The notes beneath the pieces were generated by a model that worked only from the letters and a program-made list of their open reading frames with translations, did not search any database and had not been told where the DNA came from. Below are positions 1 to 64,000 of a stretch of DNA of 64,000 bases, one piece after another. The position numbers and the translations under genes were made by a program. Each line of letters begins with the position of its first letter. Positions within the stretch are counted from its first letter, which is position 1. Source of the stretch: Allocoleopsis franciscana PCC 7113 (GTDB lineage: Bacteria > Cyanobacteriota > Cyanobacteriia > Cyanobacteriales > Coleofasciculaceae); NCBI RefSeq assembly GCF_000317515.1, contig NC_019738.1, positions 6,164,001 through 6,228,000 of the forward strand, given 5' to 3'.

Positions 1-604
1 GAAGCAAGAATAGATAAGGCAAATGAACAAAAATAGTTATTAATTGCAAACCTATATTTTTATTATAAAATTCTTTAACTTTTTTCCAGTAATTACTGAT
101 CCATCCTTGTTGATTGTAAATTGCGACAAAAAGCAATCCTCTACGAGAAACTGGTAAACTCGCATTCTCTAGAGCCTGCCACATAGCACCTGTGTGATGC
201 AAAACTCCCCAGGAGTAAACAATATCAAACTCTCCTAGAGATTTTATATAATCAGTATCTAAAACCGAACCTTGTTCAATAATCCAATGAGAATCGTTAG
301 GAAAATATTGGGATTTTAATTCTTGAGTGCAAGCGACTGAATCAGGATCGTAATCAAAAGAATGCACTTTTGCCCCGAGTCGACGAGCAGCCAGAGAAAA
401 TAAACCACTGCCGGAACCAATGTCCAGGAATCTTTTGCCTTGTAAATGCTCTATTTCTAGCATTTGTTGAAGTGATTTCTCTGCTTCTGCAATGCGTTCA
501 TCGTTGAGAATTTTTAAAAAGCGCTGCCAGTTTTTTCCAAATTGGAAGCGCTCACCGCGTTTTACTTCTAATTCAGCTTGATCGACGGTTTTCAAAACTT
601 CCAT
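1..604 (-). CDS. SAM-dependent methyltransferase, C-terminus cut by window edge
   Basis: Reading the minus strand from the ATG at 602-604 gives about 201 codons open to the window edge. A class I methyltransferase fold is clear: motif I FLDIGSGSGLFSL near residue 60, an acidic residue in the next strand (SFDYDPDS), and a motif IV-like FDIVYSWGVLHHTG. The 'SWGVLHHTG' form is common in small-molecule or sugar methyltransferases of polysaccharide loci. The substrate is unknown; a glycan or lipid-linked sugar is inferred from the neighbours. It is followed on the same strand by the next methyltransferase, after about 170 bases without a gene (605-777). Confidence 0.85.
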   Translation of the reverse strand, partial: MEVLKTVDQAELEVKRGERFQFGKNWQRFLKILNDERIAEAEKSLQQMLEIEHLQGKRFLDIGSGSGLFSLAARRLGAKVHSFDYDPDSVACTQELKSQYFPNDSHWIIEQGSVLDTDYIKSLGEFDIVYSWGVLHHTGAMWQALENASLPVSRRGLLFVAIYNQQGWISNYWKKVKEFYNKNIGLQLITIFVHLPYLFLL

Positions 605-777
605 AATATTACTACATGGTTTCAATTGATAGCCAGTTTAAATGCATTGTAAAACTATCCACTCTCTCTATTATCTTTGTTCTCTGTTCTCTGTGTCTCT
701 GTGGTTTATTATTTTTACGAATAATTTAGACTAACTCTAGTAGGCATCGATAATTGCCCTAATGGTTCGACATCATC

Positions 778-1584
778 TTAAGATTCCAATTTTAAAGCTA
801 CACAACATATATACGGGGAGGTTATCTTATTGGGGCTTAGCCTCCCTATTTTAATTTCAAAATACCAAATAATGACTGAAAAACTAATTAAAAACAAAAG
901 TATAACTTTTTTGATAAACCATTCTATTGATTTTGTCGGAATTCCATTTAAGTTACACACACCAAAATGAGTACTCATAAAATAGCTGCAATCCCTAACT
1001 TGAAAGCTAGAAAGCTTGTGAGATTCCGCCAAATCCTGTGAATCTAACAAGACATGTATATCAAAAACAGGTCGGTTAATTAGTTTCTGAATCCAACCGA
1101 TTAATCCAACCATATTAGGAATAATAGTAATCATTATTCCATTGGGTTTGAGAAATTTTGAAAATGCTTGGACGCAAGCTGTTGTATCCTCAAAGTGTTC
1201 TGCAACTCCAAAAGATATGACTACATCAAATTCTTCTAAAATGGCTTCTGGAGGTGAAAAAAAATCAACACAAATTATCTCACCTTCAACGCCGGCTTCT
1301 GATAATATTTGCTTTTCCTGCTGACAACCGATTTCTGAATAATCAAGTCCAAAGATTTTGAACCCGAACTCTTTGGCAAAGTAAGGAAGCCACACTGAGT
1401 TGGCACAGCCAATCTCTAGTAGCTTCATCTTCCCAGTTTCCATCCCAGAAAATACATCACAAAAATATTGATGCCAGTAGCGTTTAGGGTAATTTTTTAA
1501 TCCTGGTTGGTATGGGACAACAAAATTAGGTATTTTGTTGGTTGCCCAAGAATCATCCCAGTATTTTTTGCTTACTTTCTCCAT
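778..1584 (-). CDS. Class I SAM-dependent methyltransferase with C-terminal hydrophobic segments
   Basis: The protein has 268 residues. Motif I is LLEIGCANSVWLPYFAKEFG near residue 55, followed by IFGLDYSEIGC and by FDVVISFGVAEHFEDT, the usual strand-4 signature. Residues about 150-170 (NGIMITIIPNMVGLIGWIQKL) and about 225-250 (IKKVILLFLISFSVIIWYF) are hydrophobic, so it may sit at the membrane. It lies 12 bp downstream of another methyltransferase and probably shares its transcript. A role in modifying a surface polysaccharide is inferred from context only. Confidence 0.85.
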   Translation of the reverse strand: MEKVSKKYWDDSWATNKIPNFVVPYQPGLKNYPKRYWHQYFCDVFSGMETGKMKLLEIGCANSVWLPYFAKEFGFKIFGLDYSEIGCQQEKQILSEAGVEGEIICVDFFSPPEAILEEFDVVISFGVAEHFEDTTACVQAFSKFLKPNGIMITIIPNMVGLIGWIQKLINRPVFDIHVLLDSQDLAESHKLSSFQVRDCSYFMSTHFGVCNLNGIPTKSIEWFIKKVILLFLISFSVIIWYFEIKIGRLSPNKITSPYICCVALKLES

Positions 1585-1596
1585 GATTAAACATGA

Positions 1597-2559
1597 TTAA
1601 TGTTTGGTGGCAATATAAGTAACGATGCCATAGCTCTTTGAAAGCATCTGATATTTCTCAAAAAGAGGCATAAGCATTATATCTACTAAAGTAAATGGAT
1701 TTTGGGAAACAGCATACTGAAGATTTGACCATAAGTTTTTATTGAGTTTGTTTTTATTGAAATACTCTATTCTAGTCAAGGGAATATCTTCCCATTTTAA
1801 GTTATGTTTTTTCAAGTAACGATAGACATAATAACGTAACCAGTTGACAGGTCGCATTGAGTATATTTGGTCACTGTAGTCGCTTCTAAGAAGTTCAAGT
1901 CCAGACTTTTCTAAATATTCCTTAACCGTTTTTTCTGTAAAAAAGTATAAGTGCCTTGGCAAATCTTCCCGAAAAAGGTTTTTAGAGGAGATGCTTTCAA
2001 AGTTAGTTACTAAAAAAACAAAAAAGCCACCCGGCTTTAAAACTTCAGCGGCTTTTCTAAAGTAAGACATTGGGTTGTGAACATGTTCCAAAACTGCCCA
2101 AGCTGTTATTGCATCGTAGTAGGCTTCGTGTATGGGTATATCCGTAAATTCTTGATTGTATATTTTGAAGTCAGAAATAGGTTTAGAATTAGGAGATACT
2201 TCTACCCCCTCAACTTCCCATCCAATAGTTTGCATATATCTCGGAAAATCACCATTTGCACATCCAACATCCAATAAAATATTTTTATCCTTACCCATTG
2301 GAATACCTGTCAAAAATTTTGCCTGATTCCTGTAACGACGCTGATGAAAAACTCGTTCTTTTTCAAAACTTTCATAAAAAGATGGAGGATAATACCGAAA
2401 TATCTCTGAATAAGTTGGACGCGGATTTACAAAACCTAGACCACAGCTTTTACATTCAACTACAGTAAACCACTCATCATTAAAGTAGAGCCTATCTGGC
2501 ATTGAATATACAACTCGATACTCCTCTGAACCACAGAGATTACAATTGATAGTTTCCAT
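1597..2559 (-). CDS. Methyltransferase with N-terminal zinc-ribbon-like Cys cluster
   Basis: This 320-residue protein starts with two CxxC pairs, CNLCG (residues 6-10) and CKSCG (about 36-40), a putative zinc-binding knuckle often found in front of sugar C- or O-methyltransferases of nucleotide-sugar pathways. The SAM-binding domain follows: ILLDVGCANGDFPRYM near residue 93, a VEGVEVSPN acidic loop, and AITAWAVLEHVHNPMSYF. It lies between the flippase gene (6 bp away) and another methyltransferase (12 bp away), all on the minus strand, which suggests one operon for glycan assembly. The substrate is not visible in the sequence. Confidence 0.85.
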   Translation of the reverse strand: METINCNLCGSEEYRVVYSMPDRLYFNDEWFTVVECKSCGLGFVNPRPTYSEIFRYYPPSFYESFEKERVFHQRRYRNQAKFLTGIPMGKDKNILLDVGCANGDFPRYMQTIGWEVEGVEVSPNSKPISDFKIYNQEFTDIPIHEAYYDAITAWAVLEHVHNPMSYFRKAAEVLKPGGFFVFLVTNFESISSKNLFREDLPRHLYFFTEKTVKEYLEKSGLELLRSDYSDQIYSMRPVNWLRYYVYRYLKKHNLKWEDIPLTRIEYFNKNKLNKNLWSNLQYAVSQNPFTLVDIMLMPLFEKYQMLSKSYGIVTYIATKH

Positions 2560-2564
2560 TTTTT

Positions 2565-3944
2565 TTACTCCAGTTTAGGCATCTGCTTTTTGAGCCTGAA
2601 CCAACAATAAACAAAAGATAATAAATATACAATTGCTGTTGATAAAGCTATGCCTGAAACACCAATATAGTGTAAAAATAAATAATTTAAAATAACATTT
2701 GAAAGTAGGTTATAGAAAGCTGCCTCCATTAAAATCTGATTCGCCTGAATTGACGAAATCAATCGAACCACTAATATGCCTGCAATATAAAAAGGAAGCT
2801 GCAAAGCATAAAAACCCTGTATAACAGCAACACTATGAGTGTCTTGAGTGGTAAATAATCCTCGCTGAAACAACACTTGCACTAAAGGCTTAGAGAAGAT
2901 TATCAAAATAATTGTCAAAGGTACAGTAATTGCAAAAATCAGCCCCAAGTATCGGCTGAGCGTATGCCGCACACCCACCCAATCTGCTTGAGCAATCATC
3001 TGAGAAAAGTAGGGAACTACCGCTATACCCAGGGCTGTCGCCCCTAGATATAGGGGAAAGGCAACTACCTTGCTGCCGTAATTCAGTGCAGCCACACTAC
3101 CCGGAGACAACATAGCAGCCATCGACTGATCTACGAGAGTTGTACTACCCATAAGAAATGCACCTACAACCATTGGTAGGTACTGACTTGCTACTTGACG
3201 CATGTGAGGATCGAAGCCATACCATTTCAGGTGCAGTCCAATCCCTCGCTTCTTAAGTGCAGCAGCTACAAGTAGAACCTCCAAGGCTGTCCCAACGATT
3301 AGGCCCGCGGCTAAAGGGAAGATTCCCCAAGCCTTGTCACCCAACAGAAGAAATACTACAGCAAGAACGGGAGTGATGACTGGAGAAAAAGCGGCAAAAA
3401 CGAACTGCTCATCGGCATTCAAAAGTGCCCTCCCGATAACTGCAACTCCCTTTAAGATTACAATAGGGGTAAGTATATAGAGGAGATGCTCAGTCAATGC
3501 TAATTTCGCAGGACTAAATCCTCTAGCAATGACTGGCAGATAAAGCGGTACCGTAATAACCATGAATAAAGCGGTAAATCCTAATATGCCCAGACTCCAA
3601 ATCATTGTACTGGAGACAAGTCTTTGCGCCGCTTTTAACCCCTCCTGTTCCCGCAGTTTAATATAGGTGGGAACGAGTGCCAAGTGAAACGACTCTGCCA
3701 CTACATAGACGAGAAACGTAGGCAGCATAAAGGCTACTAAAAATGCATCAGGATCATCCCCAGTCCCAAATTTCCAGGCAACTACCAATTCTTGTAGGAC
3801 ATAGGCAACTTTAACCATGCCTGTGAACAAAGCCACTGTAACAGCCGCGCCAAAAATTTTGCGGTTGACAGAACCAGTAGTCAAATGGTTCCAAGCACTA
3901 AGTAGCGCCGCTACTCCCCACCTTTTATGCATGGTGTTGGGCAA
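2565..3944 (-). CDS. MurJ/MviN-family lipid-linked glycan flippase
   Basis: This 459-residue polytopic membrane protein has about 12-14 hydrophobic segments and the MVF-superfamily layout. The N-terminal part shows LQELVVAWKFGTGDDPDAFLVAFMLPTFLVYVVAESF, the middle has FSPVITPVLAV, and the C-terminal part has LVQVLFQRGLFTTQDT, which matches the conserved MurJ 'LFERGAF' region. Family members flip lipid II or other undecaprenyl-linked precursors. The position beside methyltransferases and divergent from a Wzz-like gene argues for export of a surface glycan rather than the housekeeping lipid II role. It probably begins an operon with the two genes that follow it. Confidence 0.85.
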   Translation of the reverse strand: MPNTMHKRWGVAALLSAWNHLTTGSVNRKIFGAAVTVALFTGMVKVAYVLQELVVAWKFGTGDDPDAFLVAFMLPTFLVYVVAESFHLALVPTYIKLREQEGLKAAQRLVSSTMIWSLGILGFTALFMVITVPLYLPVIARGFSPAKLALTEHLLYILTPIVILKGVAVIGRALLNADEQFVFAAFSPVITPVLAVVFLLLGDKAWGIFPLAAGLIVGTALEVLLVAAALKKRGIGLHLKWYGFDPHMRQVASQYLPMVVGAFLMGSTTLVDQSMAAMLSPGSVAALNYGSKVVAFPLYLGATALGIAVVPYFSQMIAQADWVGVRHTLSRYLGLIFAITVPLTIILIIFSKPLVQVLFQRGLFTTQDTHSVAVIQGFYALQLPFYIAGILVVRLISSIQANQILMEAAFYNLLSNVILNYLFLHYIGVSGIALSTAIVYLLSFVYCWFRLKKQMPKLE

Positions 3945-4104
3945 CTACCAGCATAAAGATTACAGTTAATACTTCTGTAGCCATAACGAAATTCTTTCTC
4001 TACTAGGTGTTTCTGTGGAAGCCTCACGGAGTATAGTAGTCTCTGTCATGGAAGTGGTTCTTGGCTAAACTACAGCTTAGCTGGAATGTCAAGTGAGGAG
4101 AGCA

Positions 4105-4950
4105 ATGGATTCATTACACACCAAGGAGTACCAGGAAACACAAGATGATGAAATATCTCTTGCGGAGGTCAAACAGTTTTTCAGGAATAACTGGAAATTT
4201 ATCGGTCTGACTACTGTAGTTCTATCAGCGATCGCCATCCCTCTCTCCCTCCTGAAACCCCAACAATACCAGAAACAGCTAACTCTTGCCGTCGAACCTG
4301 TTCCACTTACTATAGCGGGTCAATCTCTCTTACAACTAGATGCCACTCAAGCTAGTAATCTAGCTGTCAAGTTCTTGAAAAATCAAAAACTGGACTCAAT
4401 TAGCGCTCAGCCGCAGTATGACCCGATCGCTCAGGAAATTCAACTCTCCCTGCAATCTGCCAATGCCAGTTCTCTCAAGGAAATTAGCCCCAAAATCATT
4501 AGCCAGGTAGAGACTGGGTTTCAAACAAAACTCGATCAGGCCATAGAAAGCCGCTTGACCAATATTGAGCAAGAGCAAAATAAACGCCGACAGGTTCAGA
4601 CTCAACTGGAGCAACAAATTACGCAATTTTCCCCTAACAATACAGCTAGGCTCAACGCCCTGGAAGAACAGCGAGCACAGGTAATTACTAACCTTGCCCT
4701 TACAGAGTATGACAGAAAGTATCTGGAGCAAGCTCATAAAGAACTCTCTAAGTTCACCGCCAAATTGATTTCCGTACAGATTGTAAAAGAATCAGAGGTG
4801 CAGCCAACTCGGTCCCTGAAACAGGTAGCAGTGATTGCTGTCATCGGCAGTTTCCTACTGGCAGTTTTCGCCGCAAGCACCCGCCACCAAATCTTGCGGC
4901 TGAAAAAAGAACTATCCCAGCAGAAACCTCAGAGTAGCCCAGATGTCTAA
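4105..4950 (+). CDS. Wzz-like polysaccharide chain-length/co-polymerase protein
   Basis: The protein has 281 residues. I start it at the ATG at 4105 because AGGAG lies four bases upstream; the in-frame GTG at 4093 overlaps that ribosome-binding site. Architecture: an N-terminal cytoplasmic stretch, TM1 at about 32-54 (WKFIGLTTVVLSAIAIPLSLL), a periplasmic coiled-coil region rich in Q/E/L, and TM2 near the C-terminus (VAVIAVIGSFLLAVFAAS) with a basic tail. This two-TM layout is that of Wzz/PCP proteins, which set chain length. It lacks the tyrosine-kinase domain of Wzc. It is followed after 51 bp by the CapD-like gene on the same strand. Confidence 0.75.
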   Translation: MDSLHTKEYQETQDDEISLAEVKQFFRNNWKFIGLTTVVLSAIAIPLSLLKPQQYQKQLTLAVEPVPLTIAGQSLLQLDATQASNLAVKFLKNQKLDSISAQPQYDPIAQEIQLSLQSANASSLKEISPKIISQVETGFQTKLDQAIESRLTNIEQEQNKRRQVQTQLEQQITQFSPNNTARLNALEEQRAQVITNLALTEYDRKYLEQAHKELSKFTAKLISVQIVKESEVQPTRSLKQVAVIAVIGSFLLAVFAASTRHQILRLKKELSQQKPQSSPDV

Positions 4951-5001
4951 GCAACGGTATCCTTAAAAGTTGCTGCCAAATGTCTGTAGGGAATTAGTTT
5001 C

Positions 5002-6975
5002 ATGCCCAAGCGAGTGTTTTTTCCCTCCATATACCGACTGGGACAGATCGGCCTAGATTCATGTATTGCTTGGTTGGCTTGCAGCCTTGCCTTTTCGCTA
5101 CGTTTTGACGGAGATATTCCAGCTAGTTACCAAACCCTGGCATGGATGCTGCCTTTGCTAGCTATCCCCGGACGCCTGCTTGTGCAGAGTGCGTTTGGCC
5201 TTTATAAACAAATCTGGCGTTTGTTTGGTCTCAAGGATGCCATCACCCTGTTCCAAGCAATCACGCTCTATTCTTTACTGCTTCTAGTCACCAACCGCCT
5301 TGTTATTCCTCGCTTGCAGCCTGTGAACGGAATTCCCATAGGGGTTGCAGCCATTGACTGGAGTTTTTGTCTGATGGGAATGATTGGCCTGCGATATGCT
5401 CGTCGATGGTCGCTTTCTCAACAACAATTGGGTCGCTACTCCCGCCATATTCGTCGGCAAGGTCTTCCCCCAACAGAGCGACAACGGGTGCTGCTGGTAG
5501 GAGCAGGCAGAGCAGGCTGCCAGATTGTTCAAGAAGTTCAGCAAAATCCCCAAATTAATCTGGAAATTGTCGGATTTGTGGATGATGATCCAACCAAAGT
5601 GGGGCGGAAAGTAGAGGGAGTGCCAGTTCTCGGTAAGACCTCCCAAATGAGCGCGATCGCACAAAGCCTAAACGCTGACGAAGTGCTGATTTCCATGCCC
5701 TCAGCTAATGCTGCACAAATTCGCAAAATTGTCAATCAAGCGCGTGGCTCCTCACTCAAACTTAAAGTTCTACCCGGACATGGTGAGATTATACGCGATC
5801 GCACTCTTACTCCCCAAGCGAGAGACATCCAGATTCAAGACATCCTGGGACGCCCCGAAATTAAATTGGACTTCGACGCTGAATTTAGTTCGCAATTTCC
5901 AAGTGCGCGATCGCAAATCTACCAACAAACCGTCCTCGTCACAGGAGCCGGAGGTAGTATCGGTTCAGAAATCTGTCGTCAGCTAGCGCGTCTAGAACCC
6001 AAACACCTGCTGCTAGTAGGACGTGGCGAAAACAGCATCTTCAACATCGAGCAAGAATTAAGGCGAAATTTCCCCAATCTCCCCTTGACTGCCCTGATTG
6101 CGGATATCCGCCATCAAACCCGTATCGAGCAAATCTTCAAAACCTGGAAACCTGAAATCGTCTTTCACGCTGCGGCTCACAAACATGTACCGTTAATGCA
6201 GCATAACCCCACAGAAGCTCTAGAAAATAACGCCCTCGCATCGTTCCACTTAGCCCAGCTAGCTAGTACTCACAACGTCAATACCTTCGTCCTCATTTCC
6301 ACGGACAAAGCTGTTGAGCCTAACAACTTCATGGGGCTGAGCAAGCGTTTGGCAGAACTTTTAGTGAAAGCCTGTTCAGGTCAAGGCCATACTCGCTTCC
6401 TTGTCGTGCGGTTCGGCAATGTCCTGGGCAGTCGCGGCAGCGTCGTCCCTATTTTTCAGGAGCAAATTGCCAGAGGCGGTCCTGTCACTGTCACACATCA
6501 AGCCATGACCCGCTATTTTATGACCACCCCGGAAGCCTCTCAGCTCGTGCTCCAAAGTCTGGCTGTAGGCCAATCGGGTCAGACGTTAATCTTGGATATG
6601 GGTCAGCCAGTGAACATCTATAACCTGGCGGAACAAATGATCCACCTCGCTGGTCTTAGTGAGGAACTCGATATTCCCATTCAAATTACAGGTCTTCGTC
6701 CTGGAGAGAAATTGCATGAGTCTCTGGTAAGCTCTACTGAAAGCGTTGTTTCCACAGGTCACCCCAAAATCATGGCAGTCTCCAGCCAACCTCCCTCAGG
6801 AGAGGTTTTATCAGACGTACTCACCACTCTCTCTCGCTCCGAAATCAGCCATTTACCCGTAGATGCTCTGTGGGACTTAGCTCAACATTGCAGGCAGGCT
6901 TTAGAATTGTCTCAATTTAATGGCGGCGTGGAAAATGTGGAGCCAGAAAAAAAGAGCGATCGCTACTTCACCTAA
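5002..6975 (+). CDS. CapD/PglF/FlaA1-type nucleoside-diphosphate-sugar 4,6-dehydratase/epimerase
   Basis: This 657-residue membrane-anchored enzyme acts on UDP-sugars. The N-terminus has four hydrophobic segments (about residues 10-135). A first Rossmann fold follows (VLLVGAGRAGCQIV near 163, with VGFVDDDPTKVG). The catalytic SDR domain starts with VTGAGGSIGSEICRQ near residue 313. The active-site region reads STDKAVEPNNFMGLSKR, with TDK and Met in place of the usual SDR tyrosine, as in PglF/WbpM-type long dehydratases. It probably makes a UDP-4-keto-6-deoxy sugar for the repeat unit. It sits between the Wzz-like gene and the ABC exporter. Confidence 0.9.
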   Translation: MPKRVFFPSIYRLGQIGLDSCIAWLACSLAFSLRFDGDIPASYQTLAWMLPLLAIPGRLLVQSAFGLYKQIWRLFGLKDAITLFQAITLYSLLLLVTNRLVIPRLQPVNGIPIGVAAIDWSFCLMGMIGLRYARRWSLSQQQLGRYSRHIRRQGLPPTERQRVLLVGAGRAGCQIVQEVQQNPQINLEIVGFVDDDPTKVGRKVEGVPVLGKTSQMSAIAQSLNADEVLISMPSANAAQIRKIVNQARGSSLKLKVLPGHGEIIRDRTLTPQARDIQIQDILGRPEIKLDFDAEFSSQFPSARSQIYQQTVLVTGAGGSIGSEICRQLARLEPKHLLLVGRGENSIFNIEQELRRNFPNLPLTALIADIRHQTRIEQIFKTWKPEIVFHAAAHKHVPLMQHNPTEALENNALASFHLAQLASTHNVNTFVLISTDKAVEPNNFMGLSKRLAELLVKACSGQGHTRFLVVRFGNVLGSRGSVVPIFQEQIARGGPVTVTHQAMTRYFMTTPEASQLVLQSLAVGQSGQTLILDMGQPVNIYNLAEQMIHLAGLSEELDIPIQITGLRPGEKLHESLVSSTESVVSTGHPKIMAVSSQPPSGEVLSDVLTTLSRSEISHLPVDALWDLAQHCRQALELSQFNGGVENVEPEKKSDRYFT

Positions 6976-7013
6976 ATCCTCGTTACTAACCCTTGGTTCT
7001 TTGAAGCTTAACT

Positions 7014-7820
7014 ATGACCCTTTCCCTGAAAACCAGTTTGATCAGGCCAGAAGCGCAGCGCTATTGGGAATTGCTGCAAGTCTTAGTGGCGCGGAATCTC
7101 AACGCTCGTTACCGAGGTTCATTTTTGGGCGTATATTGGTCATTGTTCAATCCCTTAATTATGACGGGGCTTTATACCGCCATTTTTGGGATGGCATTTT
7201 CCTCTTACTATCATAACTCCCTACTTAACTATGTCTTGTCCGCATTCACAGGGCTGGTGGTGATCAACTTTTTCTCGGCCTCGACGGCTCAAGCCCTGTC
7301 AAGCGTGGTCAACAATGGCGGGTTATTAAACAAAATTCGCCTGCCCATGAGTATTTTTCCTGTATCTATGGTAATGGCGAATGTGTTTCAGTTTGCTATT
7401 GGGGTTTTGCCACTCCTAGCAATCGTAACGTTAGTGACTTCTAGAAACCTCGTGAATGTGCTAGTCCTACCGTTGCCGTTGTTGGCTTTAACATTAGTCT
7501 GTACAGGGATTGGCCTGTTAGTGAGTGGACTATTTGTCTTTTTTAGAGATCTACCTTATTTTTATGAGTTGATTACCTTTGTGATTTGGGTGAGTAGTCC
7601 GGTATTTTATCCAGCAGCCATCGTGCCAGCAACTGTAAAACCGTTTTTAGTTTTGAATCCACTGTGGCTGGTGATCGAAAGTCTGCGGCAAATTTCACTA
7701 TCCGGGACGCTACCCGACCTTAACTTGTTGGGAGGCGCGTTGCTCAGTGGTGTCCTGTTTTCAATGCTGGGATGGGTATGTTTTAGTAAATGGCGATCGC
7801 AGTTTATGGATTTGCTCTAG
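7014..7820 (+). CDS. wzm: Polysaccharide ABC-2 transporter permease (Wzm-type)
   Basis: The 268-residue protein has about six membrane segments and the ABC-2 polysaccharide-export signature: LVARNLNARYRGSFLGVYWSLFNPLIMTGLYTAIFG near the N-terminus, and LITFVIWVSSPVFYPAAIVP with LNPLWLVIESLRQ near the C-terminus. Wzm with Wzt moves completed undecaprenyl-linked glycans to the periplasmic side. The stop codon is immediately followed by the ATG of the ATPase gene, so the two are translationally linked. Confidence 0.93.
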   Translation: MTLSLKTSLIRPEAQRYWELLQVLVARNLNARYRGSFLGVYWSLFNPLIMTGLYTAIFGMAFSSYYHNSLLNYVLSAFTGLVVINFFSASTAQALSSVVNNGGLLNKIRLPMSIFPVSMVMANVFQFAIGVLPLLAIVTLVTSRNLVNVLVLPLPLLALTLVCTGIGLLVSGLFVFFRDLPYFYELITFVIWVSSPVFYPAAIVPATVKPFLVLNPLWLVIESLRQISLSGTLPDLNLLGGALLSGVLFSMLGWVCFSKWRSQFMDLL

Positions 7821-8555
7821 ATGGAATTGATTCGGCTGGATCGGGTTTCGCTGTTGCGGCGAACCCAAGAGGAATACTCCTATGACCTAAAAAAGACGAT
7901 CTTGTCGTTTTTGGAGGGAAAGTACCGCAAGCCAGCGAAAAAAGTGGTATTGGATCGGATCGACTTGGTGGTGGAAGCTGGGGAAAAGGTAGGGATTATT
8001 GGAGCAAATGGTTCAGGCAAATCGACGTTGCTGAAGGTAATTTGTGGAATTTTGCAGCCAACTAGTGGCACGGTACGGGTGCGAGGACAGATTGCACCGT
8101 TGATCGAACTCGGAGCGGGGTTCGATCCGGAAATGTCAGTGATGAATAATATTATCTTTTATGGGGTGTTACTAGGGTTTTCCAAAGCAGAAATGTTACA
8201 GAGAACACCAGCCATTTTGGAGTTCGCTGAGTTACAGGACTATGCTTTGATGCCAGTTAAGGCGTTGTCTTCAGGGATGGTAGCACGATTGGGATTTGCG
8301 ATCGCGACAGAGGTACACCCCGATATTTTGATTCTCGATGAGGTGTTATCGGTAGGGGATGAGAGTTTTAAGAATAAGTGCAAACGGCGGATTGATAAAT
8401 TCTGGGAGGCGAATGCCACGGTTTTGGTGGTTTCTCACGATTTGGGATTCATCCAGCAGTCTTGCGATCGAGCTATTTGGTTAAAGAAAGGTGAAATTCA
8501 ATTTTCAGGTAGTGCTGAGGATGCTGTAAAGACTTATCTTAGTTCTCTCGTATAA
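7821..8555 (+). CDS. wzt: Polysaccharide ABC transporter ATPase (Wzt-type, short form)
   Basis: The 244-residue protein shows Walker A GANGSGKST at about residues 60-68, the family extension LIELGAGFDPEMSVMNNI after the Q-loop, signature LSSGMVARLGFA, Walker B ILILDEVLSVGD and switch His VVSHD. It ends soon after the nucleotide-binding domain, so it lacks the C-terminal carbohydrate-binding domain found in longer Wzt proteins that recognise capped O-antigen. Export should therefore not depend on a terminal modification read by this protein. It starts directly after the permease stop codon. Confidence 0.93.
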   Translation: MELIRLDRVSLLRRTQEEYSYDLKKTILSFLEGKYRKPAKKVVLDRIDLVVEAGEKVGIIGANGSGKSTLLKVICGILQPTSGTVRVRGQIAPLIELGAGFDPEMSVMNNIIFYGVLLGFSKAEMLQRTPAILEFAELQDYALMPVKALSSGMVARLGFAIATEVHPDILILDEVLSVGDESFKNKCKRRIDKFWEANATVLVVSHDLGFIQQSCDRAIWLKKGEIQFSGSAEDAVKTYLSSLV

Positions 8556-8605
8556 ATTTTTACACAATGATGTTAATTCTTAGGTAAACAAGAGCAAGCA
8601 ACAAG

Positions 8606-9919
8606 GTGAAGAATTTCCCGACTATCGTATCTTGGTTATACAGCCGTCAAACTTTTTTGATCGCTGGCACTCTACTATTTTCAGTCAGTCCTCTCCTTTG
8701 CGGCTTACTTTACTTTGGGGCTGCATTAGTCTCAATCTTTAACTGGAAGCAGGTGATTTTTACCAGGGAGCGTATAGTTCTTACTGTTTGTATTGTAGTC
8801 TTGTCTATTGGGCTAGCTTTCCGGAAGGTTGAACCGGAGAGAATTCTTCCTGGTTCAATATCTTTAAGTGATTATATTCCTTTTTTACCCTTCTTCTTCC
8901 TAATCAGCTTAGAACCGTTTTCGGAATCGGAAATTACTAATTTTTTTTATGCTTTGATTCTGACAATTCCACAACAGTTTCTCTTGGCAGTTGGGGAGAA
9001 TTATCTAGGTTGGTATGGAAGGTTTTATTTTTTAGGAGAACAGTTTCCCCTAATTGATGTATGCGTAGGCCCGATTGCACGAGGTCTTAAAACTTCAGCT
9101 AGTTTTTTCAATCCAAATATTTTTTCAGTTTATTGTATATTTTGTGCAGGAATTTGCTTGAATTTGTTAATAGCTGAACTCAAGCCCTTCACTCTTAATT
9201 ATACTATTAATTTAAAATTAGGCATACGGATTTTAGTTCCTTTTTTTGGCCTAGCTCTCTGCACAACTTTGATAATATGGTCAGGTTCAGATGCTGGATT
9301 AATGATTTTTTTACTTAGCACTATTATTTGGCTGTCCTGGATGACAGATAAATGGCTATATCTGATAACCATTGGCGCAGTCGGTACTCTTATAGCTTTC
9401 ATCTCTTTAAACAGCTTTGGTTGGCTAACGCAGTTTGTAACTTTTCTAATTCCCCAAAGGCTTTTGACTCTTCTAAATTCAGTACTAGCGTCTTGGAATG
9501 ACAGAAAGCCTTTTTATAAATGTGCTGTTCAGTTAATTCAGAAAAAGCCACTTTTCGGTTGGGGGATTGGGAAGTTTTCACAAGAGTGTGCGAATCGTAC
9601 AGGAATGGAAATGGCTCACGCTCATAATATAGTTTTGCAACTTGGAGCAGATACTGGCTTGCCTCTCGCTATATTATTTTTATCTTTTTTAGGATATATA
9701 TTGTTTTCTTGTATCCATTTCCTCCGAACAGTAAGAACAAAAAAGAGTATGACTTACCAATTGTCGGCAGGGTTAATTATAGTATCGATATCTATAATGT
9801 TGATGCAAGCTTTTGACTTAGGACTCCTGATGTCTTATCGATTAAATTTCCTGTTCTGGATTTGTCTTGCCATACCATACTCCCTGGCATCTCAACCTAA
9901 AGTTTCAAAAGCTTTGTAA
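8606..9919 (+). CDS. O-antigen ligase/polymerase-like membrane protein (Wzy/WaaL superfamily)
   Basis: The 437-residue protein has about 10-12 hydrophobic segments. Its large loop contains KPLFGWGIGKFSQECANRTGMEMAHAHNIVLQLGADTGLPLAI; the G-x-G-x-G-x-F followed by HAHN is the Wzy_C/O-antigen-ligase hallmark. Members either polymerise repeat units or ligate glycans to lipid or protein. The start is a GTG with an AAGG-like site upstream; no better start is visible. It lies between wzt and the giant glycosyltransferase. Whether it is a ligase or a polymerase cannot be told from sequence. Confidence 0.85.
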   Translation: MKNFPTIVSWLYSRQTFLIAGTLLFSVSPLLCGLLYFGAALVSIFNWKQVIFTRERIVLTVCIVVLSIGLAFRKVEPERILPGSISLSDYIPFLPFFFLISLEPFSESEITNFFYALILTIPQQFLLAVGENYLGWYGRFYFLGEQFPLIDVCVGPIARGLKTSASFFNPNIFSVYCIFCAGICLNLLIAELKPFTLNYTINLKLGIRILVPFFGLALCTTLIIWSGSDAGLMIFLLSTIIWLSWMTDKWLYLITIGAVGTLIAFISLNSFGWLTQFVTFLIPQRLLTLLNSVLASWNDRKPFYKCAVQLIQKKPLFGWGIGKFSQECANRTGMEMAHAHNIVLQLGADTGLPLAILFLSFLGYILFSCIHFLRTVRTKKSMTYQLSAGLIIVSISIMLMQAFDLGLLMSYRLNFLFWICLAIPYSLASQPKVSKAL

Positions 9920-9931
9920 GTAAGCCGTGTT

Positions 9932-12900
9932 ATGTACCAAGATTCACAAACTAACAACAAGCCAGTACAACTCCACGTCATGCATAGTTGGGGGGGAGGA
10001 ATAGAACGATGGGTACGAGACTACTCCCATACAGACATTCTGCGAACTAACTTAGTTTTAAAGTCCTCAGGAGTTCCAGGGATTCCTGGACAAAGGCTTG
10101 AACTATATCAATCCATTGACATCGATATACCAACTCGTGTTTGGGAGCTTACTCTCCCTATTCATGCTACTTCTGTTACTAATCTGGATTATCGTTATGC
10201 CCTAGATGAAATTATTAATCACTTTAATGTTAGTGCTATCCTGATTTCATCATTTATTGGTCATTCATTGGATATTCTTAATACTAATCTAGAGACTACA
10301 GTTATTTGCCATGACTACTATCCCTTTTGTCCAGCTATAAACATTTACTTTGGCAAGGTATGTAAGGAGTGTAATTTCAGTCATTTACAGCATTGTTTTA
10401 AAGAAAATCCATACAATAATTTATTTCCTCAAGCCTCAGCTTCAGAATGGATGCCGATTCGTAAGAGTTTTTTAAAGTTAATTCAGCATCATAAAGTTAC
10501 ACTAGTCGCGCCTTCTGATTCAGTTAAGCGTAACTTAATTAAGCTGGAACCCGCTCTTGCCAATGTTCAGTTTAAGATAATTCCTCATGGAGCAGAGTTG
10601 CCAATTCATTCTGATATAGAACTGGATGATCTACATCAGGAGAATAGAAAGCTAAAAATTCTTATTTTAGGACGATTAGTATTTCACAAGGGTTTAGAGC
10701 TGCTCAAAGAAATATATCAAGAAATTCTTGATGTTGCGGATATTTTTTTGTTGGGGTGTGGTGCTACAGGTCAAAATTTTCAAGAAATGCCTGGAATCCA
10801 TATAGTTGCTGAACAATACTCCCTAGATGACTTGCCAAAACTTGTAGGACAAATATCTCCTGACTTAGGTCTTCTTTTATCGATTGTTCCGGAAACATTT
10901 AGCTATACTTTGAGCGAACTTTCCCTTTTAGAAATTCCAGTTTTAGCAACGAATCTAGGTAGCTTTCAAGATCGTATAAAAGAAGGAGTTAATGGATTTT
11001 TAGTTACTCCTGAAAAGAATGCTCTCATTGATAAAATTAGAGAATTGTCTGAGCAGCGGCACCTTTTGGCTAAGGTTAGCACTTACCTAAAAGGTATATC
11101 CCATCGAACGTTGCAAGAGATGGTAGAGAACTACTACGAGGTGGTAACGCTGACTCATCCTCCTCAATCAAAAGCGTCCAGGGAATTAAATGCTCTCAAC
11201 TTAGAGCCGTCGGAGTTGGAGCGATCGCACTCTCAGATTGTCAACACTCAGATTAAGTTAGAGCAAACGCAGACTCAATTACAACAGACTCAGGCAGAAT
11301 TAAATAAAGCCCTGTTTCAGATGCAAGAAACCAAATTTGGGCTTGAGCGATCGCAGAGTCAGTTAGAGCGATCGCAGAGTCAGTTAGAGCGATCGCACTC
11401 CCAGTTGCAACATACTCAAGCTGAATTAGGGAAATCTCAGTCCCAACTGTTGCAGGCTAAGGCTTTAATTTCCGGCATGGAAAGCAGTAAATTCTGGAGG
11501 CTAAGATTAGCTTGGTTTAAAGTCAAGGATATTCTAAATCTCGTCTCCGATTCAGAAATTTATCGCCCTAATGCTCTTGCCAGTCTCTCTGATAACAGCC
11601 GCTTCAACAACAACCCTGGCTTCTCTAAAAACATCTCAAAAATGTTTGCCTTTATTAGTGGCTGTCCAGGGGATGCTTATCGATATCGATGTCACCATCA
11701 GGCAGAAATACTAAGGTATGTCGGCTATGCCGTTGATGTCTACGAACCCAATTTATTTCTCTATGAAGAACTTCTAAAGAACTATAGGATAATCGTTGCC
11801 CATCGCGTTCCTTATACTTACGAATTTGAACAGTTCGTTGCGAAGGCTAACAACCTGGGTCTAAAGGTTATTTTTGAAACGGATGATTTAGTCTTTGATA
11901 CATCTCTCTTGCATCAAATTGATGCTTATATGAAGATGGATCTCAAAGACAAGCAGCTTTACGAAGATGGGGTGAGGCGATATCGCAAGGCCTTGAGCTT
12001 GTGTGAGGCTGTCGTTGTTAGTACGGAAAAACTGAAGCAGAAAATAGAAAAGAGTTTTCCTGAAAAGGCTGTTGTTATTTCTCGAAATCGTATCAGCAGC
12101 GACATGGAACAAGAGGCTATTAAAGCTCGTGATATCTATATTCCTGACGATCAGCTAATCAGAATTGCCTATTTCAGTGGGACCAGAACCCATGCAAAAG
12201 ATTTTGCAGAATGCGTTTATGCTCTAAGTAGTATCCTAAAAGAGTTCCCTGACGTTCGCTTGATGGTCGTTGGGCATCTAGATATTCCAGAAGAACTCCA
12301 GCCATTTTCATCTCAAATTGAAAAATTTCCTTTCCTTCCTTGGCAAGATTTACCGGGGCTATACCGAAAAGTTACCATCAATCTCGCACCCCTGGAAAAA
12401 AATAACGACTTTACGGAATCAAAAAGCGAACTTAAGTATTTTGAAGCAGGGCTTGTCTCCGTTCCGACTGTTGCCTCCAATTGGGGGGCTTTTCGGGTTG
12501 GTATTACCGATGGAGTGAATGGACGGCTGTGCAGCAATCCTCAAGAGTGGGAGAATGCTCTACGGGAACTGATCACTAACCCCAAGTTACGGCAGGAAAT
12601 GGGGCAGAAGGCGTTTGATGATGTCAATGCTCGATATCTTACCCGCACAGCAGCGACTCTAACGGGGAAAGCATGGCAAACGCTTGTTGGAGGAAAGATA
12701 TTACCCGATAAACCTCTATCCATTGCTTTTGTTCTTCGAGCGCCTATTGCTCAAACAGGAGGAGGTTATAAGCATATTTTTTATCTAGCTCATTACTTAG
12801 CTGAGCAAGGTCACAACGTAAATATCTATGTTGAACCGATGGCACATCTGACAGGCTTTACTCCCGAACAAGTACAAAAATTCTGTGAGGAGAACTTTGG

Positions 12901-13765
12901 GAAGAGTAAAGCAATTATTCATTGTGGTCACGCTGATATTGTGGAATCTGATGTGGCGATCGCAACAAACTGGCCAACTGCTTATGTCGTTGATAAGCTA
13001 GTTAATACAAGATTTAAAGCGTACTACGTTCAAGATTATGAACCTTACTTTTATGAACCTGATGATCCTTGTTTTCTTCAGGCAGAAGCCACCTATGATT
13101 TGCCGTTAGGTATAATTTGTCTCGACAAGTATTTATCCCAAGTGTTGAGCAAAAGGAATCGAATTCAATACCCTTATATCAACTTTCCCTTGAATGAAGC
13201 GTTTTTAGCTAAAGCTCCAGTTTTGACTCGTCATTGCAATCCTGATCGGTCTTGCTCGATACTGTTCTTTGCTCGACCAAACATTCCCCGACGTAATTTT
13301 GCTGTTGGAGTAGAAGCTTTAGATAAATTGCATCAGCAAAATCCTGATGTACAAATTAAATTGTACGGAATGGAAGAAGCTATAGAACTCCCATTTCCTT
13401 ATCAAAATTTAGGCGTTTTAACTCAGTCGGAAGCCGCAGAAGCCATGCGCTCATCTGATATCCATTTATCTTTCTCCCTAACTAACATCAGTACAGTTGT
13501 ATTTGAAGCGATGGCTTGTGGATGTGCAACTGTTGAGGCGGATGTTCCTCCAGTTCGAGGTATGGTTGAGGATGGAAAGACTTGTATTTTAGCAGAACCC
13601 AATTCCCAAGCTGTTTCTGAAGCGTTGATGGAACTTGTCAATAATCCTGTGTTGCGACGAGAAATTGCGAGCGCTGGATATGAATCAGCTAAAACACTAA
13701 CAGTAGCAAGGATGTGTTCTAAATTTGAGCAGTTACTCAATCAATATACTTTTAGAACAGCCTGA
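9932..13765 (+). CDS. Giant three-module glycosyltransferase with internal coiled coil and SKFWRLR tag
   Basis: The protein has 1277 residues. Module 1 (about 1-410) is a GT4-like fold with the nucleotide-sugar site PETFSYTLSELSLLEIPVLATNLGSF. A coiled coil follows (about 425-510) with LERSQSQ/LERSHSQ heptads encoded by HIP1-containing 21-bp units, then the tag MESSKFWRLRLAWFKVKDIL at about 516-535. Module 2 (about 570-905) begins FAFISGCPGDAYRYRCHHQAEIL and has SKSELKYFEAGLVSVPTVASNWGAF. Module 3 (about 928-1277) begins IAFVLRAPIAQTGGGYKHI and has a WsaF-like C-terminal half (SFSLTNISTVVFEAMACGCATVEAD). It probably adds two or three sugars in sequence. The tag and heptads are shared with the methyltransferases downstream. 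Confidence 0.88.
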   Translation: MYQDSQTNNKPVQLHVMHSWGGGIERWVRDYSHTDILRTNLVLKSSGVPGIPGQRLELYQSIDIDIPTRVWELTLPIHATSVTNLDYRYALDEIINHFNVSAILISSFIGHSLDILNTNLETTVICHDYYPFCPAINIYFGKVCKECNFSHLQHCFKENPYNNLFPQASASEWMPIRKSFLKLIQHHKVTLVAPSDSVKRNLIKLEPALANVQFKIIPHGAELPIHSDIELDDLHQENRKLKILILGRLVFHKGLELLKEIYQEILDVADIFLLGCGATGQNFQEMPGIHIVAEQYSLDDLPKLVGQISPDLGLLLSIVPETFSYTLSELSLLEIPVLATNLGSFQDRIKEGVNGFLVTPEKNALIDKIRELSEQRHLLAKVSTYLKGISHRTLQEMVENYYEVVTLTHPPQSKASRELNALNLEPSELERSHSQIVNTQIKLEQTQTQLQQTQAELNKALFQMQETKFGLERSQSQLERSQSQLERSHSQLQHTQAELGKSQSQLLQAKALISGMESSKFWRLRLAWFKVKDILNLVSDSEIYRPNALASLSDNSRFNNNPGFSKNISKMFAFISGCPGDAYRYRCHHQAEILRYVGYAVDVYEPNLFLYEELLKNYRIIVAHRVPYTYEFEQFVAKANNLGLKVIFETDDLVFDTSLLHQIDAYMKMDLKDKQLYEDGVRRYRKALSLCEAVVVSTEKLKQKIEKSFPEKAVVISRNRISSDMEQEAIKARDIYIPDDQLIRIAYFSGTRTHAKDFAECVYALSSILKEFPDVRLMVVGHLDIPEELQPFSSQIEKFPFLPWQDLPGLYRKVTINLAPLEKNNDFTESKSELKYFEAGLVSVPTVASNWGAFRVGITDGVNGRLCSNPQEWENALRELITNPKLRQEMGQKAFDDVNARYLTRTAATLTGKAWQTLVGGKILPDKPLSIAFVLRAPIAQTGGGYKHIFYLAHYLAEQGHNVNIYVEPMAHLTGFTPEQVQKFCEENFGKSKAIIHCGHADIVESDVAIATNWPTAYVVDKLVNTRFKAYYVQDYEPYFYEPDDPCFLQAEATYDLPLGIICLDKYLSQVLSKRNRIQYPYINFPLNEAFLAKAPVLTRHCNPDRSCSILFFARPNIPRRNFAVGVEALDKLHQQNPDVQIKLYGMEEAIELPFPYQNLGVLTQSEAAEAMRSSDIHLSFSLTNISTVVFEAMACGCATVEADVPPVRGMVEDGKTCILAEPNSQAVSEALMELVNNPVLRREIASAGYESAKTLTVARMCSKFEQLLNQYTFRTA
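11347..11396 (+). repeat. HIP1-bearing 21-bp tandem units encoding coiled-coil heptads
   Basis: Three perfect GCGATCGC octamers sit at 11347, 11368 and 11389, spaced exactly 21 bp, and a fourth lies at 11221. Each 21-bp unit encodes one heptad (ERSQSQL or ERSHSQL). Comparable units with HIP1 or near-HIP1 sites (42-bp double heptads) occur at about 17630-17750 in the methyltransferase gene downstream. Confidence 0.9.
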
Positions 13766-13818
13766 ATGAATTTCTAGACCTTTATCATTGTTTCTAATCA
13801 TTAAACAGAAGGATACCA

Positions 13819-14664
13819 ATGAATAATTTAAAAATTGACTTAGGCTGCGGAGCTTGTAAAAAGGAAGGAACGATTGGTGTTGATATTGAACCTCATTCCT
13901 GTGTTGATTATGTATTAAATATTCAAAACGAAGCGCTACCTTTTCCTGATCGTAGTGTTCAATATGTTCATTCATCTCACTTCTTAGAACATATTGATAA
14001 TCCAATGCCACTGTTCCAAGAACTAGGGCGTGTTTGTCAAAATGGTGCTGAATTAGAATTCTGGACTCCTTATGGTTGGTCTAATCCGGCTTTTATTCTC
14101 AGTCATAAAATATTCTACAATGAAGATCATTACCTTCACCTCTGTGTCTGGTATAAAGATTTCTGGAAAGATTTTCTTAAAGCAAATTGGGTACTCAAGG
14201 AATTTATTTATATTGTAGAGCCTCAAGTACTAACAGAGCTTTATAGTAATAAAATTAGTCTGGACTTTGCACTCAAATACTATAAAGGCGTTGTCAAAGA
14301 GTTTGGCGTATCTATCGAAATACGTCATGATGACGATGGAGCTGTTTGCCAGCCCAAGCGAACATTTGCTGTTGAACGTTATGCCCAACGATATCCTGTT
14401 AATGTTAATTCATTACAACCCAATGACTATCTCGACGGTGATTATTTAAATAAGGCGATCGAATGGTTTTCATTAGGAACACAGCAAACCGAAAGTCTAG
14501 AAAGTCTGCAAAGTCTGGAACTATTAAGGGGACAGCTTCTAAAAGCTCAGGCAGAGTTGGAGCAAGCTGAGGCTACCATTTCGGCGATGGAAACCAGTAA
14601 ATTTTGGAAGCTGCGAAAAGCCTGGTTTGAAGTCAAAAAAGCTTTAAATATGAAATCCACATAG
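13819..14664 (+). CDS. SAM-dependent methyltransferase with C-terminal SKFWKLR tag
   Basis: The protein has 281 residues and starts after AGAAGGA. It has a short class I methyltransferase domain: KIDLGCGACKKEGTIGVDIEPH at the N-terminus, then VQYVHSSHFLEHIDNPMPLFQELGRV. The C-terminal 50 residues are a Q/A/E-rich coiled coil ending in MET-SKFWKLRKAWFEVKKAL, the same module as in the glycosyltransferase upstream. It lacks the C-terminal substrate domains of small-molecule methyltransferases. A role in methylating the growing glycan is inferred from context. Confidence 0.85.
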   Translation: MNNLKIDLGCGACKKEGTIGVDIEPHSCVDYVLNIQNEALPFPDRSVQYVHSSHFLEHIDNPMPLFQELGRVCQNGAELEFWTPYGWSNPAFILSHKIFYNEDHYLHLCVWYKDFWKDFLKANWVLKEFIYIVEPQVLTELYSNKISLDFALKYYKGVVKEFGVSIEIRHDDDGAVCQPKRTFAVERYAQRYPVNVNSLQPNDYLDGDYLNKAIEWFSLGTQQTESLESLQSLELLRGQLLKAQAELEQAEATISAMETSKFWKLRKAWFEVKKALNMKST

Positions 14665-14743
14665 GTCGATAAAAAGCAAATTCTATTATATTGAAGGCCG
14701 AAAATGTGCTTAAAATTTTTCACAAAAAATAACTAAAAAAACA

Positions 14744-15706
14744 ATGATTACACGCCAAGATTATCAAGCCAATCGGTTGAAGTTTTTGAAAACATGGGTG
14801 GATCTAAAGGAGTCAGAAGGATTAGAGATAGGATCTTGCGATCTACCCACTGTGCCAAGAAAAATAGGCAACTGTGAATTCGCAGATTTTCGTTCTGCTG
14901 AAGAGATGATTCGTCTTTGGAACCTGCCTCCTGAGACAGTTATGCCAGTCACGTATATTCTTAAAAGAGATACCAAAATCCATCTACAAATTGCTAAAAA
15001 ATTTGATTATGTGGTTCTCTGCCATGTAATTGAGCATATTCCTAACCCGATCGGATATATCGAAGATTTGCAGAAGTTGTTAAAGCCTGGTGGAACAATT
15101 TTAATTGCCTGCCCAGATAAGAGAAGAACCCCAGATGCTTCAAGACCTTCAACAACCATAGAACATTTAATTAATGATTATTACAATGACTTCAACTATC
15201 CCTCATTAGAGCATATTTTAGAATTCGCCAAGGCTTGGTCTGATGAAATTAGACAAAAAAGTTTAGAATCAGCCACAGAGTTTTATGAGTGGGGTCGCCA
15301 GAATTTTGAGTCTGGTCTAGCAGATGCACATTGTCATGTTTGGATAGATGAAGAATTCTTTACTCAAATTCAGTATTTAATAGATGGGAAGCTGCTGGAA
15401 GGCTTAAAAATCATTGATAAATCCTATAATGAACCCCTCTACAATGAGTTTTTAATTGCCCTCAAAGCTGTGGAATCGCAACCATTTGCATTGACTGTTG
15501 AGTCTGAATCTGAAACTCTGGCACAAGTGCGATCGCAGTTACAAAAGACGCAGCAAGCGTTACATCAAGCCCAAGCAACGATTGCGGCTATGGAAAGCAG
15601 CAAATTTTGGAAGTTACGATTAGTCTGGCTTAAATTCAAAAAAATATTGACTTTGGCAACGCTTTATCTGATTTCAAGGAAAAAACATAAGATTTTGAGA
15701 GCCTAA
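14744..15706 (+). CDS. SAM-dependent methyltransferase with C-terminal SKFWKLR tag
   Basis: The 320-residue protein contains the strand-4 signature FDYVVLCHVIEHIPNPIGYIEDLQKLLKPGGTILIACPDKR. Motif I is unusual: GLEIGSCDLPTVPRK instead of GxGxG, a form seen in other polysaccharide-locus methyltransferases. The C-terminus is a coiled coil (LAQVRSQLQKTQQALHQAQATIAAM) followed by ESSKFWKLRLVWLKFKKIL. The next gene starts 4 bp after its stop, so co-transcription is likely. The substrate is not identifiable. Confidence 0.82.
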   Translation: MITRQDYQANRLKFLKTWVDLKESEGLEIGSCDLPTVPRKIGNCEFADFRSAEEMIRLWNLPPETVMPVTYILKRDTKIHLQIAKKFDYVVLCHVIEHIPNPIGYIEDLQKLLKPGGTILIACPDKRRTPDASRPSTTIEHLINDYYNDFNYPSLEHILEFAKAWSDEIRQKSLESATEFYEWGRQNFESGLADAHCHVWIDEEFFTQIQYLIDGKLLEGLKIIDKSYNEPLYNEFLIALKAVESQPFALTVESESETLAQVRSQLQKTQQALHQAQATIAAMESSKFWKLRLVWLKFKKILTLATLYLISRKKHKILRA

Positions 15707-15710
15707 TCTT

Positions 15711-16658
15711 TTGGAGCCAGAAAAATTAGTAATTCAGTGTCAATATCAGATTGCCGCTTACATTACGGCTTACGAAGATTCAGAAGCGGTAAAGCAATGC
15801 ATTCACGCAATCAATCGCCAAGATTTTCCCATACAGAAAATTTTGATTGTTGATAACTCACAGCAAAAATTAGTTATTGATGAAAAAAGTATTTTTGAGA
15901 ATGTAATTGTTAAATTTTATCCTGAAAACATTGGAATCTCTGGAGGTTTAGCTATTGCTTTTGCCTGGGCAATCCAGGGAGGCTATGACTTCTTGTGGAT
16001 ATTTGACCAAGATAGTGTAGTGGAAGATGATTGTTTAACTAAACTATTGTTGGCTTATGAAAGTTTGAATAGTTCAGAGTATTTAATTGGGATTATTGGA
16101 CCGACAGCAATTGATCCCAGAAGCCATCAAATTATTGAAGGGGCTGTATTTGAGGATGGTTGCTTCAAAGGTCGCAAACCCCCTGAAACAGAACAACCCT
16201 ATGAATGTGATTCTCCGATTACTTCCGGGTCTTTAACATCCCTTACGGCAGCTCAAACAGTTTCTTTACCCCGTACCGACCTGTTTATTGATGGAATTGA
16301 CCTTGATTACGGGCTGAGACTAAGGCAACAAGGATTTCATAACTTGATTGTTCCTAAAGCAAGAATGTACCATAACTTTGGTAAGCCAATTCAAGTAGAA
16401 GTATTTGGCAGAGAACGGCTCATCCACAACTACTCTCCTCTCCGGTACTACTATATCTTCAGAAATCACACTTATCTAGATATTCACTATTCTCAAGGAT
16501 GGTATCGCTTCATCAATTATTGGCGACGAGTGAATTACTTGAGCCGTACAATTGCTTTGATTTTGCTGTGTATACCTGAAGATAAAGCTTTAAAAATCTG
16601 GGCTTGTTTGTTAGGGCTAATCCACGGCTTTACGGGTAAGCTTGGTAAAACTTGGTAG
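15711..16658 (+). CDS. Family 2 glycosyltransferase (rhamnosyltransferase-like)
   Basis: The 315-residue GT-A enzyme shows YITAYEDSEAVKQCIHAINRQ, ILIVDNSQ, ENIGISGGLAIAFAWAIQGGYDFLWIFDQDSVVEDD (DxD-type metal site) and LFIDGIDLDYGLRLRQQGF, which match rhamnosyltransferases of the GT2 family. The C-terminal part has a hydrophobic segment (TIALILLCIPEDKALKIWACLLGL). The start is a TTG 4 bp after the previous stop; no ATG is available upstream of the first beta strand. Unlike its neighbours it has no SKFWKLR tag. The next reading frame overlaps or abuts its end. Confidence 0.85.
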   Translation: MEPEKLVIQCQYQIAAYITAYEDSEAVKQCIHAINRQDFPIQKILIVDNSQQKLVIDEKSIFENVIVKFYPENIGISGGLAIAFAWAIQGGYDFLWIFDQDSVVEDDCLTKLLLAYESLNSSEYLIGIIGPTAIDPRSHQIIEGAVFEDGCFKGRKPPETEQPYECDSPITSGSLTSLTAAQTVSLPRTDLFIDGIDLDYGLRLRQQGFHNLIVPKARMYHNFGKPIQVEVFGRERLIHNYSPLRYYYIFRNHTYLDIHYSQGWYRFINYWRRVNYLSRTIALILLCIPEDKALKIWACLLGLIHGFTGKLGKTW

Positions 16659-16687
16659 TTAGAAGTCACGACTTAAAGGAGGGAAAC

Positions 16688-17836
16688 TTGAACGACATTG
16701 AATTAATAGAGCAAGAGAAAAGAAAAATTATTGAGCGCTACGGCCAATGGACATCTCATAAAATTTACCTCGGACAGGAGCTTTACACCATTGACGAACA
16801 ACAAGAGGTTCAAGATGAGTTAAAAAAAAGCATCCTAACTCAGACTGAAACCCGATTGAAAAGCATCTTTCAAACAATCTCTGATTTGCTTGATCGCCCC
16901 CTACAGAGCCTGCGGATTTTAGACTTAGCTAGTCTTGAGGGAATTTATGCCATAGAACCGGCTCGTTATGGAGCTAAGGCAGTAGGCATAGAAGTTCGAG
17001 AAGCAAACATTGAGAAAGCAAAGTTTGTCAAACGAATACTGGGTTTAGAAAATCTTGAACTTTTTCAGGATGATGTCCGGAATTTAAGTAAAGAAAAATA
17101 TGGCTCTTTCGATGTAGTTTTGTGTATCGGTATCTTTTACCATCTCGATACTCCCGACGTTCTTCACTTCATGGAAAAGATAGCCGAAGTTTGTGAAGGG
17201 TTGTTAATTCTAGATACGCACATCAGCTTCACTCAGGAAAAATCTTGCTCTTATCAAGGAAAGACCTACTGGGGAAAATCTTATTTAGAGCATTCTTCAG
17301 TGTCTACGCTCGAAGAACGGGCAAAAGTGCTGTGGTCATCTATTGATAATCTTGAAAGTTTTTGGTTCACTCGTCCCTCTCTATATAACTTGCTCACCCA
17401 AGTCGGATTTACTTCGATCTTCGAGTGCCAAGAGATGAAGAAGATGTATGAAGTTCATAAGGTCTATGACCGGATTACCCTTGTGGCAGTAAAAGGACAG
17501 CAACAGACTTTAGAACTATCTTCACTAACTAATGTATCACCACAAGAAGATTGGCCTGAAAAGCTCCATTTGGAAAGTTTCTATAAGCAACTGCCTCCAC
17601 TTCAACAAGCTCAAGAGGAAATTGCTACTCTGCGATCGCACTTAGAGCAAACTCAAACAGAAATGGCTACTCTACGATCGCAACTCCAACAAACTCAAAC
17701 AGAAACTCTTGTCATGCGATCGCACTTAGAGCAAGCTCAAGCAGAAATTGCTGCCATGAAGACTAGTAAATTCTGGAAGTTACGGACAGCTTGGTTTGGG
17801 GTCAAAAAAATGATGGGGATGAAAACCGATGATTAG
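16688..17836 (+). CDS. SAM-dependent methyltransferase with coiled coil and C-terminal SKFWKLR tag
   Basis: The 382-residue protein is started at TTG 16688 because a strong AAAGGAGGG (16675-16683) lies five bases upstream; an in-frame TTG at 16652 would have no such site and would overlap the previous gene. The methyltransferase core is ILDLASLEGIYAIEPARYGAKAVGIEVREANIEKAKF followed by FDVVLCIGIFYHLDTPDVLHFMEKI. The C-terminal coiled coil repeats LRSHLEQTQTEMAT in 14-residue units and ends with KTSKFWKLRTAWFGVKKMM. This is the last gene of the run and is followed by a terminator-like hairpin. Confidence 0.87.
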   Translation: MNDIELIEQEKRKIIERYGQWTSHKIYLGQELYTIDEQQEVQDELKKSILTQTETRLKSIFQTISDLLDRPLQSLRILDLASLEGIYAIEPARYGAKAVGIEVREANIEKAKFVKRILGLENLELFQDDVRNLSKEKYGSFDVVLCIGIFYHLDTPDVLHFMEKIAEVCEGLLILDTHISFTQEKSCSYQGKTYWGKSYLEHSSVSTLEERAKVLWSSIDNLESFWFTRPSLYNLLTQVGFTSIFECQEMKKMYEVHKVYDRITLVAVKGQQQTLELSSLTNVSPQEDWPEKLHLESFYKQLPPLQQAQEEIATLRSHLEQTQTEMATLRSQLQQTQTETLVMRSHLEQAQAEIAAMKTSKFWKLRTAWFGVKKMMGMKTDD

Positions 17837-17885
17837 ATAGCAAGGGCTTACCTAAGTGCGATCATATAGGAACTAGAAACAGAGT

Positions 17886-17916
17886 AAAGCCTAGCTGTTG
17901 TAGCTGGGCTTTAATA
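17886..17916 (+). terminator. Terminator-like hairpin after the polysaccharide gene run
   Basis: The inverted repeat AAAGCCTAGCT / AGCTGGGCTTT (17886-17896 and 17902-17912) has a five-base loop, and the right arm runs into TTAATAAA. It lies 50 bp after the last methyltransferase stop and faces the convergent RTX gene. Confidence 0.6.
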
Positions 17917-17932
17917 AAGCAAGAGCTGTGAA

Positions 17933-17951
17933 CACGCCTTCATAAGGCGTG
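17933..17951. repeat. Perfect inverted repeat in convergent intergenic region
   Basis: The arms CACGCCTT (17933-17940) and AAGGCGTG (17944-17951) are perfect with a three-base loop. It could terminate transcription from either side or be a dispersed palindrome. A third inverted repeat of the common GTAGGGGC...CCCTAC type lies at 18001-18029. Confidence 0.6.
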
Positions 17952-18000
17952 CCGTAACAGATTCTGCTACCTCAGGAATTATGCACAAGCACCATATACT

Positions 18001-18029
18001 GTAGGGGCAAATTGGTCATTCGGCCCTAC
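18001..18029. repeat. GTAGGG...CCCTAC dispersed palindrome
   Basis: The element reads GTAGGGGC, 15 bases, then CGGCCCTACC, with GTAGGG and CCCTAC as arms. It resembles an abundant cyanobacterial intergenic palindrome. It lies just downstream of the RTX gene end. Confidence 0.5.
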
Positions 18030-18074
18030 CCATGGCGGTTAAAGGGTAAATTTGCGTAAGTCCTGTACCTTTTT

Positions 18075-19670
18075 CTATGCAAAGGTTAGTACAACAGTGG
18101 AGCCAGCAAATATAAACGCTGCTGCTGAGTCTTCCACAACCGCAATTGTGTCACCCCGGAAGAGAATTTCGGTATCAAGAGCAGAGGTTCCAGAGAAATC
18201 CCCAATCTGGAGAGTGTAATCGTTCAGATTTCCAGTTACTTGAATGATATCCTCTCCAAATACCCAATCCTTAATCGTGGCATAGCCAAGTCCCAAGAAG
18301 TCTACGAATCCCGCCTGTCCCAATACGAAAGTATCAGTCCCAAATCCACCTCTGTAGACGTCATAACCTCCTATGCCAATCAAACGATCATTACCATTAC
18401 CACCAATAAGAGTGTCACTGCCGTAACCTCCCCAGAGAGTGTCATTGCCGTTACCACCCTCAAGATAGTCGTCACTGAAGTTGAAAGCATTTACAGTGCC
18501 ACCACCTATAAAATCATCTCCGTCTCCACCGAACAGGGCATCCGCTCCCAACCCACCATAGATGGTATCTGCGTCAAGACCACCTCCTACTGTATCGCTT
18601 CCATCGCCACCATCCAGGAAGTTAAAGCCGAGAATATCCAAGATTAGATCGTTGCCAGCATTACCTGTGATGGTGTTACTGTCAATACCACCTTCTAGAT
18701 AGTCATCACCCAAACCTCCATCAATTAAATCCAGGCCGGCGATGCCGAAGATTGTGTCGTTACCAGCACCACCGTTGAGGACTTCACTGCCATACCCTCC
18801 TACAACGGTGTCATCGCCACCGCCAGCATATACAAAGTTTATTGAAATATTAAAGGGGTCTAGGATGCTGTCATCGGTGTAGATCCGGTCATCGCCATCA
18901 CCCGTATTGATGGTGTCAGAGCCATAGTAACCATAGATAATGTTGTTGCCTGCGTAGTCTACGATAACGTCATTTCCAAGTCCGCCTCTAACAAAGTCAT
19001 TTCCAAAACCTCCATCTATGGTATTACTACCGCTGATGCCGAAGATTATGTCGTTCCCAGCACTACCGTTGAGAATGTCATTACCATACCCTCCTACAAT
19101 AATGTCATTGCCGCCGCCAGCATCTACAAAGTTTGTCGCCACATCCAATGGGTCTAGGATGTCGCTACCGGTGTAGATAATGTCATCGCCATTGCCCGTA
19201 TTGATGAAGTCAGAGCCATAGTAACCATAGATCTTGTTGTTGCCGGCGAAGTCGAAAATTACGTCATTTCCAAGTGCGCCGAAAATGAAGTCATTCCCGA
19301 AACCCCCATCTATTGTGTCATTACCGCCGATGCCATAGATTTCATCGTCGCCAGCACCACCGTTGAGGATTTCACTGCCAAACCCTCCTACAACAGTGTC
19401 ATTGCCACCACCAGCATCTACAAAGTTTGTTGAAACACCAGAGGCGTCTAGGAATCCGTTCTCGGTGTAGATAATGTCATTGCCATTGCCCGTGTTGATG
19501 AAGTCAGCTCCCAATCCACCATAGATAAGATTGCTGCCCAAAGAGTCTGAAATAACATCGTCTCCACTATTGCCATCAATGATGTCGCTGCCATTCCCAC
19601 CATTGAGATAATCATTTCCTGTACCGCCGAGTAAATAGTCGTCGCCTAGAGTTCCCACTAAAAAGACCAT
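18075..19670 (-). CDS. RTX-type calcium-binding repeat protein, probably secreted
   Basis: The 531-residue protein consists almost entirely of GGxGxDxL-type nonapeptides (DYLLGGTGNDYLNGGNGSD and variants), which form Ca2+-binding beta-rolls. There is no Sec signal peptide. The last about 80 residues (DTFVLGQAGFVDFLGLGYATIKDW... to ...FIFAGSTVVLTFA) look like a type I secretion tail. A longer period is visible: an INTGNGxDxIYT block recurs three times exactly 294 bp (98 residues) apart (19465, 19171 and 18877). The ribosome-binding site is GAGGAG, 9-10 bases before the ATG. No type I exporter genes are in the window. The upstream region carries the four-copy bipartite element array. A role as a surface or gliding-associated protein is inferred. 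Confidence 0.9.
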   Translation of the reverse strand: MVFLVGTLGDDYLLGGTGNDYLNGGNGSDIIDGNSGDDVISDSLGSNLIYGGLGADFINTGNGNDIIYTENGFLDASGVSTNFVDAGGGNDTVVGGFGSEILNGGAGDDEIYGIGGNDTIDGGFGNDFIFGALGNDVIFDFAGNNKIYGYYGSDFINTGNGDDIIYTGSDILDPLDVATNFVDAGGGNDIIVGGYGNDILNGSAGNDIIFGISGSNTIDGGFGNDFVRGGLGNDVIVDYAGNNIIYGYYGSDTINTGDGDDRIYTDDSILDPFNISINFVYAGGGDDTVVGGYGSEVLNGGAGNDTIFGIAGLDLIDGGLGDDYLEGGIDSNTITGNAGNDLILDILGFNFLDGGDGSDTVGGGLDADTIYGGLGADALFGGDGDDFIGGGTVNAFNFSDDYLEGGNGNDTLWGGYGSDTLIGGNGNDRLIGIGGYDVYRGGFGTDTFVLGQAGFVDFLGLGYATIKDWVFGEDIIQVTGNLNDYTLQIGDFSGTSALDTEILFRGDTIAVVEDSAAAFIFAGSTVVLTFA

Positions 19671-19770
19671 TGCAAATTACTCCTCAATTTTGAGTCAGGT
19701 TTAAATGTTGAGTGGTGTCGTTATTAGAGCAATGTCCAAGTCGAAAACTTCATGTTCATTGCGCTTAGTT

Positions 19771-20120
19771 GTCTGTATCTCTGGAGTTAGATCTGCTTAT
19801 GCAGTTGTTGGCTGCAACAAGAGCGATCGCACCTCATAAAAATTTCGATTTTGTGTTAGGTATTCTGTCTGCCTATATCTCTGAAGTCAGTGTTCCTTAT
19901 GCAGGTGCTGATCAAAAAAACCGCGATCGCATGACATAAACCTTCACTGTCCTAGCAAGTTCTCCGTCTGTGTATATCTCTACAGCCATTGCTACTTATG
20001 CAGTTGTTTGCTAAGAAAATGGCGCTCAATCACAATACACACTCAAAGTTTGAAAACTCCTTGGTAGATGTTGCTGTCTAGATGTATCTCTTGAGTTACT
20101 ACCTCTTATGCAGTTAGTAA
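19771..20120 (-). repeat. Four-copy ~100-bp repeat array, each copy with a bipartite TGCATAA-N14-AGAGATA element
   Basis: Read toward the RTX gene (minus strand), each copy has CTGCATAAG, 13 bases, then AGAGATA. On the plus strand TATCTCT starts at 19776, 19876, 19975 and 20085, and TTATGCA starts at 19797, 19897, 19996 and 20106. The internal spacing is identical in all four copies while the copies themselves lie 100, 99 and 110 bp apart. The surrounding sequence is diverged but related: CAGAC or TAGAC follows each AGAGATA, and the middle two copies share a HIP1 site. The nearest copy ends 106 bp from the RTX start codon. Confidence 0.85.
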
Positions 20121-20550
20121 GGAAGACGAGTGAACACCACCTAGTTCTCTCGTTTAAATTCAAGCCTTTGTTTTAACTACTCCAACTTGATGGTTGCCAA
20201 AGACGCCAATGCCCTTGACGCTAACCCTCCTAGAATTCGGTTAGTCCACCACGCTTGATCGATGAAGGGTTTCACTCCAAATACTCGCTATTGGTATCAA
20301 GCCCCACCTCCTTGTCAACAACCGCTGTGCAGTTACACGGTTGCTGAGAATACACTTGCTGCTTGACTCACTTATCTAAGGAGCCGCTCAGCGATGGGGA
20401 TTAGATAGGCAAATAGGGATAAGCATGATGGTAACATGTGTCAACAGCACTTCTGTAGCACTTCTGTTATTATTCTCCCACTTTTTCATCGTTTTCACTC
20501 AATTCGTTTAAGTTTATTTACCTAGTCCGACTCTTCCAGAACCATCGCCG
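20121..20550. other. Gene-free stretch without recognisable content
   Basis: No convincing ORF or RNA was found here. A short direct repeat AGCACTTCTGT occurs twice near 20447-20470. The minus strand at about 20210-20290 has a short open stretch without a family I recognise; it may be gene debris. Confidence 0.5.
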
Positions 20551-20704
20551 ATGAACATCGAACAGACCAAAACTCCTGAACTCAGGATTGTGGAGCCTAA
20601 AGTGTTGGCGGACAATTGCGGGAACCATTTTCGAGGTAGCCCTAGACATCCGCCAAATATTCCCGACTTTCAGTCCATGGGTAGTTTACACTGAACGGAT
20701 GTGA
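20551..20704 (+). pseudogene. rfbC: rfbC (dTDP-4-dehydrorhamnose 3,5-epimerase) remnant, internally deleted and frameshifted
   Basis: The ATG at 20551 opens MNIEQTKTPELRIVEPKVLADNCGNHF, which matches the RfbC N-terminus (MNv..T.i..vlilEPkVfgDeRGfF). The match then shifts by one frame: from about 20630 the sequence reads FEVALDIRQIFPTFSPWV VYTERM, which matches the RfbC segment FDVAVDIRxxSPTFGxWV about 50 residues further on. The catalytic His region (QDNHSxSxxxVLRGLHYQ) and the whole C-terminal half are missing. In the first frame the ORF stops at 20694 after 47 codons; in the second frame the stop is at 20702-20704. The GT2 gene starts at GTG 20701, overlapping this stop. Confidence 0.75.
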
Positions 20705-21558
20705 TTTACTTCTTGACCGTCAATTACTATTCAACTCGCCTGATTGCTCGATTAATCGACTCAATTCCAGCAACTCAAACCATTCCTCATCAAATTGTTG
20801 TTGTTAATAACTCCGCTAATGATCAGGAGCTTAAAGACCTTTACACCGAATCCCTGCAAATTTTAGACGCCCAAACCAATCTGGGCTTTGGCAAAGCCTG
20901 CAATCTGGGACTGAACTGGATCTACGAGCGAAATCCCAATGCTATTGTCTGGATGATCAATCCTGATACTTATCTGCCAGAAAACACTTTAAAAAAAGTT
21001 TCTCCTTTCTTTAACGCCCATCCAGAACTCTCGATTGTTGGTACCCTGATCTACACGCCTGCTGCTGAGCTCTGGTTCGCTGGAGGTCAATTTATCCCTA
21101 AGTTGGGTGCTATCCTCTCCACTGATCTACTTTCCTCTCATCCCGATACTGCCTATGTCTTTTGTGACTGGGTGAGTGGATGTAGTCTTTTAATTAATCT
21201 GCGTCACTTTCCGGAATGCCCTCAGTTTGATCCAGCTTATTTTCTCTACTACGAAGACTTTGACTTTTGTCGTCGCTACGCCATGCAGGGGCATCAGATT
21301 GCAGTTACCAGTCAGTTTGCTGTCGTTCACGAAGCCTCTGCAATCGCCAATCGAAATATGACTAAAAAATTAAAGCACAGCACCTATAGCTATTTGCTCA
21401 CGCTAGAACGATATACCAACAAAGCCATTTTTATCCTGCGTTTTCTCCGACTCACCCTTTACAGCTTTATCCTGCTATTGCTAAAACCTCAAACCGCTCT
21501 TGGTAAACTGGCTGGCATATCCAGCTATTTATTTGAAAAGTTTAGTAATGATCAATGA
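20701..21558 (+). CDS. Family 2 glycosyltransferase (rhamnosyltransferase-like)
   Basis: The 285-residue GT-A enzyme has FLTVNYYSTRLIARLIDSI, IVVVNNSANDQEL, NLGFGKACNLGL, IVWMINPDTYLPENTL (metal-binding PDT), VSGCSLLINLRHF and YFLYYEDFDFCRRYAMQG. This set of motifs is typical of dTDP-rhamnosyltransferases such as WbbL. The GTG start overlaps the stop of the broken rfbC, which suggests it was once translationally coupled to a complete rfbC. The end abuts the next glycosyltransferase (10 bp). Confidence 0.88.
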   Translation: MIYFLTVNYYSTRLIARLIDSIPATQTIPHQIVVVNNSANDQELKDLYTESLQILDAQTNLGFGKACNLGLNWIYERNPNAIVWMINPDTYLPENTLKKVSPFFNAHPELSIVGTLIYTPAAELWFAGGQFIPKLGAILSTDLLSSHPDTAYVFCDWVSGCSLLINLRHFPECPQFDPAYFLYYEDFDFCRRYAMQGHQIAVTSQFAVVHEASAIANRNMTKKLKHSTYSYLLTLERYTNKAIFILRFLRLTLYSFILLLLKPQTALGKLAGISSYLFEKFSNDQ

Positions 21559-21568
21559 TGAATGACCA

Positions 21569-22777
21569 ATGACCGATGATCAAACTTTAGTTAATCTATC
21601 TGTTCTATTTTCCAAACCCACTGGTATCAGCACCTATGCCATCAATCTGTTGCCTCATTTACAACAGCTAAATCCTACACTACTAATTTCGCCAACTGTC
21701 TCAACTTGGATGCCTCTAAGTGACTATACCTGCTACTCAATTCCTGGCAACTTAACACCAGAACAAGGAACAAAAGGCCACTTTCGCCGCCTCTTATGGA
21801 CTCAGCTACAGTTGCCGCGAATTTATAACACGTTACGCTCGCGTCTTCTCTTTTCCCCCATCCCCGAAGCCCCACTCTACACTAACTGCCGTTACGTGGT
21901 GATGGTTCACGACTTGATTCCCCTGCGATTTCCCCGACGCTTCTCACCCCTAACACCCTACTTCCGCTATTACATTCCCCAAGTTCTTGCCCAAGCTCAA
22001 CATATTATCTGCAACTCCACTGCTACAGCTAGAGATATTACCGACTTTTTCCATATCCCCTCTGCAAAAATCACACCCATTCCCCTGGCTTACGACGCCA
22101 ACCATTTTCGCTGTTTGGAGCGACTCAGTGAAGTAACTTCTCCTTTACCCCCTCAACCCCCCTTCCTAACAGGGGAGTACAAGGAAAAGCGTTTATCCTT
22201 GGATTCTTCCAATGAGCCGAGGGAGGGAGAAGCTTCAAGGAATCGCCCTTACTTTCTCTACATCGGTCGGCACGACCCTTATAAGAATTTACATCGATTG
22301 ATAGATGCCTTTGCAGCCCTTCCTAATTGCCATGACTATGAACTTTGGCTTGTAGGCTCAACGGATCAACGCTACACGCCCAAACTTGGAGATCAAGCCG
22401 ACCAACTCGGTTTAACCCATCAGGTGAAATTCCTGGACTACCTTCCTTACAACCAACTACCAACCATCATCAACCAAGCGATCGCACTTGTCTTCCCCAC
22501 TCTCTGGGAAGGCTTTGGACTCCCTGTTCTAGAAGCCATGGCTTGCGGCACCCCTGTTATTACCTCTAACCTCTCCTCCCTACCCGAAGTGGCGGGTAAT
22601 GCAGCCCTCGTCATCAATCCCTACAACGCGGGTGAAATCACTGAAGCCATGCAAGCCATAGCAACGGATTCAGAATTGCGATCGCGCCTACGTGCCCTGA
22701 GTCTCAACCGCGCCAGCCAATTTAGCTGGGCAAAAACAGGACAAGCCACTGTCGAAGTTCTTCAACGCTACCTATAA
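21569..22777 (+). CDS. GT4 glycosyltransferase (mannosyltransferase-like) with repeat-derived insertion
   Basis: The 402-residue GT-B enzyme starts with VLFSKPTGISTYAINLLPHL. The donor-site half has YFLYIGRHDPYKNLHRLIDAF, VKFLDYLPYNQLPTIINQAIALVFPTLWEGFGLPVLEAMACGTPVITSNLSSLPEVAG, the E-x7-E signature of GT4. Between the two halves, about 35 residues (SPLPPQPPFLTGEY...NEPREGEASRN, DNA about 22140-22240) are encoded by a C-rich dispersed repeat that normally lies between genes; related enzymes usually have a short linker there. The frame is kept, so the protein is probably still active. Confidence 0.88.
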   Translation: MTDDQTLVNLSVLFSKPTGISTYAINLLPHLQQLNPTLLISPTVSTWMPLSDYTCYSIPGNLTPEQGTKGHFRRLLWTQLQLPRIYNTLRSRLLFSPIPEAPLYTNCRYVVMVHDLIPLRFPRRFSPLTPYFRYYIPQVLAQAQHIICNSTATARDITDFFHIPSAKITPIPLAYDANHFRCLERLSEVTSPLPPQPPFLTGEYKEKRLSLDSSNEPREGEASRNRPYFLYIGRHDPYKNLHRLIDAFAALPNCHDYELWLVGSTDQRYTPKLGDQADQLGLTHQVKFLDYLPYNQLPTIINQAIALVFPTLWEGFGLPVLEAMACGTPVITSNLSSLPEVAGNAALVINPYNAGEITEAMQAIATDSELRSRLRALSLNRASQFSWAKTGQATVEVLQRYL

Positions 22778-22917
22778 CAAATAGAAATATAGAAAATTCT
22801 TTCTAAAAATTCTTAAGATGAGTCAGAATACCAGTTGCCAGTGATTGGTGATCTCTGACTAAGATGAGAGGAAATCAAAAATCCGCTGATTACTAACAGA
22901 AAATCCAGCAGAAAACC

Positions 22918-23889
22918 GTGCCCAAAAAAGCTTTAATCACCGGATTAACAGGTCAAGACGGTTCCTACCTAGCCGAACTCCTCCTATCCAAAGGTTACCA
23001 AGTCTATGGATTAGTCCGCCGTTCCAGTTCCGGCAACATCAGCCGCATCAGTCACCTATCGGGCAACGTCCAAATTCTCTCGGGCGATCTTCTCGATCAA
23101 TGTTCCCTCATGGACGCGATCGCCGCCTCCCAACCCGACGAAATCTATAACCTCGCCTCCCAAAGCTACGTTCCCCTTTCCTGGACACAACCCTCCCTCA
23201 CCGCCGAATACACCGCCCTCGGAGTCTCCCGTTTGCTAGAGTCCATCCGCCGCTGCAAAAGTGACGCCAAATTTTACCAAGCCTCCAGTAGTGAAGTCTT
23301 CGGTCAGCCCGATGAATCCCCTCAAACTGAACGCACCGCCTTTCGTCCCCGCAACCCCTACGGCGTTGCTAAAGCCTACGCCCACTGGATGACCATTAAC
23401 TATCGGCAACAGTACAATCTTTACGCCTGCTGCGGCATCACCTACACCCACGAATCTCCCCGACGCGGTGCAGAATTCGTCTTTCGCAAAATCACTCGCG
23501 CTGCTGCCATGATCAAACTCGGTCTTGCCCAAGAATTAAAACTGGGTAACCTGGATGCACGTCGCGACTGGTGCTATGCCCAGGATGCTGTTTATGCCAT
23601 GTGGATGATGTTGCAACACGAGCAACCCGATGACTACATCATTGCTAGCGGTGAAACCCACTCCGTCAGAGAGTTAGTCGAGTGTGCTTTTAACTGTGTT
23701 GGTCTAAACTGGCAAGATTATGTTTCCGTAGACCCAGCCTTTTACCGACCGGATGAACCCGTACAGTTAGTCGGCTGCATCGATAAAATCCAAACTCAGC
23801 TAGGCTGGAAGCCCCATTCCACCTTTAACCGTCTGGTTGAACTCATGGTCGATTATGACCTGAAAGAACTCAGTAACAGCAAAGCTTAA
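22918..23889 (+). CDS. gmd: GDP-mannose 4,6-dehydratase
   Basis: The 323-residue enzyme converts GDP-D-mannose to GDP-4-keto-6-deoxy-D-mannose, the precursor of GDP-fucose, GDP-rhamnose or GDP-perosamine. The NADP-binding motif GLTGQDGSYLAELLL is at residue 8. The catalytic region is SSSEVFGQPDESPQTERTAFRPRNPYGVAKAYAHWM with YxxxK, and the cofactor-fixing R-x-SSSGNISRI loop is present. The start is GTG. The usual partner reductase or epimerase (fcl/wcaG or rmd) is not in the window, so the final sugar cannot be told. Confidence 0.93.
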   Translation: MPKKALITGLTGQDGSYLAELLLSKGYQVYGLVRRSSSGNISRISHLSGNVQILSGDLLDQCSLMDAIAASQPDEIYNLASQSYVPLSWTQPSLTAEYTALGVSRLLESIRRCKSDAKFYQASSSEVFGQPDESPQTERTAFRPRNPYGVAKAYAHWMTINYRQQYNLYACCGITYTHESPRRGAEFVFRKITRAAAMIKLGLAQELKLGNLDARRDWCYAQDAVYAMWMMLQHEQPDDYIIASGETHSVRELVECAFNCVGLNWQDYVSVDPAFYRPDEPVQLVGCIDKIQTQLGWKPHSTFNRLVELMVDYDLKELSNSKA

Positions 23890-24281
23890 GTTTTGTTTTC
23901 TAAGCTGATGACTATCCACAGAGGATAAGTTCTTATTTCCTGAGTGCGGCTCACAACCTTAGGGTGATCTATGTAGTTTCTTTCTAAAGTGATAGCCACC
24001 CTACACTAGGTATATGATAATTTTGTGAAAATTTGCCCAATCCTGAGGGTGTGACCAGCCTGTCAGGCAGACACAACTGTAACGGGAGGTATATTCCAAA
24101 CTTCAACATGGATTCGAGTGTTCGCAACCAACTCAAATATAAGATAGGTTAGTTTCCTGCAAAAATTTTGCCAGGTTGGTGAGATTTGGCATAACGATAG
24201 AGAACATAAAAGACAACCTTCTCCAAAACCAACTACTTTTATTAGCTCACGCGAACTAGCATTTTATTGAGACATAGACCG
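23890..24281. other. Gene-free stretch before the winged-helix regulator gene
   Basis: No ORF of note is present. Two inverted repeats are visible: TAGGGTG at 23960-23966 pairs with CACCCTA at 23997-24003, and CCTGCAAAA / TTTTGCCAGG lies near 24156-24175. Neither is followed by a T-run, so neither is a clear terminator. It probably contains the promoter of the regulator downstream. Confidence 0.5.
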
Positions 24282-25031
24282 ATGTATAAATGGGGGGATT
24301 TACGCTTAGAGCCAGAAGCTTGTGAAGTCAGCTACCAAGGACAAACCCTGCGATTGTATCCCAAAGAGTATGAACTTTTGAAGCTATTCTTTGATTACCC
24401 GAAACGGGTATTAAGTCCATCTTTTATCATTGATCGTCTTTGGTCTTTTGATACAATTCCCAGCGAAAGTGCCGTAAGAACTCATATTAAAGGACTGCGA
24501 CGTAAACTCAAAGATGCAGGGGCAGAAGATGTCATTCAGACCGTTCATAGTTTGGGTTATCGTTTGAAGCCGCTGCCGAAAGAGACCCAGAAATCGGATT
24601 CTTCATTGAGTCCCATGTTGATAAAGCTATTAGCATTACATGAAATTGAACATATTATCGTTGATAAGAATTTTATTATTTTGGAGGCTTCTCCAGATGT
24701 AAAAAAATTCTCTGATTATCCGTGGGATGTGGAAATTGGTCGAGAAGTAACTTTAGCATTTCCTGAATTAATTGGGCTTGAATCTACTCTATTGGAAATT
24801 TTAGAAAACCAAAAACCCAGCTTTGATATTAAAGGAATTGCTCGGTCAAAAAATTCTCTAAGACCAGACTACATCAATATTTATGCCATGAGCGAACCCA
24901 CAGAAAACCAATCCAACCAAAGATTACTTCTTTTGTTTGAAGACTCTTCGGAAAAAATGATTTGGAAACAGCAGGTTGTTCAACAAGAAAACGAATCTTA
25001 TTTACTGATTGGAGAACCCTTTAAAAATTAA
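24282..25031 (+). CDS. Winged-helix DNA-binding regulator with C-terminal PAS-like domain
   Basis: The protein has 249 residues from ATG 24282; an in-frame TTG at 24267 is less likely. Residues 1-95 form an OmpR/PhoB-type winged helix ([32 protein letters not shown]... [18 protein letters not shown]... [13 protein letters not shown]). There is no N-terminal receiver domain. The C-terminal 140 residues ([48 protein letters not shown]...) look like a PAS-type sensor. The DNA-binding domain therefore precedes the sensor, which is the reverse of normal response regulators. The target is unknown. Confidence 0.75.
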
Positions 25032-25240
25032 ACTGCATTCATCCCTCATCCCTAAGTGGAGCAGCAGCTAATCGCATAGGAGAACGAATTCCAGAAGTGG
25101 GGCTGTTGACTTTCCATCCTTTATTCGGTCTTCTCGCCCCTGAAGCGATAAAGTTTGCGGCAACGGCTAGCTACAATGAGAGCGTACCGACACAAAACTT
25201 GTGTCTGGTTTTTTGTTCTGCTTGCTCAAGGAATGCGGTT

Positions 25241-26635
25241 ATGGCTCTGCCAATTGTTGCTGTGATAGGACGCCCGAATGTGGGCAAATCAACCCTGGTC
25301 AATCGTTTGGCAGGCGTAACCGATGCGATTGTCCATGATGAACCTGGGGTAACGCGCGATCGCACGTATCGCCCCGGCTTCTGGCAAGATCGCGAGTTCC
25401 TGGTTGTCGATACAGGTGGCTTAGTCTTTGATGATGACACCGAATTCTTGCCCCTGATCCGAGAACAGGCCATGGCGGCGCTGGCTGAATCGAGTGCAGC
25501 CATATTCGTCGTGGATGGTCAGGAGGGGCCGACACCGGCAGATGAAACGATCGCGGAATGGTTACGCCAACAATCCGTGCCTTTTTTCCTTGCCGTGAAC
25601 AAATGCGAATCGCCACAGCAGGGCATTATCCAATCCTCTCAGTTTTGGGAATTAGGATTAGGCGAACCGTTCCCTGTCTCCGGGATTCATGGCAATGGTC
25701 TTGGAGAACTGCTCGATGAGCTAATTACTCACCTGGAACCGGTAGAAATCCCGTCAGAAACCTCTGAGATTAAAGTTGCCATTGTTGGACGCCCCAATGT
25801 AGGCAAGTCCAGCTTATTGAACGCCTTTACTGGGGAAAATCGTGCGATCGTTAGTCCTATTTCTGGCACTACCCGCGATGCGATTGATATGGTCGTAGAA
25901 CGACCGGGTAAGGCAGAAAAGGAGGGTGAAAGCAAAACCTATCGCCTGATTGATACGGCGGGAATTCGTAAGAAGAAGAATGTGGATTACGGCCCGGAAT
26001 TCTTTGGTATTAATCGGGCGTTTAAAGCGATTCGCCGCTCCGATGTGGTGTTAATGGTCATTGACGCCCTGGATGGAGTAACCGAGCAAGACCAAAAACT
26101 AGCAGGGCGAATTGCCGAAGAAGGACGTGCGGCTGTGATTGTGGTGAACAAATGGGATGCCGTTGAAAAAGATTCCCACACGATCTATGAACAGGAAAAA
26201 CTGGTTAAAGACCGCCTGAGTTTTGTCGATTGGGCCGAGATCATTTTTGTCAGTGCTCAGACCGGACAACGGGTGGAAAAGATTTTGGATTTAGTCGATA
26301 CCGCCGCTGAGGGACATCGTCGTCGTGTGACCACTTCGGTAATTAACGAAGTGCTAGAAGAAGCCGTAAGCTGGCACTCTCCCCCCACCTCTCGCCAAGG
26401 GCGGCAGGGCAAAATTTACTATGGTACTCAGGTCGCCAGTCAGCCACCCACGATTGCTCTGTTTGTCAACGAGCCTAAGCGCTTTAACGATAACTACCGC
26501 CGCTATATCGAGCGTCAGTTTCGTCAACATTTGGGCTTTACTGGGACACCAATCCGCTTGCTGTGGCGGGGTAAGAAAGCCCGTGAGGTTGGGAACAATA
26601 TCCAGAGCAATGCCAACCGAGCCACACGGGTATAG
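25241..26635 (+). CDS. der: GTPase Der (EngA), 50S ribosome assembly
   Basis: The protein has 464 residues when started at ATG 25241 ([17 protein letters not shown]); upstream in-frame GTG codons would add about 48 residues not seen in the family. It has two G domains: [14 protein letters not shown] at residue 9 with DTGG and NKCE, and [14 protein letters not shown] near residue 184 with DTAGI and NKWD. A C-terminal KH-like domain ends in [11 protein letters not shown]. It is essential for large ribosomal subunit maturation. The CbiQ/EcfT gene starts 6 bp downstream, so the two are probably co-transcribed. Confidence 0.96.
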
Positions 26636-26641
26636 AGACAA

Positions 26642-27628
26642 ATGGATTTACTGCGATCGCTACCCCTGGGGCTGTACCTGGAACAACCCGTTACCTGGCT
26701 CCATCACCTAGACTCTAGGGTGAAGTTTATCTGGCTGATGAGCTTTCTCGTGGCTCCTCTGTTAGCCAATCCCTACTGGCGTGTAGCGCTGGTGGCGTTG
26801 TTAATTTTGCTTACCCTCTCGGCAGCGATTCCGTTACGTGTGTGGCGTCAGCAAATGGGTTGGCTACTGATGTTGTCGTTTTTTGTGCTGATTGTAACCG
26901 CGATCGCCCCTGATGGTTATTCTATTGACAGTCAGCCACGGCTACCCACCTATACTCAGCAACCCGCCAACCTTCCTATCGAAGTCCCTCAGCCTAGACC
27001 CTGGTATAACCCTTTTGGTTTTGGAGAACAGCCTTCCCCTAGCACACCCGCTACAAAACCACCGAAGCCCTTACCACAGCCAACTCGTTATCGTTATGTA
27101 CTCTGGAAGGCTGGCCCTTTTACCGTAACTCGCCGCTCTTTAGACCTGGCAATTCGTGTCAGTACACTACTTTTTACTGTAATCTACAGCAGTACCCTGT
27201 TCCTGCTCACGACTGCACCGGAAGAAATTACGGCGGGTTTAGAAAGCTTGATGCGACCTTTGCGGCGGATGGGGGTACCCGTGACGGAAATTACCTTGAC
27301 ATTAACCCTCTCTTTGCGCTTTATTCCCTTGGTGTTGGAAGAAGTGCAAAATTTGGTTCGTTCTGTGTATACCCGTGCCATCAATTGGAAAAAATTGGGC
27401 ATCCGTAAAAGTTTTCAAGTGTGGTTACTGGTGGCAGAACGACTGCTGGAAAATCTTTTATTACGAGCTGAGCAAATTGCCAGTGCCATGCTGGTGCGGG
27501 GATTTACTAGTCCCAATGAGCATCGGGTACAGTGGCACCAACTACGCCTACGGTGGGGGGATTGGTTGGCGCTGCTGAGTTTACTTGTGTTCTGGGGATT
27601 ACGGGTGGTTTGGGGTGGAGCGATTTAG
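26642..27628 (+). CDS. CbiQ/EcfT-family energy-coupling transporter transmembrane protein
   Basis: The 328-residue protein starts with the CbiQ signature LHHLDSRVKFIWLMSFLVAPLL. Further family motifs are LLFTVIYSSTLFLLTTAPEEITAGLESLMRPLRRMGVPVTEITLTLTLSLRFIPLVLEEVQNLVRSVYTRAINW and a second coupling helix with SAMLVRGF. A Pro-rich insertion of about 55 residues (roughly 100-155) separates the N-terminal helices from the rest. Its ATPase and substrate-binding subunits are not nearby, as is usual for a shared EcfT module. In cyanobacteria this gene often follows der. Confidence 0.88.
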   Translation: MDLLRSLPLGLYLEQPVTWLHHLDSRVKFIWLMSFLVAPLLANPYWRVALVALLILLTLSAAIPLRVWRQQMGWLLMLSFFVLIVTAIAPDGYSIDSQPRLPTYTQQPANLPIEVPQPRPWYNPFGFGEQPSPSTPATKPPKPLPQPTRYRYVLWKAGPFTVTRRSLDLAIRVSTLLFTVIYSSTLFLLTTAPEEITAGLESLMRPLRRMGVPVTEITLTLTLSLRFIPLVLEEVQNLVRSVYTRAINWKKLGIRKSFQVWLLVAERLLENLLLRAEQIASAMLVRGFTSPNEHRVQWHQLRLRWGDWLALLSLLVFWGLRVVWGGAI

Positions 27629-28032
27629 TGAGTTGAAAACCTCACAAGTCTTTCATCCAGCAACCACATCACTGCTCACTGGCAAACGTCTGAACTTTAG
27701 CTTTTTGAGGGAAAGCACAGGCTATCCCTAGGATTACAATAGAAGTAAAAGTGGTTGTTAGGTAGGTAATTGAGAGCATGGCTATAAGAGTGATACGAAT
27801 GGTTGTAAAAATAAAATAATTTGTACGAGATAATTTTGTAGTTAGTATTTAGATAATACCCAGTTGCATAGATGGTTAGTTTTCTAACTTAAATTCGGGC
27901 GTCTGAACTGTTTAGCCATACCTATTACTAGGGTTATTATTAGGATTAAAAGCACATAAAAATATCCTGCTCAATCCACGTCACGTATTATCGCCATTTG
28001 TAGAAGATTATTGTCGCCCAAATGCTACGCCC
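27629..28032. other. Gene-free AT-rich stretch between convergent genes
   Basis: No ORF, RNA or clear terminator was recognised. It separates the EcfT gene from the three-gene exported-protein operon on the other strand. Confidence 0.5.
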
Positions 28033-28401
28033 CTACTGCCCCTTGGATTGTAACGTATTGAAGTCTACTTCTGTTATGCTCGAATCAGAAACACCAATAA
28101 AATCTAACAGAAAATTTGAATTCCTAGAATTGTGGGATTCACAAGAGATGTGGTGATATATTACGTAGGCTTTACCGTTACTGCATTTAACCGTTACAGT
28201 TCCTTCTCCATATTCACTTCCTGTGTAAATGACTTTCGGACACTTCTTGAGATTCTCTTTTAATATTAGCTCTGCACGTTCTTGATCAAAGTTTTTGGCA
28301 AAATTTATGCCAGTCGCCCTCTCTAAAGCTAAAAACGTTAGGACAATAATAACTACTCCTAAACCAAAAACTTTAGAGACTCGTGCAATCGTCTTATTCA
28401 T
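28033..28401 (-). CDS. Small membrane-anchored hypothetical protein
   Basis: The 122-residue protein has one N-terminal hydrophobic segment (residues about 10-28, VFGLGVVIIVLTFLALERA) and then a soluble part with three cysteines (CPKV, VKCSN, ISCES). No family is recognised. It is third in a likely operon with the two exported proteins upstream (gaps of 43 and 35 bp), so it probably depends on the bipartite promoter element at 30413-30440. Confidence 0.65.
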   Translation of the reverse strand: MNKTIARVSKVFGLGVVIIVLTFLALERATGINFAKNFDQERAELILKENLKKCPKVIYTGSEYGEGTVTVKCSNGKAYVIYHHISCESHNSRNSNFLLDFIGVSDSSITEVDFNTLQSKGQ

Positions 28402-28444
28402 GATGTTTACCTAGATAATTTTTCGTAATTTTCTCACACCCAAG

Positions 28445-29782
28445 CTATTCCGCCGCAGCACCTAGAAAAATTTGATTAACAATACTATCTTGAAACGAGA
28501 ATATTAGACCTCCATAAATCGAACCAGCTATGAAAGATTCATAGGGAATAGACATTTCCCGATCTTCCTCATCTTTATACGCTTGCATTACCTCAGTGTA
28601 AGAGTCGCCAATCCTTATCCCACGCTGAGTTTTAAGTGTTGAAGGTGAAGTTAGCGTAATATTAAAAACTGTCTGTCTTTCTCCTGGTGTTTCTGAAGCC
28701 ATGTTTAAAGTAATTCCTTGTTGAGGATAGTACCAGTCTTGATGATAAAGTCCGTCCGCTCCCCATCGCACAATCTCGCCTTTCGTTTCTGGAATTCCCA
28801 AGATTTCTAAGACTTGTGAGGCTGTCAAATCGAGTTTTAATTCTCCAAAGCCTTCTGATTGCATCAACTCAAAAGGATTAGCAGCTTCAGAAGTGGAGTC
28901 GGCAATTTCAGTTATTTGAACGATGGACGTTTTAGAGTCAGCCTCCCTGGTAATTGAAGGAGGCAAACTTGTTAGACCTCTTGCAAAAATACCTGGCGAT
29001 TGATAATCGCGCGTCCAAAAACGAAGTCTGCCTACGCGGACTGTCCTAAAACCCGCGCAGGCGGGTGAGGTTTGTATAGCCTCAGACTTCAGTCTGTAGG
29101 CGTCCATCGACTTTTGCAAAAGGTCTGTTGTTGAAATGCTCAAGTTGTCGGCTTGAGCCGTTGGTGATTGAGTGGCTGTGGAATTCCTTTGCTCTAAGGC
29201 TTCATTGGATGCTTCGGCAATACAGCTTGCTGCATTAAATTGTTCAATTACGCGATCGCTTTCATCCCAATCCCTCCAGTATGCACGGGTTGGCACTTTA
29301 GCCGGTGCAATCAAACGATAAGCCTCAACGCCTGCTTCGTTCGTAGGATTGTTGTTGTTCCATGCAGATGCCAAATAATTTCCCTGCCGAAAAGTGACTC
29401 CACTGCCATCATAAATTCGCTGATTCAAAACATTGCCTAACGCAAAGCTAACTACTTGTGCAGTATCGTCTGTGTAAATAATACAGACCTGACCCTCTGT
29501 TGTTGAAGGATAAATGTCCATTGTTTGTTCCCATCCTGCCCATGTTCCCAAAAAAGGAGCTACCGTTGGATCGCGGCGTGACCAATTTTCTGCAAACGCC
29601 TTGGCTTCGCTCTGACGTTGAGGTTCCTCATATTGATTCCAATAGTCAACTTGACGCTGAAAGTCAGGCATCAATTTTTGGAGTTCTTCATCGGTTAGAT
29701 GTGAGTGAGTTTGTGCATAAGCAAAATGAGGACTTATTCCAAAGGCGATCGCGAGTGCAATGCAACTGAGATGTTTCTTCAT
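28445..29782 (-). CDS. Exported hypothetical protein carrying an in-frame MITE insertion
   Basis: The 445-residue protein begins with a clear signal peptide (MKKHLSCIALAIAFGISPHFAYAQ). The mature part has no domain I can name; the C-terminal part (MQSEGFGELKLDLTASQVLEILGIPETKGEIVRWGADGLYHQDWYYPQQGI...) looks like a conserved cyanobacterial unit. Residues about 220-270 (TDLLQKSMDAYRLKSE...CAGFRTVRVGRLRFW...GIFARGLTS) come from a 153-bp element with terminal inverted repeats. Because 153 is 51 codons the frame is kept, and the protein has gained a foreign loop between its two halves. Confidence 0.75.
   Translation of the reverse strand: MKKHLSCIALAIAFGISPHFAYAQTHSHLTDEELQKLMPDFQRQVDYWNQYEEPQRQSEAKAFAENWSRRDPTVAPFLGTWAGWEQTMDIYPSTTEGQVCIIYTDDTAQVVSFALGNVLNQRIYDGSGVTFRQGNYLASAWNNNNPTNEAGVEAYRLIAPAKVPTRAYWRDWDESDRVIEQFNAASCIAEASNEALEQRNSTATQSPTAQADNLSISTTDLLQKSMDAYRLKSEAIQTSPACAGFRTVRVGRLRFWTRDYQSPGIFARGLTSLPPSITREADSKTSIVQITEIADSTSEAANPFELMQSEGFGELKLDLTASQVLEILGIPETKGEIVRWGADGLYHQDWYYPQQGITLNMASETPGERQTVFNITLTSPSTLKTQRGIRIGDSYTEVMQAYKDEEDREMSIPYESFIAGSIYGGLIFSFQDSIVNQIFLGAAAE
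28974..29126. mobile_element. 153-bp MITE-like element inside a coding sequence
   Basis: The left end reads AGACCTCTTGCAAAA (28974 on) and the right end TTTTGCAAAAGGTCT (to 29126), which are imperfect terminal inverted repeats. GTT flanks both sides (28971-28973 and 29127-29129), a possible 3-bp target duplication. The interior holds GAAGTCTGCCTACGCGGACT, ACCCGCGCAGGCGGGT and CAGACTTCAGTCTG, palindromes common in cyanobacterial dispersed repeats. It encodes no protein of its own; it is read through by the host gene. Confidence 0.8.
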
Positions 29783-29817
29783 TTATCTTTGACTCTGCTC
29801 AATAAAGTTGTACTCGT

Positions 29818-30375
29818 TTAATAATTCTTCCACTGAATAGACTGGTAAATTTGGTTGAGTAAAATTTGGTTGTTACGCGAAAATTGAGTAAAATCTGATG
29901 CCCAGCTTAGATTGGCTGATGTTGTATCATGAATAATTGCCCAATATTGACCATTTGGGTGATTAATCGCAACAATATGGTTTCCCACTAAAGCCTTGCT
30001 TCCGTTAATTGAGACTTCTTCATAAGGTTCTTGGCCTAAGTCATTCAAAAAAGCTTTTATATCGCCACTAAAGAGTTCGATTAAAACATAGTTAGCTCCC
30101 ATTAAAGCTTCTGATTCAGAACTCTGTAAGTAACAGTATGCAGTAGGCTCCAGAATATAAATTTTTTTCCATACTCCACCCTCTGTTTGACTTTTCGGCA
30201 CTGCTCGATAATTACTGGCTACTTCAAACACTAAACCTGATTGGTCATCACGAATCGTTTTTAAGGTTTGAGCCGGAGTACTGTCTTCCTGCTCACAGGG
30301 ATAGGCTATTGATTCAGTCAGGAGAATGGAAAAAGCGGTTAAAGTGACGATTGTTACAAGAGTTTTTAGCTTCAT
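29818..30375 (-). CDS. Exported hypothetical protein
   Basis: The 185-residue protein has an N-terminal signal peptide (MKLKTLVTIVTLTAFSILLTESIAYPCE). The mature part is globular with two cysteines (CEQ, YCYLQ) and alternating beta-rich segments; no family is recognised. It is the first gene of a likely three-gene operon. The bipartite element TGCATAA-N14-GGTGATG ends 38 bp upstream of its start codon. Confidence 0.65.
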   Translation of the reverse strand: MKLKTLVTIVTLTAFSILLTESIAYPCEQEDSTPAQTLKTIRDDQSGLVFEVASNYRAVPKSQTEGGVWKKIYILEPTAYCYLQSSESEALMGANYVLIELFSGDIKAFLNDLGQEPYEEVSINGSKALVGNHIVAINHPNGQYWAIIHDTTSANLSWASDFTQFSRNNQILLNQIYQSIQWKNY

Positions 30376-30412
30376 TGCTAGAGACCTTTACTTACTAATT
30401 AGATATATTTCC

Positions 30413-30440
30413 CATCACCTGTAGCTTTAACAGTTATGCA
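30413..30440 (-). promoter_or_regulatory. Bipartite element upstream of the exported-protein operon
   Basis: Read toward the gene (minus strand): TGCATAA, 14 bases, GGTGATG. Plus-strand positions are TTATGCA 30434-30440 and CATCACC 30413-30419. The spacer shares AGCTTTAA (plus strand) with the element at 32118, so these two are close relatives. Confidence 0.65.
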
Positions 30441-30508
30441 AGAAGTAGCTTGGGCGATCGCAATTTGTTTAATAGCGTTTGTGCCTAATCATTCCAGTTC
30501 GATTAAGC

Positions 30509-31231
30509 TTAGTGTACCCACGGTTCCTTCTCAAAATCGCAAACCGTTCGACGAGCAGAAAGTGGGCAAGTTTGCTCTGCGAGCGGATTGCCTGTAAGGT
30601 TAAGCAACCTCAAATTGGTAAGTTCTGCTAGAGGACTGATATCTGTGATTTGGTTGTAGCTGAGGTAAAGCACCCACAAATTTGTGAGTCTTGCTAGAGG
30701 GCTGACATCTGTAATTTGGTTGTTGTTGAGGCGAAGATCCTTCAGATTTATGAGTCTTGCTAGAGGGCTGACATCTGTGATTTTATTGCCGTGGAGGTCA
30801 AGCTCGGTCAGGTTTGTGAGTCCTGCCAGAGGCGTTACATCTGCAATTGGATTTTGGCTGAGGAAAAGCTTCTCCAGATTTGTGAGTCTTGCTAAAGGGC
30901 TGACATCTGTAATTTCGTTGAGGGTTAGGAATAGCTCCTTCAGATTTGTGAGTCCCGCCAGAGGTCTGAGATCTGTAATTGGGGCTTCCGGGAGGGAAAG
31001 CTCAGTACGACTTGACAGATCCTTGGCAGCGAGTTCACAATCGCTTGTGCCTGCTTCTTCTAACAGCACTTCTACTGTTTTTCTGGCCTCGGCTGACAAA
31101 CTGGTTCGCTTTTGACACCACTCTTTAAAAGAACTTCCTAGACTAGGTTCGGCAGCTTGAGTAACTCCCCATCCCCAGCTACTGAACACCCATAAGCTGA
31201 ACGTCAGAACAATTGCGCTAGTCAGTTTCAT
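30509..31231 (-). CDS. Exported internalin-like leucine-rich repeat protein
   Basis: The protein has 240 residues from the ATG at 31231, chosen because GGAGGA lies just upstream; an in-frame ATG six codons earlier would precede that site. A signal peptide (MKLTSAIVLTFSLWVFSSWGWGVTQAAE) is followed by a Cys-containing cap (EWCQKRTSLS...TSDCELAAKDL) and about six or seven 22-residue LRRs of the form LTNLxxLxLxxNxITDVSPLAR. The end is a small Cys-rich cap (TCPLSARRTVCDF). LRRs of this type bind proteins. It is a tandem paralogue of the next gene, which lies upstream on the same strand. Confidence 0.88.
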   Translation of the reverse strand: MKLTSAIVLTFSLWVFSSWGWGVTQAAEPSLGSSFKEWCQKRTSLSAEARKTVEVLLEEAGTSDCELAAKDLSSRTELSLPEAPITDLRPLAGLTNLKELFLTLNEITDVSPLARLTNLEKLFLSQNPIADVTPLAGLTNLTELDLHGNKITDVSPLARLINLKDLRLNNNQITDVSPLARLTNLWVLYLSYNQITDISPLAELTNLRLLNLTGNPLAEQTCPLSARRTVCDFEKEPWVH

Positions 31232-31302
31232 AGTTGATAAATCCTCCATAGGTAGTCTCTAGATTTTTCGGGAAATTTCAGCTCAACTGTCTCAGCAAGT
31301 TC

Positions 31303-32067
31303 TTAAAACTGGCAAACATTTCGGTCAGTAATGGGGCAAGTTCGCTGTGTGATTGGATTGCCTGGAACGTAAAGCGAATCCAGGTTTGCGAGTCCCGCTA
31401 GAGGAGTGATATCTGTGATTTGGTTATTGTCGAGGTTAAGTACCTTCAGGTTTTTGAGTCCCCCTAGAGGCGTTATATCTGTGATTTGGTTGCCACTGAG
31501 GTGAAGCGCCTCCAGGTTTTTGAGTCCTGCTAGAGGAGTGAGATCTGCAATTTGGTTGTACATGAGTTGAAGCGTCTTCAAGTTTGCAAGTCCCGCTAGA
31601 GGATTAATATCTTTGATTTGGTTACTTTCTAAATAAAGCACCTCCAGTTTTGTCAGTCCTGCCAGAGGTGTTAAATCTGTGATTTGGCTGCCTGCAAGGG
31701 TAAGATCTTTCAGATTTGTAAGTCTTGCTAGAGGCGTTACATCTGTGATTTGGTTGCTATCTAGGATAAGCACCTCCAGATTTGTGAACCCTGCCAGAGG
31801 GGTTAAATCTGTGATTTGCCGACTTATCAGGTACATTTCCGTACCACTAGACAGATTTTTTGCAGCGAGTTCACAATCGCTTGTGCCTGCTTCTTCTAAC
31901 AGCACCTCTACTGTTTTTTGACGCTGGGCTGACAAACTTGCTTTCTTTTGACACCATTCTTCAAAAGAACTCCCTTGACTAGGTTCGGCAGCTTGAGTAA
32001 CTCCCCATCCCCAGCTACTGAACACCCACATACCAAGTATCAGAGCCACTGCACTAGTCGATTTCAT
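31303..32067 (-). CDS. Exported internalin-like leucine-rich repeat protein (paralogue)
   Basis: The 254-residue protein has the same plan as its neighbour: signal peptide MKSTSAVALILGMWVFSSWGWGVTQAAE, cap EWCQKKASLSAQ...TSDCELAAKNL, about seven 22-residue LRRs (ITDLTPLAGLTNLEVLxLxxNQ), and C-terminal TCPITDRNVCQF. The signal peptides and caps are nearly identical while the LRR surfaces differ, so the pair arose by tandem duplication with diversification of the binding face. It is first in the two-gene unit; the bipartite element ends 51 bp upstream of the start. Confidence 0.9.
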   Translation of the reverse strand: MKSTSAVALILGMWVFSSWGWGVTQAAEPSQGSSFEEWCQKKASLSAQRQKTVEVLLEEAGTSDCELAAKNLSSGTEMYLISRQITDLTPLAGFTNLEVLILDSNQITDVTPLARLTNLKDLTLAGSQITDLTPLAGLTKLEVLYLESNQIKDINPLAGLANLKTLQLMYNQIADLTPLAGLKNLEALHLSGNQITDITPLGGLKNLKVLNLDNNQITDITPLAGLANLDSLYVPGNPITQRTCPITDRNVCQF

Positions 32068-32117
32068 GGTAAATGCACCCTTATCAGTAATGTCTATATC
32101 TGTGTAGATATAGTACT

Positions 32118-32145
32118 TATCACCTCTAGCTTTAAGATTTATGCA
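32118..32145 (-). promoter_or_regulatory. Bipartite element upstream of the LRR gene pair
   Basis: Read toward the LRR genes (minus strand): TGCATAA, 14 bases, GGTGATA. Plus-strand positions are TATCACC 32118-32124 and TTATGCA 32139-32145. It sits 51 bp from the start codon. The spacing equals that of all other copies in the window. Confidence 0.7.
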
Positions 32146-32257
32146 ACAACTCTCATTGCTTGACTTCAGGGAGGAATGCTGTCAAGACAGGTTAGATATG
32201 TGTAAGCTTAAGACTGATTGCTTATGGCGGCATCAATTATTTATTTCATAGTGGTTT

Positions 32258-32986
32258 ATGAATAGAAAAATTGCTCTGGGGCTTGTGGTTATTGTGATCG
32301 CCCTGATAGGAATTGGTATTGCCAATAAAGAAGTCAGGTGTTCTATCGGCCTGCAATCTGAATCTTGTCTTTCATCAACTTCATTCAATATCCCTACTAC
32401 TGGCTCTGAAGCATCGGAAGTAGGAGCCGACTACACCAAACTAGCCAATCTACTGGCAAAGCAAAGACTTAAAGCCGCTGATCGAGAAACAAGCGATAAA
32501 CTTTTTTGGCTTGCAAAAGGAAACCCTAATGAATACCTCCCCAAAGGAAATATGAAAATGATTCCCTGCAAAGACCTCCGCACAATTAACAGTTTGTGGT
32601 TAGCTTATAGTAGCGGAAAGTATGGATTTAGCGTTCAACAGAAACTCTACGAACAGATATATAAAGAGGTGAGCCGTCAACCCAAGATACTATCATATAA
32701 TGTTGAATCGGAAGTATATAATCGCTTTGCTCGTCGCGTAGATTGGACTGTCAGAGACGATGCACGATTGAATTATGACCCGCTAATTATTAATCCGCGT
32801 GGAAGAGAAGGACACCTTCCGGTAACTTACATAAAACTGGGAGTGCCAGAATCTTGTCGTTCCGATTATCCTGCATGGTTAAGCATACTCACACTTCAAT
32901 GGTGTCTTTTAGGTATGCATTGGTCAGGTGCAGCTCCTGAAGTCAGTCAAGAAGTATTCTCTCGTATCGAAAGCTGCAAGCTATAG
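32258..32986 (+). CDS. Membrane-anchored GUN4-domain protein
   Basis: The 242-residue protein has an N-terminal membrane segment (residues 5-22, IALGLVVIVIALIGIGIA) and then a GUN4 domain: DYTKLANLLAKQRLKAADRETSDKLFWLA, MIPCKDLRTINSLWLAYSSGKYGFSVQQKLYEQI, FARRVDW and EGHLPV. GUN4 binds porphyrins and activates Mg-chelatase; cyanobacteria also encode many GUN4-like domains fused to other modules with unknown roles. The porphyrin-domain core is recognisable but this is not the canonical gun4. It lies between the LRR pair and the CHAT gene. Confidence 0.85.
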   Translation: MNRKIALGLVVIVIALIGIGIANKEVRCSIGLQSESCLSSTSFNIPTTGSEASEVGADYTKLANLLAKQRLKAADRETSDKLFWLAKGNPNEYLPKGNMKMIPCKDLRTINSLWLAYSSGKYGFSVQQKLYEQIYKEVSRQPKILSYNVESEVYNRFARRVDWTVRDDARLNYDPLIINPRGREGHLPVTYIKLGVPESCRSDYPAWLSILTLQWCLLGMHWSGAAPEVSQEVFSRIESCKL

Positions 32987-33045
32987 TCACACTTGCAATC
33001 TGCCTCACTTGAATAATATTTGATTGGCAAGGGGTTGTATAGCAA

Positions 33046-33071
33046 AAGGCAGAAGGCAGAAGGCAGAAGGC
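33046..33071. repeat. GGCAGAA heptamer tandem repeat
   Basis: Three consecutive copies of GGCAGAA plus a partial one are present. It is a short tandemly repeated sequence of the kind found between cyanobacterial genes, and lies in the 274-bp gap before the CHAT gene. Confidence 0.85.
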
Positions 33072-33181
33072 TATTATGTTTTTTACTGGTACGTGGTCGT
33101 TTACAGCCGTTCAATCTGTCCTAAGCTTTATGGCGACAGCTATAACTTTAGCAGTAGCCCTAACGCGATCGCAAAACTTAT

Positions 33182-33209
33182 TGCATAAATCCTCCATTGA
33201 TGAGGGATA
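33182..33209 (+). promoter_or_regulatory. Bipartite element upstream of the TPR-CHAT gene
   Basis: TGCATAA (33182-33188), 14 bases, AGGGATA (33203-33209), then TAAAC. It ends 52 bp before the ATG of the CHAT gene. The same element with the same spacing precedes the LRR, exported-hypothetical and RTX genes, here on the opposite strand and in the correct orientation for its gene. Confidence 0.7.
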
Positions 33210-33260
33210 TAAACAGTAGAGCGAACAACCTGCTTTCCTCATTACTGGAGGACTGGATTC

Positions 33261-36116
33261 ATGCATCTGCGTCTTGGAAATCTCAACCTTGCCACTGCTA
33301 CTCTACTGCTTTCTCTAACATCTCCCCTGTTGCCACTAGGTAACATTGAGCTTTTTACCGCACCGGCACAAACAACTCAAGATAGGAAAGCTGTAGCCGA
33401 TCAACTGTTGCAAGAAGGTGAACGTCTGAATGTTAACGATAACCATGAAGAAGCACTAGCAAAATTTGAGCAAGCCTTATTGATCTATCAGGAAATAGGT
33501 GACAAGGCAGGTGTCGGGGTAACCCTCCACAACATTGGATATGTTTATTACAGCAAGCAAGAGTATCCACAATCGTTAGCTTATTTCCAGCAAGCTTTGT
33601 CCATTCAACAGGAACTTGGCAATGTTGTTTGGGAAGAAATCAACCTCAAGATGATCCGGAGAATTTACGACGATCAAGGTACTCAGCTTTTCGAGCGCAG
33701 TCAATATCGAGAAGCCCTGGAGAAGTTTCAGCAAGTCCTGGTTATTCAGAAGCAACTGCGTGAGCTAGGTAAGCCGGAATTAGAAGCAGTCACTCTCAAC
33801 AAAATTGCGTTAACTTACACCTATCTAGGAGAGTATGAACTAGCCTTGGAGTCCTATCAAAAAGCCTTAGTAGCGGACGATGAATTACGTTTTCTAGAGG
33901 ATGAATGGGTAATCTTGATCAACATGGGAGAGCTTTACCAGAAGCTAGGACAATATGAACTAGCCTTGAAGTCTTATCAAGAAGCCTTAGAACTCGCTAA
34001 AACCCCCCAAGCTGACTTGGATAGCAGTGGAAACATCGGATTGGAAGTGAGAAGTCTCAACGCGATTGGGGCGATTCACTACAGATTAGGACAATACGAA
34101 TTAGCCTTAGATTTCCATGAGAAAGCCTTGGCACTTCTCAAGACAATTGAGAAAAAAACAGACACAAAAGCCCTGGGAGCATCAACACTCAATGGTATGG
34201 GGCTTGTTTACCTTAAGATAGAAAAGCCTGAATCAGCGTTGGAGTTCTTGCAGCAGGCTTTCGCTCTGATCAAACCACTCGGTAATAAGCCATCAGAATG
34301 GGCAATTCTTAATAATATTGGAAAAGCTTACTATGAGTTAGGGAACTATGAATCAGCTTGGGATTTATATCAGCAAGCCTTGGTGATTGCTCAGGAAATT
34401 GGCAACCAGGAAGGTGTAGGACACGCTCTCAAAAATATTGGTTATTTACTAGAAAAGCAAAACCAACCCGAATTAGCCATTGTGTTCTTCAAGCAATCTG
34501 TCAATGCCAGAGAAGCACTTCGGAATAACATCAAGGGGCTTCCCTCAGAATTTCAGCAATCCTACACCGAAACTATTGCTGAAGATTATCGCCATTTAGC
34601 CGATCTTCTCCTCCAACAAAACCGCATCCTCGAAGCCCAACGAGTCCTGGATTTACTCAAAGTGCAGGAACTTGAAGACTATTTGCGCGATGTCCGAGGC
34701 AGCGATAATACGGCTCAAGGTGTTGCTGAACGCCCTCCAGAACGGCAAATTCGAGAAGGGAGCGAGGCAATTATGAATCAAGCGATCGCCCTCGGCAAAG
34801 AACTTGCCCAAATCGAAAGTATTCCCATTTCCGACAGAACGCAAACCCAAAAACAGCGTATCCTCGAACTGAGAAAAATAGAGCAGGAAATTACCCAACA
34901 GTTCAATGAATTTATAGTAAGCCCACAAGTAAAAGAATGGGTAACACAACTCAAGCAATCCACAAGAGGGCAGACTGTGGACTTGGATGCCTATGCCACA
35001 ACCTTACAAGACAACCTAAAAAAACTTCAGCAAGATGCCGTCATTCTTTATCCTTTGATACTGCCCGAGCGCTTGGAACTCGTGTTAATCACTCCTGATA
35101 CACCTCCACTACGCTATACCGTTCCTGTCAAACGAGAAGAATTCAACCAAGCCATTGTTGAATTTCGTTCAGCGTTAACAGCACCTATCCATGACGCCAA
35201 AGTTCCCGCTCGAAAGCTCTACGATTGGTTAATCAAACCCCTAGAAAATGACTTAGTTCAAGCCAAAACCAAAACCATCATCTACGCCCCTGATGGACAA
35301 CTGCGTTACATCCCACTTGCTGCCCTCCATGACGGCAATCAATGGCTAGTCCAACGCTTCCGTATTAATAATATAACTGCCGTCAGTTTGACCGAACTCA
35401 ACACTAAACCGCCGAGTCAGTTGCAAGTGTTAGCAGCGGCTTTCACTCAAGGTAACTATAGCTTTAATGTGGGCAACGAACGGTTTAACTTCTCCGGATT
35501 ACCTTATGCGGGTCGTGAAGTGGAAAGTCTGGGTCAAACCGTTCCTAATACAACCAAATTATTAGACCAGCAATTTAATCGAGATACTGTTTTGCAGATG
35601 AATGATTATTCCATTGTGCATCTAGCAACTCATGCAGCTTTTGTTGCCGGACAACCAGAAGAGTCATTTATTCTGTTTGGGAATGGCGATCGCGTAACCC
35701 TCCGAGATGTGAAAAAGTGGCGTCTGCCGAATGTAGATTTGGTTGTACTTTCAGCCTGTGAAACGGGATTAGGAGATAAGTTGGGGGACGGCAAAGAAAT
35801 TCTCGGTTTTGGTTACCAGATGCAACAAACTTCAGCTAGGGCTGCGATCGCGTCTTTGTGGAAAGTTAGTGATGGTGGTACCCAAGCCTTGATGGATGCC
35901 TTCTATGCTGCCTTGCAGAATGACAAAATGACCAAAGCCGAAGCATTGCGACAATCACAAATTGCTCTGATCACAGGCGACTATCAAGCCTTGGGTGAAC
36001 AGCGAGGACTAGGAGTAGCACAACGGATTAAGAATAATCTGCCATCACAGGTGAGCGATCGCCTCAGCCATCCCTACTACTGGGCACCCTTCATTTTGAT
36101 CGGCAACGGGTTATAG
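33261..36116 (+). CDS. Exported TPR-CHAT caspase-like protease
   Basis: The protein has 951 residues. The N-terminus looks like a signal peptide (MHLRLGNLNLATATLLLSLTSPLLPLG... APAQ). About nine TPR units follow (residues 45-430, YYSKQEYPQSLAYFQQAL-type), then a helical linker, and a CHAT domain (about 590-951) starting at QDAVILYPLILPERLELVLITP. The catalytic dyad is intact: His791 in SIVHLATHAAF and Cys833 in LVVLSACETGLG. CHAT domains are caspase/separase-like cysteine peptidases, and TPRs usually carry the sensor or partner function. An extracytoplasmic location is inferred from the signal peptide. The substrate is unknown. It carries the bipartite element upstream. Confidence 0.88.
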   Translation: MHLRLGNLNLATATLLLSLTSPLLPLGNIELFTAPAQTTQDRKAVADQLLQEGERLNVNDNHEEALAKFEQALLIYQEIGDKAGVGVTLHNIGYVYYSKQEYPQSLAYFQQALSIQQELGNVVWEEINLKMIRRIYDDQGTQLFERSQYREALEKFQQVLVIQKQLRELGKPELEAVTLNKIALTYTYLGEYELALESYQKALVADDELRFLEDEWVILINMGELYQKLGQYELALKSYQEALELAKTPQADLDSSGNIGLEVRSLNAIGAIHYRLGQYELALDFHEKALALLKTIEKKTDTKALGASTLNGMGLVYLKIEKPESALEFLQQAFALIKPLGNKPSEWAILNNIGKAYYELGNYESAWDLYQQALVIAQEIGNQEGVGHALKNIGYLLEKQNQPELAIVFFKQSVNAREALRNNIKGLPSEFQQSYTETIAEDYRHLADLLLQQNRILEAQRVLDLLKVQELEDYLRDVRGSDNTAQGVAERPPERQIREGSEAIMNQAIALGKELAQIESIPISDRTQTQKQRILELRKIEQEITQQFNEFIVSPQVKEWVTQLKQSTRGQTVDLDAYATTLQDNLKKLQQDAVILYPLILPERLELVLITPDTPPLRYTVPVKREEFNQAIVEFRSALTAPIHDAKVPARKLYDWLIKPLENDLVQAKTKTIIYAPDGQLRYIPLAALHDGNQWLVQRFRINNITAVSLTELNTKPPSQLQVLAAAFTQGNYSFNVGNERFNFSGLPYAGREVESLGQTVPNTTKLLDQQFNRDTVLQMNDYSIVHLATHAAFVAGQPEESFILFGNGDRVTLRDVKKWRLPNVDLVVLSACETGLGDKLGDGKEILGFGYQMQQTSARAAIASLWKVSDGGTQALMDAFYAALQNDKMTKAEALRQSQIALITGDYQALGEQRGLGVAQRIKNNLPSQVSDRLSHPYYWAPFILIGNGL

Positions 36117-36226
36117 TCAAACCAGTACAGTGAGATAAGAAGCCATACGCTTGTGTCGCCCAACACAACCGTGAAACCTGGTTCTCCCTAGCCCCTATTT
36201 TCCAGCCAGTCCTCTCTCCCAAGTGA

Positions 36227-37663
36227 ATGTCACAGATTCATGACTTGCAACCCTGGTATTGGCGCTCGCTACCCCTAGAACATTGCACTGGTTCTCAGGT
36301 ATTTGACCGTCTATTTCGCCACAACGGTACAATTGCCACCCTCCTAGAAAGTCCCTACCCTACCCCTCTCGACCAACCCCAGTTAGCTCGATACTCTATC
36401 TGTGCAGGGATGCCCCGTATCCAAAACGGACGCCCCAAAATGTGGACTCCACCTGTAGGTGAAATCTTACCGTTCCTGCGCCATTTGCCCTGCTCTCAAA
36501 GCAAGGGAGACATGAGCAGAGAACTGGACAATTTGCCTCTACCACCTCACCTACCATTTACTGGGGGTTGGCTTGGCTGGCTGGGCTACGATCTGGCATG
36601 GGAAATTGAGCAGCTACCTCGATTAAAACCTGATCCCCTACCGTTTCCTGTCGCTTTTTGGTATGAACCCGTTGCGTTTGCTGTGCTTGACCACACTCAA
36701 CAAACGTTATGGTTGGCTGCAACGAATGAAGCCGAACTCGACCGATTACAACAACAACTAGAGCAACCTCATAACCTTCCAACGTTCAACCTTCAATCTT
36801 CAACCTTTTCATTTCTGAGTTCTCAAACGGACTTTGAATCTGCTGTAATTCAAGCCAAAAAGTACATCCAGGCTGGTGATATTTTCCAGGCTAATCTTTC
36901 TTTGAGGTTTGAGGTTACCACAACAGCCAATAGTTGGGCTATTTATTGTGCCTTACAACAAATTAATCCTTCTCCCTTTGCCAGTTATTGGCAAACCCCT
37001 TGGGGGGATGTGATTAGCTGTTCTCCGGAAAGACTGGTCGAGCTACAGGCAAGGCAGGCACAAACACGACCGATTGCCGGGACGCGATCGCGCGGAGCAA
37101 CACCTGATCTTGACCAGCAGTTGGCAAAAGAGCTAATAGCAAATTCCAAAGAACGAGCCGAACATATCATGCTCGTCGATTTAGAGCGCAATGACCTAGG
37201 GCGGGTGTGTGATTGGGGATCGGTAGACGTGAATGAACTGTTCACTATTGAGCGCTACAGTCACGTTATGCACCTGGTTAGTAATATTACGGGCACCCTG
37301 CGTACTGACCATGATGCGGTTGACCTGATCCGCGCCTTATTTCCAGGTGGAACAATCACAGGTTGTCCTAAAGTCCGTGCCATGGAAATTATTGAAGAAC
37401 TGGAACCCGTCCGTCGGAGCTTGTTCTATGGCTCCTGTGGATATATGGATCAACGCGGTAACCTGGACTTGAATATTTTGATTCGCACTCTTTTAGTAAG
37501 AAATTTGGATAGCGGCCTAAAGTTGGAGGACAAATCCCTCAAAATCGTTTCGGGTCAAGTGGGAGCGGGTATTGTTGCCGATAGTGACCCGGAAAAGGAA
37601 TGGTATGAGTCCCTGCACAAAGCTCAGGCTCAGATCGCAGCGCTCAAGATTTTAAATTTATGA
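36227..37663 (+). CDS. pabB: Chorismate-utilising enzyme: PabB/TrpE-type component I
   Basis: The 478-residue protein has the anthranilate/aminodeoxychorismate synthase component I fold: N-terminal domain with GGWLGWLGYDLAWEIE, then FESAVIQAKKYIQAGDIFQANLSLRF, PIAGTRSRG near residue 282, HIMLVDLERNDLGRVCDWGSV, SHVMHLVSNITG, FPGGTITGCPKVRAMEIIEELEP and SGQVGAGIVADSDPEKEW. The PIAGT form (Ala, not Lys) is found in TrpE and in many PabB. The length and N-terminal GGWLGWLGYD favour PabB (folate synthesis), but the anthranilate role cannot be excluded. No amidotransferase gene is adjacent. Confidence 0.8.
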   Translation: MSQIHDLQPWYWRSLPLEHCTGSQVFDRLFRHNGTIATLLESPYPTPLDQPQLARYSICAGMPRIQNGRPKMWTPPVGEILPFLRHLPCSQSKGDMSRELDNLPLPPHLPFTGGWLGWLGYDLAWEIEQLPRLKPDPLPFPVAFWYEPVAFAVLDHTQQTLWLAATNEAELDRLQQQLEQPHNLPTFNLQSSTFSFLSSQTDFESAVIQAKKYIQAGDIFQANLSLRFEVTTTANSWAIYCALQQINPSPFASYWQTPWGDVISCSPERLVELQARQAQTRPIAGTRSRGATPDLDQQLAKELIANSKERAEHIMLVDLERNDLGRVCDWGSVDVNELFTIERYSHVMHLVSNITGTLRTDHDAVDLIRALFPGGTITGCPKVRAMEIIEELEPVRRSLFYGSCGYMDQRGNLDLNILIRTLLVRNLDSGLKLEDKSLKIVSGQVGAGIVADSDPEKEWYESLHKAQAQIAALKILNL

Positions 37664-37742
37664 CATCCTTTTATGACAAATCAGAGATGGCTCGGTCTAG
37701 CGTTCAAGACCCCTTAACCCTAAGGCTGACTCTGTATCAACC

Positions 37743-37880
37743 CCGAATCAAGCTATTATCGGCATAGCTTTGATCGGAGTCTGCACTGCTTAATTCCCCT
37801 AATCTTCCTAGCAAGGTAAATTTTGGCTCTCCGCCCACCCGGAATCAAGCTATCATCGGCATAGCTTTATTCGGAGTCAG
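37743..37880. repeat. Two hairpin-forming direct repeats 97 bp apart
   Basis: Copy 1 (37743-37782) and copy 2 (37839-37880) share AATCAAGCTAT, ATCGGCATAGCTTT and TCGGAGTC. Within each, AAGCTAT pairs with ATAGCTT across a short loop. Substitutions between the copies (TTATC/CATC, TTGATC/TTATTC) leave the stem intact. They lie between the pabB-like gene and pipX. They may be terminators or small structured RNAs. Confidence 0.75.
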
Positions 37881-37949
37881 TACGCCTGTTCTCTATGTGA
37901 CTCTTCCCAATCCCCCAGCTAGGGATGGGTATTTTTAGTTTGGATGTTA

Positions 37950-38219
37950 ATGAGCACCGAAACTTACCTGAATCACCCAACGTTTGGCCTGCTTTATCGA
38001 GTTTGCATGGTTGAAGAGAACCAGGAATTGTTCACCACTCTCTATGCCCAACGCTTATTCTTTTTGGTAACCACCTCTTCCGAAGGGCTGACTTTTGAAC
38101 CCATTAGCCGTTCTGATGCTCGCCTGTTAGTGGAAAATCGCCTCCGCCAACTTCGTCGCATCGGTTCCTCACAAGACATTGAGCAGCTTCAGCGTATCCA
38201 TAAACAAACATTTCTGTGA
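37950..38219 (+). CDS. pipX: PipX, PII-interacting coactivator of NtcA
   Basis: The 89-residue protein (start ATG 37950; an alternative ATG lies two codons upstream) matches PipX along its whole length: N-terminal YLNHPTFGLLYRVC, the Tudor-like core with TLYAQRLFFLVTT and FEPISRSDARLLVENRLRQLRR, and a C-terminal helical tail ending QTFL. PipX binds NtcA to activate nitrogen genes under high 2-oxoglutarate and binds PII when nitrogen is plentiful. In cyanobacteria it normally forms an operon with pipY; here a TnpB element separates them. Confidence 0.95.
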   Translation: MSTETYLNHPTFGLLYRVCMVEENQELFTTLYAQRLFFLVTTSSEGLTFEPISRSDARLLVENRLRQLRRIGSSQDIEQLQRIHKQTFL

Positions 38220-38310
38220 CCGACTAACCTTTGGCTTTAGCTGGAAATCTAGTTATGGAACCATAATTTTATAAATGACCGAAAAAATGGGATTCAAGCT
38301 GCGTAACTAT

Positions 38311-39610
38311 TGCTCCGCTGTCCTTCTAGGACGGCTTTATTCATGTTATGATAGTTGCCGTAGGGGTGGTTCCACGTCAAATGATTGTCTTAGAGTTCAA
38401 GGCTAAGGGGAAAACAACTCAATATAAGAGCGTAGATGAGGCGATTAGAACAGCTCAATTCGTCCGCAACAAGTGCATCCGATTTTGGATGGACAACCGA
38501 GGTGTAGGACAGAAAGAGTTGTATCGTCACAACACTAAATTGAGAGCCGAATTTCCCTTTGTAAACGCTTTGAACTCCCATGCTTGTCAAGTTGCTGTTG
38601 AATGGGCGTATTCTGCAATTGCTCGGTTTTACGACAATTGCAGAAAGTCTGTTCCCGGAAATATGGGCTACCCAAGGTTCAAGAAGAATTGTCGCTGTGT
38701 TGAGTACAAAACTTCAGGGTGGAAGCTTTCTCCTGATAGACGCTCAATCAATTTTATTGATAAAAAAGGCATTGGCAAGCTAAAACTCAAAGGAACGTGG
38801 GACTTACACTTCTATCAGTTAGAGCAGATAAAACGAGTGAGGTTGGTGCGTCGGGCTGATGGCTACTACGTTCAGTTTTTAATTAGAACTGAAGTTGAAA
38901 AAGTAGATGTTCAGCCGACAGGTAAAATTGTTGGTTTAGATGTAGGAATTAAGGAGTTCTACACAGATTCCAACGGTTATACCGAACCTAACCCCAAGTT
39001 TTATCGAACAGGTGAGAAACGGCTGAAGTTTCGGCAGCGGCGCGTTTCTCGTAAGCTCAAAGGCTCTACCAACCGAAGAAAAGCCATTAATAAACTAGGG
39101 CGAGTACACCTCAAAATAAGTAGGCAACGTGAAGAACATGCCAAGAGAGTGGCACGTTGCGTAATCCAATCTAACGATTTGGTTGCTTACGAAGACTTGA
39201 GGATTAAGAACTTGGTTAAGAATCATTGTCTCGCTAAGTCGATTAATGATGCGGGTTGGTATCAATTTAGGAAATGGTTGGAGTATTTTGGGGTCAAGCT
39301 TGGCAAGGTAACGGTTGCTGTAATCGCAGCCTATACATCTCAGGAATGCTCTAACTGCGGCGCGGTAGTCAAAAAGTCCCTATCCATGAGAACTCACGTT
39401 TGTTCGTGCGGTTTTGTCTTAGACAGGGATTGGAATGCAGCGATTAATATCCTGAAATTAGCCTTGAGTACCACAGGGCATGTGGGAACTTGGATCTTAG
39501 ATCCGAACGCTTCGGGAGATTCGACCGCTACTTTAGCTGGAGCAATCCTGTTAGAGCAAGTTGGGTCTATGAACGAAGAATCACCGCACTTTTAGGGCGG
39601 TGAGTGTCAA
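38311..39610 (+). mobile_element. IS200/IS605-group tnpB-only element inserted between pipX and pipY
   Basis: Near the left end is a strong hairpin, GCTGTCCT-TCT-AGGACGGC (38311-38333 region), followed by an extended -10 TGTTATGAT that drives tnpB. The right end is the subterminal hairpin ACCGCACTTT/AGGGCGGT followed by GTGTCAA; TCAA at 39607-39610 matches the right-end cleavage tetranucleotide known for IS608-type elements. No tnpA is present. The exact left boundary is uncertain and may lie up to about 40 bp before the hairpin. The omega RNA would be expected to overlap the tnpB 3' end and the right end. Confidence 0.8.
38381..39595 (+). CDS. tnpB: TnpB RNA-guided nuclease of an IS200/IS605-type element
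   Basis: The protein has 404 residues from ATG 38381 (MIVLEFKAKG). The in-frame ATG at 38348 lies inside the -10 box TATGAT and is unlikely to be the start. The RuvC triad is complete: Asp187 in GLDVGIK, Glu271 in AYEDLRI and Asp350 in DRDWNAAINIL. The zinc ribbon CSNCG...CSCG is present. It should cut DNA matching the guide that follows the element's right end, next to the element's target motif. Nothing suggests decay. Confidence 0.93.
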   Translation: MIVLEFKAKGKTTQYKSVDEAIRTAQFVRNKCIRFWMDNRGVGQKELYRHNTKLRAEFPFVNALNSHACQVAVEWAYSAIARFYDNCRKSVPGNMGYPRFKKNCRCVEYKTSGWKLSPDRRSINFIDKKGIGKLKLKGTWDLHFYQLEQIKRVRLVRRADGYYVQFLIRTEVEKVDVQPTGKIVGLDVGIKEFYTDSNGYTEPNPKFYRTGEKRLKFRQRRVSRKLKGSTNRRKAINKLGRVHLKISRQREEHAKRVARCVIQSNDLVAYEDLRIKNLVKNHCLAKSINDAGWYQFRKWLEYFGVKLGKVTVAVIAAYTSQECSNCGAVVKKSLSMRTHVCSCGFVLDRDWNAAINILKLALSTTGHVGTWILDPNASGDSTATLAGAILLEQVGSMNEESPHF

Positions 39611-39684
39611 AATCCAACATCCTCCAGCCTCTGGCATGTTCTAGAAGGATAATTGAAGTATCCGCATCTCAACTCTCAAAGCGA

Positions 39685-40356
39685 ATGACTGGTTCCATTG
39701 CACAACGTATTGCTACTGTGCGCGAGCAACTGCCGGTAGGCGTCCGGCTAATTGCTGTCACGAAACAAGTTCCAGTAGACGCGATGCGGGAGGCTTACTT
39801 AGCGGGTGTGCGAGATTTTGGAGAAAGCCGCCTTCAAGAAGCGGAAGCCAAAATAGCTCAATTGCAGGATTTGCCAGACCTCAATTGGCATCTAATCGGT
39901 CATCTACAAAGCAACAAAGCCAAAAAAGCCTTGGAGCAATTCCAGTGGATTCATTCTTGTGACAATCTCAAGTTAGCCCAGCGACTAAATCGATTAGCGG
40001 CTGAACTGTCGTTAAAGCCAAATGTTTGCCTTCAAGTTAAAGTTGTGCCTGATCCAGATAAATACGGTTGGAGCATACCTGAGCTTTTAGCAGATTTACC
40101 TGAACTCGATCAGTGCACGGCGTTACAAATTCGAGGGTTAATGACGATTCTCCCACTGGGATTATCGAGCGAGGAAAGTCTACAGGTGTTTGAGCGTACC
40201 CGTGAACTGCTTCTCAAGATTGGGCAGCAAAACAAGTCGAATATTCAGATGCAGGAGCTGTCGATGGGCATGTCCGATGATTACCTTCTTGCCGTGCAAG
40301 CGGGTGCCACCCAAGTGCGGCTGGGACGAATTATCTTTGGTGAACGCACGGCTTAA
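39685..40356 (+). CDS. pipY: PipY, YggS/PROSC-family PLP-binding protein
   Basis: The protein has 223 residues from ATG 39685; in-frame upstream codons run into the transposon right end and are not part of the family. Family motifs: VRLIAVTKQVP (PLP lysine), FGESRLQEAEAKI, NWHLIGHLQSNKAKKAL, IHSCDNLKLAQRL, LQVKV, IRGLMTILPLG and ELSMGMSDDYLLAVQAGATQVRLGRIIFG. It maintains pyridoxal-phosphate and amino-acid homeostasis. In other cyanobacteria it is co-transcribed with pipX; here expression must either read through tnpB or use its own promoter. Confidence 0.95.
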   Translation: MTGSIAQRIATVREQLPVGVRLIAVTKQVPVDAMREAYLAGVRDFGESRLQEAEAKIAQLQDLPDLNWHLIGHLQSNKAKKALEQFQWIHSCDNLKLAQRLNRLAAELSLKPNVCLQVKVVPDPDKYGWSIPELLADLPELDQCTALQIRGLMTILPLGLSSEESLQVFERTRELLLKIGQQNKSNIQMQELSMGMSDDYLLAVQAGATQVRLGRIIFGERTA

Positions 40357-40692
40357 CCTGATATCTATCCCCCCTCGATCTATGGGTCAAGCTATGGGCT
40401 AATATATTGCCAACACAACTCTGATGCATATTGTCACCCTTAAAATTGATTGGTATGTCTTGTGGGGTTTTGTACGACTACCTGCTTTTAGGAGGCTGAT
40501 GTATACTTTTGGTTTATTTTGAGAGGCTTGTCAGGCGTGAGAATGATCAGGGGGCAGACTGCATATAAGCTATCTTCTGTTTTTTTCGCTCTAAACAAGT
40601 ATCGAATCTATTAGAGATAGAGACGGCTGCCTCTCAAATAACCCCTAGTCAGATTTTTAGCGTCAAACTAAAGTTGTGATGGAGAGTAAACA
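40357..40692. other. Gene-free stretch upstream of sepF
   Basis: No ORF or structured element was recognised. The sepF promoter probably lies here; GGAGAG precedes the start codon. Confidence 0.45.
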
Positions 40693-41289
40693 ATGAACAA
40701 CATCTTTACCAAGCTCCGAGATTTTGTGGGTCTCAACGAGCCAGTGGAATACGAGTACGAGTATGAAGATGATGGGGATGCCTACCAAAATCTTTATCAG
40801 CAAGAACAGCAAGTTCAACCTGCGCCTCCCCCAGTCGAAGAAGACCGTTCAGCGCGTCGTCGCGTCCGGGAGCGCACCAGTGTAGTATCAGAAGCAGGAA
40901 TGGGATCAACTTCAATGAACAACGTGATTGGGATGCCTGGATCTGTCAATGGGATTTCGGAAGTTGCGGTCATCGAGCCGCGTTCGTTTGAAGAAATGCC
41001 GCAGGTGATTCAAGCCCTGCGAGAGCGTAAGTCGGTGGTTTTAAATCTGACCATTATGGACCCCGATCAAGCTCAACGCGCCGTAGATTTCGTTGCAGGT
41101 GGCACTTATGCCATCGATGGTCATCAAGAGCGTATTGGCGAAAGTATTTTCTTGTTTACACCAAGCTGTGTTCAGGTGAGTACCCAATCAGGTGTTGTTC
41201 ACGAAGTATCTTCGCCCCAGATGCGTCCTAACCGTCCCGCAGCTCCTGCACCGGCTTGGGCGTCTGAACAGGAGCGGATGGCTCAGTAA
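40693..41289 (+). CDS. sepF: SepF (Cdv2) cell-division protein
   Basis: The 198-residue protein has an N-terminal membrane-binding helix ([16 protein letters not shown]), an acidic linker ([11 protein letters not shown]), and a SepF core [73 protein letters not shown]. It tethers FtsZ to the membrane and bundles its filaments; it is the cyanobacterial Cdv2. The order pipX-pipY-sepF-proC is common in cyanobacteria. Confidence 0.95.
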
Positions 41290-41320
41290 TACGTTGAGAT
41301 TGGAGATTGGACTCGTTCTA

Positions 41321-41350
41321 GAATCCAAAATCCAAAATCCAAAACCAAAA
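41321..41350. repeat. CCAAAAT heptamer repeat
   Basis: Tandem (T)CCAAAA units lie between sepF and proC. The same heptamer occurs in the opposite orientation at 63908-63930, and a decayed copy lies within the CHAT gene at about 60110-60150. Confidence 0.85.
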
Positions 41351-41372
41351 TTCTGTTAAGAGAGGGGCTGGG

Positions 41373-42194
41373 GTGGCAATCAAACTTGGCATAGTCGGTG
41401 GTGGGGTAATGGGAGAAGCTCTGTTATCCCGCCTGATTGCTCAACAGTTTTATCGCCCAGAGGATGTCCTAGTCAGTGAGCCACAAGTCCATCAACAAGA
41501 GTTGTTGGCGAAAAAGTACGGTGTCCATGTGACATCGAATAACCGAGCTGCCGCAGCAGTCTCGGATGTGTTGTTGTTGGCGGTTAAACCTCAGGTTTTT
41601 GAAACGGTAGCGATAGAGTTGGCAGAGAGTAATGCTCAACGTCCAGAGGGACAGCCCCTGCCAATAGTGATTTCGATTTTAGCGGGTGTGTCTTTAAGCA
41701 AGCTGGAAGCAGCATTTGGGCATCAGCCAGTTATTCGGGCGATGCCCAATACCCCTGCAACGGTAGGAGCAGGAATCACGGCACTCTCACCGGGAAAAGC
41801 GGTGAGCAAGAGCCAGATGGAACAAGCAATCGCGATCTTTGAATCGGTGGGCGACGTGGTGGAGGTAGCGGAATCGTTAATGGATGCCGTAACCGCCTTA
41901 TCGGGATCGGGACCGGCTTATGTGGCAATGATGGTGGAAGCCCTGGCAGATGGAGGGGTTGCGGCTGGGTTACCCAGAGCGATCGCGTCTAAGTTGGCTC
42001 TCTCCACGGTCTTGGGAACGGCTAATCTGTTGCAACAATCTCAATTGCATCCGGCTCAACTCAAAGACCGCGTGACGAGTCCGGGTGGGACAACCATTGC
42101 GGGGGTTGCTGAGTTGGAACGTGCGGGTTTCCGTTCTGCCTTGATTGAAGCCGTTCTAGCCGCTAAAGAACGTTCTCAACAACTGGGTCAGTAG
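41373..42194 (+). CDS. proC: Pyrroline-5-carboxylate reductase
   Basis: The 273-residue enzyme reduces 1-pyrroline-5-carboxylate to proline. The NAD(P)-binding motif GIVGGGVMGEALL is at residue 6, followed by VLLLAVKPQ, ISILAGVSLSKLEAAFG, VIRAMPNTPATVGAGITAL and the C-terminal signature VTALSGSGPAYVAMMVEALADGGVAAGLPRAIA...TSPGGTTIAGVAELERAGFR. The start is GTG. It follows sepF at 83 bp and converges with plsY. Confidence 0.96.
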   Translation: MAIKLGIVGGGVMGEALLSRLIAQQFYRPEDVLVSEPQVHQQELLAKKYGVHVTSNNRAAAAVSDVLLLAVKPQVFETVAIELAESNAQRPEGQPLPIVISILAGVSLSKLEAAFGHQPVIRAMPNTPATVGAGITALSPGKAVSKSQMEQAIAIFESVGDVVEVAESLMDAVTALSGSGPAYVAMMVEALADGGVAAGLPRAIASKLALSTVLGTANLLQQSQLHPAQLKDRVTSPGGTTIAGVAELERAGFRSALIEAVLAAKERSQQLGQ

Positions 42195-42292
42195 GTTTAG
42201 CAGTGCCTCTGTGTCTGACATGATGTCTGTGTGTCGCTGTGACTTCTGTGATCACCAAACTAGCGTTTGGCGTGGGGCTGCCACGTAAGGAT

Positions 42293-42952
42293 CTAGTTGC
42301 TTTGCACCTCTGTCGGCAGAGCTTGCCCAATTTGAGGTTCGGTACCAGCCAGGATACGCTGAATATTGCTACGATGCCTAACGACGACATACAAGGCAGC
42401 CGCACTCGCAAACAGTTTGTAGGAAAGTGGGGCTGAAAAGAGAATCATTAGGATAGGCACTGCGATCGCCGCCGTAATAGAACCGAGGGAAACAATACGG
42501 GACAGTGCCAGCACTACAGCAAATACCCCTAAAGCTCCTAATCCTACAGACCAAGACATGGCAAGTAAGACCCCTAAACCAGTAGCGACTGATTTACCAC
42601 CCTTAAAGTTAATCCAAATCGATTTACTGTGACCCAATAAAGCCGCGAAAGCGGTAGCCGCCACTAACCAAGGTCTCCACGTTGCAGGCATGACGGGCAT
42701 CTGTCCCAAGGCGTAGTAGCCATTAACCAGAGCGATCGCACCGACTCCTTTAAGAGCATCAATCAGTAAAACCACCAGTGCGGGGCCTTTCCCCAGTGTT
42801 CTGAGTACATTCGTCGCGCCCGTAGAGCCTGAACCTTGTTCCCGAATGTCAACGCCCTTAAGTAGGCGTCCTGCCAGATAACCCGTGGGGATCGAGCCTA
42901 GCAAATAAGCCGCGATGAACAATAACCCACAGACAGTTAACTCAATCGCCAT
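42293..42952 (-). CDS. plsY: Glycerol-3-phosphate acyltransferase PlsY
   Basis: The 219-residue polytopic protein acylates glycerol-3-phosphate using acyl-phosphate. Motifs: [39 protein letters not shown] (motif 1) and [21 protein letters not shown] (motif 2). I start it at the second of two adjacent ATGs (42952), which has better spacing (five bases) from GGGAGG than the first (two bases). The C-terminus ends with [18 protein letters not shown]. Confidence 0.95.
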
Positions 42953-43004
42953 CATGACCTCCCTAATTAAGCTTTTCTTCTAACTCGGAGACTTTTTCTA
43001 CCCA

Positions 43005-44258
43005 TCAATACTGGTAGAGAGGCATCTGTTGGGGATCGGGAGCAAAAGCCAACCACAGAGGAAATTGCAGCATGGAGAGATTAATCTGATCTTCTGTCTC
43101 ATCAACGATAATCAGAGGTAGCTGCTTTTGAGCCAGCAACCGATCGGCTTTTTGCACCAATACGGGGGCTTCCTCAAACAAAGTAATACCCTGTTCTGGG
43201 CCAAAATCACTTCTGGAGATGCCCAGACAGTCCTGTAATCCTCGACGCCATTCTCCCAGTCGTTCGGGGGTATTAGCAAGAATAAGAGTACGCTGGCGAT
43301 TGCCGTAGAGCGTATGCAAGACAGAAATGATGGCGGAGGCAATCAAAATATTTTGTAAGCGACTGCCCATAGTTTTTAGTGCCCCCCGACCCCCTTGGGT
43401 GAAAAACCAATTAGACACACGTTCAGCGTGAATCGGTTCAAAGGTGCGACGCAGTTGCCAAGACGGCCCATAATAATCGGGCAGCGATCGATATTGGTCA
43501 AGAATGTTACGAATCTGTTTGATTTGCTCTTGAAATCCCTGTTCGGCAAATTTAGGTGTTGGAGCTTGGTCGGGTTGCCGATACTCTTCCCGGACTAGCC
43601 TAGGGGGTTCTGAAGGAGGAGTGAGTTCCAATTGCTCTGCGGCACTCGTTAAGTCTTGTAAACTCCCCACCAAATAATCTTTAAAGCCTTGCACCCGAAT
43701 CGCTAAATCTTGGGAAACGCCCGCAAATGTAGTTCGCATTTCAGTCCGGATGCGCTCGCGGCGACGTTCGAGCTGTTCAATGGAAATTTGCAGCGCCTGT
43801 TTACGTTGTTCTAGCTCCTGCACACCCTCTTGTACGATCTGTTCTACAGCCGCCTGGGTTTTTGCCAACTGCTCAGAAAGAAGTTGAACTTGAGTTTCTT
43901 GCAAAACAGCGATTTTCTGTCTTAACTCTTGCTCTTGACGCTGAAGGTCAGCCACAGTTTGAGTTAAATCAGCCATCCTCTCTCTCTCTAAAGGCTGCGC
44001 GGGTTCGGCTGTTTGCTTTTTTTCCTCTAGGTTGGTCAAGTTCCAGGCTCTGTCGGACAGTCCTGCGTCGGTGGAGCTCAACAGATCGAGCTGGGGCTGA
44101 TCATCAGCTAGCTGTACCGGTACTTCATCTTTAGGAGTTAGCGGCTCTAATTCCTCCAAGGCTTCAGCTTCTAATTCTGGCTGTTGTTCCTCAAAGGCTT
44201 CAACAGCTAGCTTTTTGACAGGCTCTTGTTCGGGCGTTTGTGTTTCGTCTGAATTCAT
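43005..44258 (-). CDS. DUF3086-domain protein with N-terminal coiled coil
   Basis: The 417-residue protein has an acidic low-complexity N-terminus (residues 1-95), a coiled coil (about 95-190, LQRQEQELRQKIAVLQETQVQLLSEQL...), and a C-terminal globular region (about 235-417, IRNILDQYRSLPDYYGPSWQLRRTFEPIHAERVSNWFFTQGGRGAL...) that I recognise as DUF3086, found in cyanobacteria. The function is unknown. It forms a tight minus-strand cluster with the DUF3119 and MlaE-like genes. Confidence 0.8.
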   Translation of the reverse strand: MNSDETQTPEQEPVKKLAVEAFEEQQPELEAEALEELEPLTPKDEVPVQLADDQPQLDLLSSTDAGLSDRAWNLTNLEEKKQTAEPAQPLERERMADLTQTVADLQRQEQELRQKIAVLQETQVQLLSEQLAKTQAAVEQIVQEGVQELEQRKQALQISIEQLERRRERIRTEMRTTFAGVSQDLAIRVQGFKDYLVGSLQDLTSAAEQLELTPPSEPPRLVREEYRQPDQAPTPKFAEQGFQEQIKQIRNILDQYRSLPDYYGPSWQLRRTFEPIHAERVSNWFFTQGGRGALKTMGSRLQNILIASAIISVLHTLYGNRQRTLILANTPERLGEWRRGLQDCLGISRSDFGPEQGITLFEEAPVLVQKADRLLAQKQLPLIIVDETEDQINLSMLQFPLWLAFAPDPQQMPLYQY

Positions 44259-44291
44259 TTAATGATTAATACTTAACAACTAGCAACTGAC

Positions 44292-44681
44292 TCAACTTTT
44301 TGGGCAGCGTTGCTCCAAGCAAGTTTCCAACATTTTTGGGTCAAACAGAATAGGCAAAAAGTGGATACTTTTGACTTCTTTGAAATAAAACAAAATGGGC
44401 ACTGATGACCAAAAAATCCGCCAATTTTGCCATTCTTGATAGGGAAAACGCCGAATCATCGTCTCCGACCGATAAATATCCAACGCGGTTTCGGTAAATT
44501 GCAGACGGATTGTTGCGGCTTGAAACAATAGGAAAAGTCCAAAAACAGCAATGACTAAACTGACCCAGATTTTTATTAGTAATAAGGGCACGGCGGCAAC
44601 AATTAAGACCAAAGGCAGTGTGTAGCTAGGGGAGAGTTCAACCGTCTGGGTCGAGAGAGGAGAAGACGTAGCAGAAGTCAC
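44292..44681 (-). CDS. DUF3119-family membrane protein
   Basis: The 129-residue protein has two hydrophobic segments near the N-terminus (about 20-58, YTLPLVLIVAAVPLLLIKIWVSLVIAVFGLFLLFQ) followed by a PH-like soluble part (IRLQFTETALDIYRSETMIRRFPYQEWQNWRIFWSSVPILFYFKEVKSIHFLPILFDP). This matches DUF3119, restricted to cyanobacteria and plastids. It lies 33 bp upstream of the DUF3086 gene and downstream of the mlaE-like gene on the same strand. Confidence 0.8.
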   Translation of the reverse strand: MTSATSSPLSTQTVELSPSYTLPLVLIVAAVPLLLIKIWVSLVIAVFGLFLLFQAATIRLQFTETALDIYRSETMIRRFPYQEWQNWRIFWSSVPILFYFKEVKSIHFLPILFDPKMLETCLEQRCPKS

Positions 44682-44839
44682 TTGGCTTCAATCCCTTTAT
44701 AAATGTCTTTAATATCTTTTTATTCTAAAGCGTCTCTACCTCCTACCGATGGCTACAAGTATTGATGAGTCGCAATTCCATGTTATAGCCAGTTACTTTT
44801 TTCCGTAAGGTGTAGAGGATGAGCGGCTCACTCACCCGA

Positions 44840-45640
44840 TTAACCTCCACCAATTACCGCACTACCCGTCCCTTGGAACATGACCCAGGATAAGAAAAAG
44901 TTGGTAATAAAGATCGCTAATAGGGCAGTGACGACCGCTGTTGTGGTTGATTGACCGACGCCTTTAGCTCCACCGGTTGTGGTTAACCCCCAACTACAAC
45001 CAATGATGGCAATCAACCCTCCAAAAACCACAGCTTTGAGCGCAGCACTGACCAAATCCCAAATTTTCAAGAAACTACGTGCCGAATCGAGAAACACTTC
45101 TTGGGAAATTCCATACAAGCTTTCGGCAATGATCACCCCACCTCCCATGCCCAGAATAATGGCGAGAATCGTTAAAATCGGCAGCATCAGGCAGCAGGCA
45201 ATCACACGAGGAATCACCAGGTAGTCAATGGGGTCAGTTTTGAGCATATAAAGCGCATCAATCTGCTCTGTCACTCGCATGGTGCCAATTTCAGCCGCAA
45301 AGGCAGAACCCACTCGTCCAGCCAAAATGACAGCGGTTAGTACGGGAGCCAGTTCCCGACTCAACGCCAGTGCTAGAACTCCTCCTACGGCACTCGTGGC
45401 ACCAAAGTTGATGAATTCTCGCGTCACCTGAATGGTAAATACCGCACCGATAAAACCGGCTGTAATCATGGCAATAGTTAGTGAAGCCGGACCCACTAAG
45501 GCCATTTGTTCAATGGTGTTCCGCCGATGAATCTTCCCAGCGAGGAGATGAAGCATCACTTGCCCACCCAAGAAAATCGCTTCCATCAAGCGCCGCGTCC
45601 ACAACCCTAAGCTGGAACTCGTAATCTCACTCATTGTCAT
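44840..45640 (-). CDS. MlaE/Ycf63-family lipid ABC transporter permease
   Basis: The 266-residue protein has the MlaE signature: QMALVGPASLTIAMITAGFIGAVFTIQVTREFINFGA, LALSRELAPVLTAVILAGRVGSAFAAEIGTMRVTEQIDALYMLKTDPIDYLVIPRVIA, with about five membrane helices. Family members move phospholipids between membranes (Mla or TGD1). The cyanobacterial and plastid name is Ycf63. The ATPase and MCE subunits are not adjacent. Two ATGs at 45640 and 45634 are possible starts; I keep the first. Confidence 0.92.
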   Translation of the reverse strand: MTMSEITSSSLGLWTRRLMEAIFLGGQVMLHLLAGKIHRRNTIEQMALVGPASLTIAMITAGFIGAVFTIQVTREFINFGATSAVGGVLALALSRELAPVLTAVILAGRVGSAFAAEIGTMRVTEQIDALYMLKTDPIDYLVIPRVIACCLMLPILTILAIILGMGGGVIIAESLYGISQEVFLDSARSFLKIWDLVSAALKAVVFGGLIAIIGCSWGLTTTGGAKGVGQSTTTAVVTALLAIFITNFFLSWVMFQGTGSAVIGGG

Positions 45641-45706
45641 TAGCCCATCAAGGGTTGCAGGTTAATTGATTAAAACATGCAACATTCAACCTTCTAACAT
45701 TCAACC

Positions 45707-48676
45707 TTATTTACCACCATTGGATTCTACCCGGAAGCGCTCCACAGAAGTTAGGAGGTCTCGCGCAACACCCACCAGATTTTGCAGGGCACCCGATACC
45801 CGCTGGGCTTCTTGGGAGGTTTCTTGAGCCGTCAACTCCACCGATTGCATTACTTGAGCAACAGCACGGGATGTTTCTGTCTGCTCTACCGTATCGGCGG
45901 CGATGGAACGTACCAAGGCGTCGATGCGATTGGAGACTTGAACGATGTCTTCCAGCGATCGCTTCGCTTGTTCAGCCCGTTTGGTACCGTCAATCACCTG
46001 CTGGGTTCCTTCCTCCATGGCGGTCATGACCGAGCCGGTTTCGCTCTGGATTTGCAGCACGATTTGCTCAATTTCTTTGAGTGCCTTCGCGGCCCGATCC
46101 GCAAGCTGTCGTACCTCATCCGCCACAATCGCAAACCCGCGACCCGCTTCCCCGGCTCTTGCCGCCTCAATACTGGCGTTGAGTGCCAGCAAATTGGTGC
46201 GGGAGGCAATTTGAGAAATTAGCGCCACAATCTTGGAAATTTCCTGTGATGATTCGGCTAATCTCTTGACTTTTCTCGTAGTTTCTGCTACGGTTTCACG
46301 GATTTGTAAAATCCCCGCCACCGTGCGTTCCACGGCTTCGCCCCCTTTCACTGCGGTTTCTGAGGCCGTGCGGGCCACGTCTTCCGCTTCTCTCGCACTC
46401 TCCGCTACTCGCTGAATGGAGTCGGTCATGATCTGCACAGAGTTGAGCGTAACCGCCAGTTCTTCCGCTTGCCGCAGGGCATCCGAGGAGAGACTCCGGG
46501 CAAAGGTTTCAGCATCCGCCGAACCCCTGTTAACCTGCTTCGCCGCCTGCGACACCTGTTGCACAATTTCCCGCAGATTTTGAATGGTCAAGTTAAAGGA
46601 GTCAGCGACTGCACCTAAAACATCAGCCGTTACTTCCGCTTGTACCGTTAGGTCACCTCGCGCCGCGCCTTCCACGTCATCTAGCAAGCGAATGACCTGA
46701 CGTTGAAGGTCTTCTTTCGCCTGCTCTTGCTCTTCCGCCTTCCGCTGCGCTTCGCTCATACTGGTCAGGATCACCCGTGACATCTGATTAAAACTCGTCG
46801 CTAGCTGACCAAATTCGTCCTCGGAGTAAACGGTGGCGGTCACATTTAAATTTCCCTGAGAAACAGCCTCAAACTGAGATTGCAGCTCAGTGGTTGACCG
46901 TTTAATCTGCTTTTCCGTCACTCGGCCCAGAAGCAATGTCGTACCAAAACTGGCAGCCCCCGCGACCAAGCTCATCGCCCAGCCTGTACTCTTGAGTCGT
47001 GAAATCACCGCTTCTTGATTGGGGCCTGGAGCTGTACTCGCCGCAATGTTACTCACAATGGCCACCGCTACGGCTGAGACAGCCCCTGTGAGTACAGCGG
47101 TCCACAACTGCTTGCGGTTGAGTGAAGCATTTTCAAAAAAGGCCAGCCAACCCTGCTCTACATGAACAATGGGTTCGTTGTCGGCGTCTTTTGTTTGGTT
47201 AAAGATGGGAATTTGTTCAGCGGGGTTATTGATGCTAAACATCTCATCTTCGCCACCAGAGGAACGATAGCCCGAACGAGGAGCCTCGATATCCGCCGCC
47301 TCATTTAACCCCAGTCCACCAGTAGCCCCTAGAACGGCTCCACTGTTGCTTAAAATATCAAAATCCGCGTCGTCAGACCCTTCCGCCGACATGTCGTCTT
47401 GAACGCCGAGAGAGAAATCAGGGATTGACCCTAAATCGTCGTCAAATACGTCAAACTCATCCAGGAAACCCTCTCTGGCACTTGGGCGGGACTCAATTCC
47501 CGTAATGGTTTCTTCCTCAGCTTCAGTGCCTTCGTCCATCACGAAAGTTTGATTGCCAAAGGCTTCGTCAAAGGTGTCAAAGTCAAAGTGGTCAGAAGAG
47601 TTGAAACCATTCTGGTCATAGGCGGAGTCAAACGTAGGCTCATCCTGAAGAGAGTTGTCTTCTTGTAAGGATTCCGCCGCATTCGAGCGTCGATCACTCA
47701 GGTATCCCAACTCGTCTCGATCAATGGCGAAGGTATTATCCAGATCCTCAGAACCCATCAATAGCGTTTCGTCTTCAAAAACCGGGTAGCCTGAGTTAAA
47801 TGGCTCACCGATTTCTTCGTCCCTGTAGGTTCCGCTTTCCTCCTCAGGAAAGTCCACATCAAATTGAGAGGATGGAGTGAAGCCAGGAGAAAAGTCGTCC
47901 TCTGTCTGTGTATCGTCAAATTCTTCACTCCCAGGAATGACAAAGGTCATGTCGGTTTCATCGGCACCCGGATCTGGGAAGAACTCTTCGGGTGTATCCT
48001 CTAAACCTGGGCTACCAAAAACACTGTCATCCAATTCAAAGCCACTGGTGCTGGTTCCGAAAGTTTCAAGGTCGTCACTGTCTTCCCCAAAATCAGACGA
48101 AAACGCAAATGGAGTATCACTGGCGTGACCGCTTTCTGGAGGTTGTTGCTCATCCATCCCTGACCCTCCAAACGGATTGTCAAAGGGTGACTCCGACCTG
48201 GAGGTAAACGTGTCACTGCCCACCTCATCAAAATCTAGGCTTCCCAGGTCGAAACCGCTAGATACGTCGTCTTCGGCTGCCAAATTAGACCAGTTTTCAA
48301 AATTGGATGAGTTACCTAACTCGTCTGTCTCACCGAGATCGCCATAACTAATATCGAAATCGTCTGATGATGCTGTTTCCTCTCCCGAACCTGCCCCATT
48401 CATTAACTGATTGGCATATTCCAAACCGTTATTAGCATATTCAATAAAATCCTGTTCAGAAGTCAGGGTCAGCACCGCCTCATATTGTTGCCGTGCCACA
48501 TCGTACTGCTGTAGTCCGTAGCAGTAAATATGACCGAGCAGAAGACGTACACTGGGATTCTCCGGGAAATCCTCTACCAATCGGTCACATATAGTGGCGG
48601 CCTCTTGGTAATTGCCCTGCATATAAGCCTTTTCGGCTTGTCCATATTCCTGTGCGAAATCCGTACCTGATGCCAT
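45707..48676 (-). CDS. hmpD: Methyl-accepting chemotaxis protein of the pilus-taxis (Pil/Hmp) locus
   Basis: The protein has 989 residues from ATG 48676, chosen because GGAGGAGG lies just upstream. Residues 1-100 are TPR-like ([38 protein letters not shown]). A long Asp/Glu/Phe-rich low-complexity linker (about 110-500) follows. Two membrane helices (about 525-547 and 564-582) are joined by a loop of only about 15-25 residues, so there is no periplasmic ligand domain. HAMP domains and the signalling hairpin ([39 protein letters not shown]) complete it. The orthologue is HmpD/PilJ. Confidence 0.9.
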
Positions 48677-48715
48677 TTGCCTCCTCCCGCTGCTCAATAG
48701 GAAAAAGGAAAAAGT

Positions 48716-48732
48716 AAAAGGCTTAGCCTTTT
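48716..48732 (-). repeat. Hairpin between cheW-like and MCP genes
   Basis: AAAAGGC-TTA-GCCTTTT within a GGAAAAAG-rich context lies in the 94-bp gap between the CheW stop and MCP start. It could reduce read-through from cheW into the receptor gene, or be a dispersed repeat. Confidence 0.6.
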
Positions 48733-48769
48733 TCCTGGATGGAACTTTTTCCTGTTACTTAACTCAATG

Positions 48770-49300
48770 TCATGCTGCCCACCGTGCTGATCGTAGAATT
48801 GCCACCTGATCTAAAAGTCGCAAATATTGATTCGATTCTTTATCTGACACCCACTCACCTCGTAAGAAAGGTGCCATACTATCTGGAACATTCGTCGGCA
48901 TCTGTAACTGTTCGAGATCCAGCCAGTCCATTTCTCCAATCCGGTCAATTGCCAACCCTAGCATGGTGTCCTGGTCTTCAACCGCAATGACGGGAATTTC
49001 GGGTCGGTCTGTATTTAAAACCATCGCATCCCCCAGAAATTGACCGAGATCGGACACCCAAATCACTCGCCCCCGAATGTTGATTGTGCCCAATAGTAAG
49101 GGGGAAGCATTAGGAATAGCTGTAATCCGATCAGGCGACTGAGAAATCACTTCTTTGATGCCAGTAGCCGGTAGGGCAAATTCATTACCTGAAGGTACGA
49201 AAAACCTTAGGTGTAATTCACCTTCGGGGCTTTCGAGTTCCTGAAATTCTGGGGCTTGATCTTGACCACTGCCCGTTAAAAAGTCTGGATTACCAACCAT
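48770..49300 (-). CDS. hmpC: CheW-like adaptor of the pilus-taxis locus
   Basis: The 176-residue protein has a CheW domain: LHLRFFVPSGNEFALPATGIKEVISQSPDRITAIPNASPLLLGTINIRGRVIWVSDLGQFLGD and IPVIAVEDQDTMLGLAIDRIGEMDWLDLEQL. It links the receptor to a CheA kinase. It lies between the CheY and MCP genes in the order conserved in pil/hmp clusters (PatA-CheY-CheW-MCP). Confidence 0.92.
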   Translation of the reverse strand: MVGNPDFLTGSGQDQAPEFQELESPEGELHLRFFVPSGNEFALPATGIKEVISQSPDRITAIPNASPLLLGTINIRGRVIWVSDLGQFLGDAMVLNTDRPEIPVIAVEDQDTMLGLAIDRIGEMDWLDLEQLQMPTNVPDSMAPFLRGEWVSDKESNQYLRLLDQVAILRSARWAA

Positions 49301-49320
49301 TCTCTCGAATACCTATAAAC

Positions 49321-49686
49321 TTATCCTCTAAGCAGCTGTTTAACCGTTCCAATCAACTCGGTGGGTTGGAACGGCTTGGCAATGTAAGCGTCTGCACCCT
49401 GTTTCATGCCCCAATAGCGGTCAAATTCTTCGCCTTTTGAAGAACACATGACGACGGGAACATTCTGAGTTTTCGGGTCGGCTTTCAGACGGCGGCACAC
49501 TTCGTAACCGTTCATGCGAGGCATAACAATATCCAATACCACCACGTCAGGGCTAGAGCGCTGAATTTGTTCCAATGCTTCTACACCATCGCTGGCTACA
49601 GTGACCGTCAACCCACTTCCTTTGAGGAGGTCTGAGATCATCTGTCGTTGGGCAAGGCTGTCTTCTACAACCAGAACTGTACTCAT
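49321..49686 (-). CDS. hmpB: CheY-like response regulator of the pilus-taxis locus
   Basis: The 121-residue single receiver domain: acidic pair VVEDS, phosphoacceptor Asp in VVVLDIVMPRMNGYEVC (about residue 52), Ser/Thr in VVMCSSKGEEFDRYWGMKQGADAYIAKPF with the conserved Lys. There is no output domain, so it acts by protein contact, as PilH/HmpB does. It lies 20 bp upstream of the CheW gene and 244 bp downstream of the PatA-like gene. Confidence 0.92.
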   Translation of the reverse strand: MSTVLVVEDSLAQRQMISDLLKGSGLTVTVASDGVEALEQIQRSSPDVVVLDIVMPRMNGYEVCRRLKADPKTQNVPVVMCSSKGEEFDRYWGMKQGADAYIAKPFQPTELIGTVKQLLRG

Positions 49687-49930
49687 AGCTCCCTACTTGA
49701 CGAAAGGCGGTAACCGGAGTGAATGGGCATGAACCCCTGGACTTCAGGCTGAAACCTGATAATGATTAAAGTATCCCTCATCATCCTTTAATCACTGAGT
49801 AAGATCTTTAAAATTTAGGCTTGTTCTTTTGATTGTGGCAGCTATGAGTGAAGATGGGTGGCAATGTAGCTCTGTTCGGATTGGCTTCCTACAGGTTAGT
49901 CCAGGGCTAAAGGTATCACTTTCCTCGTCT

Positions 49931-51238
49931 TCACGCCGATGCTGGCTTGGTAATATCTGTCTGTTCTATCTCCTGGTTTAATCCAACGGGACTTGAATTT
50001 TCATCTTGACTTTTTTTTATATCAACCCAACCAATATATTTCTCCAATAGCATCAACAGTTCACTTGCGCCAAACGGCTTAGTCAAGTAATCTGTTGACC
50101 CTACCATTCGCGCTCTAACGCGGTCAATAAACCCGTCTTTACCCGTCAGCATAATGATGGGGGTTTGCCGAAAAGCTGTGGATTGTCGCAGCATTCCGCA
50201 AATTTCGTATCCATCCAGTTCTGGCATTGCCAAATCACACAGGATCAGATCCGGTTTACTTTGAAACACAAGGGTCAAAGCTTGTACAGGGTCTCGAATT
50301 GCTGTGACTTCATACCCCTTGGCTTGTAGGATATACTCAACGGTCTTGCCAATCGCCATGTCATCATCAATACACACAATTCGAGGAACTTGGGGGATGC
50401 CTTTAGCTTCCCCGTCCCAGCGAGGAGTGCTTGCCTCGTGAGCGGTGGCACTCACCAGTTGCACCCAACCCTTTCGTACATAAGGATAAATCGCCTTGGC
50501 AACGGTGAGAATGTCTCGATTGAGATAACGGGAAAGTTGGCGCAGGGATGTTTTGCCATCAGCCCACTGTCTCAGTGTTTTAAATGCGGTTTCTGGCAGT
50601 GCGGCACGTAACTGCACCATGTCTGTAATCACCGGACACTGATTTGGAGACTGAATATGGGGATGAAATTGCTTCCACTCCTGCACCTGCTTCATAATCT
50701 TGGTGACTAGAGGGGCAATCTCCAGGGTAGTGAGTTGGGGCGCTAACGCCGGACTCACTTCAAACACAAAATAGCCATTGTGCAGGCTCAACAGGTCAAA
50801 TAGGGTTTCGCGGATCATGCTTTGGATAATGCTCCGCCCTTGCGCTGGTGTCAGGATATGCTTTTCCAGTAAGGCCCACAGATAGCCATATTCGGGTGCG
50901 TTGATTGAGTCGATGGACGGAAGTTCTAGATGATCTAGCGCTGTGTTGGCTTTATATCGACGCAAATAGTCGCGCAGACGCGATAAACTCCTCTCGCTAT
51001 CAGAAGCATAGGCAATCTTACCGTTGAGGAAGAAGACGAACCAAAACGGCCCTGACCTTCGTTTGGGCTTGGTTTCCTGGTAAGGACGTCCAAAGGCGAA
51101 GGGTTTGCTACTGAGATCGCCACCCGTGTTATTAATGGGGAAGCTGTACGCTTCAACCAACAGTTCACCTGTGCGCTGACCGAGTTCGATCAGTTGCAGG
51201 ATGCTGCGGATATCAATTTCATTCAACGTTCCCTGCAT
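49931..51238 (-). CDS. hmpA: PatA-like response regulator (DUF4388 + receiver)
   Basis: The 435-residue protein starts with a DUF4388/PATAN region (MQGTLNEIDIRSILQLIELGQRTGELLVEA... FFLNGKIAYASDSE) followed by a helical middle. The C-terminal receiver domain (about 290-410) has VCIDDDMAIGKTVEYIL, phosphoacceptor Asp in LILCDLAMPELDGYEIC and conserved Lys in TDYLTKPFGASEL. It is the HmpA/PilG type of pilus-taxis regulator. It is the first gene of the minus-strand cluster, and divergent from hmpF across a 1-kb gap. Confidence 0.9.
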   Translation of the reverse strand: MQGTLNEIDIRSILQLIELGQRTGELLVEAYSFPINNTGGDLSSKPFAFGRPYQETKPKRRSGPFWFVFFLNGKIAYASDSERSLSRLRDYLRRYKANTALDHLELPSIDSINAPEYGYLWALLEKHILTPAQGRSIIQSMIRETLFDLLSLHNGYFVFEVSPALAPQLTTLEIAPLVTKIMKQVQEWKQFHPHIQSPNQCPVITDMVQLRAALPETAFKTLRQWADGKTSLRQLSRYLNRDILTVAKAIYPYVRKGWVQLVSATAHEASTPRWDGEAKGIPQVPRIVCIDDDMAIGKTVEYILQAKGYEVTAIRDPVQALTLVFQSKPDLILCDLAMPELDGYEICGMLRQSTAFRQTPIIMLTGKDGFIDRVRARMVGSTDYLTKPFGASELLMLLEKYIGWVDIKKSQDENSSPVGLNQEIEQTDITKPASA

Positions 51239-51901
51239 TTAACGAAAGCGTACTCCTAAAAACCGTTGGATGAATGAGAACTTTGCTACCCGTCTTTTTG
51301 TCAAGGATGCCCCTATACCGCTGCTGATCCATAAAACTTTGACAATTTGGGTAGGGTGAGCCGCCATGATCGAGTTCAAGGGTGCGGCTATTTCTCAACC
51401 CCTGTATCTAAGAGAGCGCTCTCTGTGTAGATAGCATCTGTTCGCCAGAGGGCTGCTTTGTGATCACTATTTCTGATTGGATTTTCATGCTGCCTCGCTC
51501 AAACACCCAGAAGGAGACTGTATCAAATAAAAGAACTCGTTAGCTGCTGTCTCGAATGAACGAGGAGCAACGGGGGAGCAGTAAATCTAATTTTCTATCG
51601 TTACTTCTTTGCACAGCAATGCTAAACTTTAAATCTAACTTGGCTAAATAGCCAAGCGCCGATTCCCCAGCACTCTAGTTTTAGACCTACAACCCCGAAC
51701 TTTCTATGTATTTAGTATAATTGAAGATTGGACGTTGCGGATAATGCCCCCTTTTCACTCCTGTTTGTCTTCATGTTACCGACCACTGGTTTTTGTGAAA
51801 ACTGACGGAAAGCAGGGTGACTTCTGTGCCGTCTAGGGTTTAAAGTGTTTTTCTCTTACTGGGTGAGAACAGGTTAGGATGAATGTTATAGACCCTAATT
51901 A

Positions 51902-51962
51902 AGGGCAACGGCTTAGTAGGGGTTCCGCCTAGAGACTAGGGAAAGCTGTGTTAAGATGCCCT
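51902..51962 (+). ncRNA. Candidate structured RNA element in the hmpF leader
   Basis: Mutually nested helices can be drawn by eye: AGGGCA (51902-51907) with TGCCCT (51957-51962), ACGGC (51908-51912) with GCTGT (51945-51949, one G-U pair), TTAGT (51913-51917) with ACTAG (51935-51939, one G-U), and AGG (51918-51920) with CCT (51928-51930). It is not a riboswitch class I recognise. It lies about 280 nt before the hmpF start codon. It is a structural candidate only; conservation was not tested. Confidence 0.4.
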
Positions 51963-52152
51963 AGAAATAGCTTTTATAGCTAGGAGGTGACCGAAGCAAA
52001 AGCTGTTTTTAGCTAAATAATAGTTATTCATATCATCTTATAATTAATTGAAATAAATGCAAAATTGTGAAGAGAGAGTTGCTCAGTTAACCGTGAAGAT
52101 TCTTTCTTGTTTTAGCAATGTGGTCTTCTTATAACTGAGTTTAATTAAACTG

Positions 52153-52196
52153 AATGGCTTCAAGCTTAAGATTTAATGGCTTCAAGCTTAAGATTT
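52153..52196. repeat. Perfect 22-bp tandem duplication in hmpF leader
   Basis: The 22-bp unit beginning AATGGCTTCAAGCTTAAG is repeated without change (52153-52174 and 52175-52196). It lies just 47 bp upstream of the hmpF start codon and contains the palindromes AAGCTT and CTTAAG. Confidence 0.9.
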
Positions 52197-52243
52197 AGTT
52201 TAGTCACAAATTGGGCACAAGAGACGTAAAGAGGACCATCAGT

Positions 52244-54007
52244 GTGCTGTATCTAGCAGAAGTACAAAAGCAGAAAGGTGGCGGGCTACTGGGCGGCGGC
52301 GGGAAGACCGCACTCAAACTGCTGGCTTGTCAGCGAACTGACCAGAGTTGGAGTGCTGTGCCTGGTGACGAAGTCATTCCTGCCGAAGAAGCCAAAAACC
52401 TGAATGAAGGAGCCTTGGTACTTATTAACTTGGGTGGGAATCGACAAATCCAAGGAGAAATTGAGTTAGCTGGCTCACGCCTAGCGAGAGATTTGCAAAA
52501 CTTCTCTCGCCTGCTGGAAAAGGCGAAAAGCCAAGAAGAAGAAATTGAACAGTGGAAGCAGTCTTTGACTTATCAAAGTCAAGAGCTCAATCGCCGCGAA
52601 ATGGAGATGGAAGCGCGGATTGAGCAGATGCAATCCATGGAGGAAGACTTTGAGCGCGTCGAGCAGCAACGTCAAGAGGTTGAAACCGCCAAGGAAGAAG
52701 CGGCGAGACTTGCAGAGGAGTTTGAGCGCAGCCGTCAGGAGTTGGAAGGAGCGTGGGAACACCTACGGGGTGAACAACGACGCTTGGAGGAGCAAATTGC
52801 TCAACATGCACCAGGTTTAGATCCGAGCCAAGCCCATCTGATCCAAGAATTGCTAGAGCAGCTATCACAAGCCGTTGTGCCTACAGATACGGTGCGGGAA
52901 CAGCTCAATCTCTCGTTTGAAGTCCTCAACGCTCAGCAGGCGGAACTAGAGGAGGAGTGGCAGCAGTTGGAGCAACGACAAACGGAAGCGTCTGCTCGCC
53001 AAGCCGAGGTTGACCGCCAAGGTGAGGAATGCCAGCAACGCAAACAGGAGTTGCAGCAAGCGCAGAAGTCGTTGGAGGAGGCCAAAGCCGAGTTAAAGGT
53101 ACAGCAGAATGCTCTAGAGATTAAACAGGAGTCAGTCCATATGCTGAGCCTCCAGTTACGAACCCAAGGGGAGTTACACCAACAAGTGGCTCGTTTGGCG
53201 GCAACATCCGCAGATGTCAAGATTAGTCAGCGGGTTGACCTGGAAGCGCTGGAACAGATGCCCCTGGGGGAACTACAGGGAACTGTGCAGGGTTTGGAGC
53301 AAGACTTGGAAAAGCTGGTGCGCTTTGTCAATGACCAGGAAGAAGAGCTGACATTTCAACGCGAAGCGGTGGAAGAATTACACGAAAAGATTAAGTCAGC
53401 CAGTGAGTATGACCGCATCAGTATGGAAACGGAACTCGCCGAAGAGCAAGATCGTTACCAGATGCTAGATGAAACCCTAGTGGGTCAACGCCGAAATTTG
53501 CGAGAACGTGAAGAAATTCTCAATCAGCATCAGCGGGTATTGCGGCGTCGGCAAGGCATTTCCGATAGCAATGCCTCAGACAACCAGAAAATTGACCTGG
53601 GTCCAATTTTGACCCAGCTTGAAGCACAACGGCAACAACAGGAAGAAGACCTGCAAAAGTTAGAAAGTCAGATTGAGCAGATGCGCCGGAGCATCAATCA
53701 AGCGGAGGAGATGATTCGTCATCAGGCTGGTGAACAGGAGGTAAAACTCTCGGAACTGCAAAGTTTGGAGCAAAATTGGCACTCAGCGAGCGCTGCAGTC
53801 GCTCAAATTCGGGGTCAGGTGGAGAGTTATCAAGCCCTACTACAGCCAAAGCAAGAGGCCCTAAGTCAAATCCGGCAGAAATTAGAGGCGATCGCAGAGG
53901 CTCTGAATCAAATTCAGGAAACCGGTGACTATCAGCTACAGAGAATCGCACAGTTGCAGCAGACGATCAGTAGCTTAATTCAGTCACCCGAATTTGCCAC
54001 CTCTTGA
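52244..54007 (+). CDS. hmpF: HmpF-like coiled-coil pilus/motility protein
   Basis: The 587-residue protein starts at GTG 52244 (MLYLAEVQKQKGG...), with AGAGGA about nine bases upstream; an in-frame TTG at 52211 would add an unrelated 11 residues. The N-terminal domain (YLAEVQKQKGGGLLGGGGKTALKLLACQRTDQSWSAVPGDEV... GALVLINLGGNRQIQG) is that of HmpF, a pilus-associated motility protein of filamentous cyanobacteria. The rest is a long coiled coil (about 90-580) rich in Q, E and L. It is divergent from the hmp genes, which supports the call. It is thought to activate type IV pili in gliding hormogonia. Confidence 0.88.
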   Translation: MLYLAEVQKQKGGGLLGGGGKTALKLLACQRTDQSWSAVPGDEVIPAEEAKNLNEGALVLINLGGNRQIQGEIELAGSRLARDLQNFSRLLEKAKSQEEEIEQWKQSLTYQSQELNRREMEMEARIEQMQSMEEDFERVEQQRQEVETAKEEAARLAEEFERSRQELEGAWEHLRGEQRRLEEQIAQHAPGLDPSQAHLIQELLEQLSQAVVPTDTVREQLNLSFEVLNAQQAELEEEWQQLEQRQTEASARQAEVDRQGEECQQRKQELQQAQKSLEEAKAELKVQQNALEIKQESVHMLSLQLRTQGELHQQVARLAATSADVKISQRVDLEALEQMPLGELQGTVQGLEQDLEKLVRFVNDQEEELTFQREAVEELHEKIKSASEYDRISMETELAEEQDRYQMLDETLVGQRRNLREREEILNQHQRVLRRRQGISDSNASDNQKIDLGPILTQLEAQRQQQEEDLQKLESQIEQMRRSINQAEEMIRHQAGEQEVKLSELQSLEQNWHSASAAVAQIRGQVESYQALLQPKQEALSQIRQKLEAIAEALNQIQETGDYQLQRIAQLQQTISSLIQSPEFATS

Positions 54008-54043
54008 GGGGATTAAAGGTGACGCGATTTCAGACCCTAACCT

Positions 54044-55093
54044 TCAACCTTCACGCCCGTCAACTCGGTTATTGTCGCGAAGCACAATCCAGTCGCCTTC
54101 GACCACAGCAGTCATTCCTGCGGGAAAAGACGAAGTTTGAGAACGGTTAGGAGCCGTAATTAAGGCTGTCATTTCTTCAATTTGCTCAAAGCTGGGAGCG
54201 CCCTGTTGAACCATGACCAGAAATTGCCTGATCACGCGGCGTTGTAGAGCCAGAGAAGCTGGCTGTAAGACAAGGCGATTGATTCGTGGCGTCGCCTTTT
54301 GGCAAGGCTCAAACAGAGCCTCTTGTTCCTCACCATTGACAGGTGCCATCGCCTGCTGTCGTAGTTTTTGAGCCGCGTCTTCGAGATATGCTACATCTGC
54401 CCGAAGCAGTTCAGCGGTTTGGGATAAAGCCGTCTCCACCTGGGGATTGAAATGGCTTTTTAAATAGGGTATTAGCTCCTGTCGGATGCGATTACGTGCG
54501 TATTTGAGGTCTTGGTTGTAGGCATCTTCCCAAAGGGGTAGTTGGTGTTCTTGGCAGAATTGAAACGTCTCGGCACGGGTGACTTCCAGCAGGGGACGCA
54601 CAAGCTGTAGTCCTTGCACCAAGGGACGTTGCCAGGTAAGAGCTTGTAAACCATCGGCACCCGCACCTCGAATCAGGTTATAGAGGACGGTTTCCGCTCG
54701 ATCGCTCTTGGTGTGTCCTGTAACAACGTCCTGATAGCCCTCTGCTTGAGCTATTTCGCACAAGACTTGATATCGCCATCGTCGTGCCGCAGCCTCGCTG
54801 GTACCAAGCTCAGCAGCGGTTTTGAGATAAAAAGGAAGTGACCAGTTGTGAGCCAGTTGTTGAACATGAGTCACCAGCCCTTCATCCTTAGGCCAACGGT
54901 GATCGCAGTGAGCGATCGCAATCTGCCATCCCCACTTGGGTTGTAAATCCAAAAGCAATTTAGCTAAGCACAGAGAATCTTGTCCACCGGATACCGCAAT
55001 CAATATCCGCCGCTGCTGCGCCAATAAGTGTCTTTGCCGCAGCGTTTGGTGGACTCTGGCATGAAGTCGCGTCCAATTCGGACGGTTAGACAT
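54044..55093 (-). CDS. tilS: tRNA(Ile)-lysidine synthase
   Basis: The protein has 349 residues from ATG 55093 (MSNRPNWTRLHARV); the upstream in-frame TTG at 55108 is less likely. It carries the PP-loop ISGGQDSLCLAKLLLDL, IAHCDHRWPKDE, GHTKSDRAETVLYNLIRGAGADGLQAL, RPLLEVTRAETFQFC and NRIRQELIPYL, all typical of TilS. It changes C34 of tRNA-Ile(CAU) to lysidine so AUA can be read as Ile. It is essential in most bacteria. It is convergent with hmpF. Confidence 0.95.
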   Translation of the reverse strand: MSNRPNWTRLHARVHQTLRQRHLLAQQRRILIAVSGGQDSLCLAKLLLDLQPKWGWQIAIAHCDHRWPKDEGLVTHVQQLAHNWSLPFYLKTAAELGTSEAAARRWRYQVLCEIAQAEGYQDVVTGHTKSDRAETVLYNLIRGAGADGLQALTWQRPLVQGLQLVRPLLEVTRAETFQFCQEHQLPLWEDAYNQDLKYARNRIRQELIPYLKSHFNPQVETALSQTAELLRADVAYLEDAAQKLRQQAMAPVNGEEQEALFEPCQKATPRINRLVLQPASLALQRRVIRQFLVMVQQGAPSFEQIEEMTALITAPNRSQTSSFPAGMTAVVEGDWIVLRDNNRVDGREG

Positions 55094-55175
55094 TTTTAAA
55101 AGGCTCAAGGATGAAGTTTGAAGGATGAAGTGAAGAAATTTTTCATACTTTATCCTTTACTCATACGTCATGCTT

Positions 55176-56393
55176 TTACTGATTGTTTTGCCAACTCGGC
55201 TGGTTTATGTCTTGCCAAACATCATCGAGTAGCGAGTCAGTGCCCTCGTCATCTTCACTGTTGATCAAGGAAATCTCTTCAAATTGGAACTCGCCTCCGC
55301 CACTTGTAGAGGCTTCGCCGAAATCTAAATCATCATCGCTGTCTAGAGACATTTCGCCGAAATCTAAATCATCATCGCTGTCTGTAGACATTTCGCCGAA
55401 ATCTAGGAACTCATCAGAATTCGCTTGCGGTGATTCTACAAGTTCTAATTCTTGTTCAATACTTTCGGAAATTTGATCAAATTCGTCGTCTAGGTTTGAT
55501 TGCATCGGATCAGCCATACCGAATTCATCATCCAGGCTGGGAGACATCGGATCAGCTATACCGAATTCATCATCCAGACTTGGAGACATCGGATCAGCCA
55601 TACCGAATTCATCATCCAGACTTGGAGACATCTGATCCGTCATGTCGAATTCATCGCCCAGGCTGGGAGATATCTGATCCGTCATGTCGAATTCATCGTC
55701 CAGGCTGGGAGACATTGGGTCAGCGATACCGAATTCATCGTCCAGACTGAGAGACATTTGATCCGTCATGTCGAATTCATCATCTAGGCTTGACTGTATC
55801 TGGTCAGCCATATCGAATTCGCCATAGGAGACGGTTGTTGAGACTTCTTGTTCTATCTCGACATAGATGGCAGTCGGCTCTTCTTGCTCCAGTTCTTCCT
55901 CACTAGCTACTGGTGTTTCTAGAGCCAATTCCTCCGGCTCTGTCATGAAAGAGTCTTGCAGATCCAGCTCTGCTGCGCTAGCGGATGAAGCTTCTAGATC
56001 GAACTCATCCCCCAAGCCGATGGGTGATTCGTCGCCTGCTAGCGCATCCGACACGCTAGCAGGCGACTCTTTTACAGCAGAATCATCATCAAAGCTAGCG
56101 ATTGCCTGTTTATTCTCCTCCTGTGAGTCAAGAGGGCAAAATTCCAGGTTGATTCTTACCTTACCTTTTTGCCAGCCATTCGCCGTAAAACGCAAGACTT
56201 CGCAGGGAATACCCTCTTCACTAAACCAGCCATCCTTATCCTGAGTCCATCCCTGGATTCCGTATTCTAGCTGCGTCTTAATCGCTTCGGACAATTCACC
56301 CACTCGGAAGGTACGATGTCCGATCAGAATTTGAACAGATTCATCGACCGACAAAACTTCACCCGTAGCCAGTGGCTCAAACCGCTTATCCAC
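55176..56393 (-). CDS. KGK-domain protein with acidic 14-residue tandem repeats
   Basis: The 405-residue protein (GTG start) has an N-terminal KGK domain (residues 1-95: MDKRFEPLATGEVLSVDESVQILIGHRTFRVGELSEAIK...WQKGKVRINLEFCPL), which is nearly confined to cyanobacteria. The rest is acidic. About residues 195-310 hold eight 14-residue units of the form DEFGMADPMSPSLD, and residues about 325-370 have three 13-residue units DLDFGEMSxDSDD. The repeats are encoded by 42-bp and 39-bp DNA units (about 55495-55800 and 55315-55420). It is probably disordered. The function is unknown. Confidence 0.8.
   Translation of the reverse strand: MDKRFEPLATGEVLSVDESVQILIGHRTFRVGELSEAIKTQLEYGIQGWTQDKDGWFSEEGIPCEVLRFTANGWQKGKVRINLEFCPLDSQEENKQAIASFDDDSAVKESPASVSDALAGDESPIGLGDEFDLEASSASAAELDLQDSFMTEPEELALETPVASEEELEQEEPTAIYVEIEQEVSTTVSYGEFDMADQIQSSLDDEFDMTDQMSLSLDDEFGIADPMSPSLDDEFDMTDQISPSLGDEFDMTDQMSPSLDDEFGMADPMSPSLDDEFGIADPMSPSLDDEFGMADPMQSNLDDEFDQISESIEQELELVESPQANSDEFLDFGEMSTDSDDDLDFGEMSLDSDDDLDFGEASTSGGGEFQFEEISLINSEDDEGTDSLLDDVWQDINQPSWQNNQ
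55495..55800. repeat. 42-bp coding tandem repeat array (about 8 units)
   Basis: The units share GAATTCATC, CAGRCTKGGAGACAT and GATCAGC or GATCCGT blocks and encode DEFxxxDxMSPSLD on the minus strand. Two variants (DMTDQ and GM/GIADP) alternate irregularly, as expected after unequal crossover. Confidence 0.85.
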
Positions 56394-56510
56394 GCCGTTT
56401 TTCCCCGATTAACTTTGTAGTTTTTTCTTAAGTAGTAGTCAGGCAAGGGTTAACCGCTGGCATCTTTAGGCGCAATCTGCTTAGGAGCCGCCCCAAAGAA
56501 CGCTGAACGC

Positions 56511-57593
56511 CTAGAAAAACCAGCCATAGGAATGTAATCCTTTACCCAGCAGATTCACACCAAGATAGCAAATCCAGACTACTATAAATCCTGTTGCCGC
56601 TAAAATGGCCGGTCGCCGTCCTTGCCATCCACGGGTAATCCGAGCATGAAGATAGGCCGCAAACACTAACCAGGTAATTAATGCCCAGGTTTCCTTAGGG
56701 TCCCAACTCCAATAAGAACCCCAAGCCTCATTTGCCCATACCGCCCCAGCAATAATCCCGATGGTGAGTAAGGGAAAGCCCAATCCAATGACGCGATAGC
56801 TGATATTGTCGAGAGTATCGGCAAGGCTGAGGCGTACAGGGGAGAGAGTGGCAACCGTCGATATTTCTGCAACCGATGAGGCTGATGGGGTCGCTACATC
56901 GAGAACCGCTGTATTCACGGCACCCTTGTCGGCTTGCCAACTGTCTAAGGTTGGAGAATGATTGGCGATGACTGGGGTTTGGGGCTGTGGGTTTTCACCA
57001 TTACGTTGCAGTCGGTAAGAGGGACGAGCCGCTTGCTCATTCTTGGTGCGATAGCCACCCGTACCCACAGAACTGCCTCGAAGCTCGACGTTTTCACCAC
57101 GAGTCACAACCAAAAAGGCGATCGCCAACAGTGAACCCACCATCAGTGCGGCATAACTCAGCATCATCACGCTGACATGCATCATCAACCAATTGGATTT
57201 TAGAGCCGGAACCAGTGGCTCTGAGTGCTGCATTTCTGAGGGCAGTGTTAGGGCGGCAAATGCCGTGATACCCATCGCCACCGGTGCTGTAACAACGCCT
57301 ACCAATCGGCTGCGACTCATGTTTTCGGCAATCAGATGAATCGTGGTAATTCCCCAAGTCAGGAAAAACAGAGATTCATAGAGATTGCTCAAAGGAAAGT
57401 AACCAGCCTCTAGCCATCTGGCACCGAGTAAAGTGGCGATGCAGAGGTTAGCGATCGCCATCCCGGTTGTTGATAACACGGATAGATAGGGAATTGTCGG
57501 AAACGCTGCGCCGATCCAATACATCAACATCGTCACGAACAGGACGAGGAAGGACGTATTATCTAATTTGTTCTGGAGTTCAACCAGATCCAT
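56511..57593 (-). CDS. ccsA: CcsA/CcsB-family cytochrome c biogenesis protein (heme handling)
   Basis: The 360-residue membrane protein has the WWD heme-binding motif in [39 protein letters not shown] and conserved His residues ([41 protein letters not shown]). About eight membrane helices are visible, with a poorly conserved soluble loop between residues about 170 and 240. In System II it works with Ccs1/ResB to attach heme to c-type cytochromes. The partner is not in the window. Confidence 0.94.
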
Positions 57594-57683
57594 AAGGTGT
57601 TCTCTCTACTCAGTTTATGAAAATTCAATGATTGCCACGTCACTACTATCCTATCGGTTCCTTTCACCCTCAAGAAAGAGAAG

Positions 57684-57763
57684 TGGGGGAGCTGGGGCGT
57701 TGGGGAGCAGGGGAGCGGGGGAGCGGGGGCGCTGGGGCGCTGGGGAGCGGGGGAGTGGAGCCG
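57684..57763. repeat. G-rich GGGGAGC/GGGGCGC heptamer region
   Basis: This intergenic stretch between ccsA and the DUF3352 gene consists of near-tandem GGGGAGC, GGGGGAGC and GGGGCGCT units on the plus strand. Runs of four or five G make quadruplex formation possible. Confidence 0.85.
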
Positions 57764-57788
57764 AAGCTAAGCGTGAGCATGGGAGGGG

Positions 57789-59828
57789 TCAAGGCGATTG
57801 GCTGGGAGATGCCTCAGGGGTTGGCGGCAAAGAAGGGCTAATTGAAGGCGTCTGAGCTGTTGGCGATACAGAAGGACTGATGGAAGGGGCAGGGGATATC
57901 TGTGGCACAGATGGGCGGCTGGGGCGAGTCTGAGGGGCGGCTGGAGTACCTGGAATCTGAGAAGGGTTCTCAGGAATAGGAGTGGGGCTGGGGATTATAG
58001 CCGTTTTTAGCTGCACAGAAGGACTGATGGAAGGGGCAGGGGATATCTGTGGCACAGATGGGCGGCTGGGGCGAGTCTGAGGGGCGGCTGGAGTACCTGG
58101 AATCTGAGAAGGGTTCTCAGGAATAGGAGTGGGGCTGGGGATTATAGCCGTTTTTAGCTGCACAAATAGGTCAAAGCGGGTACTTTGTTTGTCACGAATC
58201 GCCCCCGTGAACCCGATCGCACGAATGGCCTTCGCCAACAGTTTTCGCTCCGGAGGTAGGATTTTTTGCAGGTTCAGATTACTGCTGTTGATGGTGCGAT
58301 CCACATCCAAAAAAAACTGACCATTATTGGGATTCGGCTGGGTTGGTACAGCTTGCTGAAATAGCGGAGTTTGAATCAGGGGCACTTGGGGTTCAGGCAG
58401 GATAGAATCGGCAATTGGTGCCCCTAGGGTTAAGAAGACGATGCTGCCCTCTAACCAGCCATGAGTCGCACTCACTCCCCCGTAGGGTGAGAGCCAACTA
58501 ACCACAGGTTGATTTCCCAGCTTTGTGGGTTCCACCTGAAATCCATAGCGAGTTGCCATTACTTGGTCGAGTTGCTTAAGGGTGGCTTCAGCACGGGCGC
58601 GATCGCGTGCTTCCAACATCAACACCACACCGGCTCCTAGTGGCGGAGAGGCTTGATTTTCGGGAAGGGTCAAACTTTCTGGAGAGGCCGGAATCAGAGC
58701 CAGAGAAAACTCATCTCCCATCCAAGGGAGTAGATCGTTCTCAAAATCTAAGCCTAAAAATCCCTTGAAAGCCGTATTCAAATTTTCGGGTGTAATCGGC
58801 AAAAGCGGATTCGACTCCGTCCCTTGGGCGAAATCCTCCCATAATTGTCTTAAATTACCCCCAGCCAGCATTAACAGCGTATCGGCTGGCAAGCGTCTGG
58901 GTAAACGTGGGGTTGTATTCTCAACATTGTACTTTTGAGTGCTATTGGGTTTCAGCCAAGAAATCCCCTGAAAACGCATCCCCTGGGATTCTAAAGTTAC
59001 CGTCGTCGCCACCCCCTGTATTTGTTGAGCCTCTGCCATTTTTTCCGGAGAGAGGTTACGCCCTGAATTCGCCGCGAGTACGGCTGAGAACACAGGCATA
59101 TTCAAATACAATTGGGCAAAGGGTTTAGTGCTATTAACTTTCGGCAATGCCTCCAAATACCCTGGCGTCGCAGCTACAGAGGAACCCCCTTTAGAGGTAT
59201 CAATGACCCGTTCCGTGATTTTAGGATTATTCGTAACGACCAAGAAACGCCCCAGCAAAGCGATGGAATAATTCTGGGCATTGCTTTTGTGAGTTTCTCT
59301 AATCGGAATGCCTTTGTAAGTTCGTTCAAAAAACTGCGTGGCTTTCTGAGACTTGGCTTTTTCCAATAGTTGCTGAGCCTGAGTGGGGCTTTGCATCGGC
59401 AATACAATCAGATCAGGAAGCAATGACCTGCCGAAGAGAGGTGCTTTCCCTGGAGAAGCTCCCGGCATGGGTGCCCTAGACTCCAGATAGGCAATCATGA
59501 CGGTTTTGCTCAACCCCGGTTGGATATCTCGCTCATAGTTATAGCCATTGGCTGTTATAAGATTATTTTGCAGTTGGGTGAGCTGTTGGTTCAGAGCCGC
59601 TTTCGTTTCCGGTGTGCCATAGAGCTGCAACTGCTGCCAGGGCGCTGCATCCGTAGAAATTGACGCTGTGAGCAGGGCGTCTTGGGGAATCAACTGGGAA
59701 CCGAGTGGGGCATCTCCCAGAACCGGTTTTCGCTGCACGAGCAGCCAGTAAGCGGTTACACCACCGCCGATGAGTAAGACTGCCGCACCCAATCCTAGCA
59801 GCAGCAACTGTTTATGTTTCTTCAGCAT
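57789..59828 (-). CDS. DUF3352-family protein with Pro/Ser-rich duplicated tail
   Basis: The 679-residue protein has an N-terminal membrane anchor (residues 10-30, LLLGLGAAVLLIGGGVTAYWLL) and a long globular domain (DAPLGSQLIPQDALLTASISTDAAPWQQLQ... PWMGDEFSLALIP... VVLMLEARDRARAEATLKQLD) matching DUF3352, of unknown function. The C-terminal 150 residues are Pro/Ser-rich. Within them a 49-residue segment beginning VQLKTAIIPSPTPIPEN occurs twice in direct succession, encoded by an exact 147-bp tandem duplication. The start lies 212 bp from a divergent TPR-CHAT gene. Confidence 0.82.
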   Translation of the reverse strand: MLKKHKQLLLLGLGAAVLLIGGGVTAYWLLVQRKPVLGDAPLGSQLIPQDALLTASISTDAAPWQQLQLYGTPETKAALNQQLTQLQNNLITANGYNYERDIQPGLSKTVMIAYLESRAPMPGASPGKAPLFGRSLLPDLIVLPMQSPTQAQQLLEKAKSQKATQFFERTYKGIPIRETHKSNAQNYSIALLGRFLVVTNNPKITERVIDTSKGGSSVAATPGYLEALPKVNSTKPFAQLYLNMPVFSAVLAANSGRNLSPEKMAEAQQIQGVATTVTLESQGMRFQGISWLKPNSTQKYNVENTTPRLPRRLPADTLLMLAGGNLRQLWEDFAQGTESNPLLPITPENLNTAFKGFLGLDFENDLLPWMGDEFSLALIPASPESLTLPENQASPPLGAGVVLMLEARDRARAEATLKQLDQVMATRYGFQVEPTKLGNQPVVSWLSPYGGVSATHGWLEGSIVFLTLGAPIADSILPEPQVPLIQTPLFQQAVPTQPNPNNGQFFLDVDRTINSSNLNLQKILPPERKLLAKAIRAIGFTGAIRDKQSTRFDLFVQLKTAIIPSPTPIPENPSQIPGTPAAPQTRPSRPSVPQISPAPSISPSVQLKTAIIPSPTPIPENPSQIPGTPAAPQTRPSRPSVPQISPAPSISPSVSPTAQTPSISPSLPPTPEASPSQSP
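57871..58164. repeat. Perfect 147-bp tandem duplication within DUF3352 gene
   Basis: Copy 1 (57871-58017) and copy 2 (58018-58164) appear identical base for base when read against each other, so the duplication is recent. The period is 49 codons, so the frame is kept. Confidence 0.88.
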
Positions 59829-60040
59829 GAATGAGAGCTTTAATAGGCAGTGCCATTGCCAATTTACCAGTGGATAGCACTAAATGTTTGCGGAATTCAA
59901 ACGAAGGAGCTAGGGTGTCGAGACTGGGGACTAGATCATGCAAAATGTTCCGTTTCAATTAAACAGCTATCAAGTCTTTGTCTAAGCTCTCAAGGGTCAG
60001 AAATATAATCTTATTGACCTGCTAGCTCCAAAAGGCGGAT

Positions 60041-62683
60041 ATGCGAACCCAAAGAATTGGACTTATTGCCTTTCTCTCCCTCCTTGCTACCCTGGCGGTT
60101 GACAATTTTCAATTCATCCAAAATCCCAAATCTAAAATCCACAATTTTCAGGTGTTGGCTCAAACCCCAGATGCTCGGAAATCGGAAGCAGACCGACTGG
60201 GAAAGCAAGGTGAGGAGCAGTACATAACCAAGCAGTTTGAGGCCTCTCTCCAGTCTTGGCAACGAGCATTAGATCTGTACCGAGAAATCAAAGACCGCCA
60301 AGGTGAGGGCGCTGCCTGGGGCAACCTGGGAATGAATTACTATGAGCTGAGGAACTATCCCAAAGCTATTGAATGCTTCCAGCAGGTATTGGCAATCGCT
60401 CGCGAACTTAGTGTTCACCAGGTGGAGGCAAACTCTTTGAAGGGTTTGGGACTGTCTTACAGTGCAATGGGGCATTATTCCAAAGCCATTGAGTACTATC
60501 AGCAGATTTTGGCGATTGTCCAAGAACGCAAAGACCGTTCGTCAGAGGGGTATCTTGTGAAACAGCTGGAGATGGATTTAGAGGAGGATGCTTTGAACAA
60601 TCTGGGGGTAGTTTATCTTCGTTTAGGTGACTACCCCAAAGCGCTTGAGTACTACCAGCAGAATTTAGTGCTTGTCCGAAAACGCAAATATCGTCAAGCA
60701 GAGGGGACTGCTTTGAATAACCTGGGGGTGGTTTACCTTCGTCTAGGTGACTACCCCAAAGCGCTTGAGTACTATCAGCAGTGCTTGGTGATCGCACGAG
60801 AAATCAGGGAATATCAGCAGAGCTTGGCAATCGCCCGCGAACGTGGAGACTATCAGATGGAGGAAACTGACTTAGATAAGCGAATAGAACTGATGAGATC
60901 AACTGGCTCTATCCAGCTCAGCCTTTGGCTTGCGCGTCAAGCAGAGGGTGTTGCATTGGACAATCTAGCAGTAGCTTACCTCGGTCTAGGTGACTACCCC
61001 AAAGCGATTGATTACACTCAGCAGAGCTTGGCGATCGCAAAGGATATTAAAGACCGCAACGGCGAGGGGCTGGCTCTGGGTACTTTAGGGCTGACTTACC
61101 TTTCCCTAGGAAACTATGCTAAAGCGATTGATTACCAGCAGCAGAGCTTGGCGATTGTACGAGAAGTTAAAGACCACCAAAGCGAAGGGACTGTTTTGAG
61201 CAATCTAGGTTATGCTCTCCGCAAATCTGGCAATCTGGCAGCCGCAGAGAAAACCCTAAGCGATGGAATTAAGATTTGGGAATCTCTGCGAGCTTCATTA
61301 GACGGGAACGATGCAAATAAAGTCTCAATTTTTGAACAGCAAGCTAGAACCTACCGCCAACTGCAAGAGGTTCTAATTGCTCAAAATAAAACTGATGCGG
61401 CTCTAGAAATTGCTGAAAGGGGTAGAGCCAGAGCTTTAGTAGAGTTAGTGGCAAGGCAATTATCTACTAACCCAACAGAGCAGTCCCCCAGTACTCCGCC
61501 CAATATTGACCAAATTAAACAAATTGCCAAAGCTCAAAATTCTACCTTTGTTCAGTATTCGATTATTTACGATGAGTTCAAAGTTCAAGGTAAACAACAA
61601 ACCAAAGAATCAGAACTCTATATTTGGGTCATCAAACCCACAGGTGAAGTGACCTTTCGTTCATCTGACCTAAAACCCCTGTGGCAGCAACAAAATGCAA
61701 CACTAGCAAACCTCGTTACTGTAGCCCGTGAATCTATCGGCGTTAGAGGGCGTGGCTTAGGCGCAATTGCCAGACTGGATGAAGCAGACCAAACCAAACG
61801 TTTTCAGCAACTCCATCAACTGCTGATTGAACCGATTGCCGACCTTTTACCCACCGATCCAAATGCCCATGTTGTCTTCATCCCGCAAGAGTCCCTATTC
61901 CTGGTTCCCTTCCCAGCATTGCAAGGTAAAGACGGCAAATACCTAATTGAAAAACATACCATCCTCACCGCCCCATCCATTCAGGTACTCGAACTCACTC
62001 GTAAGCAACGCGAAAATCTACCCCCTTTTGGTAAGGGGGGGTTGACAGGGGATGCCCTCGTTGTCGGAAATCCGATCATGCCCAGCATACCGCCAGCACC
62101 CGGAGAAAAGCCGCAACCGTTAGCCCCTTTACCCGGCGCACAAGAGGAAGCGCTGGCAATTGCCCCTCTTTTAAACACCAAAGCCATCATCGGCAAAGAT
62201 GCCACCAAATCAACCATTGCTCAACTCATGCCCAAAGCCCAAATTATCCATCTTGCCACGCATGGAATATTAGATGATGAGCGAGGAATCGGAAGTGCGA
62301 TCGCGCTTGCCCCTGATTTATCCTATAAAGAAGACATAGGGACGGTTAACGGCTTACTCACGGCGGAAGAAATCCTCGACATGAAACTCAATGCCGATTT
62401 AGTTGTCCTGAGTGCCTGCGATACAGGTAGAGGCAAAATTACAGGGGATGGCGTGATTGGTTTATCTCGCTCCTTAATCTCAGCGGGTGTCCCCAGTGTT
62501 CTAGTATCGCTTTGGTCAGTGCCAGACGCGCCTACAGCGGAGTTGATGAGAGAATTTTATCAAAACCTGCTCCATAACCCCGACAAAGCCCAAGCCTTGC
62601 GACAGGCCATGCTGACGACGATGAAAAATCACCCCAACCCAAAGAACTGGGCAGCATTTACCCTTATTGGAGAATCCGATTGA
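60041..62683 (+). CDS. Exported TPR-CHAT caspase-like protease (second copy)
   Basis: The 880-residue protein has an N-terminal hydrophobic stretch (residues 5-20), but the signal region is interrupted by FQFIQNPKSKIHNFQV, encoded by a decayed CCAAAAT-type repeat. TPR units (about 55-470) follow the pattern ALNNLGVVYLRLGDYPKALEYYQQ. The CHAT domain (about 570-880) has an intact dyad: His741 in IIHLATHGIL and Cys793 in LVVLSACDTGRG. LPPFGKGGLTGD (about 661-670) is encoded by a C/G-rich palindromic repeat. It shares its plan with the first CHAT gene at 33-36 kb but no bipartite element precedes it. Confidence 0.87.
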   Translation: MRTQRIGLIAFLSLLATLAVDNFQFIQNPKSKIHNFQVLAQTPDARKSEADRLGKQGEEQYITKQFEASLQSWQRALDLYREIKDRQGEGAAWGNLGMNYYELRNYPKAIECFQQVLAIARELSVHQVEANSLKGLGLSYSAMGHYSKAIEYYQQILAIVQERKDRSSEGYLVKQLEMDLEEDALNNLGVVYLRLGDYPKALEYYQQNLVLVRKRKYRQAEGTALNNLGVVYLRLGDYPKALEYYQQCLVIAREIREYQQSLAIARERGDYQMEETDLDKRIELMRSTGSIQLSLWLARQAEGVALDNLAVAYLGLGDYPKAIDYTQQSLAIAKDIKDRNGEGLALGTLGLTYLSLGNYAKAIDYQQQSLAIVREVKDHQSEGTVLSNLGYALRKSGNLAAAEKTLSDGIKIWESLRASLDGNDANKVSIFEQQARTYRQLQEVLIAQNKTDAALEIAERGRARALVELVARQLSTNPTEQSPSTPPNIDQIKQIAKAQNSTFVQYSIIYDEFKVQGKQQTKESELYIWVIKPTGEVTFRSSDLKPLWQQQNATLANLVTVARESIGVRGRGLGAIARLDEADQTKRFQQLHQLLIEPIADLLPTDPNAHVVFIPQESLFLVPFPALQGKDGKYLIEKHTILTAPSIQVLELTRKQRENLPPFGKGGLTGDALVVGNPIMPSIPPAPGEKPQPLAPLPGAQEEALAIAPLLNTKAIIGKDATKSTIAQLMPKAQIIHLATHGILDDERGIGSAIALAPDLSYKEDIGTVNGLLTAEEILDMKLNADLVVLSACDTGRGKITGDGVIGLSRSLISAGVPSVLVSLWSVPDAPTAELMREFYQNLLHNPDKAQALRQAMLTTMKNHPNPKNWAAFTLIGESD
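62021..62051. repeat. Palindromic C/G-rich dispersed repeat inside CHAT gene
   Basis: CCCCCTT and AAGGGGG arms are separated by five bases and followed by GTTGACAGGGG. It is read in frame as PPFGKGGLTGD. A related C-rich repeat lies in frame in the GT4 gene at about 22150-22180 (PPFLTGE). Confidence 0.75.
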
Positions 62684-62695
62684 CATTTCCTACGT

Positions 62696-63862
62696 TCAAA
62701 GGAATTCTCGAACCCCAACTTGAGGCGTCGCCAGATATCGATAGAGTGTATCTCGTTGCTGGTAAGGACGCCCTAAAGAACTAATCGCCTGCTGCAACGT
62801 TTCCACCTCCATGCAGGTGCCTCCCTTAGCCCCCGCCATTGTGGTGATATGCTCTTCCATCAAGGTGCCGCCAATGTCATTACAGCCCCATTCGAGGGCT
62901 TCTGTCGCCCCATCCAAACCCAATTTCACCCAACTGGGTTGATGATTGCCAATCCAATTACCCAGGAAAATCCGAGCAACGGCTGTTAACAGCAGAGCAT
63001 CTTCTAACACTGGCTGATTTCGTCCAACCCGGCGACGGAGGGGTTTGGGGGCTTCTTGACCCACGAAGGGCAGCAGGATAAATTCAGTGATATTACTGAG
63101 ATAGCCCCGATCGCGAGCGATTTGTTGGAGCGATCGCAATTTCTCCAAATGCCCCATCTGCTGTTCAGGTGTTTCAATGTGTCCTGAAAGCATCGTGCTG
63201 GTGGTTGGCATTCCTAAGCGATGTGCCGTTCCCACAATCTCTAGCCAGGTGGCTGTATTCGTCTTCTCTGGGCACAGAATCCGCCGGACGTTATCATCTA
63301 AAATCTCTGCTGCCGTTCCCGGCATAGAACCAACACCCGCTTCTTGCAGTGCGGTAATGACTTCGGCATAGCTAATTCCGTCATGATCGGCGATAAACTG
63401 TACTTCTTGGGGAGAAAAGGCGTGTAAGTGCAGGTGAGGTTCTACCTCCTTAATAGCTTTAACCAACTGCTGGTAATGGGGCAAAAAGGCACCGTTAATT
63501 TTTGCCTCTGGGTTCAGTCCTCCCTGCATACATATTTCCGTAGCACCCCGCTGCACGGCGTCCCTTGTTTTTTCCTGGATTTGCCCCCAATTGAGCCAAT
63601 ACGCACCGTCTTCACCTGCATCACGGCGGAAGGCACAGAAGCTACAGTGCTGTTCGCAGATATTGGTGAAGTTGATGTTGCGATTGATCACGTAGGTTAC
63701 AGTATCCCCGACTTGCCGCTGACGTAGTTGGTCGGCTGTCTGGCGAATGGCTGCGATCGCTTGTGGTTCGGTTTGCTTGAGGAGTAAAACGCCATCTTCT
63801 GGCGATAAGTCTCCACCGGAAGAGGCACGGTTCAGAATAGTATCAACGGTTTTAGTAATCAC
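62696..63862 (-). CDS. cofH: FO synthase subunit 2 (5-deazaflavin synthase) CofH
   Basis: The 388-residue radical SAM enzyme has the cluster motif CEQHCSFC (Cys69, Cys73, Cys76) preceded by [13 protein letters not shown], then [46 protein letters not shown] and [57 protein letters not shown]. With CofG it makes FO, the precursor of F420; in cyanobacteria FO serves as the antenna of DNA photolyase. It converges with the CHAT gene. cofG is not in the window. Confidence 0.95.
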
Positions 63863-64000
63863 GGCACATCCGGAAAAACCAGGTCATGTCCTTTTATATC
63901 CTTTTATATTTGGGATTTTGGATTTTAAAAGCTTTACCAGTAGGTCGTTTCAGAGCTTTGAATATCACAGCGCTCAACCCAAATGGTATCACTCATTTTA
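63863..64000. other. Right-edge sequence with CCAAAAT-type repeat
   Basis: It contains GGGATTTTGGATTTT (63908-63930), the same dispersed heptamer as at 41321. A 20-codon minus-strand ORF starts at 63996 (MSDTIWVERCDIQSSETTYW) and may be a fragment or chance. Confidence 0.4.

Follow-up and report, generated by a model that had tools for sequence, protein, structure and literature searches.

The closest described counterpart of the locus analysed here is WbdD of E. coli O9/O9a and O8, a protein of a Wzm/Wzt pathway in which a methyltransferase, a coiled coil and a core tail follow one another in this order. The C-terminal region of WbdD is responsible for its membrane location and for recruitment of the polymerase WbdA, with the coil serving as a ruler (PMC3447403; PMC3482155; PMC5082667; PMC11231755). 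WbdD556 trimerizes via its C-terminal helix (PMC3482155), and the C-terminus has been described as an amphipathic membrane helix (PMC3447403). In capped systems with known export, Wzt contains a carbohydrate-binding module, and ORF6 of K. pneumoniae O7 joins a methyltransferase, a coil and two glycosyltransferases (GTs) in one chain (PMC11231755).

Here we describe a tail of the same general architecture in a 64,000-nucleotide window, the whole stretch of DNA that was analysed (positions 6164001-6228000 in an 8-Mb cyanobacterial genome). As a first-pass annotation of this DNA had proposed, a shared module is attached to unrelated enzymes of one pathway, which our analysis supports. Unlike the WbdD tail, SRSWR[IM]TxPLR, the cyanobacterial tail reads SKFWKLRxxWFxxK, and it occurs on several enzymes per locus, in the window on three methyltransferases and a GT. 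The N-terminal catalytic region of WbdD is a methyltransferase in O8 and a methyltransferase-kinase in O9; in the window, methyltransferase domains are present and no kinase family is matched. Unlike in WbdD systems, the Wzt of the window has no carbohydrate-binding domain.

Four copies of one tail in an export locus

The presence of a Wzm, a 244-residue Wzt and a Wzy_C protein upstream of the tail genes (Table 1) identifies an ABC-exported polysaccharide locus, and Wzm/Wzt adjoin GTs within the window. The tail comprises about 25 residues with the consensus IxxM[EK][ST]SKFW[KR]LRxxW...K and occurs in four copies behind Q-rich coiled coils; within a 36-residue block, the core common to the four is M[EK][ST]SKFW[KR]LRxxW. 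One copy is internal to a 1277-residue three-domain glycosyltransferase and the other three lie at methyltransferase C-termini, their conserved Met codons (11477, 14587, 15590 and 17756) being where the first-pass annotation had placed them. The coiled coil that it had claimed before each tail is likewise borne out by Q/E/L-rich, Pro/Gly-poor and helix-compatible runs of 37 to 91 residues.

A profile search of the whole genome returned the four window tails with E-values of 6.8e-23 to 7.1e-22 and, beyond them, nothing below E ~1, so that the four are not chance matches. When all six frames of the window were scanned for the tail core, no true copy beyond these came up. No family of Pfam or NCBIfam covers the tail residues, a PDB search with the tail profile gave no chain at E-values up to 10, and a PMC text search with the motif letters found no relevant paper. 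The tail is thus a genuine and widespread module that has no name in Pfam, NCBIfam or the PDB, in line with the earlier remark that no named domain was known for it.

Table 1. Features of the locus, in window coordinates
Feature	Coordinates	Strand	Basis
Wzm-type export permease	7014..7820	+	nearest NCBIfam model galactan Wzm, below cut-off
Wzt-type ATPase, 244 aa, without C-terminal carbohydrate-binding domain	7821..8555	+	nearest NCBIfam model galactan Wzt, below cut-off
O-antigen ligase/polymerase family membrane protein (Wzy_C)	8606..9919	+	
1277-aa fusion: GT4, coiled coil, SKFWRLR tail, two GT domains, the last WsaF-like	9932..13765	+	Pfam; L037 orthologue
Fusion-protein coiled coil, 91-aa Pro/Gly-poor run, 21/42-nt repeats	11210..11476	+	
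Fusion-protein tail module (internal), ISGMESSKFWRLRLAWFKVKDILNL	11435..11542	+	genome profile search
Methyltransferase MT1, 281 aa, coil and C-terminal tail	13819..14664	+	
MT1 coiled coil	14440..14586	+	AlphaFold helix; Pro/Gly-poor run
MT1 tail module, ISAMETSKFWKLRKAWFEVKKALNM	14545..14652	+	profile search; AlphaFold
Methyltransferase MT2, 320 aa, coil and tail	14744..15706	+	
MT2 coiled coil	15482..15589	+	
MT2 tail module, IAAMESSKFWKLRLVWLKFKKILTL	15548..15655	+	profile search
GT2 glycosyltransferase, rhamnosyltransferase-like, without tail	15711..16658	+	
Methyltransferase MT3, 394 aa, coil and tail; nearest solved relative EvdMO1	16652..17836	+	
MT3 coiled coil, 42-nt (14-residue) repeats	17599..17755	+	
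MT3 tail module, IAAMKTSKFWKLRTAWFGVKKMMGM; predicted helix, break at Ser, helix	17714..17821	+	profile search; AlphaFold

The tail-bearing enzymes have recognizable relatives. MT3 matches the sugar O-methyltransferase EvdMO1 with an E-value of 9.8e-14 and WbdD with 0.004. For the last GT of the fusion protein, the match is to the rhamnosyltransferase family WsaF_C, and in this domain alone it resembles the WsaE/WsaF system of the Geobacillus S-layer, whose glycan is ABC-exported. The GT2 among the tail genes is nearest to rhamnosyltransferases; it was correctly described as tail-less in the first-pass annotation, and six of its homologues lack a tail as well. Many tail-less homologues also exist, and a search for transmembrane segments replacing the tail in such enzymes revealed no useful difference.

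Distribution and genomic neighborhood of the tail

We scanned one genome per species for 84,980 prokaryote species and obtained 272 confirmed tail relatives. The loci of the best 75 of these 272 are all cyanobacterial; together with the window they form a set of 76 loci, covered by stretches of unequal length and designated by L-numbers where a single cyanobacterial tail locus is meant. In this set (the best 75 of 272 plus the window) we counted 177 tails, distributed over 172 reading frames; at least two tail genes are present in 52 of its 76 loci, with a maximum of seven; about one third of the sampled loci have a single tail gene in the stretch examined. Of 386 cyanobacterial genomes, 82 have a match to a profile built from 22 tails.

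The domains fused to the tail in 123 representative proteins comprise GT4 and GT2 glycosyltransferases, several methyltransferase families (class I and FkbM among them) and sulfotransferases. A random occurrence in unrelated pathways, named in the first-pass annotation among what would refute its view, was looked for and not found, the fused domains being glycan enzymes. The tail genes also cluster: in genomes with several copies, 80 of 104 tails lie at most 15 kb from another tail. Wzm homologues adjoin tail genes in many genomes, and in 34 near-complete genomes Wzm is found within 15 kb of 38 of 68 tails, against 0.86 expected. In several genomes, the remaining tails belong to small glycan-gene islands amid housekeeping genes and away from any Wzm, so that Wzm/Wzt cannot be the sole receptor.

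Modular exchange of enzymes and tails

Comparison of orthologues points clearly to modular evolution, with gain or loss of the tail and with enzyme swaps at the coil. Orthologues of MT1 carry the tail in loci L106, L054 and L048 and lack it in L077 and L079, and relatives of MT3 are tail-less. In L037, the orthologue of the fusion protein has retained the coil, the tail and the two C-terminal GTs (68% identity), with a methyltransferase replacing the N-terminal GT4. One GT-GT unit, conserved at 60-84% identity, recurs in different loci, where coil and tail link it to a methyltransferase, to a sulfotransferase or to no upstream enzyme. The resulting order in L037 is methyltransferase, coil, tail and two GTs, with the tail at the junction between the coil and the polymerase modules. 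By architecture it is similar to K. pneumoniae O7 ORF6 and O12 WbbB, in which terminator, coil and polymerase GTs form one chain; unlike in these proteins, the N-terminal enzyme of the window fusion is a GT4 and not a terminator. The MT2-like and MT1-like domains of L048 belong to one fused protein with a single tail, whereas MT1 and MT2 of the window are separate and have one each. Polypeptides thus have roughly one tail each, which is what an address tag would lead one to expect.

The first-pass annotation had further claimed that the DNA encoding the tails is alike and that the module has been copied between the genes. The window tail DNA is 64-76% identical, with 58-68% expected from the same peptides at local codon usage; two of the six pairs are clearly above expectation and the remainder are not, so that the first claim is weakly supported. 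Over the 76 loci, tail identity is 0.568 within a locus and 0.552 between loci, with 16 of 1000 permutations as high. Because the within-locus identity nearly equals the between-locus identity, tails of one locus are not homogenized, and recent copying between neighboring genes is rejected as a general rule; the DNA excess in the window is modest.

The DNA of the coils is repetitive, with a roughly threefold higher density of HIP1 sites. Together with the enzyme swaps at the coil, this could mean that the tail is a non-functional by-product of recombination, spread by the repetitive coil DNA. That the tail core is conserved throughout the phylum contradicts an absence of function, and we regard this origin as highly improbable.

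Predicted structure of the coil and tail

Conservation of the tail was analysed over 173 copies. Seven positions stand out: S18 (98%), K19 (97%), F20 (97%), W21 (99%), R24 (98%), W27 (97%) and K31 (92%). The 35 residues upstream of the tail contain 20% Gln compared to 7% in the whole proteins, and Gly and Pro are nearly absent. AlphaFold, run with an alignment of 59 coil-tail segments, produced a 64-residue model with a mean pLDDT of 93, in which a first helix (residues 2-40) is interrupted at T41-S42 and followed by a second one (residues 43-57). In the model of full-length MT1, the helix breaks at the same invariant Ser; with six sequences as input, the catalytic domain of this model has a mean pLDDT of 45 and the coil and tail alone are usable. 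Owing to this break at the invariant Ser, S18 looks like a helix N-cap in the models.

These features bear on two simpler views of the tail. In the first, coils and tails would form a cap for homo- or hetero-oligomerization, those of one locus pairing in mixed bundles with no need for a membrane. The recurrence of one type of coil and tail on several enzymes of a locus is consistent with such pairing, as is the trimerization of WbdD556 via its C-terminal helix (PMC3482155). A straight continuation of the coiled coil into the tail is nevertheless rejected, since the hydrophobic stripe shifts out of phase with the coil and AlphaFold breaks the helix at the tail. Co-variation within a locus would also be expected, yet the identities within and between loci (0.568 and 0.552) are close, and about one third of the sampled loci have one tail gene in the stretch examined. 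We therefore consider a pure oligomerization cap rather unlikely.

In the second view, the tail would have no partner and would act as an amphipathic anchor that attaches to membranes unspecifically. The tail helix is indeed strongly basic, with a net charge of about +5.5 over 18 residues, and contains Trp, Phe and Leu; the description of the WbdD C-terminus as an amphipathic membrane helix (PMC3447403) points in the same direction. The hydrophobic moment of the tail helix is, however, not significant: it was reached by 123 of 500 column permutations at 100 degrees and by 69 of 500 at 103 degrees, and a plain amphipathic helix is rejected on this ground. In addition, the 97-99% conservation at S, K, F, W, R and W exceeds what a generic anchor needs. 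An anchor of this kind thus has a low probability, and the strict residue conservation combined with modest amphipathicity argues instead for a putative specific partner or lipid head group to which the tail would bind.

Relation to the WbdD tail

The WbdD of E. coli O8 (IAI1) has LHNSRSWRITQPLRWL after its coil, and the 708-residue WbdD of an O9-type strain has IHRSRSWRMTKGYRYL, with SRSWRM at residue 592. Directly after the coil, the cyanobacterial and WbdD tails have in common the core [ILM]xxS[KR]xW[KR][LIM]. A slightly wider form of this pattern occurs six times outside the profile-called tails in 393,129 residues of the cyanobacterial loci; all six look like degenerate or variant tails, located close to a C-terminus or behind a Q/E/L-rich stretch in the same loci. 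In L072, a methyltransferase of the MT2 family ends in a WbdD-type tail, SKSWKITAPLRWI, which aligns column by column with the SKFWKLR tails of its relatives. As judged from this alignment, the L072 protein bridges the two tail forms.

Profile comparison of the SKFW and WbdD tails with hhalign gave P = 3.2e-4 in the matching register, with a probability of just 39, and the cyanobacterial tail HMM alone found no match to WbdD. A search of cyanobacteria with the WbdD tail yielded weak matches and one clear WbdD-type C-terminus, in L115. In plasmids, searches with both tail types returned identical enterobacterial copies, one Nostoc match and one weak Marivivens match, and nothing besides these. 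The SKFW and WbdD tails are probably homologous and the same kind of module.

Tail genes and the two classes of Wzt

Given this relation, the tail enzymes could be chain terminators of the WbdD type, in which the methyltransferases would cap the chain, the coil would be a length ruler and the tail would anchor the enzyme beside the polymerase. The succession of methyltransferase, coil and tail is as in WbdD, and the order of K. pneumoniae O7 ORF6 (PMC11231755) matches that of the L037 fusion orthologue. Moreover, Wzm and Wzt occur together in 35 tail loci; the Wzt has at least 370 residues in 22 of them, long enough for a cap-recognizing domain, and is short in the other 13; Wzt_C is present in the six long proteins checked and absent from the short ones checked.

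In the window, however, Wzt (244 residues) has no Wzt_C, and the only Wzt_C of the genome is found about 0.5 Mb away, with a second Wzm. Since terminated systems with known export have the Wzt carbohydrate-binding module (PMC11231755), the WbdD capping scheme misfits the window. The tail is also carried here by three methyltransferases and a GT, and elsewhere by sulfotransferases and GT2s, and coil runs of 37 to 91 residues are short for a ruler. Finally, loci whose Wzt is short, without the domain, carry more tail genes, with a mean of 3.0 per locus compared to 1.55 for long Wzt (Mann-Whitney p = 1.8e-4; p = 3e-4 after collapsing near-identical loci), a comparison between related loci on stretches of unequal length that is a lead rather than a proof. 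Chain termination as the general role of the tail enzymes is thus unlikely. The excess of tail genes at short-Wzt loci suggests that the tail is used in two ways: capped systems would have it on a terminator resembling WbdD, and uncapped systems, the window among them, in a multi-enzyme complex that decorates the polymer.

Discussion

The explanation that we favor, and hold to be reasonably probable, is that the tail docks enzymes for glycan assembly in a sequence-specific way and represents the cyanobacterial version of the module at the coil end of WbdD. A docking or membrane-association tag had been put forward in the first-pass annotation, and the distribution fits it, with tail genes clustering with each other and with Wzm and about one tail per polypeptide. 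It is also in keeping with WbdD, which has a similar tail and uses this region for membrane binding and polymerase recruitment. From these observations we infer oligomerization, binding to the membrane or a partner, and co-assembly via the tail. Points against the docking model are the non-significant amphipathicity of the tail helix, the poor profile match to WbdD, the tail genes distant from any Wzm, and glycan enzymes nearby, such as the GT2, that like many tail-less homologues function with no tail.

According to this docking model, the Q-rich coiled coil would oligomerize the enzyme and keep the catalytic domain off the membrane. At its end, the invariant Ser would break the helix and a short aromatic and basic helix, KFWKLRxxWFxLK, would begin, lying on the cytoplasmic face of the membrane and/or bound to a common partner. 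The docking site would be the place where the lipid-linked polymer is synthesized and exported. Separately encoded soluble glycosyltransferases, methyltransferases and sulfotransferases would each carry a tail of their own, and we propose that all of them are thereby brought to the same assembly site; where enzymes are fused in one chain, one tail may serve all.

A broader version of this model, which we advance tentatively as a possible but less probable case, is that the tail acts as a general address code in the assembly of glycans and is recognized by a single common receptor, with SKFW and SxSWR as two dialects. A lipid-linked precursor, the polymerase or an exporter-associated protein would be candidates for the receptor, and any glycan enzyme that gained a coil and tail could become part of the assembly complex.

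With these findings, a feature known from single chain-terminating enzymes becomes a widely reused module. The tail is a sequence mark by which enzymes belonging to one glycan pathway can be recognized, among them methyltransferases and sulfotransferases whose assignment is difficult by other means. Should it prove to be a docking tag, it would represent a simple, testable way to assemble separate soluble enzymes at the membrane, and it may help in the construction of new glycan pathways in cyanobacteria.

Variant and tandem forms of the tail

Large proteins adjoining the genes for SKFW-tailed enzymes in compared cyanobacterial loci carry a variant tail (SSDWWQLRERWW / SSRWWQVREKWW) behind their coiled coil. 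The WbdD-type form is also observed in a cyanobacterium, as the C-terminus RSRSWGLTAPLRW in locus L115 (picocyanobacterial family f32). In three other loci, large tail-bearing proteins end in two tandem tails separated by about 50 residues, and the one of L042 contains GT4.

Other genes of the window and genome

The same genome encodes a second Wzm/Wzt pair, whose Wzt possesses a carbohydrate-binding domain; no tail gene was found near this pair. Within the window, the OmpR-type protein lacks a receiver domain, and the region following its DNA-binding domain matches no Pfam family.

Coordinates of the features described (L, compared loci; G000:C1, contig of the window's genome)
Feature	Location	Strand	Remark
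RTX calcium-binding repeat protein	window 18075-19670	-	531 aa; adjoins polysaccharide locus
OmpR-type DNA-binding domain protein	window 24267-25031	+	domain N-terminal
Second Wzm/Wzt pair	G000:C1:6733723-6735895		
Variant-tail proteins	L086:10121-15664; L095:903-3230; L110:10130-13078		
Tandem-tail proteins	L042:10735-13245; L043:10144-13263; L053:11163-14288		

HIP1 in the coil-coding DNA

HIP1 (GCGATCGC) is a cyanobacterial octamer. Comparing window positions 11210-11430 and 17599-17755, together with the coil-coding DNA of tail genes in loci L037-L111, with the remainder of the same genes reveals an approximately threefold enrichment of HIP1 in the coil-coding DNA preceding the tail (1.38 versus 0.42 per kb). 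At the coil, HIP1 may be a mark of recombination or may help it to occur.

Follow-up and report, generated by a model that had tools for sequence, protein, structure and literature searches.

A conserved, promoter-like bipartite element upstream of genes for exported caspase-like proteases and surface proteins in cyanobacteria

We identified a bipartite element, TGCATAA-N14-RGNGATA, that recurs in the genome of a filamentous cyanobacterium, lies close upstream of the genes toward which it points, and is retained in a sister species and in more distant relatives. The reading that we favour, with a probability of roughly 0.68, is that the element serves as core promoter for an alternative-sigma regulon, most likely read by a group-3 sigma factor, which switches on a set of exported and surface proteins.

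The element in the window and across the genome

Within the window, by which we mean the whole 64-kb stretch of DNA that was analysed, a pattern scan returned six exact matches (Table 1), against 0.004 expected under an order-1 Markov model (P for six or more ~5e-18). The initial annotation had reported seven copies with a 14-bp spacer, directed toward their genes and too many for chance. All seven are found where it placed them and point toward the named genes, and the excess over chance is borne out, but only six are exact; the seventh, before the three-gene unit, has one mismatch, ending in GATG rather than GATA, and scores weakly in the sequence model (HMM E 0.059). The spacer of this copy is similar to that of the copy before the leucine-rich repeat (LRR) gene, of which it may be a degenerate duplicate.

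The element is not confined to the window. The 7.97-Mb genome (G000) holds 35 exact copies, 29 of them scattered beyond the window, against 0.49 expected under an order-1 Markov model, and a reversed-pattern control gave none. When the spacer was varied from N4 to N24, 35 copies were found at N14, 12 at N13 and zero to three at every other length; the only over-represented spacers are thus 13 and 14 bp, i.e., GCATAA-N16/N17-GATAWR. A 46-column sequence model recovered 36 genomic sites with E<0.01. The element is genuine and its abundance greatly exceeds chance, and the genome-wide scan proposed in the initial annotation found it upstream of genes, not at random positions.

Aligned copies fall into two classes. 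The class A consensus reads TTGCATAARTGGCA...RGNGATAAGTACTAcaG, followed by further weak downstream conservation, and contains ATAAGT in both halves, 22 bp (two helical turns) apart. The class B consensus reads TGCATAAG...AGAGATATA and is without the second ATAAGT. In the window, the LRR copy belongs to class A and the RTX and TPR-CHAT copies belong to class B.

Table 1. Element copies, window genes and genome-wide targets in G000, with related loci; distances run from the end of the element to the start codon
Feature	Position or locus	Strand	Distance (bp)	Evidence or sequence
Element copy 4, farthest from RTX gene	20085..20112	-		Exact match; TGCATAAGAGGTAGTAACTCAAGAGATA
Element copy 3, 5' of RTX gene	19975..20002	-		Exact match; TGCATAAGTAGCAATGGCTGTAGAGATA
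Element copy 2, 5' of RTX gene	19876..19903	-		Exact match; TGCATAAGGAACACTGACTTCAGAGATA
Element copy 1, closest to RTX gene	19776..19803	-	105	Exact match
Single element with one mismatch, before three-gene unit	30413..30440	-	37	TGCATAA-N14-AGGTGATG
Single element before LRR gene	32118..32145	-	50	Exact match, then AGTACTATA
Single element before TPR-CHAT gene	33182..33209	+	51	Exact match; AGGGATATAA
RTX (HemolysinCabind) protein, 531 aa, predicted target	18075..19670	-		Pfam PF00353, E 1.6e-63
Three-gene unit, gene 1, predicted target	29818..30375	-		
Three-gene unit, remaining genes	28445-29782 and 28033-28401			
LRR protein with signal peptide, predicted target	31303..32067	-		Pfam LRR_4, E 2.5e-61
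Second LRR gene, downstream of the first	30509-31249			
Exported TPR-CHAT (caspase-like protease) protein, 951 aa, predicted target	33261..36116	+		Pfam CHAT PF12770, E 2.5e-65
GUN4-domain protein	32258-32986			
Exported TPR-CHAT or TPR proteins	L013, L020, L023, L029 (the window gene), L076, L081, L091			
C14 caspase with Tat-like leader	L086			
CHAT and CHAT-CHASE2 proteins	L009, L082			
S8 subtilase	L012			
Serpin	L022			
RTX proteins	L017, plus the window RTX gene			
LRR protein	L028 (window)			
GHL10	L034			
DUF928	L001			
Pilin-GH-like proteins	L016, L083			
PilB-family ATPase	L002		266	
Rhomboid	L011			
AAA_35	L008, L075			L075 assigned by similarity to L008
Ser/Thr kinase	L018			
LuxR-type response regulator	L033			Pfam GerE
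Glycosyltransferases	L030, L035			
ABC-type ATPase	L079			
TnpB	L005			
Sigma-like/DUF1822/CHAT operon	L031:5053-10028			
Inverted repeats around class A copies	L034:4921-5061	-		
Inverted repeats around class A copy in sister species	L121:1425-1560	-		

Targets and conservation

Most copies in G000 have a nearby open reading frame in the correct orientation, the assignment of reading frames being mechanical. The targets include several exported TPR-CHAT proteins and a range of other proteases, surface proteins and regulators (Table 1). The notion of a shared, directional, promoter-like element that co-regulates a set including the RTX, LRR and TPR-CHAT genes is supported by these data. That all four units encode exported proteins, as was also suggested, is loosely true in the window, although no signal peptide is obvious in the RTX protein; the claim breaks down genome-wide, where the targets also comprise a response regulator, Ser/Thr kinases, AAA_35 proteins, glycosyltransferases and TnpB. 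A Pfam search matched none of the three proteins of the three-gene unit. A crude hydrophobicity test classed 38 of the 66 class B targets from other genomes (~58%) as signal-peptide/TM-like, compared with 18 of 47 window genes (38%). The GUN4-domain gene of the window, whose product has a hydrophobic N-terminus, is divergent from the LRR gene and flanked by two element copies. In G000, a class A element stands ~100 bp upstream of a TnpB gene, and this element with similar flanks can also be seen in the sister species (L005 and L109).

At least 20-22 of the 35 sites recur unchanged at the orthologous place in the sister species (G001), whereas the flanks of the kept sites share 74-78% identity with those in G000. 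Around 12 fixed positions would survive such divergence by chance at no more than a few per cent of sites; since the G001 loci were picked by pattern, the evidence is the proportion kept, not the per-column identity within the boxes. The persistence of exact sites within such diverged flanks argues for selection on the element. The RTX gene of G001 has two tandem copies, 109 bp apart (L124), and in Symploca sp. SIO2C1 (L163) the element precedes an apparent LRR ortholog in the same arrangement as in the window.

Of 243 genomes scanned in the order, 21 carry the class B form TGCATAAS-N12/13-AGAGATA, at up to 29 copies per genome, against ~4 matches in total for the reversed control across the same genomes, and class B copies are the majority order-wide. 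They end 32-60 bp from the start codon in about half of 66 starts; a random site would be expected within 350 bp upstream of a same-strand gene in 4.6% of cases. Copies in apparently Nostocaceae-like and other distant families end ~35-55 bp before exported TPR-CHAT genes and caspases. TPR domains occur in 24 and CHAT domains in at least 12 of the 66 class B targets, many of the proteins being partial in the retrieved stretches. Caspases, S8 subtilase, DUF928, CHAT-CHASE2, AAA_35-like and RTX-like proteins recur among these targets, as do ABC-exporter genes and the same ABC ATPase as in G000, and the functions overall match those in G000.

When 84,980 species genomes were scanned for class A, matches came from Coleofasciculus, Symplocastrum, Symploca, Moorena, Nostoc, Desmonostoc, Atlanticothrix and Cylindrospermum, together with 14 scattered non-cyanobacterial matches, a number of the order expected by chance. 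Judged by these kin and by its gene content, G000 is probably close to Coleofasciculus/Symplocastrum. In a scan of the phylum, small-genome families (probably picocyanobacteria) were near the control level, and one genome (G225) carried five identical TGCATAATATAAAAAAATATAGAGATA copies that look like a dispersed repeat rather than a regulon. Class A elements in seven species of Nostoc/Desmonostoc stand before a gene whose product is a small HTH protein (FQRKLLLVNLEKSLPESYQQRIEIMLLADEGKTQTQICQILGCC...; L135, L150, L151, L154, L176, L178, L179), a candidate transcription factor in the regulon. In Nostoc UCD121, Desmonostoc, N. flagelliforme and Atlanticothrix, a single contig can hold several genes that have a class A element in front (L137, L139, L144, L156, L171, L173-L175, L185); these resemble genes of polyketide/peptide synthesis, including acyl-AMP ligase, carrier-protein synthase and thioesterase.

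Promoter architecture and competing readings

The two boxes stand at a nearly fixed separation of 16 or 17 bp, within the 16-18 bp usual for alternative-sigma promoters, and the copies are oriented toward the gene starts that they closely precede, with a modal distance of 32-60 bp. We propose that (T)GCATAA would act as the -35 box and GATAWR, inside RGNGATAWR, as the -10 box, with a spacer of 16 or 17 bp. RNA polymerase would be guided to the element by a sigma factor other than the housekeeping one, most likely by either of the two group-3 (SigF/SigJ-like) sigmas of the genome, and initiation would take place ~10 nt after GATA, giving a 5' UTR of usually ~25-50 nt; for the TPR-CHAT copy, +1 is predicted at ~33218-33219. 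The genes that would be switched on jointly encode TPR-CHAT and caspase proteases, subtilase, serpin, RTX, LRR, DUF928 and pilin-like proteins, and some regulators and exporters. Alternative-sigma promoters generally initiate about 7 nt beyond the -10 box; column profiles of the element show weak T-A conservation 9-10 nt after GATA, at the position expected for +1, and no TATAAT at a fixed offset downstream of the element. A sigma-70 (SigA) promoter, TTGACA-N17-TATAAT, found no match on the same strand upstream of the four window units.

The initial annotation had left open whether the element is a sigma promoter or a dimeric operator. In the latter case, a dimeric transcription factor such as a response regulator would bind the two halves as half-sites and activate a promoter just downstream. 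Class A copies, with ATAAGT in both halves and conserved sequence on either side of the boxes, are compatible with such binding, and a LuxR-type response regulator (L033), whose site is kept in G001 (L120), is among the targets and could be autoregulated. However, the ATAAGT direct repeat is confined to class A, so that response-regulator half-sites are not present in all members; class B, with its AGAGATATA end, lacks the second half-site. The spacer varies between 13 and 14 bp, which is promoter-like, and start codons as close as 32-45 bp leave little room for a separate promoter. Given the 16/17-bp spacing, the start-codon distance, the faint signal at +1 and the fact that no separate -10 box is seen, we favour the sigma promoter and consider an operator unlikely, though less so for class A. 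The additional conserved sequence of class A (AGTACTAcaG...) exceeds what a bare sigma promoter needs, and an additional regulator may act at these copies.

Less probable still is a promoter read by an ECF-type sigma, or by the divergent sigma-like protein of the sigma-DUF1822-CHAT operon (L031). This operon itself carries a perfect class A copy, which is identical in G000 and G001, and its sigma-like product resembles sigma-70 (TIGR02937, E 9e-10) at a score short of the curated cut-off. According to Kaur et al. 2021 (PMC8195603), the operon type combining ECF sigma, DUF1822 and caspase may control many genes. Relatives of the L031 protein, however, occur in three copies in a genome without the element (G021) and were not found in three genomes that bear it (G006, G007 and G008), and none except the G001 ortholog has an element copy upstream. 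The sigma-like protein was rejected as master regulator since its relatives are not co-distributed with the element; it is a target, not a demonstrated regulator. The -10 boxes of ECF sigmas are usually not GATA-like, which further counts against this explanation. With a CHAT protease encoded beside a sigma-like protein, the L031 operon (CHAT-Peripla_BP, DUF1822 and the divergent sigma-70-like protein) may be compared with type III-E CRISPR, which has TPR-CHAT and a sigma factor.

A conserved RNA leader (riboswitch-like) or a dispersed repeat/MITE before the genes is highly improbable. In its favour, conserved sequence continues downstream of class A copies, long outer inverted repeats enclose some of them, and one compensatory change was seen (L034/L121). 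Against it, RNAalifold predicted no pairs, Rfam gave no match, 37 of 300 shuffled sets reached the observed arm complementarity within loci, class B has no extension and the flanks of copies within the genome are unrelated, so that a structured RNA is largely refuted. The inverted repeats lie ~70 bp apart and bracket some class A copies (L034 and L121, Table 1; also L131, L113 and L035); the arms that differ by the compensatory change read CATGAGAC...GTCTCATG in G000 and CATTAGAC...GTCTAATG in G001, and the whole set fails the shuffle test.

Returning to the sigma promoter, our best guess for its cognate is a group-3 (SigF/SigJ-like) sigma. GATA-type -10 boxes are typical of group-3 sigmas, e.g., sigma28 (PMC8325347, PMC2859248), the distance between the boxes is that of the SigF promoter as read at pilA of G000, and the genome encodes two group-3 sigmas (L071 and L072); we therefore propose a group-3-type promoter. 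No element copy lies upstream of L071, L072 or other sigma genes of G000, and thus no autoregulation was seen. The phylogenetic profile of the L071-type sigma does not discriminate for or against it as the cognate. Its presence among 53 genomes does not track the element: it is absent from G280, whose element precedes TPR-CHAT, and present in many genomes without the element. Most genomes have both group-3 types, whether or not they carry the element.

Comparison with known systems and biological meaning

The cyanobacterial SigF (type 3) promoter, as described for pilA1, reads TAGGC (-32) / GGTAA (-12) (PMC2758279). The element shares with it a start-to-start box distance of 20 nt (TAAR to GATAA), equal to that of TAGGC-N15-GGTAA at the pilA gene of G000 itself, a -10 box ending in TAA, surface-related targets and, if our proposal for the element holds, a group-3 sigma. 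Column profiles differ, however, with TGCATAA and RGNGATA in place of TAGGC and GGTAA with an AG-rich spacer, and the element as a SigF core is ruled out by sequence. The known SigF target pilA keeps the SigF core almost unchanged in G000 and is without the element; its promoter (L223, reverse strand) is near-textbook, with TAGG, an AG-rich spacer and GGTAAGTTACA.

The SigJ J-Box of Nostoc punctiforme, suggested for comparison in the initial annotation, reads GGGaAtacT with a weak -35 (PMC6495340). Both motifs have an extended -10-like box in which purines are followed by A-TA, and the J-Box likewise serves a many-promoter regulon in filamentous cyanobacteria, but the match does not hold at the sequence level: the J-Box needs GGG and has a weak -35, whereas the -35-like half of the element is invariant and its -10 half reads AGAGATA or GGNGATAAG. 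At the main pilB gene of G000, neither the J-Box nor the element motif is clear. The flagellar/WhiG sigma28 promoter (TAAA / GCCGATAA; PMC8325347, PMC2859248) has a similar GATA(A/T) -10 core and a TAA-containing -35 box, but its spacing is 2-3 bp longer, the element adds an invariant TGCA, and cyanobacteria are without flagella. EACC2-caspase/DUF1822/ECF-sigma conflict systems have been described as gene neighbourhoods (Kaur et al. 2021, PMC8195603). One such operon is among our targets, and many targets are CHAT/caspase, AAA/STAND-like or TPR proteins; the portion of that account available gives neighbourhoods without a shared promoter or regulon.

The open-access papers searched yielded no report of the element or of TTGCATAA in cyanobacteria, nor of a shared promoter or regulator for cyanobacterial TPR-CHAT/caspase (CHAT/orthocaspase) genes; in Nostoc punctiforme, the search for a consensus of the SigC and SigF regulons was reported to have been negative (PMC6495340). 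Our findings suggest an undescribed co-regulated gene set, consisting most often of exported CHAT and other proteases and cell-surface proteins. More tentatively, this could be a dedicated regulon of filamentous cyanobacteria, an extracellular protease programme read by a sigma factor with a new promoter specificity. Its conserved core would be secreted or surface TPR-CHAT proteins and a Tat-exported C14 caspase, with subtilase, serpin, surface binders and conflict-type AAA proteins, and it might serve in filament-filament interaction, predation defence or cell death.

The unexpected part of these results is the conserved link between a promoter-like element and exported caspase-like proteases. 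A shared promoter would add a promoter specificity to cyanobacterial sigma biology, and would give a first handle on when multicellular cyanobacteria produce their exported TPR-CHAT and caspase-like proteins.
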